From Caldilineaceae bacterium (GTDB lineage Bacteria > Chloroflexota > Anaerolineae > Caldilineales > Caldilineaceae): a stretch of DNA of 64,000 nucleotides. The notes beneath the pieces are model-generated. The model had not been told where the DNA came from. It saw nothing but the letters and a program-made list of their open reading frames with translations, and did not search any database. Position numbers and translations under genes: made by a program. Each line of letters begins with the position of its first letter. The stretch's first letter is position 1. The stretch spans positions 372,001 to 436,000 of the forward strand of contig JALHQH010000001.1 of the NCBI GenBank assembly GCA_022842065.1, written 5' to 3'. Positions 1 through 64,000 of this stretch are shown here, piece after piece.

Positions 1-1229
1 CGGTTGACCAGTTTGGCCAGCGTGCTTTTGCCGGAACCAGTTTGGCCAACAATCGCCACGGTTTCACCCGGCGCGGCATAGAAGGAGAGGTTGCGCAACA
101 CCGGCGTCTCTTCCGGTGAGTTTTCCAGGTAGAAGGTGATATTTTCCATGCGCAGTTCGCCCCCCATCGGGGCGGCGTAACCACTGCGGTTCTCATCCAA
201 CTCGGTCTCCGTGCGCATTAGTTCCAAAATACGCTCGGCCCCGGCCAGCCCCATCTGCACCAGCGAAAAGGTAAAGATCGCGATAAAGGCCGGGAAACGC
301 AACACTCCCATCAAGCCCATATAGGCCACCAGTTCACCGACGCTCAAGTCGCCTTCCGAAAGCAGCCAAAGGCCATGGGTAAAGGCAATCGTGAGGGCAA
401 AACCAAGCAAGAGCAAGGGCAAGTAGCGCGCCTGGATCTCGCCTTCCTTGACAAAATAGTTGCGAAACTCGGTGGCGTTGTGGATAAACTTTTGCCGCTC
501 CTGCTCTTCCTGCGCCATCGACTTCACCACTTCAATGCCGGAGATCGTCTCATTGAGCCCGGCATTCAACTCGCCAAACCGATAGCGCTGCATGCCCGCC
601 ACCGGGTTGAGTTGCTTGACATAATGACGCAAAGCAAAGATATAGACGATGACAAAGAAGATCGGGGCCAGCAGCAGCCGTGGGTCAATCAGGCTGATAA
701 AGAGCATGGGCGCGGCAATCGCCATCACCGACTCGGTAATCAGCGAGACGCCAGGGTTCATCATTGGGTTGAGTTGGCGTACATCATTGGAGGCGCGCGC
801 CATAATATCACCAACGCGTTGGCGATTGTGAAAGGTCTGACTTTTACCCAATAAACTAATATAAAGTTCCTGGCGGGCGTCGCGTTCCAGCCGCTGCCCC
901 AATGTTTCAACCGAAAAACTATTGGTCAGGTCAATAAAACCGCGCAGAATCACAATGCCCAGCGCGCCCAAGGCGAGCCACAGCAGGCGCTGCGCACTCG
1001 GCTGTGGCTTCAACACTTCGTCAAAAGCCAGCCCAATCAGGCGTGGCACCGACGAAAAGAGGATGTTGGTCGAGAGGGCGGCCACCAGAAAGATAAAAAG
1101 ATACCGTTTGTAGCGCAACAGATGCGAAATGACCCAGCGGATCGGGCCGGATCGGTTATAGTTGTGCTGATCGGTAACGCTAAATTCACTGTTTGCCGTG
1201 GCCGGCAGGTTGAGTGAGTTGACAGCCAA
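1..1229 (-). CDS. ABC exporter, fused membrane and ATPase domains (partial, 3' end outside window)
   Basis: I translated this by hand from a TTG at 1229, which has AGGAG six bases upstream. The frame stays open for 409 codons to the window edge. The N-terminal ~35 residues are hydrophilic. They are followed by a six-helix ABC-exporter transmembrane domain (VISHLLRYKRYLFIFLVAAL..., later GDIMARASNDVRQL, a typical coupling-helix region). The nucleotide-binding domain then begins, and the Walker A motif GQTGSGKST at about residues 395-403 lies just before the edge. Signature and Walker B motifs would be outside. The family (MsbA/LmrA-like half-transporters) exports lipids, drugs or peptides; the substrate cannot be read here. 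Sure of family, moderately sure of the start. Confidence 0.88.
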   Translation of the reverse strand, partial: MAVNSLNLPATANSEFSVTDQHNYNRSGPIRWVISHLLRYKRYLFIFLVAALSTNILFSSVPRLIGLAFDEVLKPQPSAQRLLWLALGALGIVILRGFIDLTNSFSVETLGQRLERDARQELYISLLGKSQTFHNRQRVGDIMARASNDVRQLNPMMNPGVSLITESVMAIAAPMLFISLIDPRLLLAPIFFVIVYIFALRHYVKQLNPVAGMQRYRFGELNAGLNETISGIEVVKSMAQEEQERQKFIHNATEFRNYFVKEGEIQARYLPLLLLGFALTIAFTHGLWLLSEGDLSVGELVAYMGLMGVLRFPAFIAIFTFSLVQMGLAGAERILELMRTETELDENRSGYAAPMGGELRMENITFYLENSPEETPVLRNLSFYAAPGETVAIVGQTGSGKSTLAKLVN

Positions 1230-1331
1230 GAGAGTCTCCTTTGCGCCTGATTAGTTGCACCTTGATGATTGGTTGTCGAAGAGGTCAATCCTGTGTTTTA
1301 ATATCATCGAATACTGGGAGGAACAGGTGTT

Positions 1332-1347
1332 CTACGCCATTATATCA
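1332..1347 (-). promoter_or_regulatory. extended -10 promoter for the ABC exporter
   Basis: On the minus strand TGATATAAT (1347-1339) is a textbook extended -10 element (TG-n-TATAAT). No good -35 is visible, as often with extended -10 promoters. Transcription would begin near 1332 and give a leader of about 100 nt before the TTG start at 1229. Confidence 0.45.
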
Positions 1348-1481
1348 CACCAATTCCTGTGAGCAGAAGTAGCAGCGCACGCCAGCGCGCAACCGCGACT
1401 TCCCCGCGCAGGGATTAACAGTATACCCCAGCCTTGCGCAGAAAGTTGTCATATATTAACCATGTTTTTGTTAACAATTAG

Positions 1482-1535
1482 CAACAAAACCGAAGTGACG
1501 GACGAGGTGCCTCGTCCGTCACTTCGGTTTTGTTG
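1482..1535. terminator. long perfect hairpin downstream of the enolase-superfamily gene
   Basis: Arms 1482-1506 and 1511-1535 are perfectly complementary over 25 bp with a 4-nt centre. It lies between the stop of the minus-strand dehydratase gene (1634) and the next promoter, so a terminator or mRNA 3'-end role is the natural reading. There is no clean U tract; the arms themselves end in AACAAAAC/GTTTTGTT. Confidence 0.6.
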
Positions 1536-1546
1536 ATCAAACTTGC

Positions 1547-1585
1547 GATTTTGCGTAGGGCCGCGGCGCGGCCCTACGCAAAATC
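1547..1585. repeat. palindrome with GTAGGGCCGCG arms
   Basis: A 19-bp perfect inverted repeat (1547-1565 with 1567-1585, single central base). Its GCGTAGGG...CCCTACGC shape resembles the palindromes at 7113, 12408 and 26651 and may belong to the same dispersed family. It sits between the dehydratase stop codon and the hairpin at 1482. Confidence 0.6.
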
Positions 1586-1633
1586 AGATGCACGAAATAA
1601 AGTTGGTAATCTAGCGTTTATGGCAACGTTGAC

Positions 1634-2818
1634 TTATTGTTCGTAGATCACTGCCTCACGCCGCTCAATCTTCGCTTCATCCAACACCATACCCAAACCC
1701 GGCAAGGTAGGCAGGACAACATCACCCTGCTGGGGCCGGTAGATCGTCTGCTGGAAGTACTGTTTGCCCTCCTGATAACGGACCAGATATTCGACCCGTG
1801 GCACCGTCCCCGGCGACTGGGCACCAGCCACATGCAGCGCCGGCAAGAGCGAATGACCATGCGCAATCAGCGGCACCTCAAAGGCAGAGGCCAACGCGCA
1901 GAGCTTCACCTGCTCGGTAATACCACCTGTCCAGTCGGGATCATTTTGCAGGACATCGACCGCGCCGGCGACCAGTAATTCTTTGGTCTGCCAGCGCGTG
2001 TAGACATGTTCACCGGTGGCAATGGGTACCTTGCTGGCCTCGCGCAATTTGCGGAATTCACTCACCCGTTCCGGGGGGATCGGCTCTTCGACCCAGAACG
2101 GGGCCAGCGGTTCCAGCGCCCGCACCATTTGCATGGCATAGCTCAGGCTCCAGCCCATAAAGGCATCAAACATCAGTTGGTAATGGGGGCCGGTCGCGTC
2201 GCGCACGGCCTGTGCCATCGCCAGATTTTTGGTCATCCCCTCGGCGCCATCGGCAGGACCATAGCGGAAGAACCACTTTTGCGCCGTATAGCCCATCGCT
2301 TTGTAATCGCTGGCCAATTCAGCCGCGGCCTCCGGGTCATCGGTGGGAAAACCCAACATGCTAGCATAGGCGGGCACCGCAGGACGCGTGGGACCACCTA
2401 GCAGGCGATAGACCGGCTGCCCCCACACCTTGCCCTTGAGATCCCAGAGCGCACAATCAACCACACTGACCGCCGTCATAAAGATGCCCGACCGCCCATG
2501 CCGATCCATGCGGATCAGCTGGTCGTGCAGTTGCTCGGTGGCCAGCGGATCGCGGCCCAACAGATGGGGGCGCAGCGTGTGCAGAATATGAAAACCCTGC
2601 CAATCTTCAATCGGACCAAAGAGGCCGGAAATGCCGTCGTCGGTCTGAATCTCCACATAGAGTGCCGCCAGCGCGGCCCCGGCCTTGGGCGTATCGACCT
2701 TACCAATGTTGAACTCTGGGTAAATATCGATCTGGCGCGCCTGCCGGTCGCCATTGGGGAAAGTGGGACCGGCATAGTGGCCGTGGACACGGAAGAGGAC
2801 GATGTCGCTGATTTTCAT
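1634..2818 (-). CDS. mandelate racemase/muconate lactonizing enzyme family protein (acid-sugar dehydratase-like)
   Basis: A cytosolic enolase-superfamily enzyme of 394 residues. The ATG at 2818 is preferred over the upstream TTG because GGAG lies six bases before it. The N-terminal capping domain is followed by the (beta/alpha)7-beta barrel. Visible barrel-end residues are Lys in AQKWFF (~181), Asp in LMFDAF (~218), Glu in WVEEP (~245), Glu in ATGEH (~270), Asp in QNDPDW and His in IAHGHS (~320). This is the metal-ligand and acid/base set of the MR subgroup, whose members dehydrate aldonic acids such as rhamnonate or galactonate. The exact substrate is not readable. Nearby Gfo/Idh/MocA, 2-hydroxyacid dehydrogenase and SDR genes fit sugar-acid catabolism. 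Confidence 0.88.
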   Translation of the reverse strand: MKISDIVLFRVHGHYAGPTFPNGDRQARQIDIYPEFNIGKVDTPKAGAALAALYVEIQTDDGISGLFGPIEDWQGFHILHTLRPHLLGRDPLATEQLHDQLIRMDRHGRSGIFMTAVSVVDCALWDLKGKVWGQPVYRLLGGPTRPAVPAYASMLGFPTDDPEAAAELASDYKAMGYTAQKWFFRYGPADGAEGMTKNLAMAQAVRDATGPHYQLMFDAFMGWSLSYAMQMVRALEPLAPFWVEEPIPPERVSEFRKLREASKVPIATGEHVYTRWQTKELLVAGAVDVLQNDPDWTGGITEQVKLCALASAFEVPLIAHGHSLLPALHVAGAQSPGTVPRVEYLVRYQEGKQYFQQTIYRPQQGDVVLPTLPGLGMVLDEAKIERREAVIYEQ

Positions 2819-2851
2819 GAGCTTCTCCAAGTTTGTTGATGCTGGTTCCGA

Positions 2852-3265
2852 TTAAGGCAGTAACTCAAAGAAAGGACAATGTTTGGGCCGGATCATTGTA
2901 TAATCACGCCGATCTAAGCTGAGAATTCGTGTAATGTTTCTTCGTTCGGCAATGGCCACAATCGTCGCATCAACAAAATCTAATCGGCTGTCACTGCATT
3001 GCTGCAAGATTTCATTGACGCGTTTTAGATCGGTATAATCGATGACTTCCAAGATCGTTTTGCTCTTGGTTAACTGCTGGAGAAACTGGCGCATGGCCGC
3101 ATGATTGACACGGGAGGCGAGCAGATAGCAGATTTCAGGCAAAACGGAGATGGGCAGGATCAGTGGTTCATGGAGTTTGCGCGCAACGTTAATTACTTGC
3201 TTATGATTAGTGTCGTTGGGATTGCTCATCGCCAGCAAAAAGCTGGTATCGAGGATCGCGCTCAC
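2852..3265 (-). CDS. PIN-domain ribonuclease, VapC-like toxin
   Basis: The 137-residue protein starts at a GTG whose GTGA overlaps the antitoxin stop by 4 nt, giving translational coupling. The PIN fold acidic set is present: Asp6 (AILDTSF), Glu44 (LPEICY), Asp96/Asp99 (LDFVDATIVA) and Asp118/Asp121 (LSLDRRD). PIN toxins cut RNA, often tRNA or rRNA, with Mg2+. The protein appears intact, in contrast to the AbiEii-like toxins near 56-59 kb. Its partner is the upstream 96-residue protein. Family assignment is firm; the RNA target is unknown. Confidence 0.85.
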   Translation of the reverse strand: MSAILDTSFLLAMSNPNDTNHKQVINVARKLHEPLILPISVLPEICYLLASRVNHAAMRQFLQQLTKSKTILEVIDYTDLKRVNEILQQCSDSRLDFVDATIVAIAERRNITRILSLDRRDYTMIRPKHCPFFELLP

Positions 3266-3552
3266 GGCGTATCCTTTTCTTGTAGTCCCCAACCACGAAT
3301 GGGCTCAATTTCGGCAGCCAGAATTTCTTCGTCGCGCATTGATAGATCAGTTTCATCACAAGTACCGATACCGACAAGCGACATGAGAAACGTAGAACTA
3401 TCAACCGATGAGTCCGTTTGTTCTTTTAACGGCGAAAGGCCAACTTTAAAGCGCAAATAATCCAGAAAGCTCGTCAGCTCCGGTAATGCTTCCGTTGGCA
3501 ATTCATCAATTGCATGCCACAATTGCTGGCGTGTTGGCAGATTGACACTCAT
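3262..3552 (-). CDS. antitoxin-like partner of the PIN protein
   Basis: A 96-residue acidic protein starting at the ATG at 3552, preceded by a strong AGGAGG seven bases upstream; longer in-frame extensions lack this. The N-terminal part (RQQLWHAIDELPTEALPELTSFLDYLRFK) is helical and resembles the small DUF2281/VapB-like antitoxins found beside PIN toxins. The C-terminus is acidic and likely disordered (RDEEILAAEIEP), as expected for a toxin-wrapping tail. The gene overlaps the PIN gene by 4 nt. The antitoxin role is inferred from position and gene architecture; I see no clear ribbon-helix-helix or AbrB motif. Confidence 0.7.
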   Translation of the reverse strand: MSVNLPTRQQLWHAIDELPTEALPELTSFLDYLRFKVGLSPLKEQTDSSVDSSTFLMSLVGIGTCDETDLSMRDEEILAAEIEPIRGWGLQEKDTP

Positions 3553-3665
3553 TGGACACCTCCTAATACAACGCAAATTAGTGCAAGTAGATAGCTGAGA
3601 AGTAACGACTTGTGCAGACAAAGTAGCTTTATTCTCAGCAATATCCAACCGCAATATAGTTTACC

Positions 3666-4610
3666 CTAAACCACCCGATTAATCAACGGCTCACCCCGTA
3701 ATCCCAATTTCAGGTTGTCGACTGAGCGTTGCGCCATTTGGCGGCGGGCTTGGCGAGTGGCGCTGCCCAGGTGGGGCGCGATGACCAAATTCTGCTGTTT
3801 GAGCAGGGGATGATCGCGCGGCAGTGGTTCCGGCTCGGTGACATCAACGGCGGCGGCGTAGATCCAGTTGTTTTGTAATGCTTCAAGTAGTGCGTCGTGA
3901 TCAAGCACGCCGCCGCGCGCCACGTTGATCAATACCGCGGTCGACTTCATCAACTTTAGTTCGGCACGCCCGACAATGTGACGGGTCGCCGGCGTCATTG
4001 GCACGGTGATCGCGACAAAATCGGCTTCACGCAAGAGTTCTTCTTTGCCGGCATAAATCACCCCTAGATCAGCCTCTGCCTGTGGGCGGCGGTTGCGGTT
4101 GTGGTAGAGCACTTTCATGTCAAAGCCGCCGGCCCGCCGCGCCAGTTGGGTGCCGATATTGCCCATGCCGATAATGCCCAGGGTTGAACCATGCACCTCA
4201 TACCCATGCAGAATGCTGGGGTCATAATGGGTGAATTCAGGGCTACGCGCATAATGGTCGCCGATGATCAAGTTGCGCGCGGCGGCCATCAGCAGGGCAA
4301 AGGCCATATCTGCGGTGACACCATCAACCAGGTTGGGCGTATTGCCAACCGGAATCTTGCGTGTTTTGGCATCATCCAAGTTGATATGGTCGACCCCGAC
4401 CCCAAAGTTGCTGATAATGCGCAGGTTGGGCATCTGGTCCATCACCGCGCCATCCACTTTGGGATGGCCATAGGTGAAGTATCCCTCAATCTGGGCAAGG
4501 ATAGCCGGATCCGTGTCCGCGCCTTGCCAGCGGTGAGTCACACAGTCGTCACCGATCATCTGCATGATTTCGTCGTTAAGCTGGGTGTCGATTAGCACCT
4601 GGTAGGGCAT
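3666..4610 (-). CDS. D-isomer-specific 2-hydroxyacid dehydrogenase
   Basis: A 314-residue NAD(P)-dependent oxidoreductase that reduces or oxidises 2-oxo/2-hydroxy acids, probably of the glyoxylate/hydroxypyruvate reductase group. The Rossmann motif LGIIGMGNIG is at ~144-153. The catalytic triad is visible as Arg232 (NVARGGVLD), Glu261 (VTEPEPLP) and His280 (IAPHLGSAT). The start at 4610 has GGAGAG just upstream. An in-frame extension to 4700 is only repeat sequence (HISRITFYVLRITYH) and is not a real N-terminus. It lies near the acid-sugar dehydratase and the divergently transcribed Gfo/Idh/MocA gene, suggesting a shared sugar-acid pathway. Confidence 0.9.
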   Translation of the reverse strand: MPYQVLIDTQLNDEIMQMIGDDCVTHRWQGADTDPAILAQIEGYFTYGHPKVDGAVMDQMPNLRIISNFGVGVDHINLDDAKTRKIPVGNTPNLVDGVTADMAFALLMAAARNLIIGDHYARSPEFTHYDPSILHGYEVHGSTLGIIGMGNIGTQLARRAGGFDMKVLYHNRNRRPQAEADLGVIYAGKEELLREADFVAITVPMTPATRHIVGRAELKLMKSTAVLINVARGGVLDHDALLEALQNNWIYAAAVDVTEPEPLPRDHPLLKQQNLVIAPHLGSATRQARRQMAQRSVDNLKLGLRGEPLINRVV

Positions 4611-4639
4611 GGGTCTCTCCTGGTTCATGAAGGGTGGTA

Positions 4640-4688
4640 GGTGATACGTGATGCGTAAAACGTAAAACGTGATGCGTGATATGTGAAA
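4640..4688. repeat. degenerate word repeat (GTGATACGTGATGCGTAAAACG type)
   Basis: Tandem, slightly varied copies of GTGATGCGT and AAAACGT words just upstream of the dehydrogenase start. Related words recur at 23078, 41292 and 45770. When translated they give spurious N-termini rich in ITFYVLRITYH. Confidence 0.6.
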
Positions 4689-4837
4689 TATGCTGGGCAA
4701 AACCTGTAGATAACTATAACGGGTAGCGGTACCGCTGTCAATCTGTTGCGCCGCTACCTCGTTTGGTAATCATCCTTAGTTGCTTTACACTTATTATAAA
4801 AATATCTCGATTGTATAGAATAGGAGTCACTTTTCCC

Positions 4838-6169
4838 ATGAGTAATTCTCGCAAGCGTTACGCCTTGGTGGGCACCGGTGGGCGCGCCCAAATGTTTGTC
4901 GACGCGATTGTCGATACCTATCAAGCCTCGGCGGAAATGGTTGGCCTATGTGATCTGAGCCAGACGCGTATGGACTGGCATAATGCCCAGATCGCGGACA
5001 AATTTGACGCCGCCCCCATCGCCACCTATCACGCCGACGATTTTGACCGCATGATTGCCGAAACCAAACCGGACACGGTCATTGTCACCAGTATGGACTC
5101 GACCCACCATCTCTATATTACCCGCGCGATGGAACTGGGCTGCGATGCCATCAGTGAAAAACCGATGACCATCGACGCCACCAAGGCGCGCCAGATCTTT
5201 GATACGATTGAAAAGACTGGGCGCTCATTGCGCGTGACCTTTAACTATCGTTATGCGCCGATTGCCACTGCCGTACGCGAACTGCTGATGCAAGGGGTCG
5301 TTGGCCGCCCGCGCCATGTCAACTTTCAGTGGGTGCTCGACACCTTTCATGGGGCTGACTATTTCCGCCGCTGGCATCGCGAGAAGGACAAATCGGGCGG
5401 GCTGATGGTGCATAAGGCCACCCATCATTTCGACCTGATCAACTGGTGGCTGGGCTCGCATCCCAAACAGGTTTTTGCCTTTGGCGATCTGCTCTTTTAC
5501 GGCAGAAAGAATGCGGCGGAACGGGGTGAAGCCTACAGCTACAGCCGTTACACCGGCGAACAAGCGGCCGCCAATGATCCCTTTGCCCTGCGCCTGGATC
5601 AGCATGAGGCGCTGCGTGGGCTCTATTACGAGGCGGAAAAGGATACTGGCTATCTGCGCGACCGTAATGTCTTTGGCGAGAACATCACCGTCGAAGATAC
5701 GATGAGCGTCACCGCCCGCTATCGCAACGATGTGATCCTCACCTATTCGCTGCTGGCCTATAGCCCGTGGGAGGGCTACAAAGTGGCGATCACCGGCGAC
5801 AAGGGGCGGCTGGAAGTTGACCTGATCGAGTCGGTAGGCAAACAATTTATCGCGGGTGAAGAGCAGACGCTCAAAGTCGACGATGAAGATCTGGCCAAAT
5901 TTGGCGGCAAGGAACTACGGGTCTACCCGATGTTTGGTCGCCCCTACACCGTCGAAATCCCCGAAGGTGTCGGCGGGCACGGCGGTGGTGACAGGGTGAT
6001 GCTGGAGCAGATCTTTGCGCCCAACCCGCCCGCTGATCCCTTTCATCGCGCGGCGTCGCACATCGATGGCGCGGCGTCGATTCTGCTGGGCATCGCCGCC
6101 AACGAATCGATGGCAACCGGCCAACCAGTGAATGTTGATGATCTATTGCGCTTACCGGCGTCGGCTTGA
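4838..6169 (+). CDS. Gfo/Idh/MocA family oxidoreductase
   Basis: A 443-residue NAD(P)-dependent oxidoreductase acting on sugars, polyols or their derivatives in the cytosol. The start at 4838 follows TAGGAG 11 bases upstream. The N-terminal Rossmann fold carries GTGGRA (12-17), and the family catalytic EKP motif is at 107-109 (ISEKPMTID). The C-terminal alpha/beta sheet domain has the [15 protein letters not shown] segment, whose His residues are typical of the active site. It is longer than the ~350-residue norm because of a C-terminal extension. It is divergent from the hydroxyacid dehydrogenase gene. Confidence 0.9.
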
Positions 6170-6238
6170 CAGCAAACCTACGTCAGGTCATAATTGGCGG
6201 GTGGTTGACGTGAAGCAATTTAACAAAAGGTGGTGCCT

Positions 6239-7093
6239 ATGAGCGAAACAGTGCTGACACCTGTACAAGAGCAAACTGAAGCGGAACAATTTCTCCCGAT
6301 ATACGCCCCAACCGATGAAGCATTCGATGATGCCATTGCCGATGCCGCCGATGACACTTTGACGGCCTACGGGGTCAAACGACCTGACATCAGCCACATC
6401 ATTACTGAGGATGACGAGCCTGTGGACAACCTACCCTCTGAAAAATATCAACGGCTATTGGTGGAACCGCTCTATACCGCGCCGCTTTTACGGCGCCCTT
6501 TTCTCGCGTCCGCCAATGTCGGTATCTTTGGCGGGATTCGCCAACCACCGATTGTGCCAGATATGTTTTTGAGTTTAGATGTGCAAGTGGCGGATGACTG
6601 GTGGGCACAAGAAAACCGTTCCTACTTTATCTGGGAATTTGGCAAGCCGCCGGATGTGGCGATTGAGATTGTCTCTAATCGGCGTGGAGGGGAAACCCTG
6701 CGCAAGCCGGCGCGCTATGCCCAACTGCGGGTCACTTACTATGCCATTTATGATCCACAGCATCTAATGCAAGAAGAGGATTTGCGCGTTTTTGAGTTGA
6801 CTGGTGGGCGCTACCAACAACGCCGCGATCGCCGACTGCTCCAAGTTGGGCTCAGGCTGACCGTTTGGGAAGGGATCTACGAAGATAAGTTTGATCGCTG
6901 GCTCCGTTGGTGCGATGACGAAGGCAATCTCTTGCCTACTGGTGCTGAACTTGCTACACAAGCCCAACAACAAGCCGTACAAGCCCAGCAACAAGCCGCA
7001 CAAGCCCAGCAACAAGCCGCACAAGAACGCCAACGGGCCGAAGTGTTCGCTGCCAAGCTGCGCGAACTTGGCATTGATCCCGATCAACTGTAA
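6239..7093 (+). CDS. Uma2 family endonuclease (DUF820), with Gln-rich C-terminal repeat
   Basis: The start at 6239 follows AAAGGTGG. The middle of this 284-residue protein is the Uma2/DUF820 restriction-endonuclease-like fold: VPDMFLSLDV, then PPDVAIEIVSNR with Glu as a metal ligand, KPARYAQLRVTYYAIYDP and a C-terminal strand. The N-terminal ~60 acidic residues are variable. The C-terminus has three 7-residue repeats (QAQQQAA/V), encoded by a 21-nt tandem repeat at about 6959-7022, and is probably a coiled coil. Uma2 genes are multicopy in Chloroflexota and Cyanobacteria and their role is unsettled. A second Uma2 protein is at 55390. Confidence 0.85.
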   Translation: MSETVLTPVQEQTEAEQFLPIYAPTDEAFDDAIADAADDTLTAYGVKRPDISHIITEDDEPVDNLPSEKYQRLLVEPLYTAPLLRRPFLASANVGIFGGIRQPPIVPDMFLSLDVQVADDWWAQENRSYFIWEFGKPPDVAIEIVSNRRGGETLRKPARYAQLRVTYYAIYDPQHLMQEEDLRVFELTGGRYQQRRDRRLLQVGLRLTVWEGIYEDKFDRWLRWCDDEGNLLPTGAELATQAQQQAVQAQQQAAQAQQQAAQERQRAEVFAAKLRELGIDPDQL

Positions 7094-7112
7094 ATTCGAC
7101 CCAACAGTAAAT

Positions 7113-7137
7113 CGTAGGGATCCAGGGGATCCCTACG
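7113..7137. repeat. small palindrome CGTAGGGATCC
   Basis: Perfect 11-bp inverted repeat (7113-7123 with 7127-7137) and 3-nt loop between the Uma2 and SDR genes. It shares the CGTAGGG outer arm with the palindromes at 1547 and 12408. It may act as a terminator for the Uma2 gene. Confidence 0.6.
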
Positions 7138-7198
7138 GCATTCCCGCCCCGATCAATATACTACAAACCTTCCACCCACCTATCAAGGAGACCTTGCA

Positions 7199-7969
7199 AT
7201 GAGTGTGCTTGAGCGCTTTCAGTTAACCAACCGCGTGGCGATTGTCACGGGCGGCAACCGTGGCCTAGGCAAAGAGATGGCGCTGGCGCTAGCCGAAGCC
7301 GGCGCGCAGGTCGCCGTCGTCAGCCGCCAGGCCGAACAGGCGCAGGCTGTGGCCGCCGAGATTCAGGCGACGACAGGCAAAACCTGTCGCGGCTATAGTT
7401 GCAATATGACCGTTGCCGAGCAAGTTGACGCATTAGCCAAGGGCGTGTTGGCCGATTTTGGACAAGTAGATATCATCGTCAACAATGCGGGCATCAACAT
7501 CCGCGGGCCGATTGAAGAGCTGTCACTGGAAGAATTTAAAGAAGTGCAAGAGACGAATGTCACTGGCCCGTGGCTGCTCTGTCGGGCGCTGGCCGTTCAT
7601 CTCAAGGAGCGGCGCTATGGGCGGGTGATCAACATTGGTTCGACCCTGTCGATTGTGACCATGCCCAACCGCACGCCCTATGCCACGAGCAAGGGCGCGG
7701 TCCTCCAGATGAGTCGCACGCTGGCGCTGGAATGGGCCCCGTATGGCATCACCGTCAACTGTGTGTTGCCCGGTCCCTTTGGCACCGAAATGAATCAAAG
7801 TCTGATGGATGACCCGGAAGCGTACAAATCCTTTGTCTCACGGATTCCGCTGGGCCGCTGGGGTAACCTGGATGAGATCGGCGGCCTGATCGTCTTCCTG
7901 GCTAGCGATGCGAGCAGCTTTGTAACGGGGGCGGGCATTACGATTGATGGCGGGTGGACGGTGCAGTAG
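7199..7969 (+). CDS. SDR family NAD(P)-dependent oxidoreductase (gluconate 5-dehydrogenase-like)
   Basis: A 256-residue classical short-chain dehydrogenase. The cofactor motif is TGGNRGLG (~17-24), followed by NNAGIN (~95), the catalytic Ser in INIGSTLS and the Tyr-Lys pair in TPYATSKGA. The C-terminus GAGITIDGGWTV is typical of the gluconate/2-deoxygluconate dehydrogenase subgroup. The start has AAGGAG nine bases upstream. It is followed after 44 nt by the ABC ATPase gene, so partial cotranscription is possible. A sugar-acid role is inferred from family and from neighbours at 1.6-6 kb. Confidence 0.9.
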   Translation: MSVLERFQLTNRVAIVTGGNRGLGKEMALALAEAGAQVAVVSRQAEQAQAVAAEIQATTGKTCRGYSCNMTVAEQVDALAKGVLADFGQVDIIVNNAGINIRGPIEELSLEEFKEVQETNVTGPWLLCRALAVHLKERRYGRVINIGSTLSIVTMPNRTPYATSKGAVLQMSRTLALEWAPYGITVNCVLPGPFGTEMNQSLMDDPEAYKSFVSRIPLGRWGNLDEIGGLIVFLASDASSFVTGAGITIDGGWTVQ

Positions 7970-8012
7970 GGAGAGACGAAACACGAGAGACGAGACTGGG
8001 AGAGATGGTCTG

Positions 8013-9020
8013 ATGGCGGAGTTGATGGTAAAGACGGTAGGGTTGCGCAAGGCGTATAAGCGCAGCGATGGGACAATGGTCGATGCGGTGAAAAGTGTTG
8101 ATCTGGAGATCCACCGCGGCGAGATTTTTAGCCTGCTGGGGCCAAATGGCGCGGGGAAGACCACACTGATTTCGATGATCAGTGGATTGGTGCCCCCGTC
8201 GGCAGGTGATGCGTTCATCGGCGGCCATTCGATCACGAAAGAACCGCTCAAGGCGAAACAGCTGATGGGGTTTGTGCCCCAGGAGATCGCACTTTACCCA
8301 GAGCTGAGCGCGCGCCAGAATCTGAGCTTCTTTGGCCAGATGTATGGCATGGGCGGCAAGGAACTGAGCAAACGCGTCGATGAGGTGCTCAGCTTTATCG
8401 ATCTGGCTGACCGTCAGAAAGATCGCATCGACACCTTCTCCGGCGGCATGAAGCGGCGCGTGAATATCGGCGTCGGGTTGCTCCATCGGCCCCAACTGGT
8501 CTACATGGACGAGCCGACGGTCGGTATCGACCCGCAGAGTCGGCGGCGGATTCTCGATACCGTCAAACTGTTGCGCGACGAACAGGAGATGACGGTGCTC
8601 TATACCACCCACCTCATGGAAGAAGCGCAGGAACTGAGCAACCGCGTTGGCATTATCGACCACGGCGAGATCATTGCCCTGGGCACCCAGGCGGAATTGA
8701 CGCAAAAAGTCGGCGAGGATGACCGCCTCGAATTTACGATTGGTGAGCAGGCCGTGCCGGACGCGCTGGTGCAACAGTTACAAAGCGGGATCGAGGGCGT
8801 TTCCCAAGTGCTATACCACGCCCCGGAACAGCTCACTGAAAGCAGTGAGCGGGCCACACCCAGTCGCATTACCGTCTTTACCAGACGGGGCCGTCGCGTC
8901 CTCCCCGATGTGATCCGCCAACTCAACGGGGCCGGAATTGAAGTACAATCAGTCGAAGTGCGCGAACCGGATCTAGAAGCGGTTTTTCTGGCGTTGACGG
9001 GCCGCGCACTGCGCGATTGA
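8013..9020 (+). CDS. ABC transporter ATP-binding protein (ABC-2 exporter type)
   Basis: The 335-residue ATPase drives the two ABC-2 permeases downstream. Walker A GPNGAGKTT is at 43-51, the Q-loop in FVPQEIAL, the signature FSGGMKRR, Walker B LVYMDEPTVGID and the H-loop in YTTHLMEE. The C-terminal ~100 residues are the extension typical of drug- or daunorubicin-type exporters. The start at 8013 has GGGAGAG upstream. Its stop codon lies in the first unit of a 14-nt tandem repeat, and an HD-domain gene is inserted before the permeases. Confidence 0.93.
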   Translation: MAELMVKTVGLRKAYKRSDGTMVDAVKSVDLEIHRGEIFSLLGPNGAGKTTLISMISGLVPPSAGDAFIGGHSITKEPLKAKQLMGFVPQEIALYPELSARQNLSFFGQMYGMGGKELSKRVDEVLSFIDLADRQKDRIDTFSGGMKRRVNIGVGLLHRPQLVYMDEPTVGIDPQSRRRILDTVKLLRDEQEMTVLYTTHLMEEAQELSNRVGIIDHGEIIALGTQAELTQKVGEDDRLEFTIGEQAVPDALVQQLQSGIEGVSQVLYHAPEQLTESSERATPSRITVFTRRGRRVLPDVIRQLNGAGIEVQSVEVREPDLEAVFLALTGRALRD

Positions 9021-9118
9021 GGCTGAGCGATTGAGGCTGAGCGATTGAGGCTGAGCGATTGAGGCTGAGCGATTGAGGCTGAGCGATTGAGGCTGAGCGA
9101 TTGAGGCTGAGCGATTGA
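9013..9118 (+). repeat. 14-nt tandem repeat, seven full units
   Basis: The unit GCGATTGAGGCTGA occurs seven times without visible variation, followed by an 8-nt partial unit. It begins inside the last codons of the ATPase gene, whose TGA stop is in unit one, and fills the gap to the HD-domain gene. Because 14 is not a multiple of 3, copy-number change would not extend the protein but would change the intercistronic distance. Confidence 0.95.
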
Positions 9119-9133
9119 GAAGGAAGATCAACC

Positions 9134-9580
9134 ATGAGCACATTAGATAAAGCGATTGCGATTGCCGCCGAAGCTCACAGCGGGCAAGTCGACAAAATGG
9201 GTGCGCCTTATATTCTGCACCCCTTGCGCCTGATGCTACGGTTTGAGGGTGAGACGGAACGCATGGTGGCGGTATTACACGATGTGGTGGAAGATTCAAC
9301 GGTCACCCTAGCTGATCTGCGCGCGGCCGGCTTTGCCCCGGCGGTGATTGATGCGCTGGATTGTCTGACCCACCGCGCCGAGCTCAGTTATACCGACTAT
9401 GTAGCGCGGCTCAGTGATAACCCATTAGCGCGCCGCGTCAAACTGGCCGATCTAGAGGACAACATGGATATGCGCCGGCTGGAAGTGTTGACGCCGAAGA
9501 CTTTGGCCCGCCTAGAGCGCTATCATCATGCTTGGATCTTTCTCAAAGGGATCGACGCGCAGGAGCAAGCGGAGGGGTAA
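9134..9580 (+). CDS. HD-domain protein, (p)ppGpp hydrolase-like (small SpoT/MESH1 type)
   Basis: A 148-residue single-domain metal-dependent phosphohydrolase. HP in YILHPLRLM, the HD pair in AVLHDVVEDS and the later KLADLEDNMD are the conserved HD-domain signatures of RelA/SpoT hydrolase domains, with no synthetase domain. The start has AAGGAAG seven bases upstream. The stop overlaps the next start as TAATG, so it is translationally coupled to the ABC-2 permease. Small alarmone hydrolases remove (p)ppGpp; hydrolysis of other nucleotides is possible. Its position inside an exporter operon is unusual. Confidence 0.82.
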   Translation: MSTLDKAIAIAAEAHSGQVDKMGAPYILHPLRLMLRFEGETERMVAVLHDVVEDSTVTLADLRAAGFAPAVIDALDCLTHRAELSYTDYVARLSDNPLARRVKLADLEDNMDMRRLEVLTPKTLARLERYHHAWIFLKGIDAQEQAEG

Positions 9581-11118
9581 TGTCGTTAGCCAAGCTATGG
9601 GCGATTGCCTGGAAAGAACTCTATACCACCTTTCGCGACCGCAACCTGATCCTGATCATGTTTGCGACGCCCCTTGCGCTTTCCACCATCATCGGCCTGG
9701 CCTTTGGCGGCCTGGGAGGTGATAATCCCACGATTGCCGCGATTCCGGTAGCGGTGGTGAATCAAGATGCAGGGCTGGATGTTGATTCGCTGATGGCGAA
9801 TGCGGTGATTAACGATGCGACGACACCCACTGACACCACCTTTTTTAGCGGTGCGCCGACCGATTTTGCGCTTAATATGGGCGATATTGTGACGAGCATC
9901 CTCCTATCGGAACCGATTACGGCGAGCAATGCGATCAGCGGCAGTGGCATTAATTTGGGAACGGGTGGGTTAGATTGTAATCTGGTGACAGCGGAGGGCG
10001 ACAATGAAAGCTTCCAGGGTTCATTGGACGAATTGCTCAACGCCACGCGCTTAACCGATCCAGCCCTCGCACGACGCGGGGTGGAGACGGGTGACTATGC
10101 CGTCGCCGTGATCATCCCGCCGGGCTTCAGTCAGACCTTAATGCCCAGCTTTCTCCTGAGCACAGGGATCACTGACGCCAATGCGATTGAGGTTTATGGC
10201 AACAGCGGCAGCAGCCTCTCGGCCGGGATTGTCCGTAGCATTGTCGATGGCATCGCCAGCCAGTTTCAACGGCTGCCGGTCACCTTGGATGCAACCATTG
10301 ACGCGCTGGACGAAACGGTTGATCTTGATCAGATCGACACGGCGATACTAACTCGCACCTTGAACAGCCTCAACGCCGGCACCTTTAGCAGCACCTTAAT
10401 TAGCAGTTCGATCCTCACCGACAGTTTTAGTGTGCTGGGCTGTCTCTTTGCCGCCGGGATCAACCCGATTACGCTAGCCCAACAGCCGCTGGACCAATTG
10501 CAGGAGAGCGACAGCTTTGCACGCATTCTGGTGGTGGCCGGCTCGGCGCAGGCGGTCTTTTTTGCGCTCTTCACCGGCGTCTTTGGCATCCTCTCGCTCT
10601 ATGAAGAACGCAAGGGGTGGACGCTGCAACGGATGCTGGTCTCACCGACCAGCGGCAACACGATTTTGCTCGGCAAGCTGCTGGGCAATCTGGTCGTGAT
10701 CGTCGCGCAGTTGTTGCTGCTCATGGTGGCGCTCACCATTGTCGCCAGTATTGCCCAGGGCTCGCCTGTCTCGATCTGGGGCTACAACTTTGGCGCCCTG
10801 TTACTCGTGGTCGTGAGTGTGAGTCTCGCCGTTTCTGGGATTGGCGTTCTGATTGTCGGCTTGGCGCGCACACCAGAACAAGTGCAGATCATTGGGCCAA
10901 TGGTTAATATGACTCTGGGGGTATTGGGCGGCTCCTTTGGTTTTGGCCTCCCCGACCCGTTGCCTAACCTCTCGCTGATCCACTGGGGGACAACAGCCTT
11001 TGAACAGTTGGCCGGTGGTCAGGGCAATATTGGGCTCAATCTGCTGGTCTTACTGGTCCAAGGGCTGATCTTCTTTGGGATTGGCTCCTGGTTCTTCAAG
11101 CGCCGGTTGAATTTATAG
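9580..11118 (+). CDS. ABC-2 type transporter permease (first)
   Basis: The 512-residue protein starts at ATG 9580, overlapping the HD gene stop by one base. One N-terminal membrane segment (LILIMFATPLALSTIIGLAF) is followed by a large extracytoplasmic domain of ~300 residues. Five to six C-terminal helices then carry the ABC-2 signature region (EERKGWTLQRMLVSPTSGNTILLGKLLGN). This matches the exporter permeases related to YhgE/Pip or DrrB. It pairs with the next gene as a heterodimer driven by the ATPase at 8013. The substrate is unknown. Confidence 0.88.
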   Translation: MSLAKLWAIAWKELYTTFRDRNLILIMFATPLALSTIIGLAFGGLGGDNPTIAAIPVAVVNQDAGLDVDSLMANAVINDATTPTDTTFFSGAPTDFALNMGDIVTSILLSEPITASNAISGSGINLGTGGLDCNLVTAEGDNESFQGSLDELLNATRLTDPALARRGVETGDYAVAVIIPPGFSQTLMPSFLLSTGITDANAIEVYGNSGSSLSAGIVRSIVDGIASQFQRLPVTLDATIDALDETVDLDQIDTAILTRTLNSLNAGTFSSTLISSSILTDSFSVLGCLFAAGINPITLAQQPLDQLQESDSFARILVVAGSAQAVFFALFTGVFGILSLYEERKGWTLQRMLVSPTSGNTILLGKLLGNLVVIVAQLLLLMVALTIVASIAQGSPVSIWGYNFGALLLVVVSVSLAVSGIGVLIVGLARTPEQVQIIGPMVNMTLGVLGGSFGFGLPDPLPNLSLIHWGTTAFEQLAGGQGNIGLNLLVLLVQGLIFFGIGSWFFKRRLNL

Positions 11119-11137
11119 AGAAACAGAGAAACCAACA

Positions 11138-12409
11138 ATGCGAAAAATTTTTACGATTGCCCGCAATGATCTGTGGATCTATTTAAGCCAGCGCAGTAAC
11201 CTGGTCGGGCTGATTTTGTCACCGCTCCTGATTACGGTGGTGTTAGGCTATAGTTTTAGCAGTGACAATGGGCCAACCCAACTGCGGGTTGACCTACTCG
11301 ATCAGGATCAGAGTGCGCTCTCTGCACAATTTCTGGATGAACTGCGTGGTACCGAAGCGACGTTAGTGCTCTGCCCCATGGACAACGACGCGGCGGATCG
11401 CTGCCAACTGGAAGGCGCAACCCTGGATCAGGCACTGGGCGTTGAACGGGCGCGCGACGAGGTTACCGACGGCTTTCTGATCATCCCTCAAGGTTTTGCA
11501 GCCGCGGTCAGCAGTGCACAACCGCTACAACTCGACTACTATTCGACCGCCGATCCCAATTTGCCGGGTCCCGTTGCCCAGGCGGTACAAAGCGTGCTCC
11601 AGCGCGTCAACAGTGCGGCGGTGGCAGCCAGCGTGGGAGCCACGTTCCTCAACAGTTTACAACCACTCCTCACGCTGGTAGGGCTCAGCGATCAGCCGGC
11701 TGATCTGGAAAGTTTGGTCTATATCAAGGCGGAAGATCGCCTGCAAAACCGGCCGGCGGCGGTACGTTACCACACGACTGACGCCGCCAGCGCCAGTAGC
11801 AACAGTGGCATCCAAAGTGGCTTTGGCCAATCCGTGCCAGGGATGGGGGCGATGTATGTGATGTTTACGGTCCTTGGTGGCACCGCGGTCCTGCTGCGTG
11901 AACGCCGCCAGTGGACCTTACAACGGCTGGCCGCGCTGCCCCTCACCCGCGCCCAGATCCTCGGTGGCAAGATCCTGAGCTACTTTACCCTGGGCATGAT
12001 TCAATTTCTGATTATCTTTGGCGTGGGGCTAGCGGTAGGGTTGGACTTTGGCGATGATCTGCTCGGGACGCTGGCGATCATGGTTGCCTTTGTCCTGTGC
12101 ATGACCGCGGCGGCCTTTGCGCTCGCCCTTTATATGCAAAATGAAGAGCAGGCGGCCGGCATGGCGCGCCTGCTGGGGCTGACGTTGGCCCCGCTGGGGG
12201 GAGCCTGGTGGCCACTGGAAATTGTGCCGGGCTTTATGCAGACCATCGGCCAGATCTCGCCGGTTACCTGGGCAATGCAGGGCTTTCAGGCCTTGATGTT
12301 TCACCAGGGCACGCTGGTGACGGTGTTACCACAGGTCGGCATCCTGCTCGCGGTGGCCGCCGTGCTCTTTATCGTCGGCATTCGGGGCTTCCGCGTGAGC
12401 GAGGGCTAA
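11138..12409 (+). CDS. ABC-2 type transporter permease (second)
   Basis: The 423-residue protein follows the first permease by 19 nt. It has the same plan: N-terminal helix (SNLVGLILSPLLITVVLGYSF), a large outside domain, and a C-terminal helical bundle with RERRQWTLQRLAALPLTRAQILGGK. It is a paralogue of the first permease and probably its heterodimer partner. The stop codon TAA (12407-12409) enters a 38-bp palindrome that separates it from the convergent glycosidase gene. Confidence 0.88.
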   Translation: MRKIFTIARNDLWIYLSQRSNLVGLILSPLLITVVLGYSFSSDNGPTQLRVDLLDQDQSALSAQFLDELRGTEATLVLCPMDNDAADRCQLEGATLDQALGVERARDEVTDGFLIIPQGFAAAVSSAQPLQLDYYSTADPNLPGPVAQAVQSVLQRVNSAAVAASVGATFLNSLQPLLTLVGLSDQPADLESLVYIKAEDRLQNRPAAVRYHTTDAASASSNSGIQSGFGQSVPGMGAMYVMFTVLGGTAVLLRERRQWTLQRLAALPLTRAQILGGKILSYFTLGMIQFLIIFGVGLAVGLDFGDDLLGTLAIMVAFVLCMTAAAFALALYMQNEEQAAGMARLLGLTLAPLGGAWWPLEIVPGFMQTIGQISPVTWAMQGFQALMFHQGTLVTVLPQVGILLAVAAVLFIVGIRGFRVSEG

Positions 12410-12445
12410 GTCGTAGGGGCACGGCATGCCGTGCCCCTACGACTT
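12408..12445. terminator. 38-bp perfect palindrome between convergent genes
   Basis: The sequence from 12408 to 12445 is its own reverse complement; each half reads AAGTCGTAGGGGCACGGCA or its complement. It overlaps the TAA of the plus-strand permease and supplies the TAG stop of the minus-strand glycosidase (12437-12439). A bidirectional terminator is the likely role. The core is nearly identical to the palindrome at 26651, so it is also a repeat-family member. Confidence 0.75.
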
Positions 12446-14764
12446 GGTCTCCACAACCTGAACGGTCAACGTGGCTGCCCCGACCGCTGAACAGAGTAGA
12501 CAGCGTCCAGCTACGGTTTCCTCCCACTGCCATGACACTGGCTGCCCATTGAGCAAGACGGTTTTGACGGTCACCGTGGCCGGTAGATAGAAACCCAAGG
12601 TTAATTGATAATCAGGAGCTGTCCCTTGTACGGTGAGCTGATATTGATTGGCGCGGCGGGTGACGCTAACATCAAACTGTGTTTCACCGACATGTATTTG
12701 GTGCAACGCCACATCCTGCCAGCCGGTGGGTAGCTGCGGGACCACCCGCAGTTTACGTTCTGCCGCATGCGGGGCAATACCCAGCACCCCTTCGACCAGC
12801 GGTGAGATGATCCCCAACGCCGACCAGAGCTGCAAAAAGCACCATTCCCCCGGCAGCGCTTCGCTGATTGCCCCTGGCATCCGTATGTTGAGCGCACTGG
12901 CCATTTGGTTCACCAAACGCAGCGCATCGTCGATCCGGCCATAGCGGACCAGGGACAAGGCTAGTAGCCCCGTGTTAATACTCATCACATCGTGGCGCTC
13001 CGGGTGCAGATACATGCCCCACTCGTTACAAAATTCTGGCGAGAGCAGGCGGTCAAAGCTGCGGGAAGCCTGGGCCGGCGTCGCCAAGCCCACTTCCATT
13101 GGACACATTACCACCCAGTGGCGCAGCAACCAATGCAGATCAGCCGTTTGGTCTGCGCCTTGGCGCGCCGCCAGTTGTGCATCAAAAAAGCGATGGGCCG
13201 CGGCCGCCTGTGGCTGGATCGCGGCCCAATCAGGCTCAGTTTGCAAACGGTCAATCCGTTGCAAGGCCGCCTTTACTTCTGGAACGGTGGCACGCACATC
13301 GGCAAAAAGCCCCTCCGCTGGTAGCCACCATTCGGTGCGGATGCGTTCAGCCAGCACAGCGCGCTTTGCCGCTAGGTCGGGCAGCAGGTCACTATCCCCC
13401 ATTGCCTGCGCCAATTCAGCCAGACAGCCCAGCGCTGCCCAGGTGTAACAGGCCACGTCGATACACTCAAAGTCGGCGTGCATCTCCAGCGTCTCGATGA
13501 TGCTGCGCCCAGAGGGACAAAGGTCGCCGTCGGGATCGCACTTGCCCAGCGTGTAATCGAGCAAACCCTGCTTACAGAAGGGATACATCTCGGCCAGAAA
13601 GGCCTGATCGCCGGTCCAGAGCCAGCTCTGATGGACGGCACGGGTAAAGGCCGGCGTCTCGACCAGGTTGCCGGGATTATAGACCACCCCGGTAGTTGAC
13701 AGCTCGTGAATCACCCGCCCCGGTTCGTCAGGGTTATGCGCGATACTCCGATCTTTGAGCAGGCGCAAGGTGGCTTTGGTCAAGTCAAAGAAACCACCCT
13801 GGAGCATGGGCGGCACCGCATACTCAGCGTCGATTCCAAACCACCAGGGATAATTGGGCAGCCCGGCCCCAGCGGCGAGACCGTGGCTGGGGGTGGCGCG
13901 GGCCAGCCACTGGCAGCCAATTTTTGACCAGTGAAAGGCGGCGTCAAGTTGAGCATGGGGGGTGGTGAGCCGACTCTGCGCCGCAAGTTGCGCATACCGA
14001 GCTTGTTTTGCGTGCCACATGGGGCCATAATTGAGGCGCAGTTCACCATAATGCTCGAGGGCAGTCGCTTCATCCTGGCTGGAAGCGGCGATCATGAGCC
14101 GGACCCGCATCGTGTTGGGGCTAGCCCCATGGAAAGGCAACGCCAAGCGAACGGTCGTCCCTTGGCCCAGCGTGGCGTGAAAAAGGCCAGCGTCGGCCCC
14201 AACCTCGACGGTGCGCGCCGCGCCACTACCGCCAACGATGATCGCCCAGGGGTTAGCCTCATCGCGGATCAGCACATAGGTCGTGCCATCGACGGTGGTT
14301 GCCACATCGGCACCATCCACCAGCCCCGCTTCCGCGCCTAACCAAGCCGGGCGCAAATCAGAGCGCACCAGCGCCACGAGTTCGACCTCATCGGTAAAGT
14401 CGGCCGGGGTCGTCAAGGTGATGGTCACCACCACGCCGGGCACGTCATCCGGCACAAAGTCGCGCCGGGTGATCTGGATGGCATCAATGCGATAGTCAAA
14501 TTCAGTGTGGGTGGGGTAGACCCGGCAAGCGTCCGCCTCCATCAGCCAACCGGTAACGCCGGTGGTGCGGTTGTGGAGGGCAAACCAGTAGCCATCAAGC
14601 AACTTGATCGGGTGCGCCCACACCCCCCAATGTTCGTGGGGCACATGGCCGCGCGACCACGAATCGGGGAAGAGGCCATTTTGGGAACAGATGATGTAAA
14701 GGTGATCACCGGTCGTCGCCACTGGATCGGCAAGTCGGATCTGTTTTTCGAGAAAATCAGTCAT
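12437..14764 (-). CDS. large (alpha/alpha)6-barrel glycoside hydrolase-like protein (amylo-alpha-1,6-glucosidase type)
   Basis: About 775 residues with no signal peptide. The N-terminal half is beta-rich (TGDHLYIICSQNGLFP..., a sandwich domain seen in glycogen-debranching-like glycosidases). The C-terminal half is a six-hairpin barrel with LPNYPWWFGIDAEYAVPPML, a probable substrate-facing segment, and repeated Trp/Asp-rich helices. The start at 14764 overlaps the upstream gene by 8 nt. It ends the carbohydrate-uptake operon, so it probably processes the imported oligosaccharide in the cytosol. The exact bond specificity is inferred only loosely. Its stop codon comes from the palindrome at 12408. 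Confidence 0.72.
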   Translation of the reverse strand: MTDFLEKQIRLADPVATTGDHLYIICSQNGLFPDSWSRGHVPHEHWGVWAHPIKLLDGYWFALHNRTTGVTGWLMEADACRVYPTHTEFDYRIDAIQITRRDFVPDDVPGVVVTITLTTPADFTDEVELVALVRSDLRPAWLGAEAGLVDGADVATTVDGTTYVLIRDEANPWAIIVGGSGAARTVEVGADAGLFHATLGQGTTVRLALPFHGASPNTMRVRLMIAASSQDEATALEHYGELRLNYGPMWHAKQARYAQLAAQSRLTTPHAQLDAAFHWSKIGCQWLARATPSHGLAAGAGLPNYPWWFGIDAEYAVPPMLQGGFFDLTKATLRLLKDRSIAHNPDEPGRVIHELSTTGVVYNPGNLVETPAFTRAVHQSWLWTGDQAFLAEMYPFCKQGLLDYTLGKCDPDGDLCPSGRSIIETLEMHADFECIDVACYTWAALGCLAELAQAMGDSDLLPDLAAKRAVLAERIRTEWWLPAEGLFADVRATVPEVKAALQRIDRLQTEPDWAAIQPQAAAAHRFFDAQLAARQGADQTADLHWLLRHWVVMCPMEVGLATPAQASRSFDRLLSPEFCNEWGMYLHPERHDVMSINTGLLALSLVRYGRIDDALRLVNQMASALNIRMPGAISEALPGEWCFLQLWSALGIISPLVEGVLGIAPHAAERKLRVVPQLPTGWQDVALHQIHVGETQFDVSVTRRANQYQLTVQGTAPDYQLTLGFYLPATVTVKTVLLNGQPVSWQWEETVAGRCLLCSAVGAATLTVQVVETKS

Positions 14765-17105
14765 GATACTTTCTTTTTTGTGTGAGCCAGAGCAGTAGCG
14801 CCAATCCACCATAGAGCAGCGCTCCGGCCCAGAACACCCAGCCAAACCCCCCAGTCATGGCCAGGGCAACGGCCAGGCTGGAACCAAGCACGGAGAAGGC
14901 ACCGTTGAGGCTCCAGAGCCAGCCAACCACCAGCCGGTCACTGGGGGCCAAGCGCAGCAAGGTGGGAAAGGGCATACCAAGTAACAGCCCTGGGATAAAT
15001 GCCAGGAGGACCGCTGCAGCCAGCCGCGGTGTGAGCGCAAGGGGCAGCAGCGCGCGCACCAACCACGGCAATAAACTTTGGTAAAGCAGGGCAATGAGGG
15101 CGATCAGCAAGAGCAACGGGGCGATACGGACGCGTAACTGTTCAACAGTCCAACTTTGGCTGCCCAGGCTACCCAGGCCAGCGCCCAGCAACAACGCGCC
15201 CAGCACAGTGGCCAGGGTCAAGATGGGATAACCAAGCAGCGGTTGCAGCCGTTGGAGCAGTGCCACCTCCAGCAACATAAAGGCAACCCCGATCAGCGCC
15301 GCGTAGAGCAGCGTGAGCCAGATCGGTAATTCACCATTGCGATTGATCAGCGCGGTTTTATCAACCGGTGCCAGCTTGGCCCCACCTCCCCCCAAGGTGA
15401 CCAACAATGCCGCACCAAGCAGCAAGGTCGCAAACCCGGCGGCTAGTTGTAATAGCTGCTGGATGGGGCGTGGCAGCCCCGGATCAAGCTGAAAGAAGAA
15501 GGGACGATCATCGGTCGTGGGGCTGAGATCGTAGAGGGCATCTTCCTGGACAAAATCGCCCAACCCCATGCCCTGGCGCAGTGGCGCAAAGGCCCCCTCC
15601 GCATCGCCGGGCATAAAGAGCGGGCGCAGCCCCAATTCGACTGCTGTGCGGCCCAGTTGCAGCTTCTGCGCGGGCGTGAAGGGACTTTTGTTTAGCAGCA
15701 AAATGCTCGTGCGCAAGGTTGGATCAGCCGCCGGCAGCACCCAGAGCGCCATGTGGTCAAGTGACTGGCGCGGCGCGATGCCCAAGTTATCCAGCGCGCG
15801 CAAGGCCGTCACCATGGCGCGACTGCCTTCCAACGCATTGTGGGTGACCAGAGCCAGGCGGCCGTCAGGTGCCAGGCGCGACCAATAGGTTTGAAAGGCC
15901 TCGGTGGTAAAGATGTAATTTTCGACCAGCGCTTGGCCCAGTGGGTCAGCGGCTTGGGTATAGACCAGGTTAAGATAGATGAGGTTGTAGGCAGCCGTCG
16001 TGCGTTCAACAAAGGTACGCGCATCGCCAACGATCGTCTGCACAGTGGGCAGATCGAGGATATTGCCATTGTAAGCGGCCTCTGCACGTGTGGCCGCCAC
16101 CGTGGCAGCATTCACTTCTACCGCGGTAATCGCCGTGGCACCGCCCAGCAGCGCCAGCACGACATCCTTGCCCGCACCCGCGCCCAGGATCAATGTTTGC
16201 GTTGTGGTACCAGTCGCAAAAGGCAGATATTCAGGCGTGTTACGTTGTGCGGCAACCGTGGCCAGATCACCGTCAAAACGCAACATGTAGCTACCGGCCC
16301 CGCCATCCGTGAAGACAAATTTGGCGGTTGGGTCAGCGGTGGCGACCACATCGACGCGCGCAAAGGGGCTCCACAAAGTGCGCTCCAGCACGGCGGCTTG
16401 CGCCGGATCGCTGAGCATGGCAAGCATCGTCTTGTCACGTGGCGGGTTGGTCAACCGCCGCGGGTCAAAATCAAACCAGCCCGTGGTCAGGTTGAGCAGG
16501 CAAAACGCGAGCGGGAAAAGGGCCGCGACCAGGGCGGTGGCGCGCTGCCGCCCCGTGGCCTGGAAGAGCGCGGCTACGGCAATCAGCGCGCCACCGCCAT
16601 AGAGGAGGCTAAAGGGGCTCCACCACTGAAGCAAAAGCACCACCAGCACGATCCCCGTGGCCGCGCCGAAGAGATCAGCGCTATAGAGCAGCCCACTTTG
16701 TGCCCGATAGGCCATAAAGTAGTTGGTAAGCAGAAAGCCTAACAACAAAAAAGGCAGCAGGGCCAACCCCGCCGCAGGCAGCAGCGCTGCGGTTGGTAAC
16801 CACGCCAAGCTGAGCCCGACCAGCGTCAACAAGAGGGCGAGGAGCAGCAGGCCAGTTGCTTGTCGCCGCGTGCGGGCAATCGGCGGAGCCGCCCCTTGCC
16901 ATTGCGCCGCGGCCGCCCCCAAACTCAAACCTAAGACTGCCAACGCCACGGCCAGAAAAGCATAGTGATACTGAAAGCGGAGCGAGAAGATGCGGGTGAG
17001 CACGATCTCGAAACCCAGACCAACGCCGGCCAGGATAAAGACAATCAAAATAGTCGAACCAGCCACGAGGGGTTGGCGCGTGGCCACGACATTACGGTCA
17101 ACCAT
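14757..17105 (-). CDS. membrane-embedded spermidine synthase-like protein
   Basis: 782 residues in three parts. About six to seven N-terminal membrane helices come first. A soluble Rossmann methyltransferase/aminopropyltransferase-like domain follows, with LILGAGAGKDVVLALLGGA as the nucleotide-binding loop, AVEVNAATV as the acidic strand end, and VGDARTF. C-terminal helices complete it. Such fusions are common and annotated as spermidine synthases, but real polyamine activity has seldom been shown. It lies between the sugar permease (44 nt upstream) and the glycosidase (8-nt overlap), so it is in the carbohydrate operon. Its connection to sugar uptake is unclear. Confidence 0.75.
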   Translation of the reverse strand: MVDRNVVATRQPLVAGSTILIVFILAGVGLGFEIVLTRIFSLRFQYHYAFLAVALAVLGLSLGAAAAQWQGAAPPIARTRRQATGLLLLALLLTLVGLSLAWLPTAALLPAAGLALLPFLLLGFLLTNYFMAYRAQSGLLYSADLFGAATGIVLVVLLLQWWSPFSLLYGGGALIAVAALFQATGRQRATALVAALFPLAFCLLNLTTGWFDFDPRRLTNPPRDKTMLAMLSDPAQAAVLERTLWSPFARVDVVATADPTAKFVFTDGGAGSYMLRFDGDLATVAAQRNTPEYLPFATGTTTQTLILGAGAGKDVVLALLGGATAITAVEVNAATVAATRAEAAYNGNILDLPTVQTIVGDARTFVERTTAAYNLIYLNLVYTQAADPLGQALVENYIFTTEAFQTYWSRLAPDGRLALVTHNALEGSRAMVTALRALDNLGIAPRQSLDHMALWVLPAADPTLRTSILLLNKSPFTPAQKLQLGRTAVELGLRPLFMPGDAEGAFAPLRQGMGLGDFVQEDALYDLSPTTDDRPFFFQLDPGLPRPIQQLLQLAAGFATLLLGAALLVTLGGGGAKLAPVDKTALINRNGELPIWLTLLYAALIGVAFMLLEVALLQRLQPLLGYPILTLATVLGALLLGAGLGSLGSQSWTVEQLRVRIAPLLLLIALIALLYQSLLPWLVRALLPLALTPRLAAAVLLAFIPGLLLGMPFPTLLRLAPSDRLVVGWLWSLNGAFSVLGSSLAVALAMTGGFGWVFWAGALLYGGLALLLWLTQKRKYHD

Positions 17106-17149
17106 CTCGACGATTCCAAATTTTACGTATATGCGGCATTCTTGCTGCC

Positions 17150-18037
17150 CTAGCCCTTAATCCCTGTCATCGAGATGCCTTCGATAAAGGAGCGTTGGGC
17201 GATGAAGAAGACGATGACAACCGGCAGGGTGCAAACCACCGTCGCCGCCATGAGCAAATTCATCTTGACATCAAACTGCCCATTGAAATAGGCCAGACCG
17301 ACTGCCACTGTATACTTCTCCACCGTATTGAGATAGAGCAAGGGATAGCGCAGATCGTTCCAGATGTCTTTGAAACTCAGAATCGCGATCACGGTCAGTA
17401 CCGGCGTCGAGAGCGGCACAATCACATTCCAGATCACGCGCAAAGTGCCGGCCCCATCCATGTTGGCTGCCTCTTCCAGCTCCCTTGGAATTGACATAAA
17501 GAACTGGCGCATGAGAAAAATCGCATACGCCTCGCCAAACCACGCCGGCACAATCATCGGCAGGAAGGTATCGATCCAACCGATGTTGCTAAAGAGAATA
17601 AAGCGCGGAATCCAGTAGACGGCATCGGGCAACATCAGGGTTGACAGCAGTACAGCAAAGAGCGCATCCTTCCCCGGCGCTTCCAGACGGGCAAAGGCAT
17701 AGGCGATCAGTACACAGGAGATCAGCCGTCCACTGATCATCCCGACTTCAATGGTCAAGGTGTTGCGAAAGAAGATCTGAAAGGGCAGCAGCGGGTTGGC
17801 AAAGGCGTCGATAAAGTTGCGCCAGATCGGCGGGCTGGGAATCCACTCCGGCGGCCAGATAAAGATCTTATGTTCCGGCTTTAAACCGGATGAGATCATC
17901 CAGTAAAAGGGAAAGAGAAAGATCAGGCTCAGGACGATCAACAGACCGTAGACCAGCAGATTGCGCATCCGATCATTGCGAATGCGTGAAGTCAGACGAC
18001 CAGCCGTTTGGGTGCGTGGTAAGGCAGTCGTACTCAT
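17150..18037 (-). CDS. carbohydrate ABC transporter permease, MalG type
   Basis: A 295-residue inner-membrane permease with six predicted helices. It carries the EAA loop (ELEEAANMDGAGTLRVIWNV) that docks the ATPase. The start at 18037 is 3 nt after the MalF-type stop, with AAAGGA upstream. No ATPase gene is in the cluster, so it presumably uses a shared MsmK/UgpC-like ATPase encoded elsewhere, as is common for CUT1 systems. Confidence 0.93.
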   Translation of the reverse strand: MSTTALPRTQTAGRLTSRIRNDRMRNLLVYGLLIVLSLIFLFPFYWMISSGLKPEHKIFIWPPEWIPSPPIWRNFIDAFANPLLPFQIFFRNTLTIEVGMISGRLISCVLIAYAFARLEAPGKDALFAVLLSTLMLPDAVYWIPRFILFSNIGWIDTFLPMIVPAWFGEAYAIFLMRQFFMSIPRELEEAANMDGAGTLRVIWNVIVPLSTPVLTVIAILSFKDIWNDLRYPLLYLNTVEKYTVAVGLAYFNGQFDVKMNLLMAATVVCTLPVVIVFFIAQRSFIEGISMTGIKG

Positions 18038-18040
18038 GGT

Positions 18041-18991
18041 TTATTTCGTCCTTTCGCCTTCGTTATAGACCCAAGCATTAGACGAACGCTGGATAATGAG
18101 GGTGAGGAGCAGGATAATCACAAACAAGATCCACGCTAGCGCCGTCGCGTACCCCATGCCGTTGAAATTCTGGAAGGCGTTGGTATAAACCAGCAACATA
18201 TAGAGCAGGGTCGATTGATCCGGCCCGCCTAATGTGCCGGCGCGCGCCCCAGAGATGACATAGGCCGAGTCAAAGGCCTGGAACGAGCCAATCACGGCCA
18301 TGACAAAGTTAAAGAAGATGGTCGCGCTCAACATGGGCAGGGTAATGCGTAAGAAGCGAATAATGCGATTCGCCCCATCCAACTCCGAGGCTTCGTAGAG
18401 CGATTTCGGAATGCCCTTCAACCCGGCCAGGAAGATCAACATTTCGCCGCCCACATTCCAGGTGCTCATGATTATGAGGCCCCAAAGGGCAAAATCGGGG
18501 TCGCCAAACCAGTTGGGGCCTTCAATGCCAAAGACGCCCAGCAGCCCGTTGACCGGCCCAAAACGGGGATTGAGAATCCACGACCACAGCACCGCCGCCG
18601 CCACACTCGCCACCACCGCCGGCATATAAAACGCCGTGCGAAACAACCCAACCCCATGCGTTGCCTCATTGAGCAGAATCGCCAGAAAGAGCGCGGTGAT
18701 CAACTTCAGCGGGATACTAAAGATCGTATAGACAAAAGTAATACGCAACGAATGGTAGAAATCGGGGTCGTTGGATAAGGCGCGCGCATAATTATCCAAC
18801 CCTATCCACTGGGGCGGCTGTAACATACCCCATTTGGTAAAGCTGATATAGAGCGAGTAGATCATCGGCCCCAGCGTAAAGAGGATAAAACCGATCACCC
18901 AGGGCGCTACGCACAACCAAAAGACCCGCGCCTCATGGCTGGCTTTCCGACTAGACGCTCGCCCCGGTCGAGTAATGGCGGCTGTTGCCAT
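18041..18991 (-). CDS. carbohydrate ABC transporter permease, MalF type
   Basis: A 316-residue permease. The start at 18991 has GGAG eight bases upstream; an in-frame extension is repeat DNA. Six helices are predicted, and the EAA loop is present as SLYEASELDGANRIIRFLRI. It partners the MalG-type protein encoded 3 nt downstream and the binding lipoprotein upstream. A word-repeat hairpin separates it from the binding-protein gene, which would allow the binding protein to be made in excess. Confidence 0.93.
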   Translation of the reverse strand: MATAAITRPGRASSRKASHEARVFWLCVAPWVIGFILFTLGPMIYSLYISFTKWGMLQPPQWIGLDNYARALSNDPDFYHSLRITFVYTIFSIPLKLITALFLAILLNEATHGVGLFRTAFYMPAVVASVAAAVLWSWILNPRFGPVNGLLGVFGIEGPNWFGDPDFALWGLIIMSTWNVGGEMLIFLAGLKGIPKSLYEASELDGANRIIRFLRITLPMLSATIFFNFVMAVIGSFQAFDSAYVISGARAGTLGGPDQSTLLYMLLVYTNAFQNFNGMGYATALAWILFVIILLLTLIIQRSSNAWVYNEGERTK

Positions 18992-19010
18992 AGTTGCTGC
19001 TCCTTGTGAA

Positions 19011-19088
19011 GACACGAGATACGAGACAAGAGACAAGGACAATTAGGCGATCTTCATGTCTCGTATCTCGTGTCTCGTGTCTCGTATC
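19011..19088 (-). repeat. intercistronic hairpin built of ACGAGA/TCTCGT words
   Basis: Arms 19011-19028 and 19057-19074 pair perfectly over 18 bp, with further partly paired copies to 19088. Both arms consist of short words (GACACGAGATACGAGACA and its complement). It lies between the binding-protein stop and the permease start within one operon, a position known in other sugar operons to limit downstream expression. Confidence 0.7.
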
Positions 19089-19091
19089 TAC

Positions 19092-20426
19092 CTAGTTCGC
19101 GGCCAGACACGCATCCGCATCAGCAGCGGCCTTGTCCATGGCATCCTGGACGCTCGTACCGTTGAGGAAGACATCCTCCATGCCGGCTTTGAAGTTCTTT
19201 TCACCGCATTCGCCCCACTTGGGTGTAGTGAATTCGGGCAGCGGCTTGACGTTGTTCAGGTCATTAAGGATCTGCTTATCGTACTCGTCTTCGCCCAACT
19301 TCTGCTCATCGGCCACAGCTTGGACGGCGGTGAGGGCGTAGCTGGCAAATTCCTTGGCGCCATCACCGGCAGCAATGTATTTTAGAAATTTCCAGGCCGC
19401 GTCCTTGTTTTCGCTCTTGGCGTTCAGGGTAAAGCCGGCCCAACAGAGGGCGTTCGCCTTACCGGCGGGACCAGTGGGCAGTTCTACTGTGCCAAAGCTC
19501 AGGTCGGGGTTGGCCTTGTAATCCTTGAGCGGCCAGCGACCCGTCCATTGCATGGCGACCTTGCCGGTCTGGAAGAAATCAGCGCCGGCCAGCGCATCAA
19601 TGTCAGCCTTGGCCGGAGACACTTTGTGGGTGACGATCAGATCGACATACCACTGTAACGCCGCCACGGTCTCCGGGCTGTTCATAAAGCCAGTGGTCTT
19701 GGTGCCATCTTCACTGACCACGCTACCGCCGTTCTGGTAGATGATCGGCAGCACGCCGCGTAACCAGTAGAGGTCACCCCAGGTATTGGGGATCATGATG
19801 CCCCACTGGCTGCCATCGGGCTTGGTTAACGCCTGGGCTGCGGCCAGTAGATCGTCCCAGGTCCACTCGGCAGTGGGATAGGCGACGCCGGCTTCGTCAA
19901 AGAGCTTCTTGTTGTAGTAGAGCACCAGCGGGCTATAGTCTTTGGTCAGGTAGTAGGTCTGGCCGCCCACTTGCCCAAAGGAGGCCACACCGGGCAGGAA
20001 GGCGCTCATGTCGAGCGGATCGCTGCCGTTGATGTAGTCATCCAGCGGTGCCACGGCCCCTTCGGCCACATAGCGCGCTACATCGCCGTCGCCATTCTGC
20101 CAGATGTCCGGCGCATTGCCGGCGGCGATCTGCGCTAGCAACTTGGTACCATAATCTTGGGGGATACACTCCAGATTCACCTTGATCTCTGGATTGGCGA
20201 CTTCAAAGGACTTGATGGCGTTGTTGAAGGGTTCCAACGCATCGCCGCTCTCCCAACAACTAATACGGATCGTCGTCGCTTCTCCGGCGGTCTCACCGGT
20301 TGCGGCCCCACCACCGGCTGGGGCTTGGGCCACACAGGCTGTCACCACCAGGGCAAACACCACCAGCAGCGAAAGCACACTGAGTAAACTACGCTTGTTC
20401 GCTAATTCGATAAATCTTGGTTGCAT
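19092..20426 (-). CDS. sugar ABC transporter substrate-binding lipoprotein
   Basis: A 444-residue CUT1 extracellular solute-binding protein. The signal peptide (LLSVLSLLVVFALVVTAC) ends in a lipobox with Cys at ~31, so the mature protein is a lipid-anchored periplasm- or surface-facing receptor. The body has the MalE-like family 1 fold (IRISCWESGDALEPFNNAIK, later YYLTKDYSPLVLYYNKKLFDEAG). The start has AAGGAG six bases upstream. It is the first structural gene of the uptake operon, downstream of LacI. The ligand is probably a plant or algal oligosaccharide; this is inferred only from the glycosidase. Confidence 0.93.
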   Translation of the reverse strand: MQPRFIELANKRSLLSVLSLLVVFALVVTACVAQAPAGGGAATGETAGEATTIRISCWESGDALEPFNNAIKSFEVANPEIKVNLECIPQDYGTKLLAQIAAGNAPDIWQNGDGDVARYVAEGAVAPLDDYINGSDPLDMSAFLPGVASFGQVGGQTYYLTKDYSPLVLYYNKKLFDEAGVAYPTAEWTWDDLLAAAQALTKPDGSQWGIMIPNTWGDLYWLRGVLPIIYQNGGSVVSEDGTKTTGFMNSPETVAALQWYVDLIVTHKVSPAKADIDALAGADFFQTGKVAMQWTGRWPLKDYKANPDLSFGTVELPTGPAGKANALCWAGFTLNAKSENKDAAWKFLKYIAAGDGAKEFASYALTAVQAVADEQKLGEDEYDKQILNDLNNVKPLPEFTTPKWGECGEKNFKAGMEDVFLNGTSVQDAMDKAAADADACLAAN

Positions 20427-20456
20427 TGGGTTCTCCTTGATCTAGTAAATGGAAAG

Positions 20457-20605
20457 GGGAGAAAGTAAATCGGTAAATCGGTAGATAAGTAAATCGGTAA
20501 ATCGGTAGATAAGTAAATCAGTAAATCGGTAAATCGGTAAATCGGTAGAGAGGTAAACACGTAAACAGGTGGCAGCGTACCGATTTACTTATCTACCTCT
20601 CCCCT
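20457..20605. repeat. tandem GTAAATCGGTA word array with terminal hairpin
   Basis: About eight imperfect copies of GTAAATCGGTA/GATAA words run from 20461 to 20550. The segment 20480-20498 pairs perfectly (19 bp) with 20579-20597. It fills the gap between the lacI-type gene and the binding-protein gene. It could terminate the regulator transcript or attenuate readthrough into the uptake operon. A related array is at 31061. Confidence 0.7.
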
Positions 20606-20609
20606 AATC

Positions 20610-21635
20610 TCACCGGCGCAGGCTGGAGCCGCGTATAATTAGGCGCGGGGGGAGAATTACCTGGGCGGCGGGGGGAGGATTCCCCTGGATTAGGGCAATT
20701 AACATGGGCACAATTAACATGCCCACTTCGCGGATCGGCTGGCGGATGGAGCTGAGCCCGGGGGTCAGGTGTTGAATGCCGGGGGTATCGTCAAAGCCGA
20801 TGACGCCGAAGTCCTGGCCCACTTGCAGCCCCGCCGCTTGGGCGGCCAACATCGCGCCCATTGCTAACTGATCATCCATCGCCACTACGGCGGTTGGGCG
20901 TTGGGCCGGGGGTAGTGTCAACAAGGCGTGGGTCAACCGCTGTCCATTTTCGACTTCGCCTTCGCCCGGTTGAATCCACGCCGGCGCAATTGGTAACCCA
21001 GCCTGCGCCATGGCGGCCAGATAGCCGTTGCGTCGTGCTGTGCCTGGGCGCGATTTATCAGGCCAGGCCAACAGGGCAATTCGCTGGTGCCCCTGCGCAA
21101 TGAGATGGGCGGTGGCCTCCTGCATACCAGCGCGACCATCCACATCGACATAGGGAAAGTGCCATTCCGGGTTGGCCCGCCCAAAGGCGACAAAGGGAAA
21201 GTTCAATGCCTGCAGCAACTTGATCCGTTCGTCATCATAGTTGGTACCACTCAGGATAAAACCATCGACGCGGCCACTGTTGATCAGATCCTGATAGATC
21301 GCCACCTGTTGCTGGTGATCACGGCTGGGAAAGAGCAGCACATGGTAACCATTACTCTCGGCGACATCGACCATGCCGGCGAGGAAACGGTCTAGAATCG
21401 GATTTGGCCGATCCGGTGGCATGGGCATCCAGGAGTAGCCGATCAGATGGCTAGCCTGTTTCCGCAGATTGCGTGCAGTGACATTGGTGCGGTAGCCCAG
21501 CGTGTCGACCGCCTGCTGGATCAGCTCGGCCGTTTCGGGCGCGACATGCGCCTGGCCATTGAGCACCTTGGAGACGGTCTGATAGCTCACGCCAACGTGG
21601 GCAGCCACATCTTTCAGGGTAACGCGTCTGGACAT
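20610..21635 (-). CDS. LacI family transcriptional regulator
   Basis: A 341-residue sugar-responsive repressor. The start [20 protein letters not shown] is chosen at 21635 because it begins the LacI HTH exactly as usual; longer frames add non-homologous residues. HTH and hinge helix occupy ~6-60, with [18 protein letters not shown] as the hinge region. The periplasmic-binding-protein-like effector domain follows ([26 protein letters not shown]). A perfect 18-bp palindrome 107 nt upstream is its probable own operator. It likely controls the adjacent uptake operon. Confidence 0.93.
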
Positions 21636-21741
21636 AGCACCATGCCAGTTACTGAATATAAATTCTCTATTGATCAATGACGGGAATGCGGGAAGCCAAG
21701 TACCTTTGCCTAGCGGGGGAGCCGACCAGAACGTTAACAAC

Positions 21742-21759
21742 TAGGCGAACGTTCGCCTA
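21742..21759. promoter_or_regulatory. LacI-family operator palindrome
   Basis: TAGGCGAACGTTCGCCTA is a perfect 18-bp palindrome with a central CG. This is the typical shape of LacI/PurR-family sites. It lies upstream of the lacI-type gene, so autoregulation is expected. I did not see a second copy before the binding-protein gene. Confidence 0.7.
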
Positions 21760-21813
21760 TCATACCATTGGACACGCTTTGTCGTCAAGTAGGGAAATTT
21801 CACAAAAAAGGCG

Positions 21814-21886
21814 ATCCACGAAAACACACGAATTTGCACAAAGGATCTTGCTTTTTCTTCGTGTGTCTTCGTGTGTTTTCGTGGAT
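21814..21886. terminator. word-repeat hairpin downstream of the SelA-like gene
   Basis: Arms 21814-21832 and 21868-21886 pair perfectly over 19 bp (ATCCACGAAAACACACGAA and complement). A second partial copy of the 3' word precedes the right arm. A T-rich stretch follows in the plus direction (AAATTTTAAAAACTTTT). It separates the SelA-like gene from the lacI-type promoter region. Confidence 0.6.
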
Positions 21887-21912
21887 AAATTTTAAAAACT
21901 TTTGTGTTTTAC

Positions 21913-23043
21913 TTAGGGGTTGGCGGCCAGAATTGCCTGCAAGCGATCAAGCACAATCTGCTCTTCGCCATCGGCCAGGGTCATGGGGTTGAGGTAGATG
22001 CCATCGCTGCCACCAGGCGAGACGTAGATGGAGGGAGTGCCGGTTTCCAGGGCGGTCACCACTTCATCACGGCTGATACCGGCTTGGGCGGCATCGATCT
22101 TGACGAGGGCGCGCGGCAGAGGTTGGCCGGCTTCATTGGGGAAAGATCGCTCGGCCTGCACACCAGGCACGCGGTTCAACTCGGCGCACCAACCGGCGAC
22201 GACCTCTTCGTCCTGCGAGGCCCGCGCTTCGTGATCGCGCTTGAGATAGAGTTCCACCGCCTTGAGCAGCCCCACCATCTCCTCTTTGCCCACCTTCATC
22301 GGGCGCCCAATGCTGTGGTTGGGGCTACCGTTAATGCGACAGGCTTCGATCAGATCCTTGCGCCCGACGATCAGGCCGGACGATTGCGGGCCACGCAGAT
22401 CCTTGCCACCGCTGAAGACCGCCAACGCCGCCCCCATTTCGGTGAAGCGCCAGAGATTTTCCATGGGGGGCAGTTGAGCCGCAGCGTCAACAACCACGGG
22501 CACATTGTGGCGGTTCGCCACCGCAATTACCTCGGCCAAGGGCAGATCGCCCTTGCCGCTCATCCCTCCTTGGAACCAGAAGATCGCGGCGGTTTGGGGG
22601 TTAATGGCATTCTCCAACTCTGCCGCGGTCGTCTGCGTGCCATCGCCAATCTCCACTACTTTGACCCCGACCTGGCGTACGGCATGATCATAGCCGTTGC
22701 GATGCACTTTGTGGATGATCACCTCATTTTTCAGCCCAGTCAGATTGGGGAGTTGGGCAATCGCCGCCGGATCGGTGCCGGCAATACAGGCCGCGGTCGC
22801 GAGCACCAGGCCGGCCGCCGCGCCTGAACTCACATAGGCGGCTTCGTTGTGCGTCATGGCCGCCAAACGTTCCCCCACGCGCCGTTGTAATTCCTCTAGC
22901 GGCACAAAGTGTTGCGAGGCTTCCACCATGGCCGCCACCACCTCGCGCGGCATCACTGAACCGCCTAGACGCGTCAATGTGGCGCTGGCGTTAATTAAAG
23001 GACGCACGCCCAGTTCGTCATAAATGCCCATCGGTCGTTCCAT
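21913..23043 (-). CDS. SelA-like PLP-dependent enzyme (aminotransferase class V fold)
   Basis: A 376-residue fold-type I PLP protein of the selenocysteine-synthase/D-glucosaminate-6-phosphate ammonia-lyase group. The probable Schiff-base Lys is in FSGGKDLRGPQSSG. The Asp contacting the PLP ring nitrogen is in VPVVVDAAAQLPP. Bacterial SelA is ~460 residues with an N-terminal tRNA-binding domain that is absent here, and no selB/selC is visible. A catabolic lyase acting on an amino-sugar acid is therefore more likely than tRNA selenation. The start at 23043 or 23031 cannot be decided; neither has a strong ribosome site. Confidence 0.82.
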   Translation of the reverse strand: MERPMGIYDELGVRPLINASATLTRLGGSVMPREVVAAMVEASQHFVPLEELQRRVGERLAAMTHNEAAYVSSGAAAGLVLATAACIAGTDPAAIAQLPNLTGLKNEVIIHKVHRNGYDHAVRQVGVKVVEIGDGTQTTAAELENAINPQTAAIFWFQGGMSGKGDLPLAEVIAVANRHNVPVVVDAAAQLPPMENLWRFTEMGAALAVFSGGKDLRGPQSSGLIVGRKDLIEACRINGSPNHSIGRPMKVGKEEMVGLLKAVELYLKRDHEARASQDEEVVAGWCAELNRVPGVQAERSFPNEAGQPLPRALVKIDAAQAGISRDEVVTALETGTPSIYVSPGGSDGIYLNPMTLADGEEQIVLDRLQAILAANP

Positions 23044-23077
23044 TCTGTTTGGTGAGGATTGAGTGAAGAAAAAGGGT

Positions 23078-23149
23078 TAAGACGTGAAACGTAAACCGTG
23101 AGAGTCGGCAGCAACGCATCACGCATCACGTTTTACGCTTTACGTCTTA
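23078..23149. terminator. word-repeat hairpin between thioredoxin-like and SelA-like genes
   Basis: Arms 23078-23101 and 23126-23149 pair over 24 bp with three mismatches. They consist of AAACGT/GCATCACG words of the type seen at 4640, 41292 and 45770. The right arm overlaps the stop codon of the thioredoxin-like gene. Confidence 0.55.
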
Positions 23150-23743
23150 TGCCGGTACGGCCCAGACCAAATCACAAGCTTCCGCTGGCATCCAGTGCGC
23201 GTCCTGGCCATCCCATTTGACATTGCAGCCGATGGGATTGGTCATGGGCACGGTGACGGGTTGACCGCTGGTATGCTCCGCCAAGGCACGGTCGAGGTCA
23301 TTGACCGTCATCTTGCTGGTTTCGCGCGGGTTGTCAACACCGCGCCCGGTATAGACCAGCTTGCGATTTTGGTCAAAGACATAGAAGTGGGGGGTACGCA
23401 ACGCGCCATAAGCCAGCGCAACATCCTGGGCTTCATCCCGCAGATAGAACCAGGGGAAATCATGTTCGGCCATCGCTTCGACCATGTGATCAAAATCGTC
23501 TTTAGGATGGGTCTGCTTACTATTGGCATTGATGCCGGCAAAAACAACGCCCTTGTCCGCATATTTCTCTGCGGTTTGACGCGTCACTTCATTTGAACCA
23601 ACCACATAGGGGCAGTGATTGCAGGTAAAGAAGATGACAAGCGTCTCAGCCTTGGCAAAGTCAGCAAGCTTATAGGTGTTGCCATCGGTGGCCGGCAACG
23701 CAAAATCTGGGGCGCGGTCGCCAATTTGTAGGGTAAAAGCCAT
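23147..23743 (-). CDS. thioredoxin family protein (AhpC/TSA-like)
   Basis: A 198-residue cytosolic thioredoxin-fold protein. The start at 23743 has AAGGAG in place; an upstream extension is not conserved-looking. The fold begins as a peroxiredoxin ([15 protein letters not shown]), and the active site is [10 protein letters not shown], a CxxC pair. This arrangement marks the widespread thiol-disulfide oxidoreductase subgroup of unknown substrate. It lies between the sugar dehydrogenase and SelA-like genes on the same strand; a functional link is not evident. Confidence 0.88.
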
Positions 23744-23817
23744 GTTAGTTGCTCCTTGGGTCGTTGATACGCCCACAATCGTTCTCGTAACAGTCCCGTT
23801 CTCATAACAGTCCGGGG

Positions 23818-25113
23818 TTAATTATTACCATCTTTACCCACAATTGGCAAGTAGACCTTTTCAGACAGTTGGATGGGGGTCCCAATGCGAAACAGTTGAC
23901 CGCCGTGCGCGGCGACGTAGAGTTCGCCATTTTGATCCTCGCCAAAGGTAACGGGGCGTTCGAGCAATTTGCCATGTGCAGTGGCCGTCCAGCGATTCGG
24001 GGCCGTAAACAAGAGGCTCCAGAATTTCCCAGAGCAGTAATCCGCCAAGAGATAGTGGCCTTGCAGCACAGGATAAGTGGGGCCACGGTAGACATACCCA
24101 CCAGTCACCGAAGAACAATCAGCCGGGGGATTGCTCTGATTTTCCGCACGTGAATATTCAAAGATAGGATCAGTATAAACAGCAGCACAATCGGCGGGTT
24201 CAAAGTCATGGTTGCCTTCGCGACAATCCCAACCATAATTCTCGCCGCCACTACTACTGACTGATTGAAAATTGATCTCCTCCCACGCGTTCTGGCCCAC
24301 ATCACTGATATAAAGGTCATGGGTCAAGCGGTCAAAACTAAACCGCCAGGGGTTGCGCAGACCGGAAGCCCAGATTTCGCCGCGGGTATTGGGATCGCCA
24401 TCGTCGACATAAGGATTATCCGGCGGAATGGTATAGGTTGCTTTGCCCACCACATCGATCCGTAATAGTTTGCCCAACAATTCGGCCAGATCCTGAGCGT
24501 TTTCATCGGGGTCGCCCCCACTACCACCATCACCCAGGGGGATATAGAGATAACCATCAGCGCCAAAGGCGAGATCACCCGCATTGTGATTGGCATAGGG
24601 TTGATTGACTTCCAATACAATCTGCTCACTGGCCGCATCTGCTCGATTGGGATCAGCGGACGAGACGCGATAACGCGCAATGATCGTATCACCATTACGC
24701 CCACTATCAGTCGTTTGCAGGGTATAGTTGATGTAAAAGACGTTGGGATCGTTCGGTTCAAAGACCAGGCCAAGCAACCCTTGTTCATTGCTGCTGTCGT
24801 TCACGCGCTCCTGAATATCCAGGAACGGAGGATCGAGGACCGTGCCATCGGGCTGTACAATCCGGATCAAGCCCGGCTGTTCGACGACAAAAAGGCGACT
24901 ATCACCGGCGTTGGCAATGGCAACGGGCTGGTTCAAGCCAGCAGCAAAGGGGACTAATTGGAGCGTAATGGCACCGGCCGTTGAGACAGCGGCGGGCGTG
25001 GCAGCGAATGCACCCAACGCCAGCCAGGTTGCCGGCAGGAGAATCAACAAAACAAAGACAAAGGCCGAAAAGAGGGTCGCGCGCCGTTTCGGTTGGGTGG
25101 TAGACAACAACAT
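23818..25113 (-). CDS. secreted PQQ-type sugar dehydrogenase (glucose/sorbosone dehydrogenase family)
   Basis: A 431-residue exported beta-propeller enzyme that oxidises aldoses. The start at 25113 has GGAAG upstream. The signal peptide is [21 protein letters not shown]. The propeller shows the family pattern [34 protein letters not shown] (containing the catalytic-type His), [17 protein letters not shown] and YGWDCREG. The C-terminus [14 protein letters not shown] carries the LP[IL]V tail shared with two other exported proteins in the window. Cofactor use is inferred from family; no pqq genes are in the window. Confidence 0.88.
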
Positions 25114-25193
25114 GCAAAACTTCCTTTTCTTTACAAGACAGCTCACGAAGATTTAGTAGAGCACAACCGCTCCTACCGGCTCGCCAGATCCAG

Positions 25194-25217
25194 TTAGGGG
25201 CTCGTCAGATCCCCTAA
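25194..25217. terminator. small hairpin TTAGGGG/CCCCTAA
   Basis: A 7-bp stem with 10-nt loop between the amidohydrolase stop and the sugar dehydrogenase start. The flanking CTCGTCAGATCC word resembles the arms of the hairpin at 55263. Weak evidence of function. Confidence 0.3.
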
Positions 25218-25323
25218 GAGCAGGCATAGCACTATACCAAATACAGCTTTAAGCATATCATTATTGTCAGCCCACTACCCAACCATTACGCGATAGAAGC
25301 GCCACTCTCAGCCGTCAATTCGC

Positions 25324-26619
25324 CTACTTTGGCAGGGAAGCAACGATGGCCGCGCGCTTTTCGGCTACCCGGAAACAAGCATATTGATTTTCCTGCATAA
25401 AGCGGCGGGCCAGATCAATGGCGGCGCGCTCCGTCAACCACTGTGCTTCCACTTCGGCTTGCAACGCGCGTTGCAAGCCGGCGCGCGCCTGTTGCGCATA
25501 GGCCACCGCAGCAGTCGGCCAGAAAGTATCGCCGCCAAAGACAAAGAGCTTGTTGGCGGGCACGGTGTGGATGTAGCGCCGCACAAAGTCGGTAGTGCTG
25601 TAGGGGTCAATACTCCACGCCCAGCAGAGATCGACATAGACATTGGGATAGTGCTTCGCCAGCGCGATCAACTCATCACTATATGGATAGGCGATATGCA
25701 TCAGGACAAAACGGGCCGCTGGGTAACGGGCCAGCAATGAACAGAGGTTACCGGCGCGAATATAGTCGACAGGCATCCGGCTATGACCGGCGTAGTAACC
25801 AGTGTGCAATTTGAAGGGGAGGTCATAGGCAATCCCCAACTCGACGCCGCGCGCCCAACACCAATCACCCAAACAGAGCCGGTCGGCAGTGGTCATGGCG
25901 GTGGGCGTAGTGAGATAGATCTGGAGTGCGTGGGCCGCTTCCTCATCGCTGCGCTCCTGCCATTGCAGCGTGCGACTGTAGGCATGTTGCGATTTGATCG
26001 CAATCGCACAGGCCGCATTTTGCGCGAAGATCTGCTCCATTGCGGCGCGCAAAGAGGCCAGATCCTGTACGGCCACACCTGTTTCTGCGGTCACTTGCGC
26101 CAAATCAGGTTCACCATTGCAAAAGGCGACCCACGAGATATCGTAAAAGAAAAAGTCTGCGCCGCTCGTGTCGGGTAGACAGGGTCGCGTAAAGTCATCG
26201 ACCTGCACGTGGTCTAGACGCGCCTGCTCACGCAAGATCTGCAAACGCATGCCTGGTGCAACCAACCCGGCGTGGATCGGCTGGGCCGCGTCAATTGCCA
26301 CTGCGCTCAGTTCTTCGATGCCGTACACCGCTTGCGCGATCCGGCCAACGGCCTCGCCATAGCCGGTATGGCGGACGGCAGCCCACGCGCTCTCGATACC
26401 GCGGAAACGTGCACGCAGATCGGGGTTGCTTTTATCGAGCAGCGTCTTGATCGCCGCTTCACTCGCGCCAGCCACCACCAGATCGGCTGTCACATAGTTG
26501 TCAAAAAGGCTAAATAAGAGATCTGGTGCGGCAGCCAAATAGTTGGCTTCTGAGGCCAGATGTTCGTGGGTATCGCACAAGGGGGTTTCGTCAATAAATT
26601 GTTGTAGATCGCTCGCCAT
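25324..26619 (-). CDS. amidohydrolase family protein
   Basis: A 431-residue TIM-barrel metal hydrolase of the amidohydrolase-2 branch. The metal-binding HxH is CDTHEHLAS (~15-20). Later barrel-end ligands are KLHTGYYAGH, VLMHIAYPYSDE and the terminal Asp in VFGGDTFWP. It is distantly like uronate isomerases and glucuronate-type enzymes, which would fit sugar-acid use, but it lacks enough recognisable features to name a substrate. The start is at 26619. It is separated from the upstream binding-protein gene by a terminator and a 50-bp palindrome, so it is probably transcribed on its own. Confidence 0.8.
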   Translation of the reverse strand: MASDLQQFIDETPLCDTHEHLASEANYLAAAPDLLFSLFDNYVTADLVVAGASEAAIKTLLDKSNPDLRARFRGIESAWAAVRHTGYGEAVGRIAQAVYGIEELSAVAIDAAQPIHAGLVAPGMRLQILREQARLDHVQVDDFTRPCLPDTSGADFFFYDISWVAFCNGEPDLAQVTAETGVAVQDLASLRAAMEQIFAQNAACAIAIKSQHAYSRTLQWQERSDEEAAHALQIYLTTPTAMTTADRLCLGDWCWARGVELGIAYDLPFKLHTGYYAGHSRMPVDYIRAGNLCSLLARYPAARFVLMHIAYPYSDELIALAKHYPNVYVDLCWAWSIDPYSTTDFVRRYIHTVPANKLFVFGGDTFWPTAAVAYAQQARAGLQRALQAEVEAQWLTERAAIDLARRFMQENQYACFRVAEKRAAIVASLPK

Positions 26620-26650
26620 CAGGTTTTCTCCGTTCTGTCGTTTAGCCAGA

Positions 26651-26700
26651 GTGTAGAGATCGTAGCGGCACGGTATACCGTGCCGCTACGATCTCTACAC
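26651..26700. repeat. 50-bp perfect palindrome
   Basis: 26651-26700 equals its reverse complement with no spacer. The inner part (CGTAGCGGCACGGTA and complement) differs from the palindrome at 12408 at only a few positions, so both belong to one dispersed family. It lies just downstream of an intrinsic terminator and before the amidohydrolase start. Confidence 0.85.
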
Positions 26701-26706
26701 CCAATC

Positions 26707-26736
26707 AAAAAAGCCGCCCAGACGAGCGGCTTTTTT
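26707..26736. terminator. intrinsic terminator of the binding-protein gene
   Basis: Stem AAAAAAGCCGC (26707-26717) pairs with GCGGCTTTTTT (26726-26736) around an 8-nt loop. It has a GC-rich stem and U tract on either strand. It lies 40 nt beyond the stop of the minus-strand binding-protein gene. It is the only canonical terminator of this kind that I found in the window. Confidence 0.85.
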
Positions 26737-26775
26737 CTAAAATTGGTGGCTGGCAAACACCAGTCACCAAAAGGT

Positions 26776-28158
26776 TTATGGCCGTTCGAGATCCAACACT
26801 TCCTGCACCTTGTCGATGATAACCTGAGCATGCTCTTCCCAACCAACCTGCCCTTCCCAAACGAGGTCGATCTCGTTCTGGAAGACGGTGTTGGCCTCGG
26901 TAAAGCGCGTGTTCTTGGGCATGGGGAAAGGCTCAATGCCGGCGGTGAGCAGCGAATCAGCAACGCCAAACATGCGGTTGACTTCATTGACCTTGGCATC
27001 GGTCCAGGCCGACTTGTGGCCATTCGGCTGGAGTTTGCCTTCGAGCACCATTAAGACACCAGCCTCACCGGAGGAGTAGAGCTTGAGCAATTCCCAGGCC
27101 TCTTCCGGATGGGCCGTATTGCTGTTGATCATATGTTGGTTACCGGAGTAACAGGTGCCCTGGCGGCCTTCTGCACCCACTGGCAAGAGGACAGCATCCA
27201 TCTCAAATTGATCACCGACCGTGGCGAGGAAGGTGGCTAAGGTGCCAACCGTGCTGGCATGGGTCGCATTTGCGCCGGCGGTGAAGAGACCACCAGCCCC
27301 ATTGTTGATGTAGTCGGGGATGCGTGGGGCCACTTTGCTGTCTAGCAGGTCAAGATACCAGGCCCCGAGTTCGCGATGCAGGTCATTGTTAAAGTTCAGC
27401 GCCGTGCCATCCTGATTCATCACCCAGCAGTCGGTCGAATCCGGGCTGCCCCACGAGCGGGCAAAGTTGCTATAGTAATGCAAGGCGTTCATGCTATCAA
27501 AGCCCAAGCCAAAGGTGCCGGCACCGGGATCCGCCGCGGCTTTGGCCAATTCGGTCCAGTCCGCAACCGTCCAACCATCAGTGGGTACCGGCAAGCCTTT
27601 GCTATCGAGCAAGGTCTTGTTATAGTTGACGACGATGTTGCCGCCGGGGTGAACGACACCGGGAATGCTAAAGTTTTTGCCGTCGAGCGAATTGCCGGCC
27701 ATGATGCTCGGATAGATATCATCATAGTCTGCGGGCGCATCCGAGGCCAGCAGATCATCAATACCCAGATAGATGCCCTTGAGGAAGTTGATGAAGAGCC
27801 AGCGATGGTGACCATAGAGGAGATCCTGCAAGGTACCGGAGATAAAGCCGGTCTGCGTCTTCGTTTCGATTTCACCGTAGATGGTCTCTTCGATCACAAC
27901 CGTAACGCCGCTATCGGCCTGGAAGCGCTCAGCCAGCATCGTTGGCATGACACTTTGCCCTGCTTCTGGCGGGACCTGCACACGCAGGGTAACGTCGGTC
28001 GCGGCCGGGGCCGCGCCGGCATCGGTCGTGCTGGGGGCCTCGCCAGCCGGGGCCGCAGCGGGCACACAGGCGGCCAACAGTTGCAGGCTTGCGGCACCCA
28101 CGCTAGCCGCCGCCACACCTTGCATAAAGCTGCGGCGGGTGACTTTTTTCTTCAGCAT
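26776..28158 (-). CDS. ABC transporter substrate-binding lipoprotein, Tat-exported
   Basis: A 460-residue family 1 extracellular solute-binding protein. The start at 28158 has AAGGAG upstream. The leader KKKVTRRSFMQGVAAASVG is a twin-arginine signal, followed by LLAAC, a lipobox, so the protein is folded before export and then lipid-anchored. The body has TDVTLRVQVPPEAGQSVMPTMLAERFQADSGV and the usual hinge pattern. No permease or ATPase gene is adjacent, so its transporter is elsewhere. The gene stands alone, with 432 nt upstream and its own terminator. Ligand probably a carbohydrate. Confidence 0.9.
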   Translation of the reverse strand: MLKKKVTRRSFMQGVAAASVGAASLQLLAACVPAAAPAGEAPSTTDAGAAPAATDVTLRVQVPPEAGQSVMPTMLAERFQADSGVTVVIEETIYGEIETKTQTGFISGTLQDLLYGHHRWLFINFLKGIYLGIDDLLASDAPADYDDIYPSIMAGNSLDGKNFSIPGVVHPGGNIVVNYNKTLLDSKGLPVPTDGWTVADWTELAKAAADPGAGTFGLGFDSMNALHYYSNFARSWGSPDSTDCWVMNQDGTALNFNNDLHRELGAWYLDLLDSKVAPRIPDYINNGAGGLFTAGANATHASTVGTLATFLATVGDQFEMDAVLLPVGAEGRQGTCYSGNQHMINSNTAHPEEAWELLKLYSSGEAGVLMVLEGKLQPNGHKSAWTDAKVNEVNRMFGVADSLLTAGIEPFPMPKNTRFTEANTVFQNEIDLVWEGQVGWEEHAQVIIDKVQEVLDLERP

Positions 28159-28590
28159 ATTCGGTCTCCTTATAATGTTTGATTGATAAAACAGAGATCG
28201 TACAGGAAGCAATTAAAATTGATACGACCGTTCAGATTTACACGACCAGAAAGCCATTCCCACAGTTTATACGCGGTGCTGTCATCATTTACCATTTTCA
28301 CCCGTGTAGAAAATGCGTAATGATGACAACCGCTGGTATATATCGCGTGGTGAACAGCGGTAATGTGGTTGTCATTACGTGTCGAAACCTTATCGAAAAT
28401 CTATGTGCAATCGACTGATGCGATGGGAAAAGCTGTCAGAATGGTTTCGGATGTGAAATCTGGACCTGATTCGGGAGAATCGATGGCATATATAAGCCAA
28501 CTTTACCATCTTTGCCAAGGTAAGTCAAACAGCTTTTTGGACGATAAAGCGCAGCTTGCGTTGTGCAGAGTAGCCCCGCTGGCGGGCGGC
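28159..28590. other. 432-nt intergenic region upstream of the binding-protein gene
   Basis: No gene is supported here. It holds an imperfect dyad (GTAATGATGACAACC near 28317 against GGTTGTCATTAC near 28370), probably regulatory for the binding-protein gene. The 3' end of the nitroreductase transcript also falls in it. No clear terminator or operator is recognised. Confidence 0.35.
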
Positions 28591-29235
28591 TTACCAACGA
28601 TCCCAATGCACCACATCGTCCAGCGCTTTACGCTTGGCCGGCTGAAAGTCATCACCGGTGTAGTAGGCCACTGGAATCAACGCAGCCTGAGTAACTGTGG
28701 CCGGAATACCGAGCAATTCGCTAACCGCTTGTTCGTGGGCAAGATGGAGAGTGGTCCAGACCGAACCCAAACCGCGGGACCGCAGTGCCAACATCAGCGA
28801 CCAGGTGGCAGGCAGGATCGAGCCATAAAGCGATGCCTGTGCCATTACATCCAGCGCTTCGACGCGCCCTTCAATACAGGGGATAATATGAACGGGGACT
28901 TGATGCAGATGTTTTGATAAATAGACCGCGGATTTGAGCACGCGTACGCCCTGCTCAGCGGCTGGTTCAGCACGCAAAGGTTGTAATTCCTCGGGTTGGG
29001 CCCCGACCAGGTAACGTTTGAAAGCCTGGCGATAGTAGTCGGCGACCACCTGGCGCTTTTCGGCATCGGTGATCACCAGGAAGTGCCAGCCCTGGCGGTT
29101 CGAGCCACTAGGCGCTTGCAGCGCCAGGCGTAGACATTCCTCGATCACCGCCCGTTCCACTGGACGCGTCAAATCCAACCGCTTGCGTACAGAGCGAGTG
29201 GTCGAGAGCAGATGATCGACGGTGGTAAGATCCAT
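28591..29235 (-). CDS. nitroreductase family protein
   Basis: A 214-residue FMN-dependent oxidoreductase of the NfsA/NfnB superfamily. The N-terminal FMN-phosphate binding segment is TTRSVRKRLD, followed by LRLALQAPSGSNRQGWHF, a family hallmark. The C-terminal AYYTGDDFQPAKRKALDDVVHWD fits the usual final helix. The start has AGGAG upstream. It reduces quinones, nitroaromatics or similar compounds with NAD(P)H. It appears monocistronic. Confidence 0.9.
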   Translation of the reverse strand: MDLTTVDHLLSTTRSVRKRLDLTRPVERAVIEECLRLALQAPSGSNRQGWHFLVITDAEKRQVVADYYRQAFKRYLVGAQPEELQPLRAEPAAEQGVRVLKSAVYLSKHLHQVPVHIIPCIEGRVEALDVMAQASLYGSILPATWSLMLALRSRGLGSVWTTLHLAHEQAVSELLGIPATVTQAALIPVAYYTGDDFQPAKRKALDDVVHWDRW

Positions 29236-29623
29236 GTGGCACTCCTAGTGGCTGATAATATGACACGCTTGAGAAATAACCTCAAGACTTACGCCGGTAG
29301 CGGCGTAAGTCCTACACCTATTGTAGCAGTGCTTTTACTGACAGCCAAGCGCCCTTTCACCGGTACCGGACTTCCATAGGAGATAGACCGCAACGTGTAG
29401 TGCGTATCCTTAGATGCGTACGGGGGTCTGCATCTGAGGATGCAGACCATACGGCGGTCTACACTGTGGTCTACAATGCGGTCTACGGATGATAAAATGA
29501 CAATTCACATCTACCATTTGGTTTCTATCCTACTTCGGTTGCTGTTATACTTAGCCTGCTCAGTAACATTCAGTAAAGCAGCTGTTGAATCAGGTCTAAT
29601 TCCTTACCCGAAAAGGAGCAATG
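29236..29623. other. intergenic region with two small hairpins and the hexomutase promoter
   Basis: Contains a hairpin 29287-29310 (ACTTACGCCG, 4-nt loop) and another at 29425-29448 (GGTCTGCATC, 4-nt loop). The second is followed by three copies of CGGTCTAC or TGGTCTAC words. An extended -10 lies at 29543. No gene is supported. Confidence 0.5.
29543..29551 (+). promoter_or_regulatory. extended -10 promoter of the phosphohexomutase gene
   Basis: TGTTATACT matches TG-n-TATA-T with one change from TATAAT. Transcription would start near 29558, giving a ~65-nt leader to the ATG at 29624. No convincing -35. Confidence 0.4.
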
Positions 29624-31054
29624 ATGAGTGATATTAAATTTGGCACCGATGGTTGGCGTGGTCGGATTGGCGATGATTACACCTTTGCCAACCTGCGCCG
29701 CTGCGCCCAAGGTTTTGCCGGCTATTTAAAGGCCCAAGGCAAAACGGGTAGCGTCGTGATCGGCCACGACCGCCGCTTCCTAGCCGATGCTTTTGCCGCC
29801 GCGGCCGCCGAAGTGTTGGCCGCCAATGGCTTCCATGTCTACCTCACCGACAAGGCCACGCCAACCCCGGTGATCAGCTTTAGTGTGGGCAACAAGGGTG
29901 CATTGGGCGCAATCAACATCACCGCCAGCCACAACCCACCCGAAGATTGTGGCTTTAAGGTGCGCGATGAGTTCGGCGGCGCCATTGCCCCCGACGGGCT
30001 GAAACAGATCGAAGCCGCCATCCCCGCCGCAGACGACAAAGACGCGATCAAGCAGGTCAAATTTACCGACGCGGTCAAGGCCGGCCAGATCACCATTTTT
30101 GATGCCAAGCCCCCCTACCTCACCCACCTGGCCACGCTCATTGATGTCGGCCCGATTCGCCGCGCCGGGTTGAAGGTGGTTGTTGATAACATGTGGGGCA
30201 ACGGGGCCGGTTGGCTTACCGAAATCCTGGGTGGTGACAAGACGGAAATCATCGAAGTCCATGCCGAGCGCAACCCGATCTTCCCCGAAATGAGTCGCCC
30301 CGAGCCGATCCCGCCCAATGTGGACGCTGGCCTGGCCGCGGGCAAAGCCGCCGGTGCGGATTGCGTCTGCATTATGGATGGCGACGCCGACCGCTGTGGC
30401 TTTGGTGACGAAAATGGCAACTTCATCGACCAACTGCGCGTCTACGGCTTACTGGCCTATTATCTGCTGGAAGTGCGCGGCGAGCGCGGCGCGATTGTCA
30501 AAACCCTGAGCACCACTTCCATGCTCGACAAACTGGGCAAGATCTATGGGGTTAAAGTGGTCAATACCGGCGTCGGCTTTAAATATGTGGCGCCGGCAAT
30601 GATGGAGCATGACGCCCTGATCGGCGGCGAAGAGAGTGGCGGTTACGCCTTCCACGGTCATGTGCCGGAACGCGATGGGATCGTTTCCAACCTCTATCTG
30701 CTGGATCTGATGGTACGTACCGGCAAAAAGCCCACCCAACTGTTACAGGCCCTCTTTGAGAAGGTCGGCGAACATTTTTATGATCGCATCGACACTCGCC
30801 TCACCGACGATGCCATGAAAAAGGCCGCACAACAGCGGCTCAACCAGGTCACAATCGACGGGTTAACCCTGGGTGGCCATGCGGTAACGCAAAAAGATAC
30901 AACTGATGGTTACAAGTTTGTCATGGATGATGGCGGCTGGCTGCTCGTCCGCTTCTCCGGCACCGAGCCGTTGATCCGCGTTTACACCGAAACCACTGAC
31001 CAAGCCGCCGTCCCGGCGATTTTGGCTGATGGCAAGAAGCTGGCGGGGCTGTGA
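29624..31054 (+). CDS. phosphoglucomutase/phosphomannomutase family protein
   Basis: A 476-residue alpha-D-phosphohexomutase interconverting hexose 1- and 6-phosphates. The second of two adjacent ATGs (29624) is preferred for its spacing to GGAG. All four family loops are visible: the phosphoserine loop [10 protein letters not shown] (Ser102), the metal loop [10 protein letters not shown], the sugar-binding loop [13 protein letters not shown], and the phosphate-binding [12 protein letters not shown]. The enzyme supplies sugar nucleotide and glycogen metabolism. A word-repeat hairpin follows immediately. Confidence 0.95.
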
Positions 31055-31060
31055 TGCAGG

Positions 31061-31152
31061 GAAATCGGTAGAACAGTAAATCGGTAGAACAGTAAATCGG
31101 TGTACTGATTTACCGATTTACCAATCTACCGATTTACTGTTCTACCTGTTTC
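31061..31152. terminator. word-repeat hairpin downstream of the phosphohexomutase gene
   Basis: 31067-31087 pairs perfectly (21 bp) with 31126-31146. The arms are made of AGTAAATCGGTAGAAC words related to those at 20457. It begins just after the stop codon, so it is likely the transcript end. Confidence 0.7.
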
Positions 31153-31225
31153 CTCATTCTGTGCAAGCTGAACTACCGTCTTCGATGGAAAGCTGTGATA
31201 AAATGAACAACCGCAAAATTATTGC

Positions 31226-32143
31226 GTGTTTGAAAAGGGACGCCAAGTTATTGTGAGCCAAACCACCGCTCAGTTACCGACTGAGCACTTACCGGCCGTG
31301 CTGGTTGATAGCCATTGTCATCTGGACATTGATCAGTTTGATCTTGATCGGGAAGCCGTCGTGGCGCGAGCGCGGGCAGTTGGTATGCGGCTAATCATCA
31401 ATCCTGGCATTGATCTGGCGCATTGTCGCCAAGCTTTAGTGCTAGCCGAGCAATATCCGGAACTCTACGTGGCCGTCGGCATCCATCCGAACAGCAGCGC
31501 CGGGGTTGGCATGGAGACAATGGATGAAATCCGCAAGTTGGCCACTCATCCGAAAGTAGTCGCGATTGGAGAAATTGGGCTCGACTACTACTGGGAACAG
31601 GTAACACACGACGAACAGGCACGGCTTTTTTACTGGCAACTCGAATTGGCCGCCGAAGTTGGCCTACCTGTCATCATTCACAACCGCGATGCCACCGCCG
31701 ATACCGTGCAGATCCTGGCCGACTGGGCCCAAAGTGCAGTCACCCGCAATTCTCCCCTTGCTGGCCGCCCATTTTGGGGAGTATTACATGCCTTTGGGGG
31801 CGACATTGCCCTCGCCCGGCAAGCCTATGATTGGAACTTTGTGATTGGTATGGGCGGCCCCGTAACCTTTCGCAACGCGAAGGCGCTCCATGAATTGGCC
31901 CCGCAGCTCGATCTGGATCGCCTGATGCTGGAGACGGACGCGCCGTACCTGACGCCCCATCCCTACCGGGGCAAACGCAATGAGCCAGCCTATGTGGCCT
32001 TTATTTGTGCCCAGCTGGCACAGTTGGGACAGTGTTCACCAGCAGTGATTGCCACCCAAACAACCAAAGTCGCCTATTCCTTTTTTGGACTGGAGGATCA
32101 GTTTGACGCTGTATCCCAACCAACTTTATTCGCAACGAACTAA
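31226..32143 (+). CDS. tatD: TatD family hydrolase
   Basis: A 305-residue metal-dependent 3'-5' exonuclease/DNase of the TatD family, TIM-barrel fold. Motifs are HxH in [32 protein letters not shown] and [19 protein letters not shown]. The start is uncertain: GTG at 31226 is used, but GTG at 31253 gives a protein beginning closer to the usual family N-terminus. Neither has a strong ribosome site. It overlaps none of its neighbours and is followed by the polyprenyl synthase. Confidence 0.88.
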
Positions 32144-32225
32144 TCCGGTGCACAGCAGATCTTATCCCCCCTTGCCGGCGTCGCCACCAACGAGCACGCC
32201 AACAGGGAATGCAGAGGAAGCCCAC

Positions 32226-33248
32226 TTGGCAGAGATGCAACCTGTCGATATCAAACAATTGTTGGCACCGGTCCAACCGGCATTACAACAAGTAGAAGCT
32301 AAAATGAAGGCGGTCGATGCTGTCATTCTGGCGCCGCTGGCCAATGCCTTTCTTGATCTGATCGGGAGTGGCGGCAAACGGTTGCGCCCAGCATTAGCTT
32401 TGTTGAGTGCAGGCATGCAAGGCAGCCAACCCGTGCAAAGCCAGGTGTTAGCGCTGGCGGCGGCCGTCGAGATGCTGCATACAGCCACGCTGGTTCACGA
32501 TGATGTGATCGATGGGGCGCTCTTACGCCGTGGCTCGCCCACCTTAAATGCCCTCTGGAGCCGGGGATCAACGGTGCTGGCCGGCAATTATATGTTTGGC
32601 ACCGCGGCGCACTTTTCGGCAGAGACCGAGAATCTGCGCGTCATTCGCCTCTTTAGCGATACCTTGAAGGTGATCGTGGATGGCGAGTTGCACCAATTGC
32701 AGGATCGCTATAATTTTGACCAGGCCAAAGATGCCTACTACCAGCGTATCTATGCGAAGACTGCCAGTCTTTTCTGCGCGGCTACTGAAGGAGCCGCCAT
32801 TTTAGCCAATTTTAGTGTAAGCACCATCCAGCAGTTGCGCGACTATGGTTACTACTTTGGCATGGCATTTCAGATCATGGATGATGTGCTCGATTTTACC
32901 AGTGATGAAATGACTTTAGGCAAACCGGCCGGCAGTGATCTATTACAGGGCACCTTAACCCTGCCATTCTTCTACTTTCTGCAGCAACAGGCTGATCCCG
33001 CCGCCTTGATCGCCCATTTACAAAGCCAACGCCAGCTTGCCGACGACGAAGAGACGCCCGCCATCTGGCAAAGTACAGTTGCCCAGCTCGTCCAGACCTT
33101 GCGCCAGACCACTGCCATCGCAGCGGCGCAAGAAGAAGCCCTACACTTGCTTGATCAGGCACGCGCCAGCCTGCACGATTTGCCGCCAACCCCTAGCAAA
33201 AACGCCCTGCTAGGGCTCTGCGATTTTGTGGTCGAACGGCGTTATTAG
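32226..33248 (+). CDS. polyprenyl diphosphate synthase
   Basis: About 340 residues from a TTG at 32226, chosen because GAGGAAG lies five bases upstream; ATG at 32235 is the alternative. It is an all-helical trans-isoprenyl synthase. The first Asp-rich motif is [10 protein letters not shown] with [10 protein letters not shown] before it, and the second is [12 protein letters not shown]. It extends isoprenoid diphosphates with IPP; the length fits the hepta-/octaprenyl synthases that make menaquinone tails. The short gap to TatD and the 9-nt gap to the GT2 gene suggest one transcript. Confidence 0.92.
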
Positions 33249-33257
33249 TCCTAACCC

Positions 33258-34316
33258 ATGTCTACCCAACCAGTCGATCTCTCGATTATCATCGTTACTT
33301 GGAATGTGTGGGGACTGTTACAGGCTTGTCTACACTCACTCGAAAGGTTGAGTCGCGCCGACACCGCAGCGCCAACCCACCGCTACTTTGGTCCTGCGGC
33401 CACACCGCTAACGCTGGAAGTAATTGTGGTCGACAATGCCGGTAGCGATGAAACCGCGACCATGCTGCCCATGACCTTCCCCTGGGTACGCTTCATCCGC
33501 AGTGCAACCAACCAAGGCTTTACGGGCGGTAATAATTTGGGCTATGCCGCCAGCCAGGGTGAAGCGATCTTCTTCCTCAATCCCGATACCGAACTGATGC
33601 CAGCTGGGTCGATCACTACGAGTGATGGTGCCCAAAGCACGGTTGATCCCCTCTGGCAACTCTATCAAGTCTTAGCGCAGGATCCCCAGATTGGGATGGC
33701 TGGGCCACAGTTACGCTATGGTGATGGCAGCTGGCAGAGCAGCCGTCGCCACTTTCCAACCCCACTTACCGGCTTTTGGGAGAGTACCTGGCTGGCCCAG
33801 AGCTGGCCTGAAAATCCCTGGGCGCGCCACATGCACATGCGCGACGTGGCGGCCACGGCACAACACGAGGTTGATTGGCTAAATGGATCGGCGATGTTCT
33901 GCCGGCGGCGCGCGCTGGCAAGTGTGCAGATGCCCACCTTCAGCGGCCCTTTTGATGAAGGCTTCTTCATGTACAGCGAAGAACTTGATCTCTGCCAACG
34001 GCTCAAGCGGGCGGGCTGGCGGATTGTCTACGCCCCACAGGCGCAGATCATTCACTATGAAGGGCGCAGCAGCGAACAGGTCGTTGCGCGGCGCCACATC
34101 ACCTTTAACCAGAGCAAGCTCTACTACTACCGCAAATATTTCGGTCGGGGGTGGGCCAGCACGTTACGCCTCTATTTACTCCTTGAATATCGGTTACAAT
34201 TGTTGATTGAAACCGCCAAACTACTGGTCGGTCACAAGCCGGCCCTACGCCGCGCCCGGATCCATGCCTACCGCCAAGTACTCCAGAGCGGTCTCCACAG
34301 CACGCCCCAAAGCTAA
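33258..34316 (+). CDS. glycosyltransferase family 2 (rhamnosyltransferase-like)
   Basis: A 352-residue GT-A glycosyltransferase. IIVTWNVWGLLQACLHSL is the first strand, VVDNAGSDET the nucleotide-binding Asp region, and FLNPDTELMP the DxD-like site. FDEGFFMYSEELDLCQRLKRAGWRI is the typical acceptor-side ED motif of WbbL/RfbF-type enzymes. No membrane helix is obvious. It starts 9 nt after the polyprenyl synthase stop. It probably adds a deoxysugar to a cell-surface glycan. Confidence 0.9.
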   Translation: MSTQPVDLSIIIVTWNVWGLLQACLHSLERLSRADTAAPTHRYFGPAATPLTLEVIVVDNAGSDETATMLPMTFPWVRFIRSATNQGFTGGNNLGYAASQGEAIFFLNPDTELMPAGSITTSDGAQSTVDPLWQLYQVLAQDPQIGMAGPQLRYGDGSWQSSRRHFPTPLTGFWESTWLAQSWPENPWARHMHMRDVAATAQHEVDWLNGSAMFCRRRALASVQMPTFSGPFDEGFFMYSEELDLCQRLKRAGWRIVYAPQAQIIHYEGRSSEQVVARRHITFNQSKLYYYRKYFGRGWASTLRLYLLLEYRLQLLIETAKLLVGHKPALRRARIHAYRQVLQSGLHSTPQS

Positions 34317-34422
34317 CGCTAACATTACAACATAATGCACAGCTTGACAGGATACTGTTAGGTCAAACGACGCAGAATTCACGTAAGCTAGCGCTACATC
34401 GCCGCACCACTACGGCACTCCC

Positions 34423-34460
34423 ATGCCTGCTGTCACTTGTTGTGTCCTGACAGCAGGCAT
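34423..34460 (+). terminator. terminator hairpin after the GT2 gene
   Basis: ATGCCTGCTGTCA (34423-34435) pairs with 34448-34460 over 13 bp around a 12-nt loop, followed by TCTTACCATTT. It is about 110 nt beyond the GT2 stop and just before the kelch gene's ribosome site. Confidence 0.6.
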
Positions 34461-34487
34461 TCTTACCATTTGCCTTGAGGAGCATTT

Positions 34488-35666
34488 ATGCCCAGATCAA
34501 TCGCTTTAATTACGGTGAAACGTACCGATAGTGTCGTCACGATGGCGAATACGGCCACACAGCCAAGTATCATGCCGCGCAAGCCCAGCAACAACAAAGC
34601 GCGCCTGGTTATGCCGCAAACGCACGGACGCGCCCTGATGGGTGCGGGGATCGCCGTGCTTTTGGCCTGCGCGCTCTATTTGCTCGTGGTAACGCCACAG
34701 CCACTCCGTTCACAGGCAAACGCTAACATCGAAAGCTGGCTACTACTCCCCCACATGCCCCTTAGTCTGGCAGACCCGGCCCTCAGTCTGGTCGGCGATG
34801 CTGTACACATTGTTGGTGGCTTTAGTGCCATGGGGCCGGCAACGGCACACCTGCGCTTTGACACCGAGCAGCTGCAATGGACTGAGCTACCACCACTGCC
34901 GATTGCACGCGCCAATGCCACAGCGGTTACCATTGACGGCAACCTCTATGTGATTGGCGGCTACAACAGTGACCGTGGCGGCGCGCGCAGCGATAATCAC
35001 CGCTATAATGTTGCCGCCCAACAGTGGAGCACCGCCACCGCCGCCCTGTTCCCAGCCAGCGGGGCCGGTAGTGCTGTCGTCGATGGCGAAATTTTACTTT
35101 TTGGTGGATTTGACAACCAGACCGAAAGCACGGCGGTGCAGCGCTATAGCCCAAGCAGCGACAGTTGGACGCTAGGGACGCCGATGCCCTTGGCCCGCTC
35201 CGAATTTAGTGCCGTCACTGTGGATGATCAGATCTATCTGATCGGCGGTAATGTGCTGAGCATTACTAGCAGTGCCGGGGTCACGCCCACTATGAAAGCC
35301 TTATCTTCCACGGTCGTCTCCGTTTACGACCCGCGCCAGGATAGTTGGCGCGAGGTAGCCCCGTTACCCGTCGGGCGTGTCGCCTATGCTGCCGCGGTAC
35401 GGGCGAACCAGATCTTTGTGATTGGCGGCAGCGATAAGTGGGTCAATGGCACGATCCAGGCAACGGTTTTGGTCTATGATATCAGCAGCAACACGTGGGC
35501 CTATTCTGCCCCGTTGCCCATGGTACGCAGTGGTCTGCGCGGGGTGGCCGTCCAGGACAATCTCTATATCTTTGGTGGTTATGGGGACAATGGTTACATT
35601 TATTCGACAGCCGCCAGCTTTGGTCAACTCAGTAGCAAGATCCATCTGCCCCTGGTGACACGGTGA
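34488..35666 (+). CDS. secreted or anchored kelch-repeat protein with LPLV tail
   Basis: 392 residues, start with GAGGAG upstream. A ~45-residue basic N-terminus precedes one hydrophobic segment (LMGAGIAVLLACALYLLVV), an uncleaved anchor or a signal peptide with a long n-region. A six-bladed kelch propeller follows, marked by the repeated Gly pairs in HIVGGF, YVIGGY, LLFGGF, YLIGGN, FVIGGS and YIFGGY. The last residues are SKIHLPLVTR, the same kind of tail as at 23818 and 37624. It is likely a surface or periplasmic binding protein; the ligand is unknown. Confidence 0.85.
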   Translation: MPRSIALITVKRTDSVVTMANTATQPSIMPRKPSNNKARLVMPQTHGRALMGAGIAVLLACALYLLVVTPQPLRSQANANIESWLLLPHMPLSLADPALSLVGDAVHIVGGFSAMGPATAHLRFDTEQLQWTELPPLPIARANATAVTIDGNLYVIGGYNSDRGGARSDNHRYNVAAQQWSTATAALFPASGAGSAVVDGEILLFGGFDNQTESTAVQRYSPSSDSWTLGTPMPLARSEFSAVTVDDQIYLIGGNVLSITSSAGVTPTMKALSSTVVSVYDPRQDSWREVAPLPVGRVAYAAAVRANQIFVIGGSDKWVNGTIQATVLVYDISSNTWAYSAPLPMVRSGLRGVAVQDNLYIFGGYGDNGYIYSTAASFGQLSSKIHLPLVTR

Positions 35667-35681
35667 GGTTTGCGGTTAAAC

Positions 35682-35721
35682 AAAGAGTGGAGACGCGGTA
35701 CAAGCAGCGTATCCACTCTTT
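35682..35721 (+). terminator. terminator hairpin after the kelch gene
   Basis: AAAGAGTGGA (35682-35691) pairs with TCCACTCTTT (35712-35721), with GACGC/GCGTA partly extending the stem inward and ATTTCTCTC beyond it. Sixteen nt after the kelch stop. Confidence 0.65.
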
Positions 35722-35895
35722 ATTTCTCTCATCGCATCACGATGGCACTTTCCGCCCACTGCATGATCAAACGGCTGCACATCCACACAAGGCAATTACT
35801 TAAAAGCATAGAATGGGGCGACGGTTGCGCCCATCAAACGCAGCAAATGCAACATATCGTTTTTCCTTCACCGCTGGCTGGTGTATACTACTGCT

Positions 35896-36936
35896 ATGAA
35901 TGACTCGACCGTCAACCGGCGCTTGACCCCCTGGCATCGCTTTCTCGCCCGCGGCTTTGAAGATACCGTTGGGCGCGAGCAGGTGTTGGTGAAGAGTGAA
36001 TCCCCCATCGGCAGTGAGCCACCGAAAGTGGATACCGTGCTTTTGCGCCGTGAAACGGCGACCTGGACAGGAGCGCAGCGGGCCTTGTTGCCGGATGGCA
36101 TCCGTGATACCGATGCACAAACGATTTTGATTGAGTTCAAGTACACAGAATCGCTAACGCTGGATGCGTTCTGGCAAGCAATCGGCTATGACCATTTTTA
36201 TCGGACGAATCATGAATTAAGCCAGGACGAAGTGCGCACCTTCATCCTTTGCGCCAAAACGCCCCAATCAGAACGGCTGGCGGCCTTTGGCTTTGAAGTG
36301 ACCGCACTGCCGGGCATCTATCAGAGTGAGAATATTTACGTCGCGCATATTACTTTGCTCGTGCTTAACCAGTTGCGCGACGAACCGCACAATGCATTGG
36401 TGAAGGCGTTTGCCAGCCGGTCGCAGGAAAAAGCCAAAGCGTTCCGCTTGTTGCGCCGCTTTTGGCGCTTAACCACTGAATTGTTGTTGATGTTTGAGGT
36501 TTTGCAGGCCATCTGGTCTTTACCGGAAGGAGCTACCATGAATGAAATCTTGACCCCCGAACGTGTGCTGGAAATCGGGCAGGAATGGAAGCGCATTTTA
36601 TTGAGTAATTTACCCGCGGAAGAACTTGATGCGTACATTAACCCGGACTACAAGCGCGCCCTCCTGACTGCAGGTCATGAAGAAGGGCGTGAAGAAGGGC
36701 GTGAAGAAGGGCGTGAAGAAGGCGAAGCGGCGCTGTGTAACACGCTGAAACAGATACTCCAACGCCGGTTAGGGGCAGTCCCGCAATCCATTAGCGCGCG
36801 ATTGCACCAGTGTACCCTGGAAGAGCTCAACGCCCTCGTCAACCTGGCCTTTGATGCCACGACTTGGGCCGAGTTTACGGCCGCCCTACCAGAGAAGACG
36901 GACAGGGGCTCGCCAAAGGGTTTGACTCGGCCATGA
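35896..36936 (+). CDS. Rpn/PDDEXK-type nuclease-like protein with EEGR repeats and DUF4351-like C-terminus
   Basis: 346 residues. The N-terminal third resembles the PD-(D/E)XK fold of transposase-associated Rpn-like proteins: PPKVDTVLLRRET supplies Asp, and AQTILIEFKYTES supplies the Glu-x-Lys. After a helical middle comes HEEGREEGREEGREEGE, encoded by a 12-nt tandem repeat at 36679-36726. A C-terminal DUF4351-like segment follows (LKQILQRRLGAVPQSISARL). The start at 35896 lies six bases after TATACT, so the mRNA may be leaderless. Such proteins are multicopy in Chloroflexota and Cyanobacteria; their role is unclear. Confidence 0.75.
   Translation: MNDSTVNRRLTPWHRFLARGFEDTVGREQVLVKSESPIGSEPPKVDTVLLRRETATWTGAQRALLPDGIRDTDAQTILIEFKYTESLTLDAFWQAIGYDHFYRTNHELSQDEVRTFILCAKTPQSERLAAFGFEVTALPGIYQSENIYVAHITLLVLNQLRDEPHNALVKAFASRSQEKAKAFRLLRRFWRLTTELLLMFEVLQAIWSLPEGATMNEILTPERVLEIGQEWKRILLSNLPAEELDAYINPDYKRALLTAGHEEGREEGREEGREEGEAALCNTLKQILQRRLGAVPQSISARLHQCTLEELNALVNLAFDATTWAEFTAALPEKTDRGSPKGLTRP
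36679..36726 (+). repeat. 12-nt in-frame tandem repeat (EEGR codons)
   Basis: Three perfect copies of GAAGAAGGGCGT and a fourth degenerate one. Being a multiple of three, copy-number changes would lengthen or shorten the Glu/Arg linker without breaking the frame. Confidence 0.9.
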
Positions 36937-37623
36937 TCGTCGACATGATGGAGTTGCCCGTGGCTACGGTGTAGCTAGTGCTGTAACCTGACTAAGTGAC
37001 GCAAAACAAAGAGGGGACAGGCGATTGAATCGCCTGTCCCCTCTTTGTTTTGCGATTATTTGGGGGTGCCGTAGTAGTACAAATCGAAACGGCAGGCAGC
37101 TTTATAACGTTGACCAATGAACTTGAAGTTGGTTTAAGTTTTTCGCATTTCTCACCTAAAGCTGCTGTAACCTCACCTATATCTAGTTACAGAGACTACC
37201 CCTTGCGCCTCAGATATACTCAGTGTGACATGGTTGGGTTGCTTGTAGCACATGAATGAGCCGACCATCACTGTCTCCACTTCGCATTCTTCACTGCTCA
37301 CCGTTTGACCGTATCTCATAATTACTTTGATCTGCGCTCTGCGGCGCGATCGCAAAATGACACATGCTTGTAGATAAAATAATTTTAAGTCAACGGTAAT
37401 TCAACGGCACCAGTGTATATATTAGCAACAAATCTGTTACAAATGTTGCAGCAAGTTGGCGCAGAAATCTATAAAACTGATGGGAACATTCAGCAACCTT
37501 GTAACGTAATAATATATAGCTGAACAAATCGTTTGAACGGTAGATTTTAACCGCAGATTTTGATAACACCAGTCGCCATCATAGAAGTGCCCACAACGGG
37601 GCAGAGAGATCAAAGGAAGCACC
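36937..37623. other. 687-nt non-coding region with a 55-nt palindrome
   Basis: Apart from the palindrome at 37000-37054, I see no gene. The remainder is clearly more AT-rich than the neighbouring coding DNA, and its short open frames have no recognisable features. The segment 37490-37560 is AT-rich (AACGTAATAATATATAGC) and probably contains the promoter for the secreted protein at 37624. Confidence 0.5.
37000..37054. terminator. 55-nt near-perfect palindrome
   Basis: 37000-37026 pairs perfectly with 37028-37054 over 27 bp around one base. The outer arm CGCAAAACAAAGAGGGG resembles in style the AACAAAACCGAAG arm at 1482. It lies 63 nt past the stop of the Rpn-like gene. Confidence 0.7.
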
Positions 37624-38172
37624 ATGCGCAAGGCATTCGCCACATTGAACACCGGTAACAGCGCCAACCAACGGCCGCAAACATGGGGCTGCCAGCCAAT
37701 CCGGCCCTTGGCCACGGTTTTACAATCCACCGCACGCCGGCTCTTTAGCACCCTTGCGTTGTTGCTGCTGTTACTCGTTGCGACCCTACAACCCAGCTTT
37801 GCCCAGGACGGGGCGCGCCAAAGCGAGGGAACCGAACAAGTAGATCTCCTAGTCTTCGCGGCCGAACAGCAAGATGAGTTGGTGCAAGTTGCGTGGCAGG
37901 TAGGGGCACAATCCCACAGTTGGAATTTTACAGTCTATCGCAGTGATGGCCGTGACTTTACGGCTGCCGAGCCGGTCGATGCCCCCATCTTTTCTTCGTC
38001 CAGCACCGACAGCCCTGTGATTCACTACTCGCTCAGCGATGAGAGTACCACACCCGCCACCTATTATTGGTTGGTTGCATTGAACGGCGAAAGCAACGAA
38101 CAGGTTTTGGGACCCTATACGGTGCAACAACGGCTGGCCTTATTTCTGCCACTGGTCTTTCAAAATCGTTGA
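37624..38172 (+). CDS. small secreted protein with Ig/FN3-like body and LPLV tail
   Basis: 182 residues, start with AAGGAAG upstream. A signal peptide with a long n-region (LFSTLALLLLLLVATLQPSFAQ, cleavage about after SFAQ) precedes a single beta-rich domain. Alternating strands such as VQVAWQV, SWNFTVYRSDG and TYYWLVALN suggest an FN3- or Ig-like sandwich. The C-terminus LALFLPLVFQNR matches the LPLV tail of two other exported proteins here. No enzyme motif or close family is recognised. It is convergent with the YyaL-type gene. Confidence 0.72.
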   Translation: MRKAFATLNTGNSANQRPQTWGCQPIRPLATVLQSTARRLFSTLALLLLLLVATLQPSFAQDGARQSEGTEQVDLLVFAAEQQDELVQVAWQVGAQSHSWNFTVYRSDGRDFTAAEPVDAPIFSSSSTDSPVIHYSLSDESTTPATYYWLVALNGESNEQVLGPYTVQQRLALFLPLVFQNR

Positions 38173-38182
38173 TAAGCGCTGC

Positions 38183-40237
<2,055 letters not shown>

Positions 40238-40356
40238 AAGGTTCCCCGGCTCCTGTGATACGTGGGCAGTTGGGTTGCTACACACAATGGCTGACAAGTC
40301 TCCGCAGTGTATCACAGACGGGCGGGTAAAAACGTAGCGCCGCTCCGTTGCTGGGG

Positions 40357-40382
40357 CAGCAGGTGAATGAATTCACCTGCTG
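40357..40382. terminator. hairpin after the tsaB gene region
   Basis: CAGCAGGTGAAT (40357-40368) pairs with 40371-40382 over 12 bp around GA. It lies between the minus-strand tsaB stop (40411) and the start of the YyaL-type gene (40237). Confidence 0.55.
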
Positions 40383-40410
40383 AGATGCAAAACCCGTTGG
40401 GTGGCTTGCT

Positions 40411-41106
40411 TTAAGGGTTGCGTAGATAGAGGGGTTGCAGGGTATCAACGGACTGTATTACGCCATCGGCAAGATGAAGCGCAGCCAACCGCGAAAGTTG
40501 ACCGGCACGCCGCCACGCGCTGACCTCATCAATTATTGTCACATGGGGTAGATGCGCCATCGCGGTTTGGAGCGGGAGATCAATTTCGCCGGCTAGCCAA
40601 TAAGCGGTTTCTGGTTGTGCCGCAAGGGCGGCGACAAATTCAGCCAGCGTACCACTCTGGTGATCGACAACATCAGGTTGCCAGCGCAGTGCACTTGGTC
40701 CAAAGAAAACCCAGTTATACCGGCCACGCCCGGCTTGAATCAATGCGCAAAGTTGGGCAGGGGGGGCAACTTTGGCAAGAAGCGCCAGCCAAGGTGCCGC
40801 GGTAACCGCTAATGTCGGCAAGCCGATCACGCGGGGCGGCATAGCCAGCCCCAAGGCAATGCCCTTGACGGTGCTGATGCCAATGCGGACGCCGGTAAAG
40901 CTACCTGGCCCCGTGGTAACGGCTAATGCGGTCAGGTCATCAACCCTCTGCCCACTCTGGGCGAGCAACCCTTGGGCTGCGCCCAATAGATCCTGGGTCT
41001 GCCGCCGCCGTGCTTCCCAGGTCCACTCAGCCAACAGGGTGTCGGCGGTCAAATCATAGAGGGCAAGTGAGGCGGTGGTCGTTGCCGTATCTAGTGCGAG
41101 TAACAA
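40411..41106 (-). CDS. tsaB: tRNA threonylcarbamoyladenosine biosynthesis protein TsaB
   Basis: 231 residues. TsaB is the scaffold partner of TsaD in making t6A37 on ANN-decoding tRNAs. The family start LLALDTATTTASLALYD and the ASKHA-fold segment VTTGPGSFTGVRIGISTVKGIALGL are clear. The TTG at 41106 is chosen because AGGAG lies eight bases upstream; the GTG at 41115 would overlap that site. The C-terminus ends LQPLYLRNP as usual. A tandem GTGATTC repeat lies directly upstream. Confidence 0.92.
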   Translation of the reverse strand: MLLALDTATTTASLALYDLTADTLLAEWTWEARRRQTQDLLGAAQGLLAQSGQRVDDLTALAVTTGPGSFTGVRIGISTVKGIALGLAMPPRVIGLPTLAVTAAPWLALLAKVAPPAQLCALIQAGRGRYNWVFFGPSALRWQPDVVDHQSGTLAEFVAALAAQPETAYWLAGEIDLPLQTAMAHLPHVTIIDEVSAWRRAGQLSRLAALHLADGVIQSVDTLQPLYLRNP

Positions 41107-41126
41107 GAGTGGCACTCCTGGTTGAC

Positions 41127-41158
41127 GTGATTCGTGATTCGTGATTCGTGATTCGTGA
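41127..41158. repeat. tandem GTGATTC repeat
   Basis: Four or more copies of GTGATTC in succession in the divergent space before tsaB. The same word recurs at 52884. Confidence 0.85.
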
Positions 41159-41291
41159 ATTGATTATAGCAGGGGGGGAAGAGTCTTGCCCAAAAAGGAC
41201 TGTGCCATTAAATCAGCGGCATCGATAGTTGACGGATCACCATATCCCACCTACCATATGCCCACCCATTAATCACGTATAGCCCTTATAC

Positions 41292-41335
41292 TTTACGTTT
41301 TACGCATCACGTTTTACGTTTCACGCATCACCTAT
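41292..41335. repeat. TTTACG/GCATCACG word repeat
   Basis: Degenerate copies of ACGTTTTACGCATCACG immediately upstream of the endonuclease IV ribosome site. Same word family as at 4640, 23078 and 45770. Confidence 0.65.
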
Positions 41336-41353
41336 TACATACGGGAGTCTTTG

Positions 41354-42262
41354 ATGAGCGGATTAAAATTCGGTGCCCACATGTCGATCGCTGGGGGCGT
41401 AAGTCAGGCGCTGGATCGAGCAGGGTCGATTGGCAGTAATGCAGTGCAGATCTTTACCAAGAACAATCGCCAATGGAACGGGCCAGCAGTGGATGAGAGC
41501 GATGTCGAACGCTGGCACACGCAATTGCAGCCATTGGGGGTCGATTACGCGGTCAGTCACGCCAGCTATCTGATCAACCTGGCCAGCAGCAAGGATGATC
41601 TGTGGGCCAAAAGTCGGGCAGCCCATGCCGACGAGTTATTACGTGCCCACGCCTATCGGGTGCCGCATGTTGTGTTACACCCCGGCGCACATACAGGTAG
41701 CGGCATCGACGCCGGCATTGCACGTATTGCCGAAGCGCTCAACCGTATCCACGAAGCGACGCCAGCCGCGGCGGACACGATGACGTTGTTGGAGTTGATG
41801 GCCGGCCAAGGGACTGTCATCGGCAGCAATTTCAGCGAGTTGCGCCGCATCATTACATTGGTCGAGGATAAATCGCGCGTTGGCATTTGTGTTGATACCT
41901 GTCATGCCTTTGCCGCGGGCTATGAGTTGCGCACGGCAGAGGGGTACGCCGCGCTGATGACCGAGATCGAACAGGAGATTGGGCTGGCGAAGGTGGGCTG
42001 CTGGCACTTTAACGATAGCAAAGGCAAGTTAGGCAGCAAGCTCGACCGCCACGAGCACATCGGCGAAGGAGAGATCGGGCTGGAGGGCTTTCGCCACATT
42101 ATTAATGATCCGCGTTGGTATGGGATAGCCATGTTGCTGGAGACCCCCAAGGAAGAGGATCTGCTGGATGATGTGCGCAACCTGGCCGCACTTTGTGGCT
42201 TGGCGACTGATCACGCACGTGTCCCATACAAGCTCCGTCAACCAAATGCGGCAACGGCATAA
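41354..42262 (+). CDS. nfo: deoxyribonuclease IV (endonuclease IV, AP endonuclease)
   Basis: 302 residues from ATG 41354, with GGGAG upstream. A Zn-dependent TIM-barrel AP endonuclease of base-excision repair. Motifs are GAHMSIAGGVSQAL, LHPGAHTGSG, the Glu in LLELMAGQG, VGICVDTCHAFAAGYE, CWHFNDSKGKLGSKLDRHEHIGEG and LETP. The Zn ligands expected for Nfo are all present. The gene faces the RGR-repeat protein gene, from which it is separated by a hairpin. Confidence 0.95.
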   Translation: MSGLKFGAHMSIAGGVSQALDRAGSIGSNAVQIFTKNNRQWNGPAVDESDVERWHTQLQPLGVDYAVSHASYLINLASSKDDLWAKSRAAHADELLRAHAYRVPHVVLHPGAHTGSGIDAGIARIAEALNRIHEATPAAADTMTLLELMAGQGTVIGSNFSELRRIITLVEDKSRVGICVDTCHAFAAGYELRTAEGYAALMTEIEQEIGLAKVGCWHFNDSKGKLGSKLDRHEHIGEGEIGLEGFRHIINDPRWYGIAMLLETPKEEDLLDDVRNLAALCGLATDHARVPYKLRQPNAATA

Positions 42263-42263
42263 A

Positions 42264-42296
42264 CCCGACTGACAGGGGCCATACCTGTCAGTCGGG
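42264..42296. terminator. bidirectional terminator between nfo and the convergent gene
   Basis: CCCGACTGACAGG (42264-42276) pairs with 42284-42296 over 13 bp around a 7-nt loop, flanked by AAA on the left and AAAAA on the right. It lies 1 nt after the nfo stop and 7 nt from the stop of the minus-strand gene at 42304. Confidence 0.75.
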
Positions 42297-42303
42297 AAAA
42301 AGC

Positions 42304-44586
42304 TCACGAGCGTTTGCGGTTAGGCCGCCGCCGCATGAGTTCGCTCTGCTGTAGATCGCCATCCGTTGGGATCGCATCCGTTGCCGTACTTGCCGACGGC
42401 GCGGTGGCGGCGTCATTGGGCGAGGCCGCCGTTGGTTCATTTTGCGAGAGGATGGAGGTGAGCAATTGTCCCTCCACTGCCTTGTCGGTCTGAGCCAAGC
42501 CACTGGACCAGTTGATAATTGCCCGGATCGCCTTACGCTCGGAGACTTTGCACTTGCGATAGCTCTTGGTCAACTTGTCCAACAGGCGTTCGGTGGCGGC
42601 TTCACTCATCATGCCACCGACCATCGGCGTACGCCCGCCCATCACCGCAATGACCAGATCGCGTAGGGTCTGACCACCACCGGCGGCAATGATGACCACG
42701 ACGCCATTGACAAAATCACTGGCTTCGTAGCGCTCATCGGCATACTTGCGTAGATCGGCGCGCAACGAGAGGCCACGCGTTGTGGTGTTACTGGTTAAGG
42801 TGCGCGTGCTCGGTTTTGTACTGCTACTGGTCTGCCGGTTTGCGCCTTTTTTATTGGCAGCCGCGCGCTCATTGCCCCTGACATTGTTGCCACCTGTGTT
42901 GATGGTACGTGGTGCAGGCGCAGACGAGCGATTATCCTTCGGTGTCGACCGTGTAGCCGGCGGGGGTGTTTCCGCTGGTCTGGGATTGCCCCGTTGCTCA
43001 CGGCCTTTCGGCTGCTGGGGACGGGAAGTGTCATCGCGTGGTGCGGGCCGGCGGTCGGCTCTGCGATCAGTGCGGTTCGTTGTGTTTCCGGCCGGCGGCG
43101 TGCGATCGCGCTGGCCCTCAGTCCGGTCGGATCTGCGCTCACCGTCCGACCGACGACGCTCGTCGGGTCGCGATGCCGAGCGTGCCGCGGCGTCTGGCGC
43201 GGGCGGGTTACCTGGCGCAAGAGGATTCGACGCAGATGCATCCTTACGTGGCCGACGCCGATCAGCGCGATCTTGCTCGGTTGGGGCGGGGGCAACAAGC
43301 GCCGCTGGCTCAGCCCCATCACCCTGGCTTGTCGGCGTCGGTGATGTAGACACTTCCGGGCTAACCACGACCGGTGCGATCTCCGCAGTAAGCGTTTCGG
43401 CAGCTACTTCCAGTGGGGGCACCACCGGTTCGGCAGCTTTAGGGCGACGCCCACGTTTGGGTGATGCAGCGGGCGCTGGCGCGGGCTCAGCAGTGGGTTC
43501 AGGCTGTAGAGCTGGCTTTACAGTTGCTGGTGTTGCGTCAACCACCGGCGCTTCGTGACTTATAACATTGGTGTCAGCAGGACGTGCAGTGGTAGCACCC
43601 TTGGGCTGGCGGCCACGCTTGCGCGGCTCAGTTGGCGCTGGTGCAGTGGCGGGCAGCTCTACACTTGTCGGAGCCACAACTGTATCCGCCGACGTTGCGG
43701 TCGGCACGTCTGGCGCTGGCACCACTGGTGCAGTCGTTTTCGAGCGGCGACCACGGCGACGTGGTTCGCTGGTGGCTGATTCAGCAGCCACCGATGCGTC
43801 CACCACAGATGCTTGTGGGGCAACGTCAGGTTTTACTGTCGCCACCACCTCAACAGGTGAAGCTGGCGCGGTTGCGGCGTTATCTGCCGATGGTATGCCG
43901 GCGTCAGCTTTTGGGCGGCGGCCGCGTTTTTGCGCCACAGCCACCGGTGGGGCATTATCAGCCACCGGTTCAACCACGGCAGTTGGTGTTGCCGCGTGTG
44001 GCGTAGCAGTCGTTTCCGCAGGTGCCGTTGAATCTGCCGGCGCAGATACCGGCACCACCGGTGCCGCGTCAGCCTTCGCACGGCGGCCGCGTTTAGGCAC
44101 TTCGACCGCTGGGGGGATAGCGTCAGCGACAGGTGGGCTCTGGACAGGCAGCGTTGGGGAAAGCGATGCCGCGGTATCGCTTGTTTCAGGTTCGACTGCT
44201 TTGGGCTGGCGACTAGCTTTGCGCCGTGCAGGCGCGGCCGCCGCGGTGGTTACTGTTGGCGCGACTTGTGCCTGGGCGGGTGGTGGATCACCCGCAGCGG
44301 GTAACGGCGCATCAGGACCAGTCCCTTTTGCAGTGGCACGCTTGGCTGGCTTACGCTTGGTTGGTGCCGGTTGTTCGGCAGGTGGCGCGTCAACCGCCGG
44401 CACAGGAGAAGGGTGCGCAGCAGAGGGCTGTTCCGTGGCAGCGACAGACGCATCATCACGCGCTTTTGTGCTACTTTTGCTGGTTGTACTTTTCTGGGCG
44501 CGCCGTCGACCCGTTGTTTGACTTGTGGGCACTGCTGTTCCCTCAGTAGCATTGCTGCTACCTATCGGATCTGCCGTATCTGCCAT
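42304..44586 (-). CDS. Ala/Pro-rich protein with repeated basic RGR modules and a small C-terminal domain
   Basis: 760 residues, start with AGGAAAA upstream. About 480 residues are low-complexity Ala/Pro/Thr/Val linkers punctuated by basic modules at regular spacing: PKRGRRAKAD, QKRGRRPKAD, PRRRGRRSKT, PRKRGRQPKG and PKRGRRPKAA, with looser versions near the N-terminus. These resemble AT-hook or histone-H1-like tails (core RGRP is altered to RGRRP). An Arg/Asp-rich stretch follows. A compact ~110-residue domain (LRADLRKYADERYEASDFVNGVVV ... ERKAIRAIINWSSGL) precedes a charged tail. Nucleic-acid binding is inferred. No family is recognised. Confidence 0.8.
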   Translation of the reverse strand: MADTADPIGSSNATEGTAVPTSQTTGRRRAQKSTTSKSSTKARDDASVAATEQPSAAHPSPVPAVDAPPAEQPAPTKRKPAKRATAKGTGPDAPLPAAGDPPPAQAQVAPTVTTAAAAPARRKASRQPKAVEPETSDTAASLSPTLPVQSPPVADAIPPAVEVPKRGRRAKADAAPVVPVSAPADSTAPAETTATPHAATPTAVVEPVADNAPPVAVAQKRGRRPKADAGIPSADNAATAPASPVEVVATVKPDVAPQASVVDASVAAESATSEPRRRGRRSKTTAPVVPAPDVPTATSADTVVAPTSVELPATAPAPTEPRKRGRQPKGATTARPADTNVISHEAPVVDATPATVKPALQPEPTAEPAPAPAASPKRGRRPKAAEPVVPPLEVAAETLTAEIAPVVVSPEVSTSPTPTSQGDGAEPAALVAPAPTEQDRADRRRPRKDASASNPLAPGNPPAPDAAARSASRPDERRRSDGERRSDRTEGQRDRTPPAGNTTNRTDRRADRRPAPRDDTSRPQQPKGREQRGNPRPAETPPPATRSTPKDNRSSAPAPRTINTGGNNVRGNERAAANKKGANRQTSSSTKPSTRTLTSNTTTRGLSLRADLRKYADERYEASDFVNGVVVIIAAGGGQTLRDLVIAVMGGRTPMVGGMMSEAATERLLDKLTKSYRKCKVSERKAIRAIINWSSGLAQTDKAVEGQLLTSILSQNEPTAASPNDAATAPSASTATDAIPTDGDLQQSELMRRRPNRKRS

Positions 44587-44805
44587 TGTATTTTCCTATT
44601 ACTTAGTGGGCGTCTAACCATCCCCCATGTGGTGCGATCTGCTGGGGCAGATCCTTACACATTGTAAAGGGCAATCATTGGTAGACGAATACATAAAACA
44701 TAAATGCTTGACATGATGGTCGCGATAACGATTGCGACATAGAGAGCCAAGTAGCGTTCGCTTAACTTTACACGCAAAGCGGTAGATAAGTCAAGGTCAC
44801 TTTGT

Positions 44806-45708
44806 CTAGGCAGGGCGTGGTGGATAATGTAACAGCCCCTGCCGGTCGGTGCGGGTACGAATCAGATGGCCTTCAATACTGGTCACATAGAGCGTCCGCA
44901 AATCGGCATCGCCGAATGTACAATTGGTGGGACGCTGACAAGGCACTGGATGCGTTTCCAAGACACGACCATTGGGCGCAAAAACATAGATCATGCCGCC
45001 CGGACCACTCACTTCCCAGCCAGCCGTCGCAATAATATTGCCCGCCGTATCAAGACACATCCCATCAATGCCCCGGTGCGGATAGAAGTTGTGCAGCACT
45101 TGGTATTCGCCTAGCAAGCCATCATCCCGAATGGGATAAGCACGCAGTTCACGCTGCTGGTCTACCCCATATTTACTTTGCGCCACATAGAGTGTCTTGT
45201 TATCCGGCGTAAGTAACAAGCCGTTGGGTGAGGTGGTATCATAGGTCACCCGTACTACCTGCCAGCTGCCATCGGGTTGCGGATCGGCACGAAAGACTGA
45301 TTCGTGATCGAGTTCCATGTCATTGCGGTTATCGCCATAACGCGGATCAGTAAACCAGATCCGACCTTGGTTGTCTACCGCCAAATCATTTGGACTATTA
45401 AATTTTTTGCCTTGATAGTGATCGCAGATGACGGTGACATCACCATTTGGTTCGTAGCGGACAATACGGCGACCACCTTCACCAGCAGGGGTGCCCTGTT
45501 CACAGGCATAAAGTTGGCCCGCTTTGTCCAACATTAAACCGTTGGCGCGATTTGTACCACTACGAAAGAGGTCAATTTTACCGCTTGACCCATCATAACG
45601 CATAATACGACTCTGCTCAATGTTGGTAAAGAGCAAGCCATTACCATCCCACGCCGGTCCTTCGGTAATCCCACTCGGCGTTAGGAGCACTTCAAATTGC
45701 CACGCCAT
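44806..45708 (-). CDS. SMP-30/gluconolactonase/LRE family protein
   Basis: A 300-residue six-bladed beta-propeller metal-dependent lactonase. It begins with the family Glu in GITEGPAWDGNGLLFTNIEQ. NSPNDLAVDNQGRIWFTDPRYG supplies the metal-binding Asn, and DGMCLDTAGNI the catalytic-type Asp. These enzymes open sugar lactones, fitting the sugar oxidation seen elsewhere in the window. The start has GAGGAGG upstream. No signal peptide. Transcribed alone. Confidence 0.92.
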   Translation of the reverse strand: MAWQFEVLLTPSGITEGPAWDGNGLLFTNIEQSRIMRYDGSSGKIDLFRSGTNRANGLMLDKAGQLYACEQGTPAGEGGRRIVRYEPNGDVTVICDHYQGKKFNSPNDLAVDNQGRIWFTDPRYGDNRNDMELDHESVFRADPQPDGSWQVVRVTYDTTSPNGLLLTPDNKTLYVAQSKYGVDQQRELRAYPIRDDGLLGEYQVLHNFYPHRGIDGMCLDTAGNIIATAGWEVSGPGGMIYVFAPNGRVLETHPVPCQRPTNCTFGDADLRTLYVTSIEGHLIRTRTDRQGLLHYPPRPA

Positions 45709-45769
45709 GGTTCCTCCTCTGATTGTAGATGTACCTCCCGCAAAAATAAGTAGCTAGCTTCCGGATTGC

Positions 45770-45837
45770 ATGATGCGTAAAACGTGATGCGTAAAACGTG
45801 AAACGTGACTCTATGGATCACGTTTTACATTTTACCC
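45770..45837. repeat. word-repeat hairpin (GTAAAACGTGA)
   Basis: Tandem GATGCGTAAAACGT words. 45791-45801 (GTAAAACGTGA) pairs with 45818-45828 in a hairpin with further imperfect pairing. It lies between the lactonase start and the radical SAM stop region. Confidence 0.6.
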
Positions 45838-45894
45838 ATTAATTTTTCGGCATAGCCTTACGGATAGATGACAAGATTGGGAAGGTGGATGATT

Positions 45895-46971
45895 TTATTT
45901 TACCACATCTACAAGCACCTTCGCCACCGTCGGTGGATGGAGTAACATGTTGGCATAGTTGGCATTCGCCATTGGGCAAGCGCACTCTTTGCGTTTGATA
46001 CTACCGCGCAACGCCGCCATCGCCTGTCCACGCCAAAGCGGGGTAATATCATAATTGTGGTCACGCACATTGCCGACTGACTCGGCGCGGATACAGCAGC
46101 TCCAAAGATCGCCATTGGGCGCGATGTGGGCGCTGGCCCAGCCGGCATAACAGGGAATGGTCTGGGTACGCTCGTGCAGCACTCGTTTGGCCAGTTGATA
46201 ATATTGCGCCCGAAACGCCTGGGTAAACCGCGCAATCCCTTTGGCCGGTGCCTGGCGCGCCTGTTGGCTCAAAAAATCGGCAATTTCGTCGTAATCTGCG
46301 GGCAGCGGGGTAATCCCCCAGCCGACGGTATCCAGTTCGACCCGTTCCTCGGCCACTTCGGTGATATAGCTGTCCGGTTCGAGAAACTTGAGGCCCGCTT
46401 GAATTTCTTTGAAGCGATGGGCATTAAAGCGGCTGATCACGGTGTGAATGGTGAGCACCAGATTTTTGTGCGTTTTCTGCAGTTCCTTCAACCGTTGCCA
46501 GGTCGCCATGGAGAGTTTCCAGTTGCCCTCGACCCCGCGGATATCATCGTGCTCGTCGCCAATGCCGTCCAGGCTGAGGTTGATGCCGATGCTGCTGGTC
46601 GGGCATTCACGACACATGCGCTCGGTCATCGCCAGGACGCGCTCAGTGAGCATACCGTTGGTAGGAATGGTGATCACTTCGGGTTTACACTGTTGGTACG
46701 CGCGGATCACGAGTTCATCCAGATCCGGGCGCAAAAATGGCTCGCCGCCGGTGAAGGTCATATAAAAGGGCGCGTGGCCCAAGCTGGCAAAGACCTTTTC
46801 CCACTCGTCAACCGAGAGATCATCGTTGGGTTTGCGCCAGATGTCACAGGTGCGGCATTTGCTGTTGCAGCGAAAGCTGATACTGATGACGACGGAGAAA
46901 GGTTTAACCGCAGGCCAACCGAAAGTGCGAAAGGCCCAGTAAAGGGGTAGTTTGGGAATTAGTCCGAGCAT
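45895..46971 (-). CDS. radical SAM protein with SPASM-like C-terminus
   Basis: 358 residues. The N-terminus [19 protein letters not shown] looks amphipathic, perhaps membrane-touching. The 4Fe-4S site is [14 protein letters not shown] (Cys35, 39, 42), followed by the SAM-binding [12 protein letters not shown] and [12 protein letters not shown]-terminal Cys-rich region ([28 protein letters not shown]) probably binds extra clusters. It resembles MoaA/PqqE-type enzymes of unknown substrate. It is the last gene of a minus-strand run containing two larger radical SAM genes. Function unknown. Confidence 0.88.
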
Positions 46972-47000
46972 AATAGAGATCTACGCCTAATCAATCTTCG

Positions 47001-47369
47001 CTAGGTTAGCACCGCAACAGCATTACGCAAACCTGAAATTTGCCATACCCATTCCGACCATTGATGAGTTTCAGTAGCCATGCCAACGCGCTGCACTGGA
47101 TCTACCCAAACCGCTTGCCACTGCTGAAGCCAGCGTGTAAGTTGACGTTGACAATTCGCCAGCGCATATTGCTGATCAAAGTTATTTAGTGATGGGGTTA
47201 GCCACTCAATAAAAAATCTAGATTCATCGACAAGATGGCGCACAATTGACTCATTTTGCGCGTCAGCAATATAGGCATCGATGCGGGCCAAATTTGTTGC
47301 CAATATACTTAATTGGATCGCAACAGGTTCTTGTAAAAATTGCTCGCGCAGTTTTTCCCTTGTGGTCAT
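47001..47369 (-). CDS. conserved-looking hypothetical protein, partner of DUF5674
   Basis: 122 residues, mostly helical, with Trp- and Gln-rich C-terminal half (QLTRWLQQWQAVWVDP, HQWSEWVWQISG). No family recognised. Its ATG overlaps the stop of the upstream DUF5674 gene by 4 nt (ATGA), so the two are translationally coupled. The small coupled pair between radical SAM genes could be a toxin-antitoxin-like module, but nothing in the sequence proves it. Confidence 0.65.
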   Translation of the reverse strand: MTTREKLREQFLQEPVAIQLSILATNLARIDAYIADAQNESIVRHLVDESRFFIEWLTPSLNNFDQQYALANCQRQLTRWLQQWQAVWVDPVQRVGMATETHQWSEWVWQISGLRNAVAVLT

Positions 47370-47698
47370 AAACTCTCCAACAAACTTCGAACGATTTCTG
47401 CCACGCGTTCACGAACTGTATAATCAAGAATAAGCATCGATCTATTTTGGCGCGGCTTCAAGTTGATTATCGATTCATATTCAATTGCTCGATTATCGGG
47501 ATACCAATTTGCACCCCAGATATTAGCTGAATGACTACCCTGTTCGAGGAGCAGCCACTCACAATCGGCGTGTAATTCAGCGCCTCCCACTAGAAGCTCT
47601 TGTTGAATATCAACCGCCACCTTGATATACAGCCGATTGACACTAAGCATTTCACTTAGTTGTTGCTTTGTCGCAGGTGTCCTTAATAGATGCATCAT
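47366..47698 (-). CDS. DUF5674 family protein
   Basis: About 110 residues from ATG 47698 (47695 is equally possible). It matches the DUF5674 pattern as I remember it: YIKVAVDIQQELLVGGAELHADCEWLLLEQGS, then ANIWGANWYPD and a final VRERVAEIVRSLL. Function unknown. It overlaps the next small gene by 4 nt. The ribosome site is weak. Confidence 0.7.
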   Translation of the reverse strand: MMHLLRTPATKQQLSEMLSVNRLYIKVAVDIQQELLVGGAELHADCEWLLLEQGSHSANIWGANWYPDNRAIEYESIINLKPRQNRSMLILDYTVRERVAEIVRSLLESL

Positions 47699-47806
47699 AG
47701 CACAAATACCATCTGCTGGATAGAGACAAGATAGCCCGCCCCACGACGGTGCAATCATGCATCGGTGGCGGCGGGCTATGCGGCTGCATTGAGTAAACGA
47801 GCAAGG

Positions 47807-49279
47807 CTAGGCGGTCACACGCTCAGCTGTTTTGGCCGGCACAGCTGCCGTTTGATCCTTGGCGCCGACAAAGAAGCGTTTGAACTGGCCCACGGTCTTG
47901 GGCAGGTTGAGCCAGTTATCTTTCATCATTGCCTTCTCTAAGACCCGTTCGGGGCGGTAGAGGTAGAAGCGACGGTAGGCATCGCGCCACTTTTTGATCA
48001 CCATTTCAGGATCATAGTTGCTGTCGTGCATGGTAAAGCGTGACTTCTGCTCGTGGATGGCAAATTCCGACCAGTTATCGGCGAAGACCTGGCCACCCTC
48101 CACGATCTGGTCGTACATGACCGTGCCAGGGAAAGGGGCAGCGAGCATAAAGTTTGCCAACTTGGGATCGAGTTCCAGCGCCAGTTGGATCGTCTTCTCC
48201 ATGGTCTCTTCGGTGTCACCGGGCATGCCAAAGATAAAGAAGCCCATCGTCTGGAGATCGGCGGCTTTGGCATTCTTAAAGGCTTCGCGCACCTGGTCGA
48301 GCGTCTGGCCTTTGCGGATCACGTTGCGCAACATCTGCTCGTCGCCATTTTCCACGCCAAAACCAACACGCTTACAGCCGGCGGCCTTCATCAGTTGGAA
48401 AAGTTCGAGATCGGTGTGGTTGACCTTCATGCCATGCACTGTGGTCCAGGGCACGGTATTGAGTCCCTCTTCGATCAGGCGGCGACAAAGTTCTTTGGCG
48501 CGCGGCATTTTAAGATTCCAAATATCGTCAGTCATCCCGATTTCGGTGGCACCGAGCCCTTTGACCAACCATTTCCACTCGGCGACCACACTTTCTACCG
48601 AGCGCGCACGCCAGGTGTCACCGGTCACCGGCTTGGAGCAGAAGGTACACTTGTAGGGACAACCGCGGCTGGTCAGGATCGTAAAGCTGCGCGCATCACG
48701 GTCCAGCCCGTCGGTGAGCGGTTGCAGATTGGTGTAGCGGTCGATCTTAAAGAGATCATGGGCCGGGAAGGGCAAGGCATCCAGATCCGGGATCATTGGG
48801 CTTTCGGGGCTGGCGACGATTTCGTCACGATGCCGAAAGTGAATCCCAGGCAACAACTCTGGCTTGCGACCAGCGTCCAGGGTGTTGACCAGTTCCAACA
48901 AGGAGTACTCTGCTTCGCCCTTGAAAACATAGTCAACATATTGGTCATGCGGTGCGCCCATTGATTCGAGCGGCATGATCGTCAAGTGCGGACCACCCAA
49001 CACAGTGATCAACCCGCGCTTTTTGGCCAGTTGCGCCATTTCCCAAGCGTCGTTGATCAGCGGCGTGGTGGCCGTTGCGCCGAGCATGTGATAGGGTTTG
49101 CCCTGGGCCGCGGCGCGATCCAGATAGTATTCAACGCCCACATCTTCAATCGCGGCGTCATAGATCATACACTCATGACCACCTTCACGCAGCACGGCGG
49201 CCAGATACCCTAACCCCAGGGGGATGTGTTTGCGTTCACTCCAAACTTTGGCTTCGGGACTGGCTAAAATAATTCGCAT
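47807..49279 (-). CDS. B12-binding-domain radical SAM protein (paralogue A)
   Basis: 490 residues. The N-terminal ~150 residues form a cobalamin-binding-like Rossmann domain ([33 protein letters not shown]) without the DxHxxG His ligand. The radical SAM core has [15 protein letters not shown] (Cys207, 211, 214), [12 protein letters not shown] and [15 protein letters not shown]. The C-terminal ~100 residues are helical. Such enzymes often methylate or remodel unactivated carbons of lipids, bacteriochlorophyll or antibiotics. It is clearly paralogous along its length to the gene at 49653. Confidence 0.9.
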
Positions 49280-49376
49280 GAATAGGTCTCTTTCAAAAAT
49301 TGTACAGCGGGCATAATTGTCACTTCACGCACAGCAGACCAAGAAATGACAGAGTACCTGCATAAGTTGGACAAAC

Positions 49377-49646
49377 TCAAGGATTAACGGCGACTGCGAA
49401 TTTGTTCTCTTGCGGAACGATGAGCCGCGCATGCTTCAACAATGGATCAATTGCTAAGTCTTCATCTAGCAGCGGCCAGTGCATGCCGTAGCCGGAAGGG
49501 GCAATATCGATAAAACCACGTTCACTTTGGCTGGCCTGGGCTAAACGTGGCGAACATGCTTGCCAAGCAATTTGATAGCGCTGACCATCTACCGCAAGAT
49601 AGAGGAATTGATCATCGATCTGCTCGACTAGTACATCGTGAAACAT
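49377..49646 (-). CDS. DUF2442 family protein
   Basis: 89 residues. The C-terminal segment GYGMHWPLLDEDLAIDPLLKHA is the DUF2442 signature; the family is small, DNA-binding-like and often found beside toxin-antitoxin or mobile genes. It starts 6 nt after the radical SAM stop at 49653, without its own ribosome site, so translation is probably coupled. Function unknown. Confidence 0.75.
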   Translation of the reverse strand: MFHDVLVEQIDDQFLYLAVDGQRYQIAWQACSPRLAQASQSERGFIDIAPSGYGMHWPLLDEDLAIDPLLKHARLIVPQENKFAVAVNP

Positions 49647-49652
49647 AGAAAT

Positions 49653-51143
49653 TTAGATCGCGCCTTCCGCCTCAATACTCTTGCGCAGCCCGGTCTTCTC
49701 TTTCTTCGGCACAAAGGTGCGCAGGGCGATGCGGACATTGCGCGGCAGGTTCATCCAGAAATCTTTGGTCTTCATGCGGCGGATGATCGGGGAAGGGCGC
49801 AGGTAAAATTGGCGATAGGCTTTGCGATACATCTCTTCGACCAATTCGGCAGTCATCTCGCCCATTTCGTAGCGCGCCTGCTGCTCGAAGAAGACATAAT
49901 CTTCCCAGTCGTTGATCAGGAAGCGCCCCTGGCGTTTGACCATCTCGTAGACCTTGGTGCCGGGATAGGGGGTCATCATCGAGAAGTTGGCGATCACAGG
50001 GTCGAGTTCGATGGCGAAATCAATCGTCTTTTGCATCGTCTCGCGCGTGTCGCCGGGCAACCCAATAATAAAGAAGCCGATCGTCTCCAGGTTGATCTCT
50101 TTCGAATTCTGGAAGGCCTGGCGAATCGTCTCCATGTCGATCTTCTTGTCGATGCTCTTCATGATCTCTAGATCACCGGTTTCGACCCCAAAGGCAGTGC
50201 GCTTGAGGCCGGCCTGTTTAAGCAGCGAAAGCAGTTCCTTGCTGGCCAGGTTGGCGCGAATGCCGTTGACAAAGATCCAAGGCACATGGTTGAGCCCATT
50301 TTCGATGATCATGTGGGCGAGCTCTTCCAGGCGTTTGACGCGGATATTGGCGCTGTCATCGAGCACACCGATCTCCTGTGCCCCAAAATCTTCGACCAGA
50401 TGGCGCCACTCGGCCAGCACATTTTCGGGGCTGCGGCTGCGCCACTTAATTGGCATAATGCTCTGGCTGCAGAAAGTACAGCGGTAGGGACAGCCGCGGC
50501 TGGTCATAATGCTAAAGCTGCGCGCCCCGTCAACGTGGTCGGTCGCAGGCTGCAAATTGGTATAATGGTCCATCTTAAACAGATGGTAGGCCGGCCAGGG
50601 CAGGCTATCGAGATCGGCAATGGGGGTGCGATCCGGGTTGTTGTGGATCTGGCCGTCGCTGGTCTTGTAGGTGACGCCAGGGCAGTCGGCGAAGATCTCG
50701 TTTTCCGCGTGCATAAACGCTTCGGTGCTGAAGTGCGGCTGATCCTGCATAAAGGCTTCGACCCGTTTGCAGACTTCGATCCAGCTCTCCTCACCCTCAC
50801 CGCGCACGACAATGTCGACGTAGGGCTTCTCGCAGCTTTCCTCCGGCAACACGCTGACATGGGGGCCACCCAGCACAATCGGGCAATCATGGGCTTCGCG
50901 GATATCACGCGCCGTGCGCCACGCCTGTTTCACCTGCGGCGTGTTGGCGGTGATCCCGACCACATGGGGCTTATATTCCTGGACAAATTCGGCGACCGAC
51001 TGCTTTTCAATATCACAGTCAAAGATCACCACTTCATCGCCGCGCCGTTCGCTGACGGCGGCCAGATAAGCCAGCCCCAGATGGGCCGTTGTGCGTGTAT
51101 CAATCGGGAGGCGAAACCGTGGGTTAATCAGGGCAACGCGCAT
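49653..51143 (-). CDS. B12-binding-domain radical SAM protein (paralogue B)
   Basis: 496 residues, start with AGGAGG upstream. Same architecture as paralogue A: cobalamin-binding-like domain (HLGLAYLAAVSERRGDEVVIFD, VLGGPHVSVLPEES), radical SAM core with TSRGCPYRCTFCSQ (Cys218, 222, 225), GFFIIGLPGDTRETMQ and a helical tail. Shared segments such as [20 protein letters not shown] show tandem duplication. It is the first gene of the cluster. No substrate can be inferred from neighbours. Confidence 0.9.
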   Translation of the reverse strand: MRVALINPRFRLPIDTRTTAHLGLAYLAAVSERRGDEVVIFDCDIEKQSVAEFVQEYKPHVVGITANTPQVKQAWRTARDIREAHDCPIVLGGPHVSVLPEESCEKPYVDIVVRGEGEESWIEVCKRVEAFMQDQPHFSTEAFMHAENEIFADCPGVTYKTSDGQIHNNPDRTPIADLDSLPWPAYHLFKMDHYTNLQPATDHVDGARSFSIMTSRGCPYRCTFCSQSIMPIKWRSRSPENVLAEWRHLVEDFGAQEIGVLDDSANIRVKRLEELAHMIIENGLNHVPWIFVNGIRANLASKELLSLLKQAGLKRTAFGVETGDLEIMKSIDKKIDMETIRQAFQNSKEINLETIGFFIIGLPGDTRETMQKTIDFAIELDPVIANFSMMTPYPGTKVYEMVKRQGRFLINDWEDYVFFEQQARYEMGEMTAELVEEMYRKAYRQFYLRPSPIIRRMKTKDFWMNLPRNVRIALRTFVPKKEKTGLRKSIEAEGAI

Positions 51144-51689
51144 GAATCTATTTCCTCCTACAGGACAGCTAGCTGCTGTTATCTTAAGTGCGCTGTGTCA
51201 AGAGCGAAGGCGGCTTATTGCGATCGCCATCGTTACTGTTCAGTCGTCAGTAAGCAGTGGCCAGCGAGCAGTCGCCCATCCAATCTGCGCGCATTGTACC
51301 ATAGGCCGCGGCCATACCCAAATTTTTATGAAAGATTTTATAAAATTTACCTACCACTGGTAGCAGGCGGTAAAAAGGTCTGATCGGCGTGTAAAAAGGC
51401 AAAATCCCAAAACCTTGTCACAGGATTGTACAAGCTTATTGTAATAGACGGTGGGACCTGGCCTACTGTTCCCCCCACTTTGTAGTGAGGAAAGTTCCGG
51501 CATAGGTTAGCCGGAATTCAGGGGATTGAAAAGATCACCCTGGGCTAAAGCCACAGGGCTACCCAACAACGCCGGGTAAACCCGGCTAAGGGAGGGGATT
51601 TACCCGACGTTGTCCTGGAGCCCGGATGCCCACTGGGCGCGTTTACGGCGGGGCGGGCTGTCAACCCCCTAAGCTCCCATTGAACTTAA
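51144..51689. other. non-coding region with several successive hairpins
   Basis: No gene supported. From about 51476 to 51680 successive small inverted repeats occur: CCCACT-TTGT-AGTGAGG; TTCCGGC-8 nt-GCCGGAA; CCCTG-GGCTAAAGCC-ACAGGG; and ACAACGCCGGGTAAA with TTTACCCGACGTTGT (15 bp, one mismatch). It could be a structured RNA or a cluster of REP-like elements. I recognise no known RNA family. Confidence 0.35.
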
Positions 51690-51900
51690 AAACTTTCCTA
51701 GCGACCCGACAGTTTGTTTTTGACCTAAAATTCAGGGTAATCAAAAGGATAAGAACTGCTCTTGATCGCGCAAAGTGATGCAGATTTGGCGTTATTGCCC
51801 CTTTGTTCGTGGTCAAACGTGCCGTATTTGAGCTATCTGGCATCAGCCATTTCTCTAAAAAGCACCTTATTTTGAAACTGTCGGGTCGCTAGAAACTTTC
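51690..51900. mobile_element. probable MITE: 195-bp element with 18-bp TIRs and 8-bp target duplication
   Basis: CTAGCGACCCGACAGTTT at 51698-51715 is repeated as its exact reverse complement at 51875-51892. The element is flanked directly by AAACTTTC at 51690-51697 and 51893-51900, an 8-bp target-site duplication. The 195-bp interior encodes no plausible transposase, so it would be moved in trans by an insertion sequence elsewhere. It sits 10 nt beyond the aldo/keto reductase stop codon. Confidence 0.82.
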
Positions 51901-51910
51901 TAGACTTTAT

Positions 51911-52876
51911 CTAACCTTGAAGTTCATGCAGTTCTGCCGGCGTCAAGGTAACGGTGGCAGCACCCATACTATCGGCGAGTTGAGCCAGGGTATGGCAACC
52001 AATCACGGGGATGGTGGGGATGGGCTGGTTGATCAGGTAGGCGAGGGCAATCTGCGCGACGGTGACGCTATGTTGTTGGGCCAGGGCGGCGGCACGCGCA
52101 GCACGTTGACGGTTGGTTTCATTGAGATAGGCTTTGCGTTCGCCTTCTTTTAACCCTACTTCCCCCTGCGCGACTAATTTGGAGAAAAAGCCACGCGCCT
52201 GTGACGTGTAGGGAATGACTGCCCAGCCACTCTGCTGGTGAAAGGCGAACATCTGTTCATCCATGCCGGCCAGACCAGGCATGCCAAAGGCGGCGGGATT
52301 GGGTTGGGCCAGGCTCCACAACGGCTGGTTGGCGACAAAGCCGGGCAAGCCCTGTTGCGTCGCATACGTCCATGCTTCCTGCATCCGCGCTGTGCGCCAG
52401 TTGGAACAGCCAAAGGCGCGAATTTTGCCCGCTTTAACCTCTGCCGCCAAGGTCTCGATGATCTCCCCCACCGGGCGTGACTCATCATCGCGGTGCAGCC
52501 AATAAAAGTCAATCACATCGGTCTGCAACCGTTCCAGGCTGCCGTGGAGATCATGGCGGATATCGGCCGGCGCGAGGCGCGAGATATGCATGGTCGCCAA
52601 GTCGGGATGCGCGCCTTTGGTGCCGATGAGCATGCGGTTGCGGTTGCCCCGTTGGGTCAACCACGCGCCCAAGGTGCGTTCGCTGATGCTGCGTGGCAGT
52701 TCAGGCATCCAGTTGGCATAGACTTCGGCGGTGTCGAGAAAGTTGCCGCCCAGATCAACAAAGGCGTCAAGCAAGGTGAAGGCATCAGCCTGCGCAATCG
52801 TCGCGCCGAAATTGCTGCTTCCCAGGCAAAGGGCAGAGGGGGTGAGATTGGTGTTGGGAATTGGGATGGTTTTCAT
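51911..52876 (-). CDS. aldo/keto reductase
   Basis: A 321-residue NADPH-dependent TIM-barrel oxidoreductase. The catalytic tetrad is visible: Asp48 and Tyr53 (FLDTAEVYANW), Lys87 (MLIGTKGAH) and His128 (IDFYWLHRDDE). The C-terminal cofactor region is PTIPVIGCHTLAQLADSMGA. It resembles the YdhF/Tas-type reductases acting on aldehydes or sugars. The start is at 52876 without a clear ribosome site. A GTGATTC word repeat lies upstream, and the MITE immediately downstream. Confidence 0.92.
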   Translation of the reverse strand: MKTIPIPNTNLTPSALCLGSSNFGATIAQADAFTLLDAFVDLGGNFLDTAEVYANWMPELPRSISERTLGAWLTQRGNRNRMLIGTKGAHPDLATMHISRLAPADIRHDLHGSLERLQTDVIDFYWLHRDDESRPVGEIIETLAAEVKAGKIRAFGCSNWRTARMQEAWTYATQQGLPGFVANQPLWSLAQPNPAAFGMPGLAGMDEQMFAFHQQSGWAVIPYTSQARGFFSKLVAQGEVGLKEGERKAYLNETNRQRAARAAALAQQHSVTVAQIALAYLINQPIPTIPVIGCHTLAQLADSMGAATVTLTPAELHELQG

Positions 52877-52883
52877 GAGTTGG

Positions 52884-52930
52884 GTGATTCGTGATTAGGT
52901 GATTCGTGATTAGGTGATTCGTGATTGGCT
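52884..52930. repeat. GTGATTCGTGATTAG tandem repeat
   Basis: Three copies of a 15-nt unit (last one varied) upstream of the aldo/keto reductase gene; the GTGATTC word matches the repeat at 41127. A further pair of AATTCTCAATT and TTAACCATTA words follows to 52995. Confidence 0.8.
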
Positions 52931-52993
52931 GATTTAAGTTATCGTAGCGTCTGGCGCGTTAACCATTAACCGTTCTCAATTCTCAATTAACCA

Positions 52994-53584
52994 TTACCCC
53001 CCTCGTCCCATCCCATGATATTCCCGATTCGGCAGCATCCCGGTGGCCGAGGCCAGGCGATTCGTGAAGTTAAACATGGCGGTCACTTCGGCGATGTCAA
53101 AGATCGCTTCATCGGCAAAGCCGTGGCTGCGCAGGTGAAGGATATCCTGTTCGCCCGCTTGGGCAGGTTCGCGGGTCAATTTGACGGCGTAGTCGAGCAT
53201 GGCGGTGGTGCGGAGATCAAGACCGGCGCGGCGGTAGTCGAAGACAATGCGATCACCCAGGACTTCGTCAGCGAGGAGGCGACGCAACTCGGCGCCGTGG
53301 CTCACCTGGCAGTAGAGACAGTGGTTTTCGGCGGAGACAACCACGCTGATCATCTCGCGCTCGGCTTGGGTCAGTTCAGAAGGGCCAGTCATCAGTTCGC
53401 GGAAGTGGTTGAACCAGTGGCGAAAGTGGGCCGGGCGAGTCATGTAGACGACAAAAACATTCGGCACAAACCCCAGGTTGGCGCGCGCTTTGGCAAAGAG
53501 CTTTTGCAGATCCGGCTCCAAGTCAGCTTCCGGCGTGTAGACCAACCAGGAAACTCGTTCGTCCGTTTCGATCAATGTCGCCAT
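52994..53584 (-). CDS. AhpD-like peroxidase-related protein (carboxymuconolactone decarboxylase family)
   Basis: 196 residues, start with AAGGA upstream. The helical AhpD fold carries the redox motif ENHCLYCQVSHGAEL, with Cys89-x-x-Cys92 and His96 placed as in alkylhydroperoxidase AhpD. The rest matches the uncharacterised peroxidase-related subgroup (NLGFVPNVFVVYMTRPAHFRHWF). Probably a peroxide- or thiol-handling enzyme. Same strand as the flanking dehydrogenase genes. Confidence 0.9.
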   Translation of the reverse strand: MATLIETDERVSWLVYTPEADLEPDLQKLFAKARANLGFVPNVFVVYMTRPAHFRHWFNHFRELMTGPSELTQAEREMISVVVSAENHCLYCQVSHGAELRRLLADEVLGDRIVFDYRRAGLDLRTTAMLDYAVKLTREPAQAGEQDILHLRSHGFADEAIFDIAEVTAMFNFTNRLASATGMLPNREYHGMGRGG

Positions 53585-53659
53585 ATCAATCCTTTTTAGT
53601 AGGACGCAGAGCGTCCAGTCTGCATTGCGACGCGGAGCATCGCAACGAGCATGATCCTG

Positions 53660-54748
53660 TCACTCAAAGACAATCACATTGCGCAGCGCTTCGCCGCGCG
53701 CCATCGAGTCAATTGCTTCGTTGATCTCGCTGAGGGGATAGCGCTTGGTGATCAATTCATCAAGCTTAAGCCGCCCTTCTTGGTAGAGTTGCACCAGCCG
53801 CGGCACATCGACAAAGAGGCGTGTCGACCCCATAGGGCTGCCGGTGATCGTGCGCCCGGTGGTCATGTGGTGGGCGTTGACGCTGAACATTACCTCGTCA
53901 TTGGCCGGCATGCCGACGATGACGGCCTTGCCGGTCTGGTGGACCATGCCGATCACCTGTTCAATTGCCCGCGGGCTGCCGACGGTGGCAAAGGCATAGT
54001 CAACGCCGCGCCCTTCGGTGAGGGCCAACACCCCTTGCACCACATCGCCGTCGCGGCCATTGAGGGCATGGGTTGCGCCAAAGGCTTTGGCTGCGGCCAA
54101 TTTGTTGGGCAGCAGATCAATCGCAATAATCTGGGACGCGCCGGAGAGCACCGCGCCCTGCACGGCATTGAGCCCCACCCCGCCACAGCCGACCACGGCC
54201 ACCCGGCTACCAGTTTCCACCTTTGCCGTATTGGTCACCGCGCCCAAGCCGGTGATCACCCCACAGGCGAGCAACGACGCACATTCCAAGGCGATTTCCT
54301 TGGGGATGGCGACGACTTGGGTCTGATCAACCACGGCATATTCAGCAAAGGCGGCGGTGCGAATCCCATGGCGCAAAGTGACACCATCCTGATTGCGCAA
54401 CCGGCTCTCCGTATCGAGTGGGAAACTTTTTTCACAGCGAAAGGGCTGGCCAATCGTGCAGTAATAACATTCACCACACTGGCGCAACAAGGAGACAACG
54501 ACATGATCGCCCGGCTTGACCCGGGTCACCCCTGCGCCCACGGCCTCGATCACCCCGGCGGCTTCATGGCCGGAGACGACGGGCACCGTGCCGCCCCATT
54601 CGCCGCGCACCTCGTGGACATCGCTGTGGCAGATCGCACAGGCGGCCATTTTCACCAGCACTTCGCCTGCATGGGGATTATCCAATTCGACTTCCTCAAC
54701 CACTAACGGTTTGCCAAATTCATAACAAACAGCCGCCTTCATTCGCAT
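53660..54748 (-). CDS. zinc-dependent alcohol dehydrogenase
   Basis: A 362-residue medium-chain dehydrogenase. Catalytic Zn ligands are Cys40 (AICHSD) and His61-Glu62 (SGHEAAG), with a later Cys in the SLLACGVITG region. The structural Zn lobe is RQCGECYYCTIGQPFRCE (Cys91, 94, 97, 105). The NAD motif is VVGCGGVGLNAV. Sequence type is close to the glutathione-independent/MDR group of class III-like enzymes. The start has AAAGGA upstream. Oxidises alcohols or reduces aldehydes; substrate unknown. Confidence 0.93.
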   Translation of the reverse strand: MRMKAAVCYEFGKPLVVEEVELDNPHAGEVLVKMAACAICHSDVHEVRGEWGGTVPVVSGHEAAGVIEAVGAGVTRVKPGDHVVVSLLRQCGECYYCTIGQPFRCEKSFPLDTESRLRNQDGVTLRHGIRTAAFAEYAVVDQTQVVAIPKEIALECASLLACGVITGLGAVTNTAKVETGSRVAVVGCGGVGLNAVQGAVLSGASQIIAIDLLPNKLAAAKAFGATHALNGRDGDVVQGVLALTEGRGVDYAFATVGSPRAIEQVIGMVHQTGKAVIVGMPANDEVMFSVNAHHMTTGRTITGSPMGSTRLFVDVPRLVQLYQEGRLKLDELITKRYPLSEINEAIDSMARGEALRNVIVFE

Positions 54749-54782
54749 AGAATCGTTTTCCTTTGGGGTTAAAATCGTCGGA

Positions 54783-55217
54783 CTACTGGGTCAGTAACGT
54801 CATTAATTGTTGGGGCACTAAGCGGTGCTGGGCGTTAAATGAAGCCAGCGGTCGCCAGGTAGCAGGAAGGACCGTGCCGTTGTCTTCCACGGCTTCGATT
54901 AAGGGACGGGTGTAAAAGGATTCATCGACAAAGCGGCCATCGTAGACAAAAACGATTTCATGGCCGGCGCGCTCGTCAACCGTGAAGATGCTTTCCAACA
55001 CACCTATTAACTGTAGCTCAGTGATCTCGGCCCCCAATTCTTCGCGGATTTCACGTACAAGCGCTTGTGCGCTCGTCTCGCCGGCATCGACGCCACCACC
55101 GAGCGGGCGATAGAAGGGGGTGCCCTTGACCCGATCAAAGCCTTCAAAGACAAGGATCTGGTCATCACGCCGGAAAAGACAGATGGCGATGACGCGGATG
55201 ACGGTTGGTTTGCTCAT
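54783..55217 (-). CDS. Nudix hydrolase
   Basis: 144 residues, start with AGGAG upstream. The Nudix box is GGGVDAGETSAQALVREIRE followed by ELGAE (~40-64), complete with the REUxEE metal ligands. This small family member removes damaged or signalling nucleoside diphosphates; substrate cannot be read. It is divergent from the Uma2 gene at 55390, with a 23-bp hairpin between. Confidence 0.92.
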   Translation of the reverse strand: MSKPTVIRVIAICLFRRDDQILVFEGFDRVKGTPFYRPLGGGVDAGETSAQALVREIREELGAEITELQLIGVLESIFTVDERAGHEIVFVYDGRFVDESFYTRPLIEAVEDNGTVLPATWRPLASFNAQHRLVPQQLMTLLTQ

Positions 55218-55238
55218 AACGCTCCTGCCGTAGAATTC

Positions 55239-55247
55239 TGTTATAAT
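55239..55247 (+). promoter_or_regulatory. extended -10 promoter, distal, toward the Uma2 gene
   Basis: TGTTATAAT is an exact extended -10. A transcript from near 55254 would read straight through the hairpin at 55263 before reaching the Uma2 gene. Confidence 0.4.
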
Positions 55248-55262
55248 CAGTACTCCACAATC

Positions 55263-55314
55263 GCTCCGCCGGGATCGTCAGATCCGGGTGGGGATCTGAC
55301 GATCCCGGCGGAGC
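55263..55314. terminator. 23-bp perfect hairpin between two promoters
   Basis: 55263-55285 pairs perfectly with 55292-55314 around a 6-nt loop. It sits in a divergent intergenic region between two plus-strand extended -10 elements, so it cannot be a simple gene-end terminator for either neighbour. An attenuator or insulator is possible. Confidence 0.55.
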
Positions 55315-55331
55315 AAGCTGAAGTTGAGTTG

Positions 55332-55340
55332 TGGTATAAT
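55332..55340 (+). promoter_or_regulatory. extended -10 promoter, proximal, of the Uma2 gene
   Basis: TGGTATAAT is an exact extended -10, placing the start near 55347 and a ~43-nt leader before the ATG at 55390. Confidence 0.5.
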
Positions 55341-55389
55341 AATACCAGAGATGAGCGTAAGTTTACACTAGCCACAGAGGAAAACCACA

Positions 55390-55878
55390 ATGAGCACAAT
55401 GACGTTGTTGGTCAATGAAGAGCAGGAATTCGATGATATGGGATCATATAATCATTCATTAGTGCAGGCAAATCTAGCCTACTTACTGCGTGTGCATAGT
55501 CCATACTCAGCCTTTATCGAGTTAAGCCTCGATGCCAGCAAGTTGGATAAAGCGCAGTTTTCTGGCATCAAAAATGAATTGATCCCTGATGTTTGTGCCT
55601 ATCCCCGGGATTCGGTAAAAGATCTTGATATTCTGGTCATGCACAAGATGCCGATTCTGGTCATTGAAGTTGTCTCGCCCCGGCAAGGGATCCAGATCAT
55701 TGTGGAAAAGATTCAAGCCTACTTTGCCCTTGGCATCGAATCTTGCTGGCTGGTTGAACCATTAACCAAGGTCGTACGGCTCTATCGTCCTGATAAAAGC
55801 CCACAGACGATCGTTAGTGGTGAAATTATTGATGAAGTCGCCAATCTTCGTCTCCCCATCGCAGAAGTTTTTGGCTAA
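55390..55878 (+). CDS. Uma2 family endonuclease (DUF820), short form
   Basis: 162 residues, start with AGAGGAAAA upstream. It shows the core Uma2 pattern: NELIPDVCAYPRD with the first Asp, PILVIEVVSPRQG with Glu, EKIQAYFALGIESCWLVEP with Lys and the last strands. It lacks the N-terminal extension and Gln-rich tail of the protein at 6239. Nuclease activity is inferred from the fold. The family is expanded in these bacteria and often found near toxin-antitoxin genes, as here. Confidence 0.85.
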   Translation: MSTMTLLVNEEQEFDDMGSYNHSLVQANLAYLLRVHSPYSAFIELSLDASKLDKAQFSGIKNELIPDVCAYPRDSVKDLDILVMHKMPILVIEVVSPRQGIQIIVEKIQAYFALGIESCWLVEPLTKVVRLYRPDKSPQTIVSGEIIDEVANLRLPIAEVFG

Positions 55879-55971
55879 GGGCAGTGTCACCAGCAACCAT
55901 TAATGCGTAGGTGTCACCATTAAAATTAACAACTAATGTTTCTCATTAATTATTAGTTAGGGGCAAACCCG

Positions 55972-56304
55972 ATGGCTACTGACCGCGCCTTTGTTGACTA
56001 TTTGCTGGAACTATTGGATCCCCTCCCCGGCATCACCGCCAAACGGATGTTTGGCGGCTATGGCCTCTTTCGCGATGGGCTGATGTTTGGCTTGGTCGCT
56101 GATTCAACCCTCTATTTCAAGGTGGATGACCAAAACCGCGCCCTGTTCGAAGCGCGGGAACTCACCCCCTTTATCTACGAAGCCAAAGGCAAGCCGGTGA
56201 CCATGTCCTACTACGAAGCGCCCGGCGAAGTGCTCGACAACAGTGATGATATGGTGGAGTGGGCGGAAATTGCCTACGGGGCGGCCTTGCGTGCAAAAAA
56301 ATAA
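55972..56304 (+). CDS. TfoX/Sxy family N-terminal-domain protein
   Basis: 110 residues, the length of a stand-alone TfoX N domain. DPLPGITAKRMFGGYGLFRDGLMFGLVADSTLYFKVD is the typical pattern, followed by PVTMSYYEAPGEVLDN. Sxy/TfoX proteins with two domains regulate competence, but single-domain versions are widespread and their role is unclear. It precedes the first antitoxin copy by 19 nt. Confidence 0.88.
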   Translation: MATDRAFVDYLLELLDPLPGITAKRMFGGYGLFRDGLMFGLVADSTLYFKVDDQNRALFEARELTPFIYEAKGKPVTMSYYEAPGEVLDNSDDMVEWAEIAYGAALRAKK

Positions 56305-56323
56305 TGACAAGACAAGATTCGTT

Positions 56324-56620
56324 ATGATTGATAACAAACTTCCCCAAACTTTAGCTGCCTATTTTCAAGAATACGAGTTTCACCAGATCGATTCAGCCAT
56401 ACATGCCGATTTGATTATCGAGCGTGTTTTAGCGTATGGCGACCGCACCGAACTGCGATGGTTGTTTCAGCGTTATGGATATTCCATTGTGACGGAATGG
56501 GTCCGTCGGCTGGGGGCACAGCGGCTATCTTGGCGGCGTTACAATCTTTGGTGTGTATTTCTACGTTTACCGCGCGCACGTCGCCTTCGCGCAGAAGGAG
56601 CGCTGATATGGCGACATTAA
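56324..56620 (+). CDS. antitoxin-like DUF6922-type protein, copy 1
   Basis: 98 residues. The pattern LPQTLAAYFQEYEFHQIDSAIHADLIIERVLAYGDRTELRWLFQRYG, then RRLGAQRLSWRRYNLW, matches the small helical proteins encoded before AbiEii-type nucleotidyltransferase toxins (DUF6922, from memory). It is a close paralogue of the protein at 58709. The last 13 nt overlap the remnant toxin start at 56608, as in copy 2. No clear ribosome site; TfoX readthrough may drive it. The gene is intact although its toxin is destroyed. Confidence 0.72.
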   Translation: MIDNKLPQTLAAYFQEYEFHQIDSAIHADLIIERVLAYGDRTELRWLFQRYGYSIVTEWVRRLGAQRLSWRRYNLWCVFLRLPRARRLRAEGALIWRH

Positions 56621-56719
56621 CACCTGTTCATTGGCAAACAGTCACACCACAAATGCAAGAGGTAATCGTTCTTTATAGAACAAGCACAGCAATTAGGCGA
56701 TGAATGGTTTAGGCAGTAA
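56608..56719 (+). pseudogene. AbiEii-type toxin, copy 1, internal deletion remnant
   Basis: The first ~22 codons (MATLTPVHWQTVTPQMQEV) match the start of the toxin at 59011. They run directly into the last 15 codons of the same gene in another frame: FIEQAQQLGDEWFRQ (56672-56716) aligns with FYIEQAQALGGQWFGR of copy 2. About 550 bp containing the whole catalytic core are missing. The joined frame stops at 56703. A dead toxin with a retained antitoxin. Confidence 0.85.
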
Positions 56720-56737
56720 ACTTTTGCATAGCTCATT

Positions 56738-57634
56738 TTAACGTCGATTCACCACCAACACCCCAATGACAATCAGCACCATCCCTATTCCCATCCCCAG
56801 CGTAATCGTCTCGCCCAGAAGTAATACGCCAAAGAGAATCGCCACCAGCGGCACGACATAACTGACCATGGCAATCGTGGTTGTGCCGAAGGTGCGCGTG
56901 ATGTAGAAAGCAAGCAACTGCGCCACCACCGTACTCACCGTCGCCGTAAAGAGCAGCGCGCCCCAGCCGCGCAGGGTGATCTGACTAAGTGCCGGTGGAT
57001 GGAACCAGACGGCAACAGGCGCAATCAACAAGGCCGCCACCAGTAACCGAATGCTGGTCACATCAAAGACATCAACCCCTTGCATCTGCTTGCGAATATA
57101 GACCGCGACAAAAGCGTCAGAGAGCAGTGCCGTATAGACAAATAGATAGCCCAGTGGGTTCGCCTGGGTGACATCGGGCAAGCCGCTTTCGCCCAAGGCA
57201 ATGATCAACACCGCGCCACTGAGCGCGGTTAAGATGCCAATGACCATGGTCCGGGTCAAGCGCGCTTCTGCCAAGAAAAAGTGCGCCACCGTCACGGTGA
57301 GCACGGGCGCGGTGGTGACCAGCAGCGCGGTCAGGCCTGCCGATTGAAATTGGAGCGCACCCACAAAGCCGATAAATGGAATCGCCGTGCCAAAGAGACC
57401 GACGATGATGCCGCTACGCCAGACCTTGGGGTCGCGTGACCAGTGGCGCTGGGGCGAAACGGCATAGATCACCCCAAAGATGGCCACGGCAATGCTCAGC
57501 CGCAAGCCGATAAAAACATAGGGATCAAATTCACGAATACCAAAGCGCGAGAGCACCAGGTTAAGGCCCCAGGCCAAACCTAGCGCCAAGACATACGGTA
57601 ACGCTTTAGCATCCACGACGTGCATCCCCTTCAT
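56738..57634 (-). CDS. EamA/DMT family transporter
   Basis: About 298 residues with ten predicted helices in two EamA repeats, the drug/metabolite transporter fold (LPYVLALGLAWGLNLVLSRFGIREF; later VVPLVAILFGVLLLGETITLGMGIGMVLIVIGVLVV). ATG 57634 is preferred but 57625 is possible. Exporters of this group move amino acids or other metabolites; substrate unknown. It faces the disrupted toxin remnant and ends close to it. Confidence 0.88.
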   Translation of the reverse strand: MKGMHVVDAKALPYVLALGLAWGLNLVLSRFGIREFDPYVFIGLRLSIAVAIFGVIYAVSPQRHWSRDPKVWRSGIIVGLFGTAIPFIGFVGALQFQSAGLTALLVTTAPVLTVTVAHFFLAEARLTRTMVIGILTALSGAVLIIALGESGLPDVTQANPLGYLFVYTALLSDAFVAVYIRKQMQGVDVFDVTSIRLLVAALLIAPVAVWFHPPALSQITLRGWGALLFTATVSTVVAQLLAFYITRTFGTTTIAMVSYVVPLVAILFGVLLLGETITLGMGIGMVLIVIGVLVVNRR

Positions 57635-57729
57635 TATTGCGCAAGCATCGGCCAACAAATGTGTGTCACAATACAAGAGTTCGGTTACTTTGTCGAGTTG
57701 GCGGGGATAGGACTGGATGAGTGATTGCG

Positions 57730-57738
57730 TGGTATAAT
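57730..57738 (+). promoter_or_regulatory. extended -10 promoter upstream of the DUF4058 remnant
   Basis: TGGTATAAT, followed about 30 nt later by AAAGGAGCC-GTG, a ribosome site with a start codon that leads only into eight codons. It appears to be the surviving front of a lost gene. Confidence 0.4.
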
Positions 57739-57780
57739 GGCGCGCGGGTGAGACGATTAGGAAAGGAGCCGTGAAGGTAA

Positions 57781-58056
57781 ATCCTGCTGGTTAAGCGTGG
57801 TCGACATGTCAACCCAGAGGCTTACGCCGACATTTGGCCGGTGCAACGCAACGAAGCGCTTCCCCTGTTGCCGATTCCACTCGATGATCCGGATCCCGAT
57901 GTGATCCTTGACATGAACGAGATCATTCGCACCGTCTATGACCGTGCCCGCTATGCCTTGCGCATTGATTAACGCCAACCCGTACCACCACCGGCTTTGC
58001 GTCCGGCCCTGTTGGACTGGGTACAACAGCAACTGGCGCTGGCTACCCAGCCCTGA
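57781..58056 (+). pseudogene. DUF4058 C-terminal fragment with in-frame stop
   Basis: Reading from 57781 gives ILLVKRGRHVNPEAYADIW, then ALPLLPIPLDDPDPDVILDM and TVYDRARYALRID, stop. The frame continues RQPVPPPALRPALLDWVQQQ to 58056. This matches the C-terminal third of DUF4058 proteins, including the expected RIDY-QP junction, where the Tyr codon has become TAA (57970-57972). The N-terminal two thirds are missing. A clear gene remnant; DUF4058 proteins occur with Uma2-type nucleases. Confidence 0.8.
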
Positions 58057-58078
58057 CTTACGAAGTGGGATTTTATGG

Positions 58079-58414
58079 TTAATGGAACTGGCGGCGGTAG
58101 GCTTGAATCAAGTTGGTCTCGATCACATTGTGAAGGGGGATCTGCTTGCCTGGATGAACTTTGGCCGCGTCCATAATCTTCTGCACACAGCGGCTACAGA
58201 GAAAGTAGCCGATCAAGATGCCCTGTTCCCGATAGATAAAGGCATTTAACGAGATCCCTTGTTGCCCTTTGCCTTTGATCGCGTCAATCTCGCGGCGGCA
58301 ACCTGGGCAAGGATCTGGTTGATAAAACCAATAACCTTTGATGGCGGCACCAAATTGGGCACGCGCCTGGGCATAAAACTGGGCCAGCATGGCGTCAATC
58401 TCTGGTGAATTCAT
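58079..58414 (-). CDS. hypothetical protein with paired CxxC (zinc-ribbon-like)
   Basis: 111 residues, start with AAAGG upstream. Two CxxC knuckles, DPCPGCRRE (~36) and LCSRCVQK (~76), flank a ~35-residue beta-rich segment, suggesting a single zinc site. The remainder is helical. No family recognised. It is convergent with the DUF4058 remnant. Confidence 0.65.
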   Translation of the reverse strand: MNSPEIDAMLAQFYAQARAQFGAAIKGYWFYQPDPCPGCRREIDAIKGKGQQGISLNAFIYREQGILIGYFLCSRCVQKIMDAAKVHPGKQIPLHNVIETNLIQAYRRQFH

Positions 58415-58527
58415 TACGGGGCCTTTCCTGGTTTGTGGCTAGCCGCGATTCGGGTTCGGTGACAAAGAGCATAACACCGTCAAGCCGATGTCGGTATCAG
58501 GCAGGTTGCTTAATCATTCAAGTACCC

Positions 58528-58593
58528 CTATAACAACGGCCTGCCCCCATCCATCGGAATGATACAGCCCGTCGAAAAGGTCGACAGTTGTCG
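58528..58593 (-). pseudogene. 3' fragment of an SDR gene
   Basis: On the minus strand 58593-58528 reads RQLSTFSTGCIIPMDGGRPL, L, stop. This closely matches the end of the intact SDR at 59725 (QLTFSTGCIIPVDGGRPLL). Homology stops abruptly upstream of about 58593. One extra residue shows it came from a related but separate SDR gene or diverged after duplication. Confidence 0.82.
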
Positions 58594-58658
58594 TGCAAGA
58601 AATTATAACTTACCGCTGAGTAGCAGTAGCCAAATGGCTAGCCTCACTTTACATTGAG

Positions 58659-58667
58659 TGTTATAAT
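58659..58667 (+). promoter_or_regulatory. extended -10 promoter of the copy 2 antitoxin gene
   Basis: TGTTATAAT, 42 nt upstream of the ATG at 58709. A matching -35 is not obvious. Confidence 0.5.
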
Positions 58668-58708
58668 CTTCGCAACTTGCTTACACACGTGAGGGAAAGC
58701 AGATAACC

Positions 58709-59023
58709 ATGACTAAGATTACTTTACCCGTGGGCGACGAGCTGCCACGCACATTAGCGGCTTATTTTCAGGAATATGATTTTAACCAAATTGATCCTGT
58801 TCAACATGCCGACTTAGTCATTGAGCGTGTATTAGCCTATGGCGATCGCAGCGAACTGCACTGGCTATTTCGTCGCTACGAGCGTAGCGCAGTCATTGAC
58901 TGGGTTACGCGACTTGGCGCCCGCCGGTTGCCGTGGCGGCGTTACAATCTTTGGTGTGTACTTTTGTATCTGCCCCAAGCACGCCGCCTCCGACCAGAGG
59001 GACAACAGATATGGCCCCATTGA
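58709..59023 (+). CDS. antitoxin-like DUF6922-type protein, copy 2
   Basis: 104 residues. LPRTLAAYFQEYDFNQIDPV and HADLVIERVLAYGDRSELHW align almost residue for residue with copy 1. It has its own extended -10 promoter and a GAGGGAAAG ribosome site. Its last 13 nt overlap the toxin ATG at 59011. The frame is intact. Role as antitoxin is inferred from the toxin-like neighbour and family habit. Confidence 0.75.
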   Translation: MTKITLPVGDELPRTLAAYFQEYDFNQIDPVQHADLVIERVLAYGDRSELHWLFRRYERSAVIDWVTRLGARRLPWRRYNLWCVLLYLPQARRLRPEGQQIWPH

Positions 59024-59669
59024 CGCTAGTTCACTGGCAGACCATTACGCCCCAAATGCATGAGGTTCTCTGTTACTTGGGTGTCCAAGATTTTATGGCA
59101 GAATTCTACTTGGCTGGTGGCACTGCTTTGGCGTTGCGTGAAGGCCACCGCATTTCAATTGATTTAGTTTTTTTTCAGCTACCAATGAACTCACTATAAC
59201 CACCAGACAAATTATCACGCAGAAATTAACTCCGTTAAACCCCCAGCTATTGGAGGATGTTGATGGCAACCTGCTGCTTCGATTAGATGATTTGCGTGTT
59301 GGCTTCTTTGGTTACGGGCATCCACTACTCACACAGACAGACAGCATTGAGGGTGTTGCTGTCGCGGCACGAGTAGATATCGGCTTGATGAAACTGGATG
59401 CCTTGATCAGTCGCGGCAGTCGCAAAGACTTTTACGACCTTTACATCATTATGCAAGCAATTCCTTTACTTGACCTATTGGCATTGGCACGTACGAAATA
59501 TCCATATAGTCGGGATTTTGAACTCATGGCAGTTGAGAGTCTTGTGTTTTTTGAGAATGCTGACCGTGACCTACAGCCACAGTTATTGATTGAGCTACCT
59601 TGGCCTACAGTACGGGCATTTTACATTGAGCAAGCACAAGCGTTAGGTGGCCAGTGGTTTGGTCGGTGA
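59011..59669 (+). pseudogene. AbiEii-type nucleotidyltransferase toxin, copy 2, frameshifted at a T8 tract
   Basis: The first part (MAPLTLVHWQTITPQMHEVL, ... EFYLAGGTALALREGHRISI) is the nucleotidyltransferase core with the GG-x-ALAL hallmark. At 59168-59175 a run of eight Ts shifts the frame and the first ORF stops at 59199. One more T would join it to TNELTITTRQIITQKLTPLN and the second ORF, which ends QAQALGGQWFGR at 59669. The expected catalytic DLDFF reads DLVFF, so a metal-binding Asp is also lost. Either a dead gene or one rescued by slippage, though the missing Asp argues for decay. Confidence 0.82.
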
Positions 59670-59724
59670 GATATTGCACGACAGACTCGCGAAAAAGACC
59701 TTTATGTTCGCGATTGACGGCGGT

Positions 59725-61941
<2,217 letters not shown>

Positions 61942-63244
61942 TGCGCTCCTCCGTTTGGTTCCCATAGCGCCGCACACGCAGATCCGCTTGCTCCTTGTGT
62001 CCCCAGAAATTCTCGATGGCGCAGAGGCGGGAGCAGTACTCGCCGATCAGCGCGCTGGCTTCTGGTTTGACGGTTTGATAGGTCACCGTCTTCAAGAACT
62101 TGCCGACCCACAGCCCGCCCGTATAACGCGCCGCGCGCTTGGTCGGCAAGGTGTGGTTGGTGCCGATCACCTTGTCGCCATAGGCCACGTTCGTCTCTGG
62201 TCCCAGGAAGAGCGCGCCATAGTTGGTCATGTGATCGAGGAAGTAGCGGGGATTTTGGGTGAGCACTTCCACATGTTCGCACGCGATCTGGTCAGCGACC
62301 TGCACCATCTCAGCGTCGCTCTTGGCCAGGATGATCTGTCCATAATCGCGCCAGGCTACGCCGGCTACATCAGCCGTGGGCAAGGTTTCCAGTTGACGGC
62401 CAATCTCATGTTCGATCTCATTGACCAGCCGTTGACTCGTCGTCAGCAGAATCGCCGGGGAAGTGGGACCATGTTCGGCTTGGCCGAGTAGATCGGTGGC
62501 AACCATTTCGGCGTCGGCGGTATCATCGGCGATGACCAGGATTTCGGTGGGACCGGCGAGCAGATCAATCCCGACCCGGCCAAAGAGTTGTCGTTTGGCT
62601 TCGGCGACATAGGCGTTGCCCGGCCCCACCAGCATATCAACCGGCGCAATCGTCTCGGTGCCCAAGGCCATTGCCGCCACCGCCTGGACGCCACCCAAAA
62701 TATAAATTTCGTCCGCCCCGCCCAGGTGCATCGCCGTGATCGTTGCCGCCGGCAGTTGGCCGTTGATCGGCGGGGTGCAGGCGATCACCCGCTTAACCCC
62801 CGCTACCCTGGCGGTGATCACGCTCATGTGCGCCGACGCGACCATCGGGTAGCGTCCGCCGGGGACATAACAACCAACGCTGTTGACCGGAATATTTTTG
62901 TGGCCCAGGGTCACGCCAGGCAGCGTTTCGACTTCGACATCTTGGATCGCCGCCCGTTGGGCCTGAGCAAAGTTACGTACCTGAGCTTGCGCAAATTTGA
63001 TATCGTCAATGGTCTGCGCGGGCAAACTTGCCATGATCGTTTCGATCTCAGCTGTGCTCAGGCGAAAGCTGGGCGGGGACCACTTGTCCAGTCGCGCAGA
63101 GAGTTCACGTACCGCCCCATCACCCCCTGCTTCCACTTCGGCGAGGATGCCTTCGACGACTTCTCGCACTTTGGCATCAGCGGCGCGGGCGGCTTGTTCG
63201 GTAATGCCGGATTTGATAACTTTCATACACGTTTTACCTTTGTT

Positions 63245-64000
63245 TTATACTTCAACACCCACCAAATAGATCCGCAAGATCTTTTCATCAACGGTCACTT
63301 CAAAGAGCTCGCTCTGGTCGACCAGTAGTGGATTTTGAGCCAATTGTTCATCAAAGATCACCAGATAGCCTTTGTGTAGACCGACGGCGGTGAGATAGCG
63401 CAATAATTGCACTTTGCCCGCTTCGTACCTGGCCTTGTCATACCAAACCTTGGTCTCGACAATGAAGCGCTGGCTACGATAAAAGGCCATAATATCGATT
63501 TCCCCGGCGCTGGAAACCGACTCAAGCGTGACATAGCCTTGGATCGTATCGAGGGCTGCGGTCAAATAGCTCAGTAACAGATATTGGCCGCTGATCTCCA
63601 AGGGGCGGCCCGTTTTGGCACTTTTGAGCAAACGCACCCCATGTTCAGTCATAAAGGCGCGAAAATGATCGAGCAGCGCGTCAAAATTGAGCAGCCCATC
63701 GACCAAATAACGATGGACCAACCCACCATCGATTGGCAGCGGTTCGGGCGGTGTGGCAAAACGCAGCAATAGCATCTTGCGGTAAATTGGATTGCCGATG
63801 CGGGCATAGCGCAGGCTATTCTCGTCTTCCACTACGCGTAGGACACCATACATGATTAGCTCTTGCGTCCCATCGTCGAGGAAATCGGTGCGCGATTGAT
63901 TATAGAACAACATCGGCAACAGCCGTTGGCGATGGGGTGTCGCTTTCGAGAGCATGGAATAAAAGTGAGAGTTGTTTTCACTCACCAGGCGCGCCAATGC
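63245..64000 (-). CDS. ATPase-associated PD-(D/E)XK nuclease-domain protein (partial, 5' end outside window)
   Basis: The frame enters from beyond 64000 and ends at 63245, giving ~251 residues of C-terminus. The last ~100 residues show a PD-(D/E)XK core: VSSAGEIDIMAFYRSQRFIVETKVWYDKARYEAGKVQLLRYL, with Asp and Glu-x-Lys. The preceding part resembles the winged-helix/C-terminal region of AAA-like ATPases of the type fused to such nucleases (NPIYRKMLLLRF). These proteins are multicopy in many Bacteria and Archaea; function uncertain. Confidence 0.75.
   Translation of the reverse strand, partial: ALARLVSENNSHFYSMLSKATPHRQRLLPMLFYNQSRTDFLDDGTQELIMYGVLRVVEDENSLRYARIGNPIYRKMLLLRFATPPEPLPIDGGLVHRYLVDGLLNFDALLDHFRAFMTEHGVRLLKSAKTGRPLEISGQYLLLSYLTAALDTIQGYVTLESVSSAGEIDIMAFYRSQRFIVETKVWYDKARYEAGKVQLLRYLTAVGLHKGYLVIFDEQLAQNPLLVDQSELFEVTVDEKILRIYLVGVEV

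Follow-up and report, generated by a model that had tools for sequence, protein, structure and literature searches.

The window analysed here, a stretch of 64,000 nucleotides from a Caldilineaceae bacterium (Chloroflexota), encodes three exported proteins that share no body and nevertheless end alike, which raises the question of whether this common tail is a signal and, if so, what would read it. A first-pass annotation had proposed an undescribed sorting or anchoring signal. Judged from sequence, there is good support for reading the tail as a signal by which these bacteria sort or anchor proteins, because the tail is enriched on exported proteins, is attached to unrelated bodies, keeps a near-fixed spacing to the stop, occurs on carriers that, where examined, have no other anchor, and is restricted to some Chloroflexota. 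The word 'undescribed', on the other hand, does not stand, since NCBIfam already holds models of the motif.

Table 1. The three tail-bearing genes and their parts, in window coordinates
Feature	Position	Strand	Remarks	Basis
Dehydrogenase (PQQ-type glucose/sorbosone, GSDH-type-like), 442 aa	23818..25146	-	exported, tail-bearing	PF07995 at residues 71-414, E 3e-37; signal rule
Dehydrogenase C-terminal tail and stop	23818..23853	-	YLP-type core YLPIVGK, then four extra residues, DGNN	sequence
Kelch beta-propeller protein, 392 aa	34488..35666	+	exported, tail-bearing	five Kelch_1 stretches, E 1.8e-45; signal rule
Kelch protein tail IHLPLVTR and stop	35640..35666	+	canonical spacing; His replaces Tyr/Phe	
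Small exported protein, 182 aa	37624..38172	+	signal peptide, one FN3-like domain and tail	11 aligned sequences, its own included
FN3-like domain of small protein	37840..38127 (limits approximate)	+	homologue of the domain that closes large tail proteins in other Chloroflexota	
Small protein tail FLPLVFQNR and stop	38143..38172	+	FLPL invariant in 11 sequences, final residues variable	

All three tails were confirmed at the positions first reported (Table 1), the kelch protein ending in SKIHLPLVTR and the small protein in LALFLPLVFQNR. The pattern [FYHW]LP[LIVM][VI] lies within the last 16 residues of 3 of the 51 called window genes, against 0.036 expected from its internal density (a single match across 17,152 residues); since the tails were already known when the pattern was chosen, the Poisson P of 7e-6 serves as a description only, and a broader tail pattern gives 0.21 expected and P 0.0014. 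Gene and signal-peptide calls were made with our own simple scripts. The tail genes are three of the four genes called exported by the signal rule, and the tail is absent from all 41 'cytosolic' and all six membrane genes, in agreement with the earlier statement that no cytosolic window protein carries it; this is a crude rule, which overlooks at least one protein, the lipoprotein-like solute-binding protein at 26776-28212. A fourth open reading frame (50286-51383, forward strand), ending in KIYLPLVAGGKKV, was rejected; it runs antisense to a radical-SAM gene (49653-51143, reverse strand), was dropped by the gene caller and very probably does not represent a gene.

The kelch tail is kept in the window protein and eight homologues (P0001-P0009). 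Chance ends do occur, as seen in P0057, which belongs to the 75 other kelch homologues and ends in HLPGIPL. The small protein matched no Pfam or NCBIfam family. Its single domain, for which 'FN3-like' is our own label, aligns with its counterpart in the large tail proteins at an hhalign probability of 96.8% (pairwise E 2e-10, A1 vs A3), and a PDB profile search with it returned 0 hits.

Beyond the window, the tail of a subset of Chloroflexota takes the form h-[YF]-L-P-[LVIM]-[VI]-x-[KR]-COOH, with high information confined to the last eight residues of otherwise unrelated proteins. Across 16 genomes, which had been picked for two-residue matches, a spacing of two residues after [VI] gave 191 matches vs 10 for the reversed-pattern control, compared with 12 vs 25 for one residue and 35 vs 23 for three. 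Of 647 M4 peptidase homologues found, 120 were listed; 86 of them retain a tail, and in 68 of these 86 the [VILM] position is followed by exactly two residues. The two to seven mostly polar residues initially allowed after the core are looser than the signal of other genomes, in which two residues are nearly fixed; only the kelch tail of the window has this general spacing (two residues after V, the last one basic), whereas V is followed by four residues in the small protein and by six in the dehydrogenase. Matches to [YF]LP[LIVM][VIM]xx[basic-like]stop compare with the control as 44/2, 24/1, 20/2, 17/1, 12/1 and 10/0 in six of 201 Chloroflexota genomes, and the same pattern shows no excess in 100 Actinomycetota (14 matches vs 30 control). 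The window lineage has tails, yet the Caldilineaceae chromosome G001 does not rise above control with the narrow patterns (0 vs 2, 1 vs 1 and 1 vs 1).

The association with export, claimed for the window, extends to other Chloroflexota. Six genomes contributed 43 anchored tail genes, of which 34 are exported by the rule, 7 are 'cytosolic' and 2 are partial, compared with 72 exported and 341 not exported among the other complete genes of the anchored stretches (Fisher 2e-17, for stretches that were themselves selected by the tail pattern). Inspection by eye found upstream coding in another frame for three of the seven 'cytosolic' genes and a contig end at two, leaving two unexplained. A tail that is equally frequent in cytosolic proteins, which the first-pass annotation had named as the outcome contrary to its proposal, did not emerge: 7 of the 41 classified anchored tail genes are 'cytosolic', and none of 348 'cytosolic' open reading frames in arbitrarily placed stretches of the genomes G065 and G138 has a tail. 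Tails are rare in these stretches altogether (0 true tails in 295 open reading frames of G065, 1 in 257 of G138), and most exported proteins there therefore lack one. The tail is carried by extracellular enzymes and by adhesin-like proteins, where it follows either a linker or the domain itself. In G065, no tail protein has a lipobox (0/15) or a C-terminal transmembrane segment (0/15), features found in 6 and 7, respectively, of 26 other exported proteins.

Taken together, we estimate a probability of about three in four that this short C-terminal element is a targeting signal, serving the sorting or retention of proteins once Sec has carried them across the membrane. Export and the subsequent removal of the signal peptide would leave the tail end free, to be bound by a cell-surface receptor or processing enzyme; this reader may recognize the Pro-containing strand together with the basic residue at the terminus and the carboxylate of that residue, and would thereby retain, attach or release the protein. 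In the Caldilineaceae lineage of the window proteins, to which one named homologue (P0008) also points, the requirements on residues after the core would be less strict. To our knowledge, published bacterial C-terminal sorting tags are each a domain or a motif combined with a transmembrane helix. SKL and KDEL are short C-terminal tags, and a strictly C-terminal eight-residue tag on Sec-exported proteins would, if true, be their bacterial counterpart and would make the surface proteins of poorly cultured Chloroflexota predictable from sequence.

The motif is already represented in a database, by two 'YLP-box putative sorting motif' models of NCBIfam 20.0, NF050076 (sort_motif_YLP, cut-off 15 bits) and NF053834 (ultrashort_CTERM, cut-off 10 bits); a literature search covering titles and the opening parts of abstracts found no paper on the tail among those listed. 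Both models place the same residues at the extreme C-terminus as the tails of tail-rich genomes, and their names are silent on machinery. Scores with these models are affected by the HMMER filters, which drop short matches. NF050076 gave 13.3 bits, under its cut-off, for the last 39 residues of the window kelch protein and did not match the full-length window proteins; NF053834 matched no window tail, and the last 39 residues of the dehydrogenase and the small protein matched neither model. Of six 39-residue ends from tail-rich genomes, two passed NF050076 (17.0 and 16.7 bits), the only sequences to reach its cut-off, and four passed NF053834 (14.7-16.4 bits). Full-length tail proteins all remained under the cut-off of NF050076 (L122 13.0, L116 14.2, L118 13.2, P0096 11.7 bits), and two of the three from L122, L116 and L118 passed NF053834 (L122:10000-12369 with 10.8 and L116:6048-9731 with 12.9 bits), L118:7219-8997 not being among the matches listed.

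With respect to the reader, a scan of the families neighbouring tail genes returned only broad ones (response regulators, ATPases and similar), and the best single candidate is a PorU-like C25 cysteine peptidase encoded beside tail proteins in several genomes, although we consider it less likely than not to be the reader. The co-occurrence with processing enzymes to which the first-pass annotation looked was found, C25 being present in 15/16 tail-rich vs 1/16 tail-poor genomes, but the C11 clostripains, a substrate family, follow almost the same distribution (13/16 vs 0/16); the C25 correlation alone thus lacks specificity, as common ancestry and common substrates link the tail-rich genomes. 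The C25 proteins belong to PF01364 (above 23 bits, with E down to 6e-92 and 2e-95), and 23 of 24 have the conserved His and Cys columns. Within NCBIfam they match best the model of the T9SS sortase PorU (NF033707), which scored 67-246 bits in all ten proteins scanned, under its cut-off of 420 bits; the L122 protein reached 173.5 bits and matches the PorU structure 6za2 in the PDB (E 2e-12). Through this link to C25, the identity of the reading enzyme becomes open to direct test.

We consider the chances even that C25 is instead another tail-bearing substrate, as the gingipains are among T9SS substrates, and that a different envelope protein reads the tail. Apart from the C11 distribution, this is consistent with the tail or tail-like end seen by eye on 19 of 24 C25 proteins, some of them canonical (YLPLVSR, FLPVIRR), with the genome G128, which has 6 tail matches vs 0 control and no C25, and with the 12 of 30 C25 genomes that fall under our tail threshold. 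Against it, the C25 gene adjoins, or lies one gene from, a separate tail gene at 8 of 41 loci (10 counting FAPMTTR ends), the C25 proteins at such loci often have a degenerate tail, and the model that they match best is that of PorU, which itself carries a CTD. Five of those ten loci are clearly closely related, their ends being nearly identical.

A further possibility, which we regard as doubtful, is T9SS-like sorting without an outer membrane, in which the YLP tail would be the signal and a PorU-related surface C25 would cut or transfer the tail proteins and attach them to the cell surface. The C25 of this scheme, with its own often degenerate tail, is encoded beside a transmembrane-anchored DUF11 protein and a large tail protein. 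The type A CTD of T9SS resembles the tail in lacking a transmembrane segment, in its presence on multidomain extracellular enzymes and in the co-occurrence of a PorU-like C25. The T9SS CTD is, however, a domain of about 80 residues, compared with eight for the YLP tail, the genomes lack Omp85, and the C25 scores stay well below the PorU cut-off.

The targeting signal must also be weighed against readings in which the tail sorts nothing. Its C-terminal position, its terminal Lys or Arg and its mainly exported carriers would suit a tail that sets protein stability, either shielding the C-terminus from a tail-specific extracellular protease or exposing it to one; such a tail would be expected on most exported proteins, yet only a minority has it, and we consider this role unlikely. 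It is less probable still that the tail is structural, completing the respective folds, or a common C-terminal FN3-like domain, as their last beta strand or as a cap. The alternating hydrophobic pattern is strand-like, and an FN3-like domain precedes the tail in four anchored proteins and in the small window protein. However, the C-terminal 150 residues of the anchored tail proteins, taken without the tail, are mostly singletons (largest clusters 4, 2, 2 and 2), and a strand would not as such lie at a near-exact distance from the stop. The explanation by a last strand, which the first-pass annotation had itself raised, is contradicted by tails that follow kelch blades, M4 peptidases (a helix-like stretch by eye) and Thr/Pro-rich linkers as well as FN3-like domains.

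Recognition of the tail by a known sorting enzyme fares no better than a structural role. Like the LPXTG signal, the tail is C-terminal, has an LP core and marks Sec-exported surface proteins, each of the 16 tail-rich genomes contains 3-8 sortase matches, and at four loci (L217, L220, L222 and L251) a C25 gene adjoins a sortase gene; a truncated LPXTG-like substrate, with LP[LIV][VI] cleaved by a sortase, might therefore be envisaged. Nevertheless, sortases are also present in 14/16 tail-poor genomes, and the tail has no Thr-Gly, no basic cluster and no transmembrane retention segment, the motif ending the protein. Among the sortase loci listed, out of 20, no real tail gene lies beside a sortase, and the sortases have their own LPxTS-transmembrane-basic partners (L188, L192 and L205), separate from the tail in the same genomes; sortase was rejected as the reader and its involvement appears very improbable. 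The exosortase EpsH (PF09721) was likewise rejected, being present in 3/16 tail-rich and 1/16 tail-poor genomes. PEP-CTERM (PMC1569441) resembles the tail in being a tag on unrelated exported bodies with a sporadic distribution by lineage, but differs in comprising a transmembrane helix and a basic cluster and in its association with EpsH and an outer membrane. The weakest alternative, a BAM-type beta-signal or T9SS CTD for the outer membrane, shares with the tail a short C-terminal signal with an aromatic residue and was discarded as barely credible, with Omp85 (PF01103) in 0/32 genomes vs 7/14 control genomes and with tail proteins of assigned family being soluble multidomain enzymes or adhesin-like proteins rather than barrels.

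Elsewhere among the homologues, the T9SS tail domain PF18962 is found on 5 of the 84 kelch homologues listed, and some Bacteroidota dehydrogenases end, by eye, in a CTD-like sequence.

The C-terminal tail h-[YF]-L-P-[LVIM]-[VI]-x-[KR]-COOH (the YLP tail) appears, judging by its sequence statistics, to be a real, short signal that sits strictly at the C-terminus of exported proteins in part of the Chloroflexota. It is already curated as a putative sorting motif, and the three window tails are looser examples of it. The first-pass annotation had proposed an undescribed sorting, anchoring or secretion signal; the sorting-signal reading gains from the enrichment of the tail on exported proteins with unrelated bodies, but the tail is not undescribed, as NCBIfam 20.0 has two models under the name 'YLP-box putative sorting motif' (NF050076 and NF053834). 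Literature searches, at the level of search listings, found no paper on the YLP tail. The two models match the ends of the tail proteins at loci L122, L116 and L118 (two of them score above the cut-off of NF053834, none above that of NF050076), the end of the M4 metallopeptidase P0096 (below cut-off) and five of six 39-residue ends from tail-rich genomes. The window tails lie under the cut-offs (13.3 of 15 for the last 39 residues of the kelch protein), full-length window proteins gave nothing, and no match was found in the scanned kelch and small-protein homologues or in the ends of C25 peptidases. Since the last 39 residues of the antisense ORF listed below score 14.9 bits with NF050076, single matches to these 11-position models mean little.

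Window features carrying a tail or tail-like end
Feature	Position	Strand	Remark
GSDH-type dehydrogenase	23818-25146	-	
Tail of the dehydrogenase	23818-23853		YLP core with canonical spacing (YLPIVGK), then DGNN
Kelch protein	34488-35666	+	
Small protein	37624-38172	+	
ORF antisense to a radical-SAM gene	50286-51383	+	Ends KIYLPLVAGGKKV; set aside, very probably a non-gene

The three window tails stand where they had first been placed, and their genes are among only four window genes called exported. The pattern [FYHW]LP[LIVM][VI] occurs within the last 16 residues of 3 of the 51 called window genes and internally once in 17,152 residues, although it was picked after the tails had been seen; the window-only case is thus suggestive, and the weight comes from outside the window. 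The DGNN at the end of the dehydrogenase looks like an extension past a former stop codon that has disappeared. The M4 homologue P0120 ends similarly, with YLPLIVR plus SLKP.

A DNA pattern for [YF]LP[LIVM][VIM], followed by two codons of which the second is basic-like and by TAA or TAG, with the reversed pattern as control, matched at least once in 51 of 201 genomes of the phylum. The matches are concentrated in few genomes (44, 24, 20, 17, 12 and 10 versus 2, 1, 2, 1, 1 and 0 in the control), and 20 of the 201 have three or more matches and exceed double their control count; G172, with 15 versus 11, was left out of the tail-rich set. Among 26 genomes belonging to named loci, the Ardenticatena genome gave 7 versus 0 and HGW-Chloroflexi-10 gave 14 versus 3, seven non-Chloroflexota genomes having at most 2 matches, and 100 Actinomycetota genomes showed no excess over the control (14 versus 30). 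In arbitrary 400-kb stretches, none of 295 G065 ORFs had a true tail (a single membrane protein fitted a broad pattern) and one of 257 in G138 did, an exported 1205-aa protein ending RLFIPIITRV; tails are therefore rare, numbering roughly tens in each genome. In a Caldilineaceae chromosome (G001, locus L055, 5.1 Mb) narrow patterns were not above control (0 versus 2 with the two-codon pattern), yet the window's Caldilineaceae-like lineage has tails, and those of G001 are either lost or of another spacing.

Summed over 16 tail-rich genomes, one, two and three codons between [VI] and the stop gave 12 versus 25, 191 versus 10 and 35 versus 23 matches; selection of these genomes by two-codon counts favours that spacing, while the one- and three-codon counts still lie close to the control, with a mild three-codon excess in G004 (12 versus 4) and G015 (7 versus 2). 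In 79 M4 ends and 45 anchored tail proteins, information is high only at positions -8 to -1, with [VIL] at -8, Tyr or Phe at -7 and Lys or Arg at -1; positions -6, -5 and -3 were fixed by the way both sets were selected, and most of -7 to -1 in the anchored set by the DNA search as well, leaving -8 free. Upstream of -14 the M4 set retains the conserved end of the family itself.

The anchored sample comprises 37 stretches around tail matches in six genomes. The tail is not equally common in cytosolic proteins: 34 of 43 tail genes are exported, 7 'cytosolic' and 2 partial, versus 72 exported and 341 not among the other complete genes. Of the seven, three have upstream coding sequence in another frame by eye (L114, L134, L136), two lie at a contig end (L113, L147) and two have no such explanation (L117, L142). 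In G065, exported tail proteins lack a lipobox (0/15 versus 6/26 other exported proteins) and a C-terminal TM segment (0/15 versus 7/26), and are longer (median 789 versus 349 aa). A Pfam scan of 20 of the 43 found N-acetylmuramoyl amidase, clostripain with NHL and PKD, GDSL lipase, trypsin, thermolysin, M23, endonuclease/phosphatase with LTD, beta-helix, DUF11 and others, 4 of the 20 having no family.

That the tail is an ordinary last beta strand, the alternative raised at the outset, is ruled out for any single fold by the mostly unrelated C-terminal 150 residues of the anchored tail proteins, which with the tail removed form clusters of 4, 2, 2 and 2 and otherwise singletons. The cluster of four is a domain that we call FN3-like (..GASYRW.D...YxYWLVExELDG..NEYGP..), which also precedes tails in C25-linked proteins and matched no solved structure at E up to 1. 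The body of the window small protein is a homologue of this domain (hhalign 96.8 %), and the protein is therefore a minimal version: signal peptide, domain, tail. Its family keeps FLPL in 11/11 sequences, with varying residues thereafter.

The window kelch protein and its eight closest homologues (P0001-P0009, 42-77 % identity; P0008 is named Caldilineaceae) end I[HY]LP[LVT][VI], with 2-3 residues after it. Among the 75 further homologues listed, 74 do not fit a broad tail pattern, and P0057, ending HLPGIPL, is chance-like; the tail-less ones end, by eye, with the propeller or with C-terminal TM segments, or, by Pfam (5 entries), with the T9SS domain PF18962. The dehydrogenase relatives L003 (Ardenticatena) and L001 end WHFLPMVHQ and WINMPLIQKK; among the 28 of 80 loci examined (L007 in the wrong frame), 17 other Chloroflexota loci have no tail-like end, and several Bacteroidota relatives have a CTD-like C-terminal sequence by eye. 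With the M4 protein of L144 as query (P0096, named Oscillochloridaceae, is 100 % identical), 86 of the 120 homologues listed, from 647 found, bear the tail; among these listed matches, 68/86 have exactly two residues past [VILM] and 69/86 end in Lys or Arg. P0208-P0215 carry [VL]PD[LM]S-TM-Arg instead, so a different C-terminal tag can fill the YLP slot.

As receptor or enzyme for the tail, the PorU-like C25 peptidase (PF01364) is a candidate and a testable lead. In a comparison of 16 tail-rich with 16 large genomes without a tail match, chosen by us, C25 occurs in 15 versus 1, but C11 (clostripain), a tail-bearing substrate family serving as control, is nearly as tight (13 versus 0), and hence no stronger claim is made. 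Sortase (16/16, but also 14/16), exosortase (3/16 and 1/16) and the Omp85 system (0/16 in both) do not fit. C25 occurs in 30 of the 201 genomes, 12 of them under the tail threshold, and in 18 of the 20 above it (all except G061 and G128); P values are given no weight because the genomes share ancestry. G128 is tail-rich (6 versus 0) with neither C25 nor C11 matched, and any proposed machinery has to account for this exception.

The His/Cys pair is kept in 23/24 C25 proteins, 10/10 scanned match PorU models below cut-off, that of L122 matches PorU in the PDB (6za2), and 19/24 end by eye in a tail or degenerate tail. These features fit a PorU-like processing enzyme that itself bears the signal, and they fit a substrate family just as well. 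At 8 of 41 C25 loci read, a separate tail gene adjoins C25 or lies one gene off (G106, G065, G016, G138, G122, G196, G038, G047), and at two more (G082, G114) a neighbour ends FAPMTTR; G106, G038, G047, G082 and G114 are not independent, as their tail ends are near-identical. Directly upstream of C25, an exported DUF11 protein (Pfam) with a C-terminal TM segment and basic end, possibly a membrane partner, is found at L122, L221, L224 and L228, and a protein with a similar end at L236, L240, L246 and L247. At L222 C25 is followed by a sortase, past which the contig ends; at L217, L220 and L251 this pair is followed by a large IPATG/IPAAG-TM protein.
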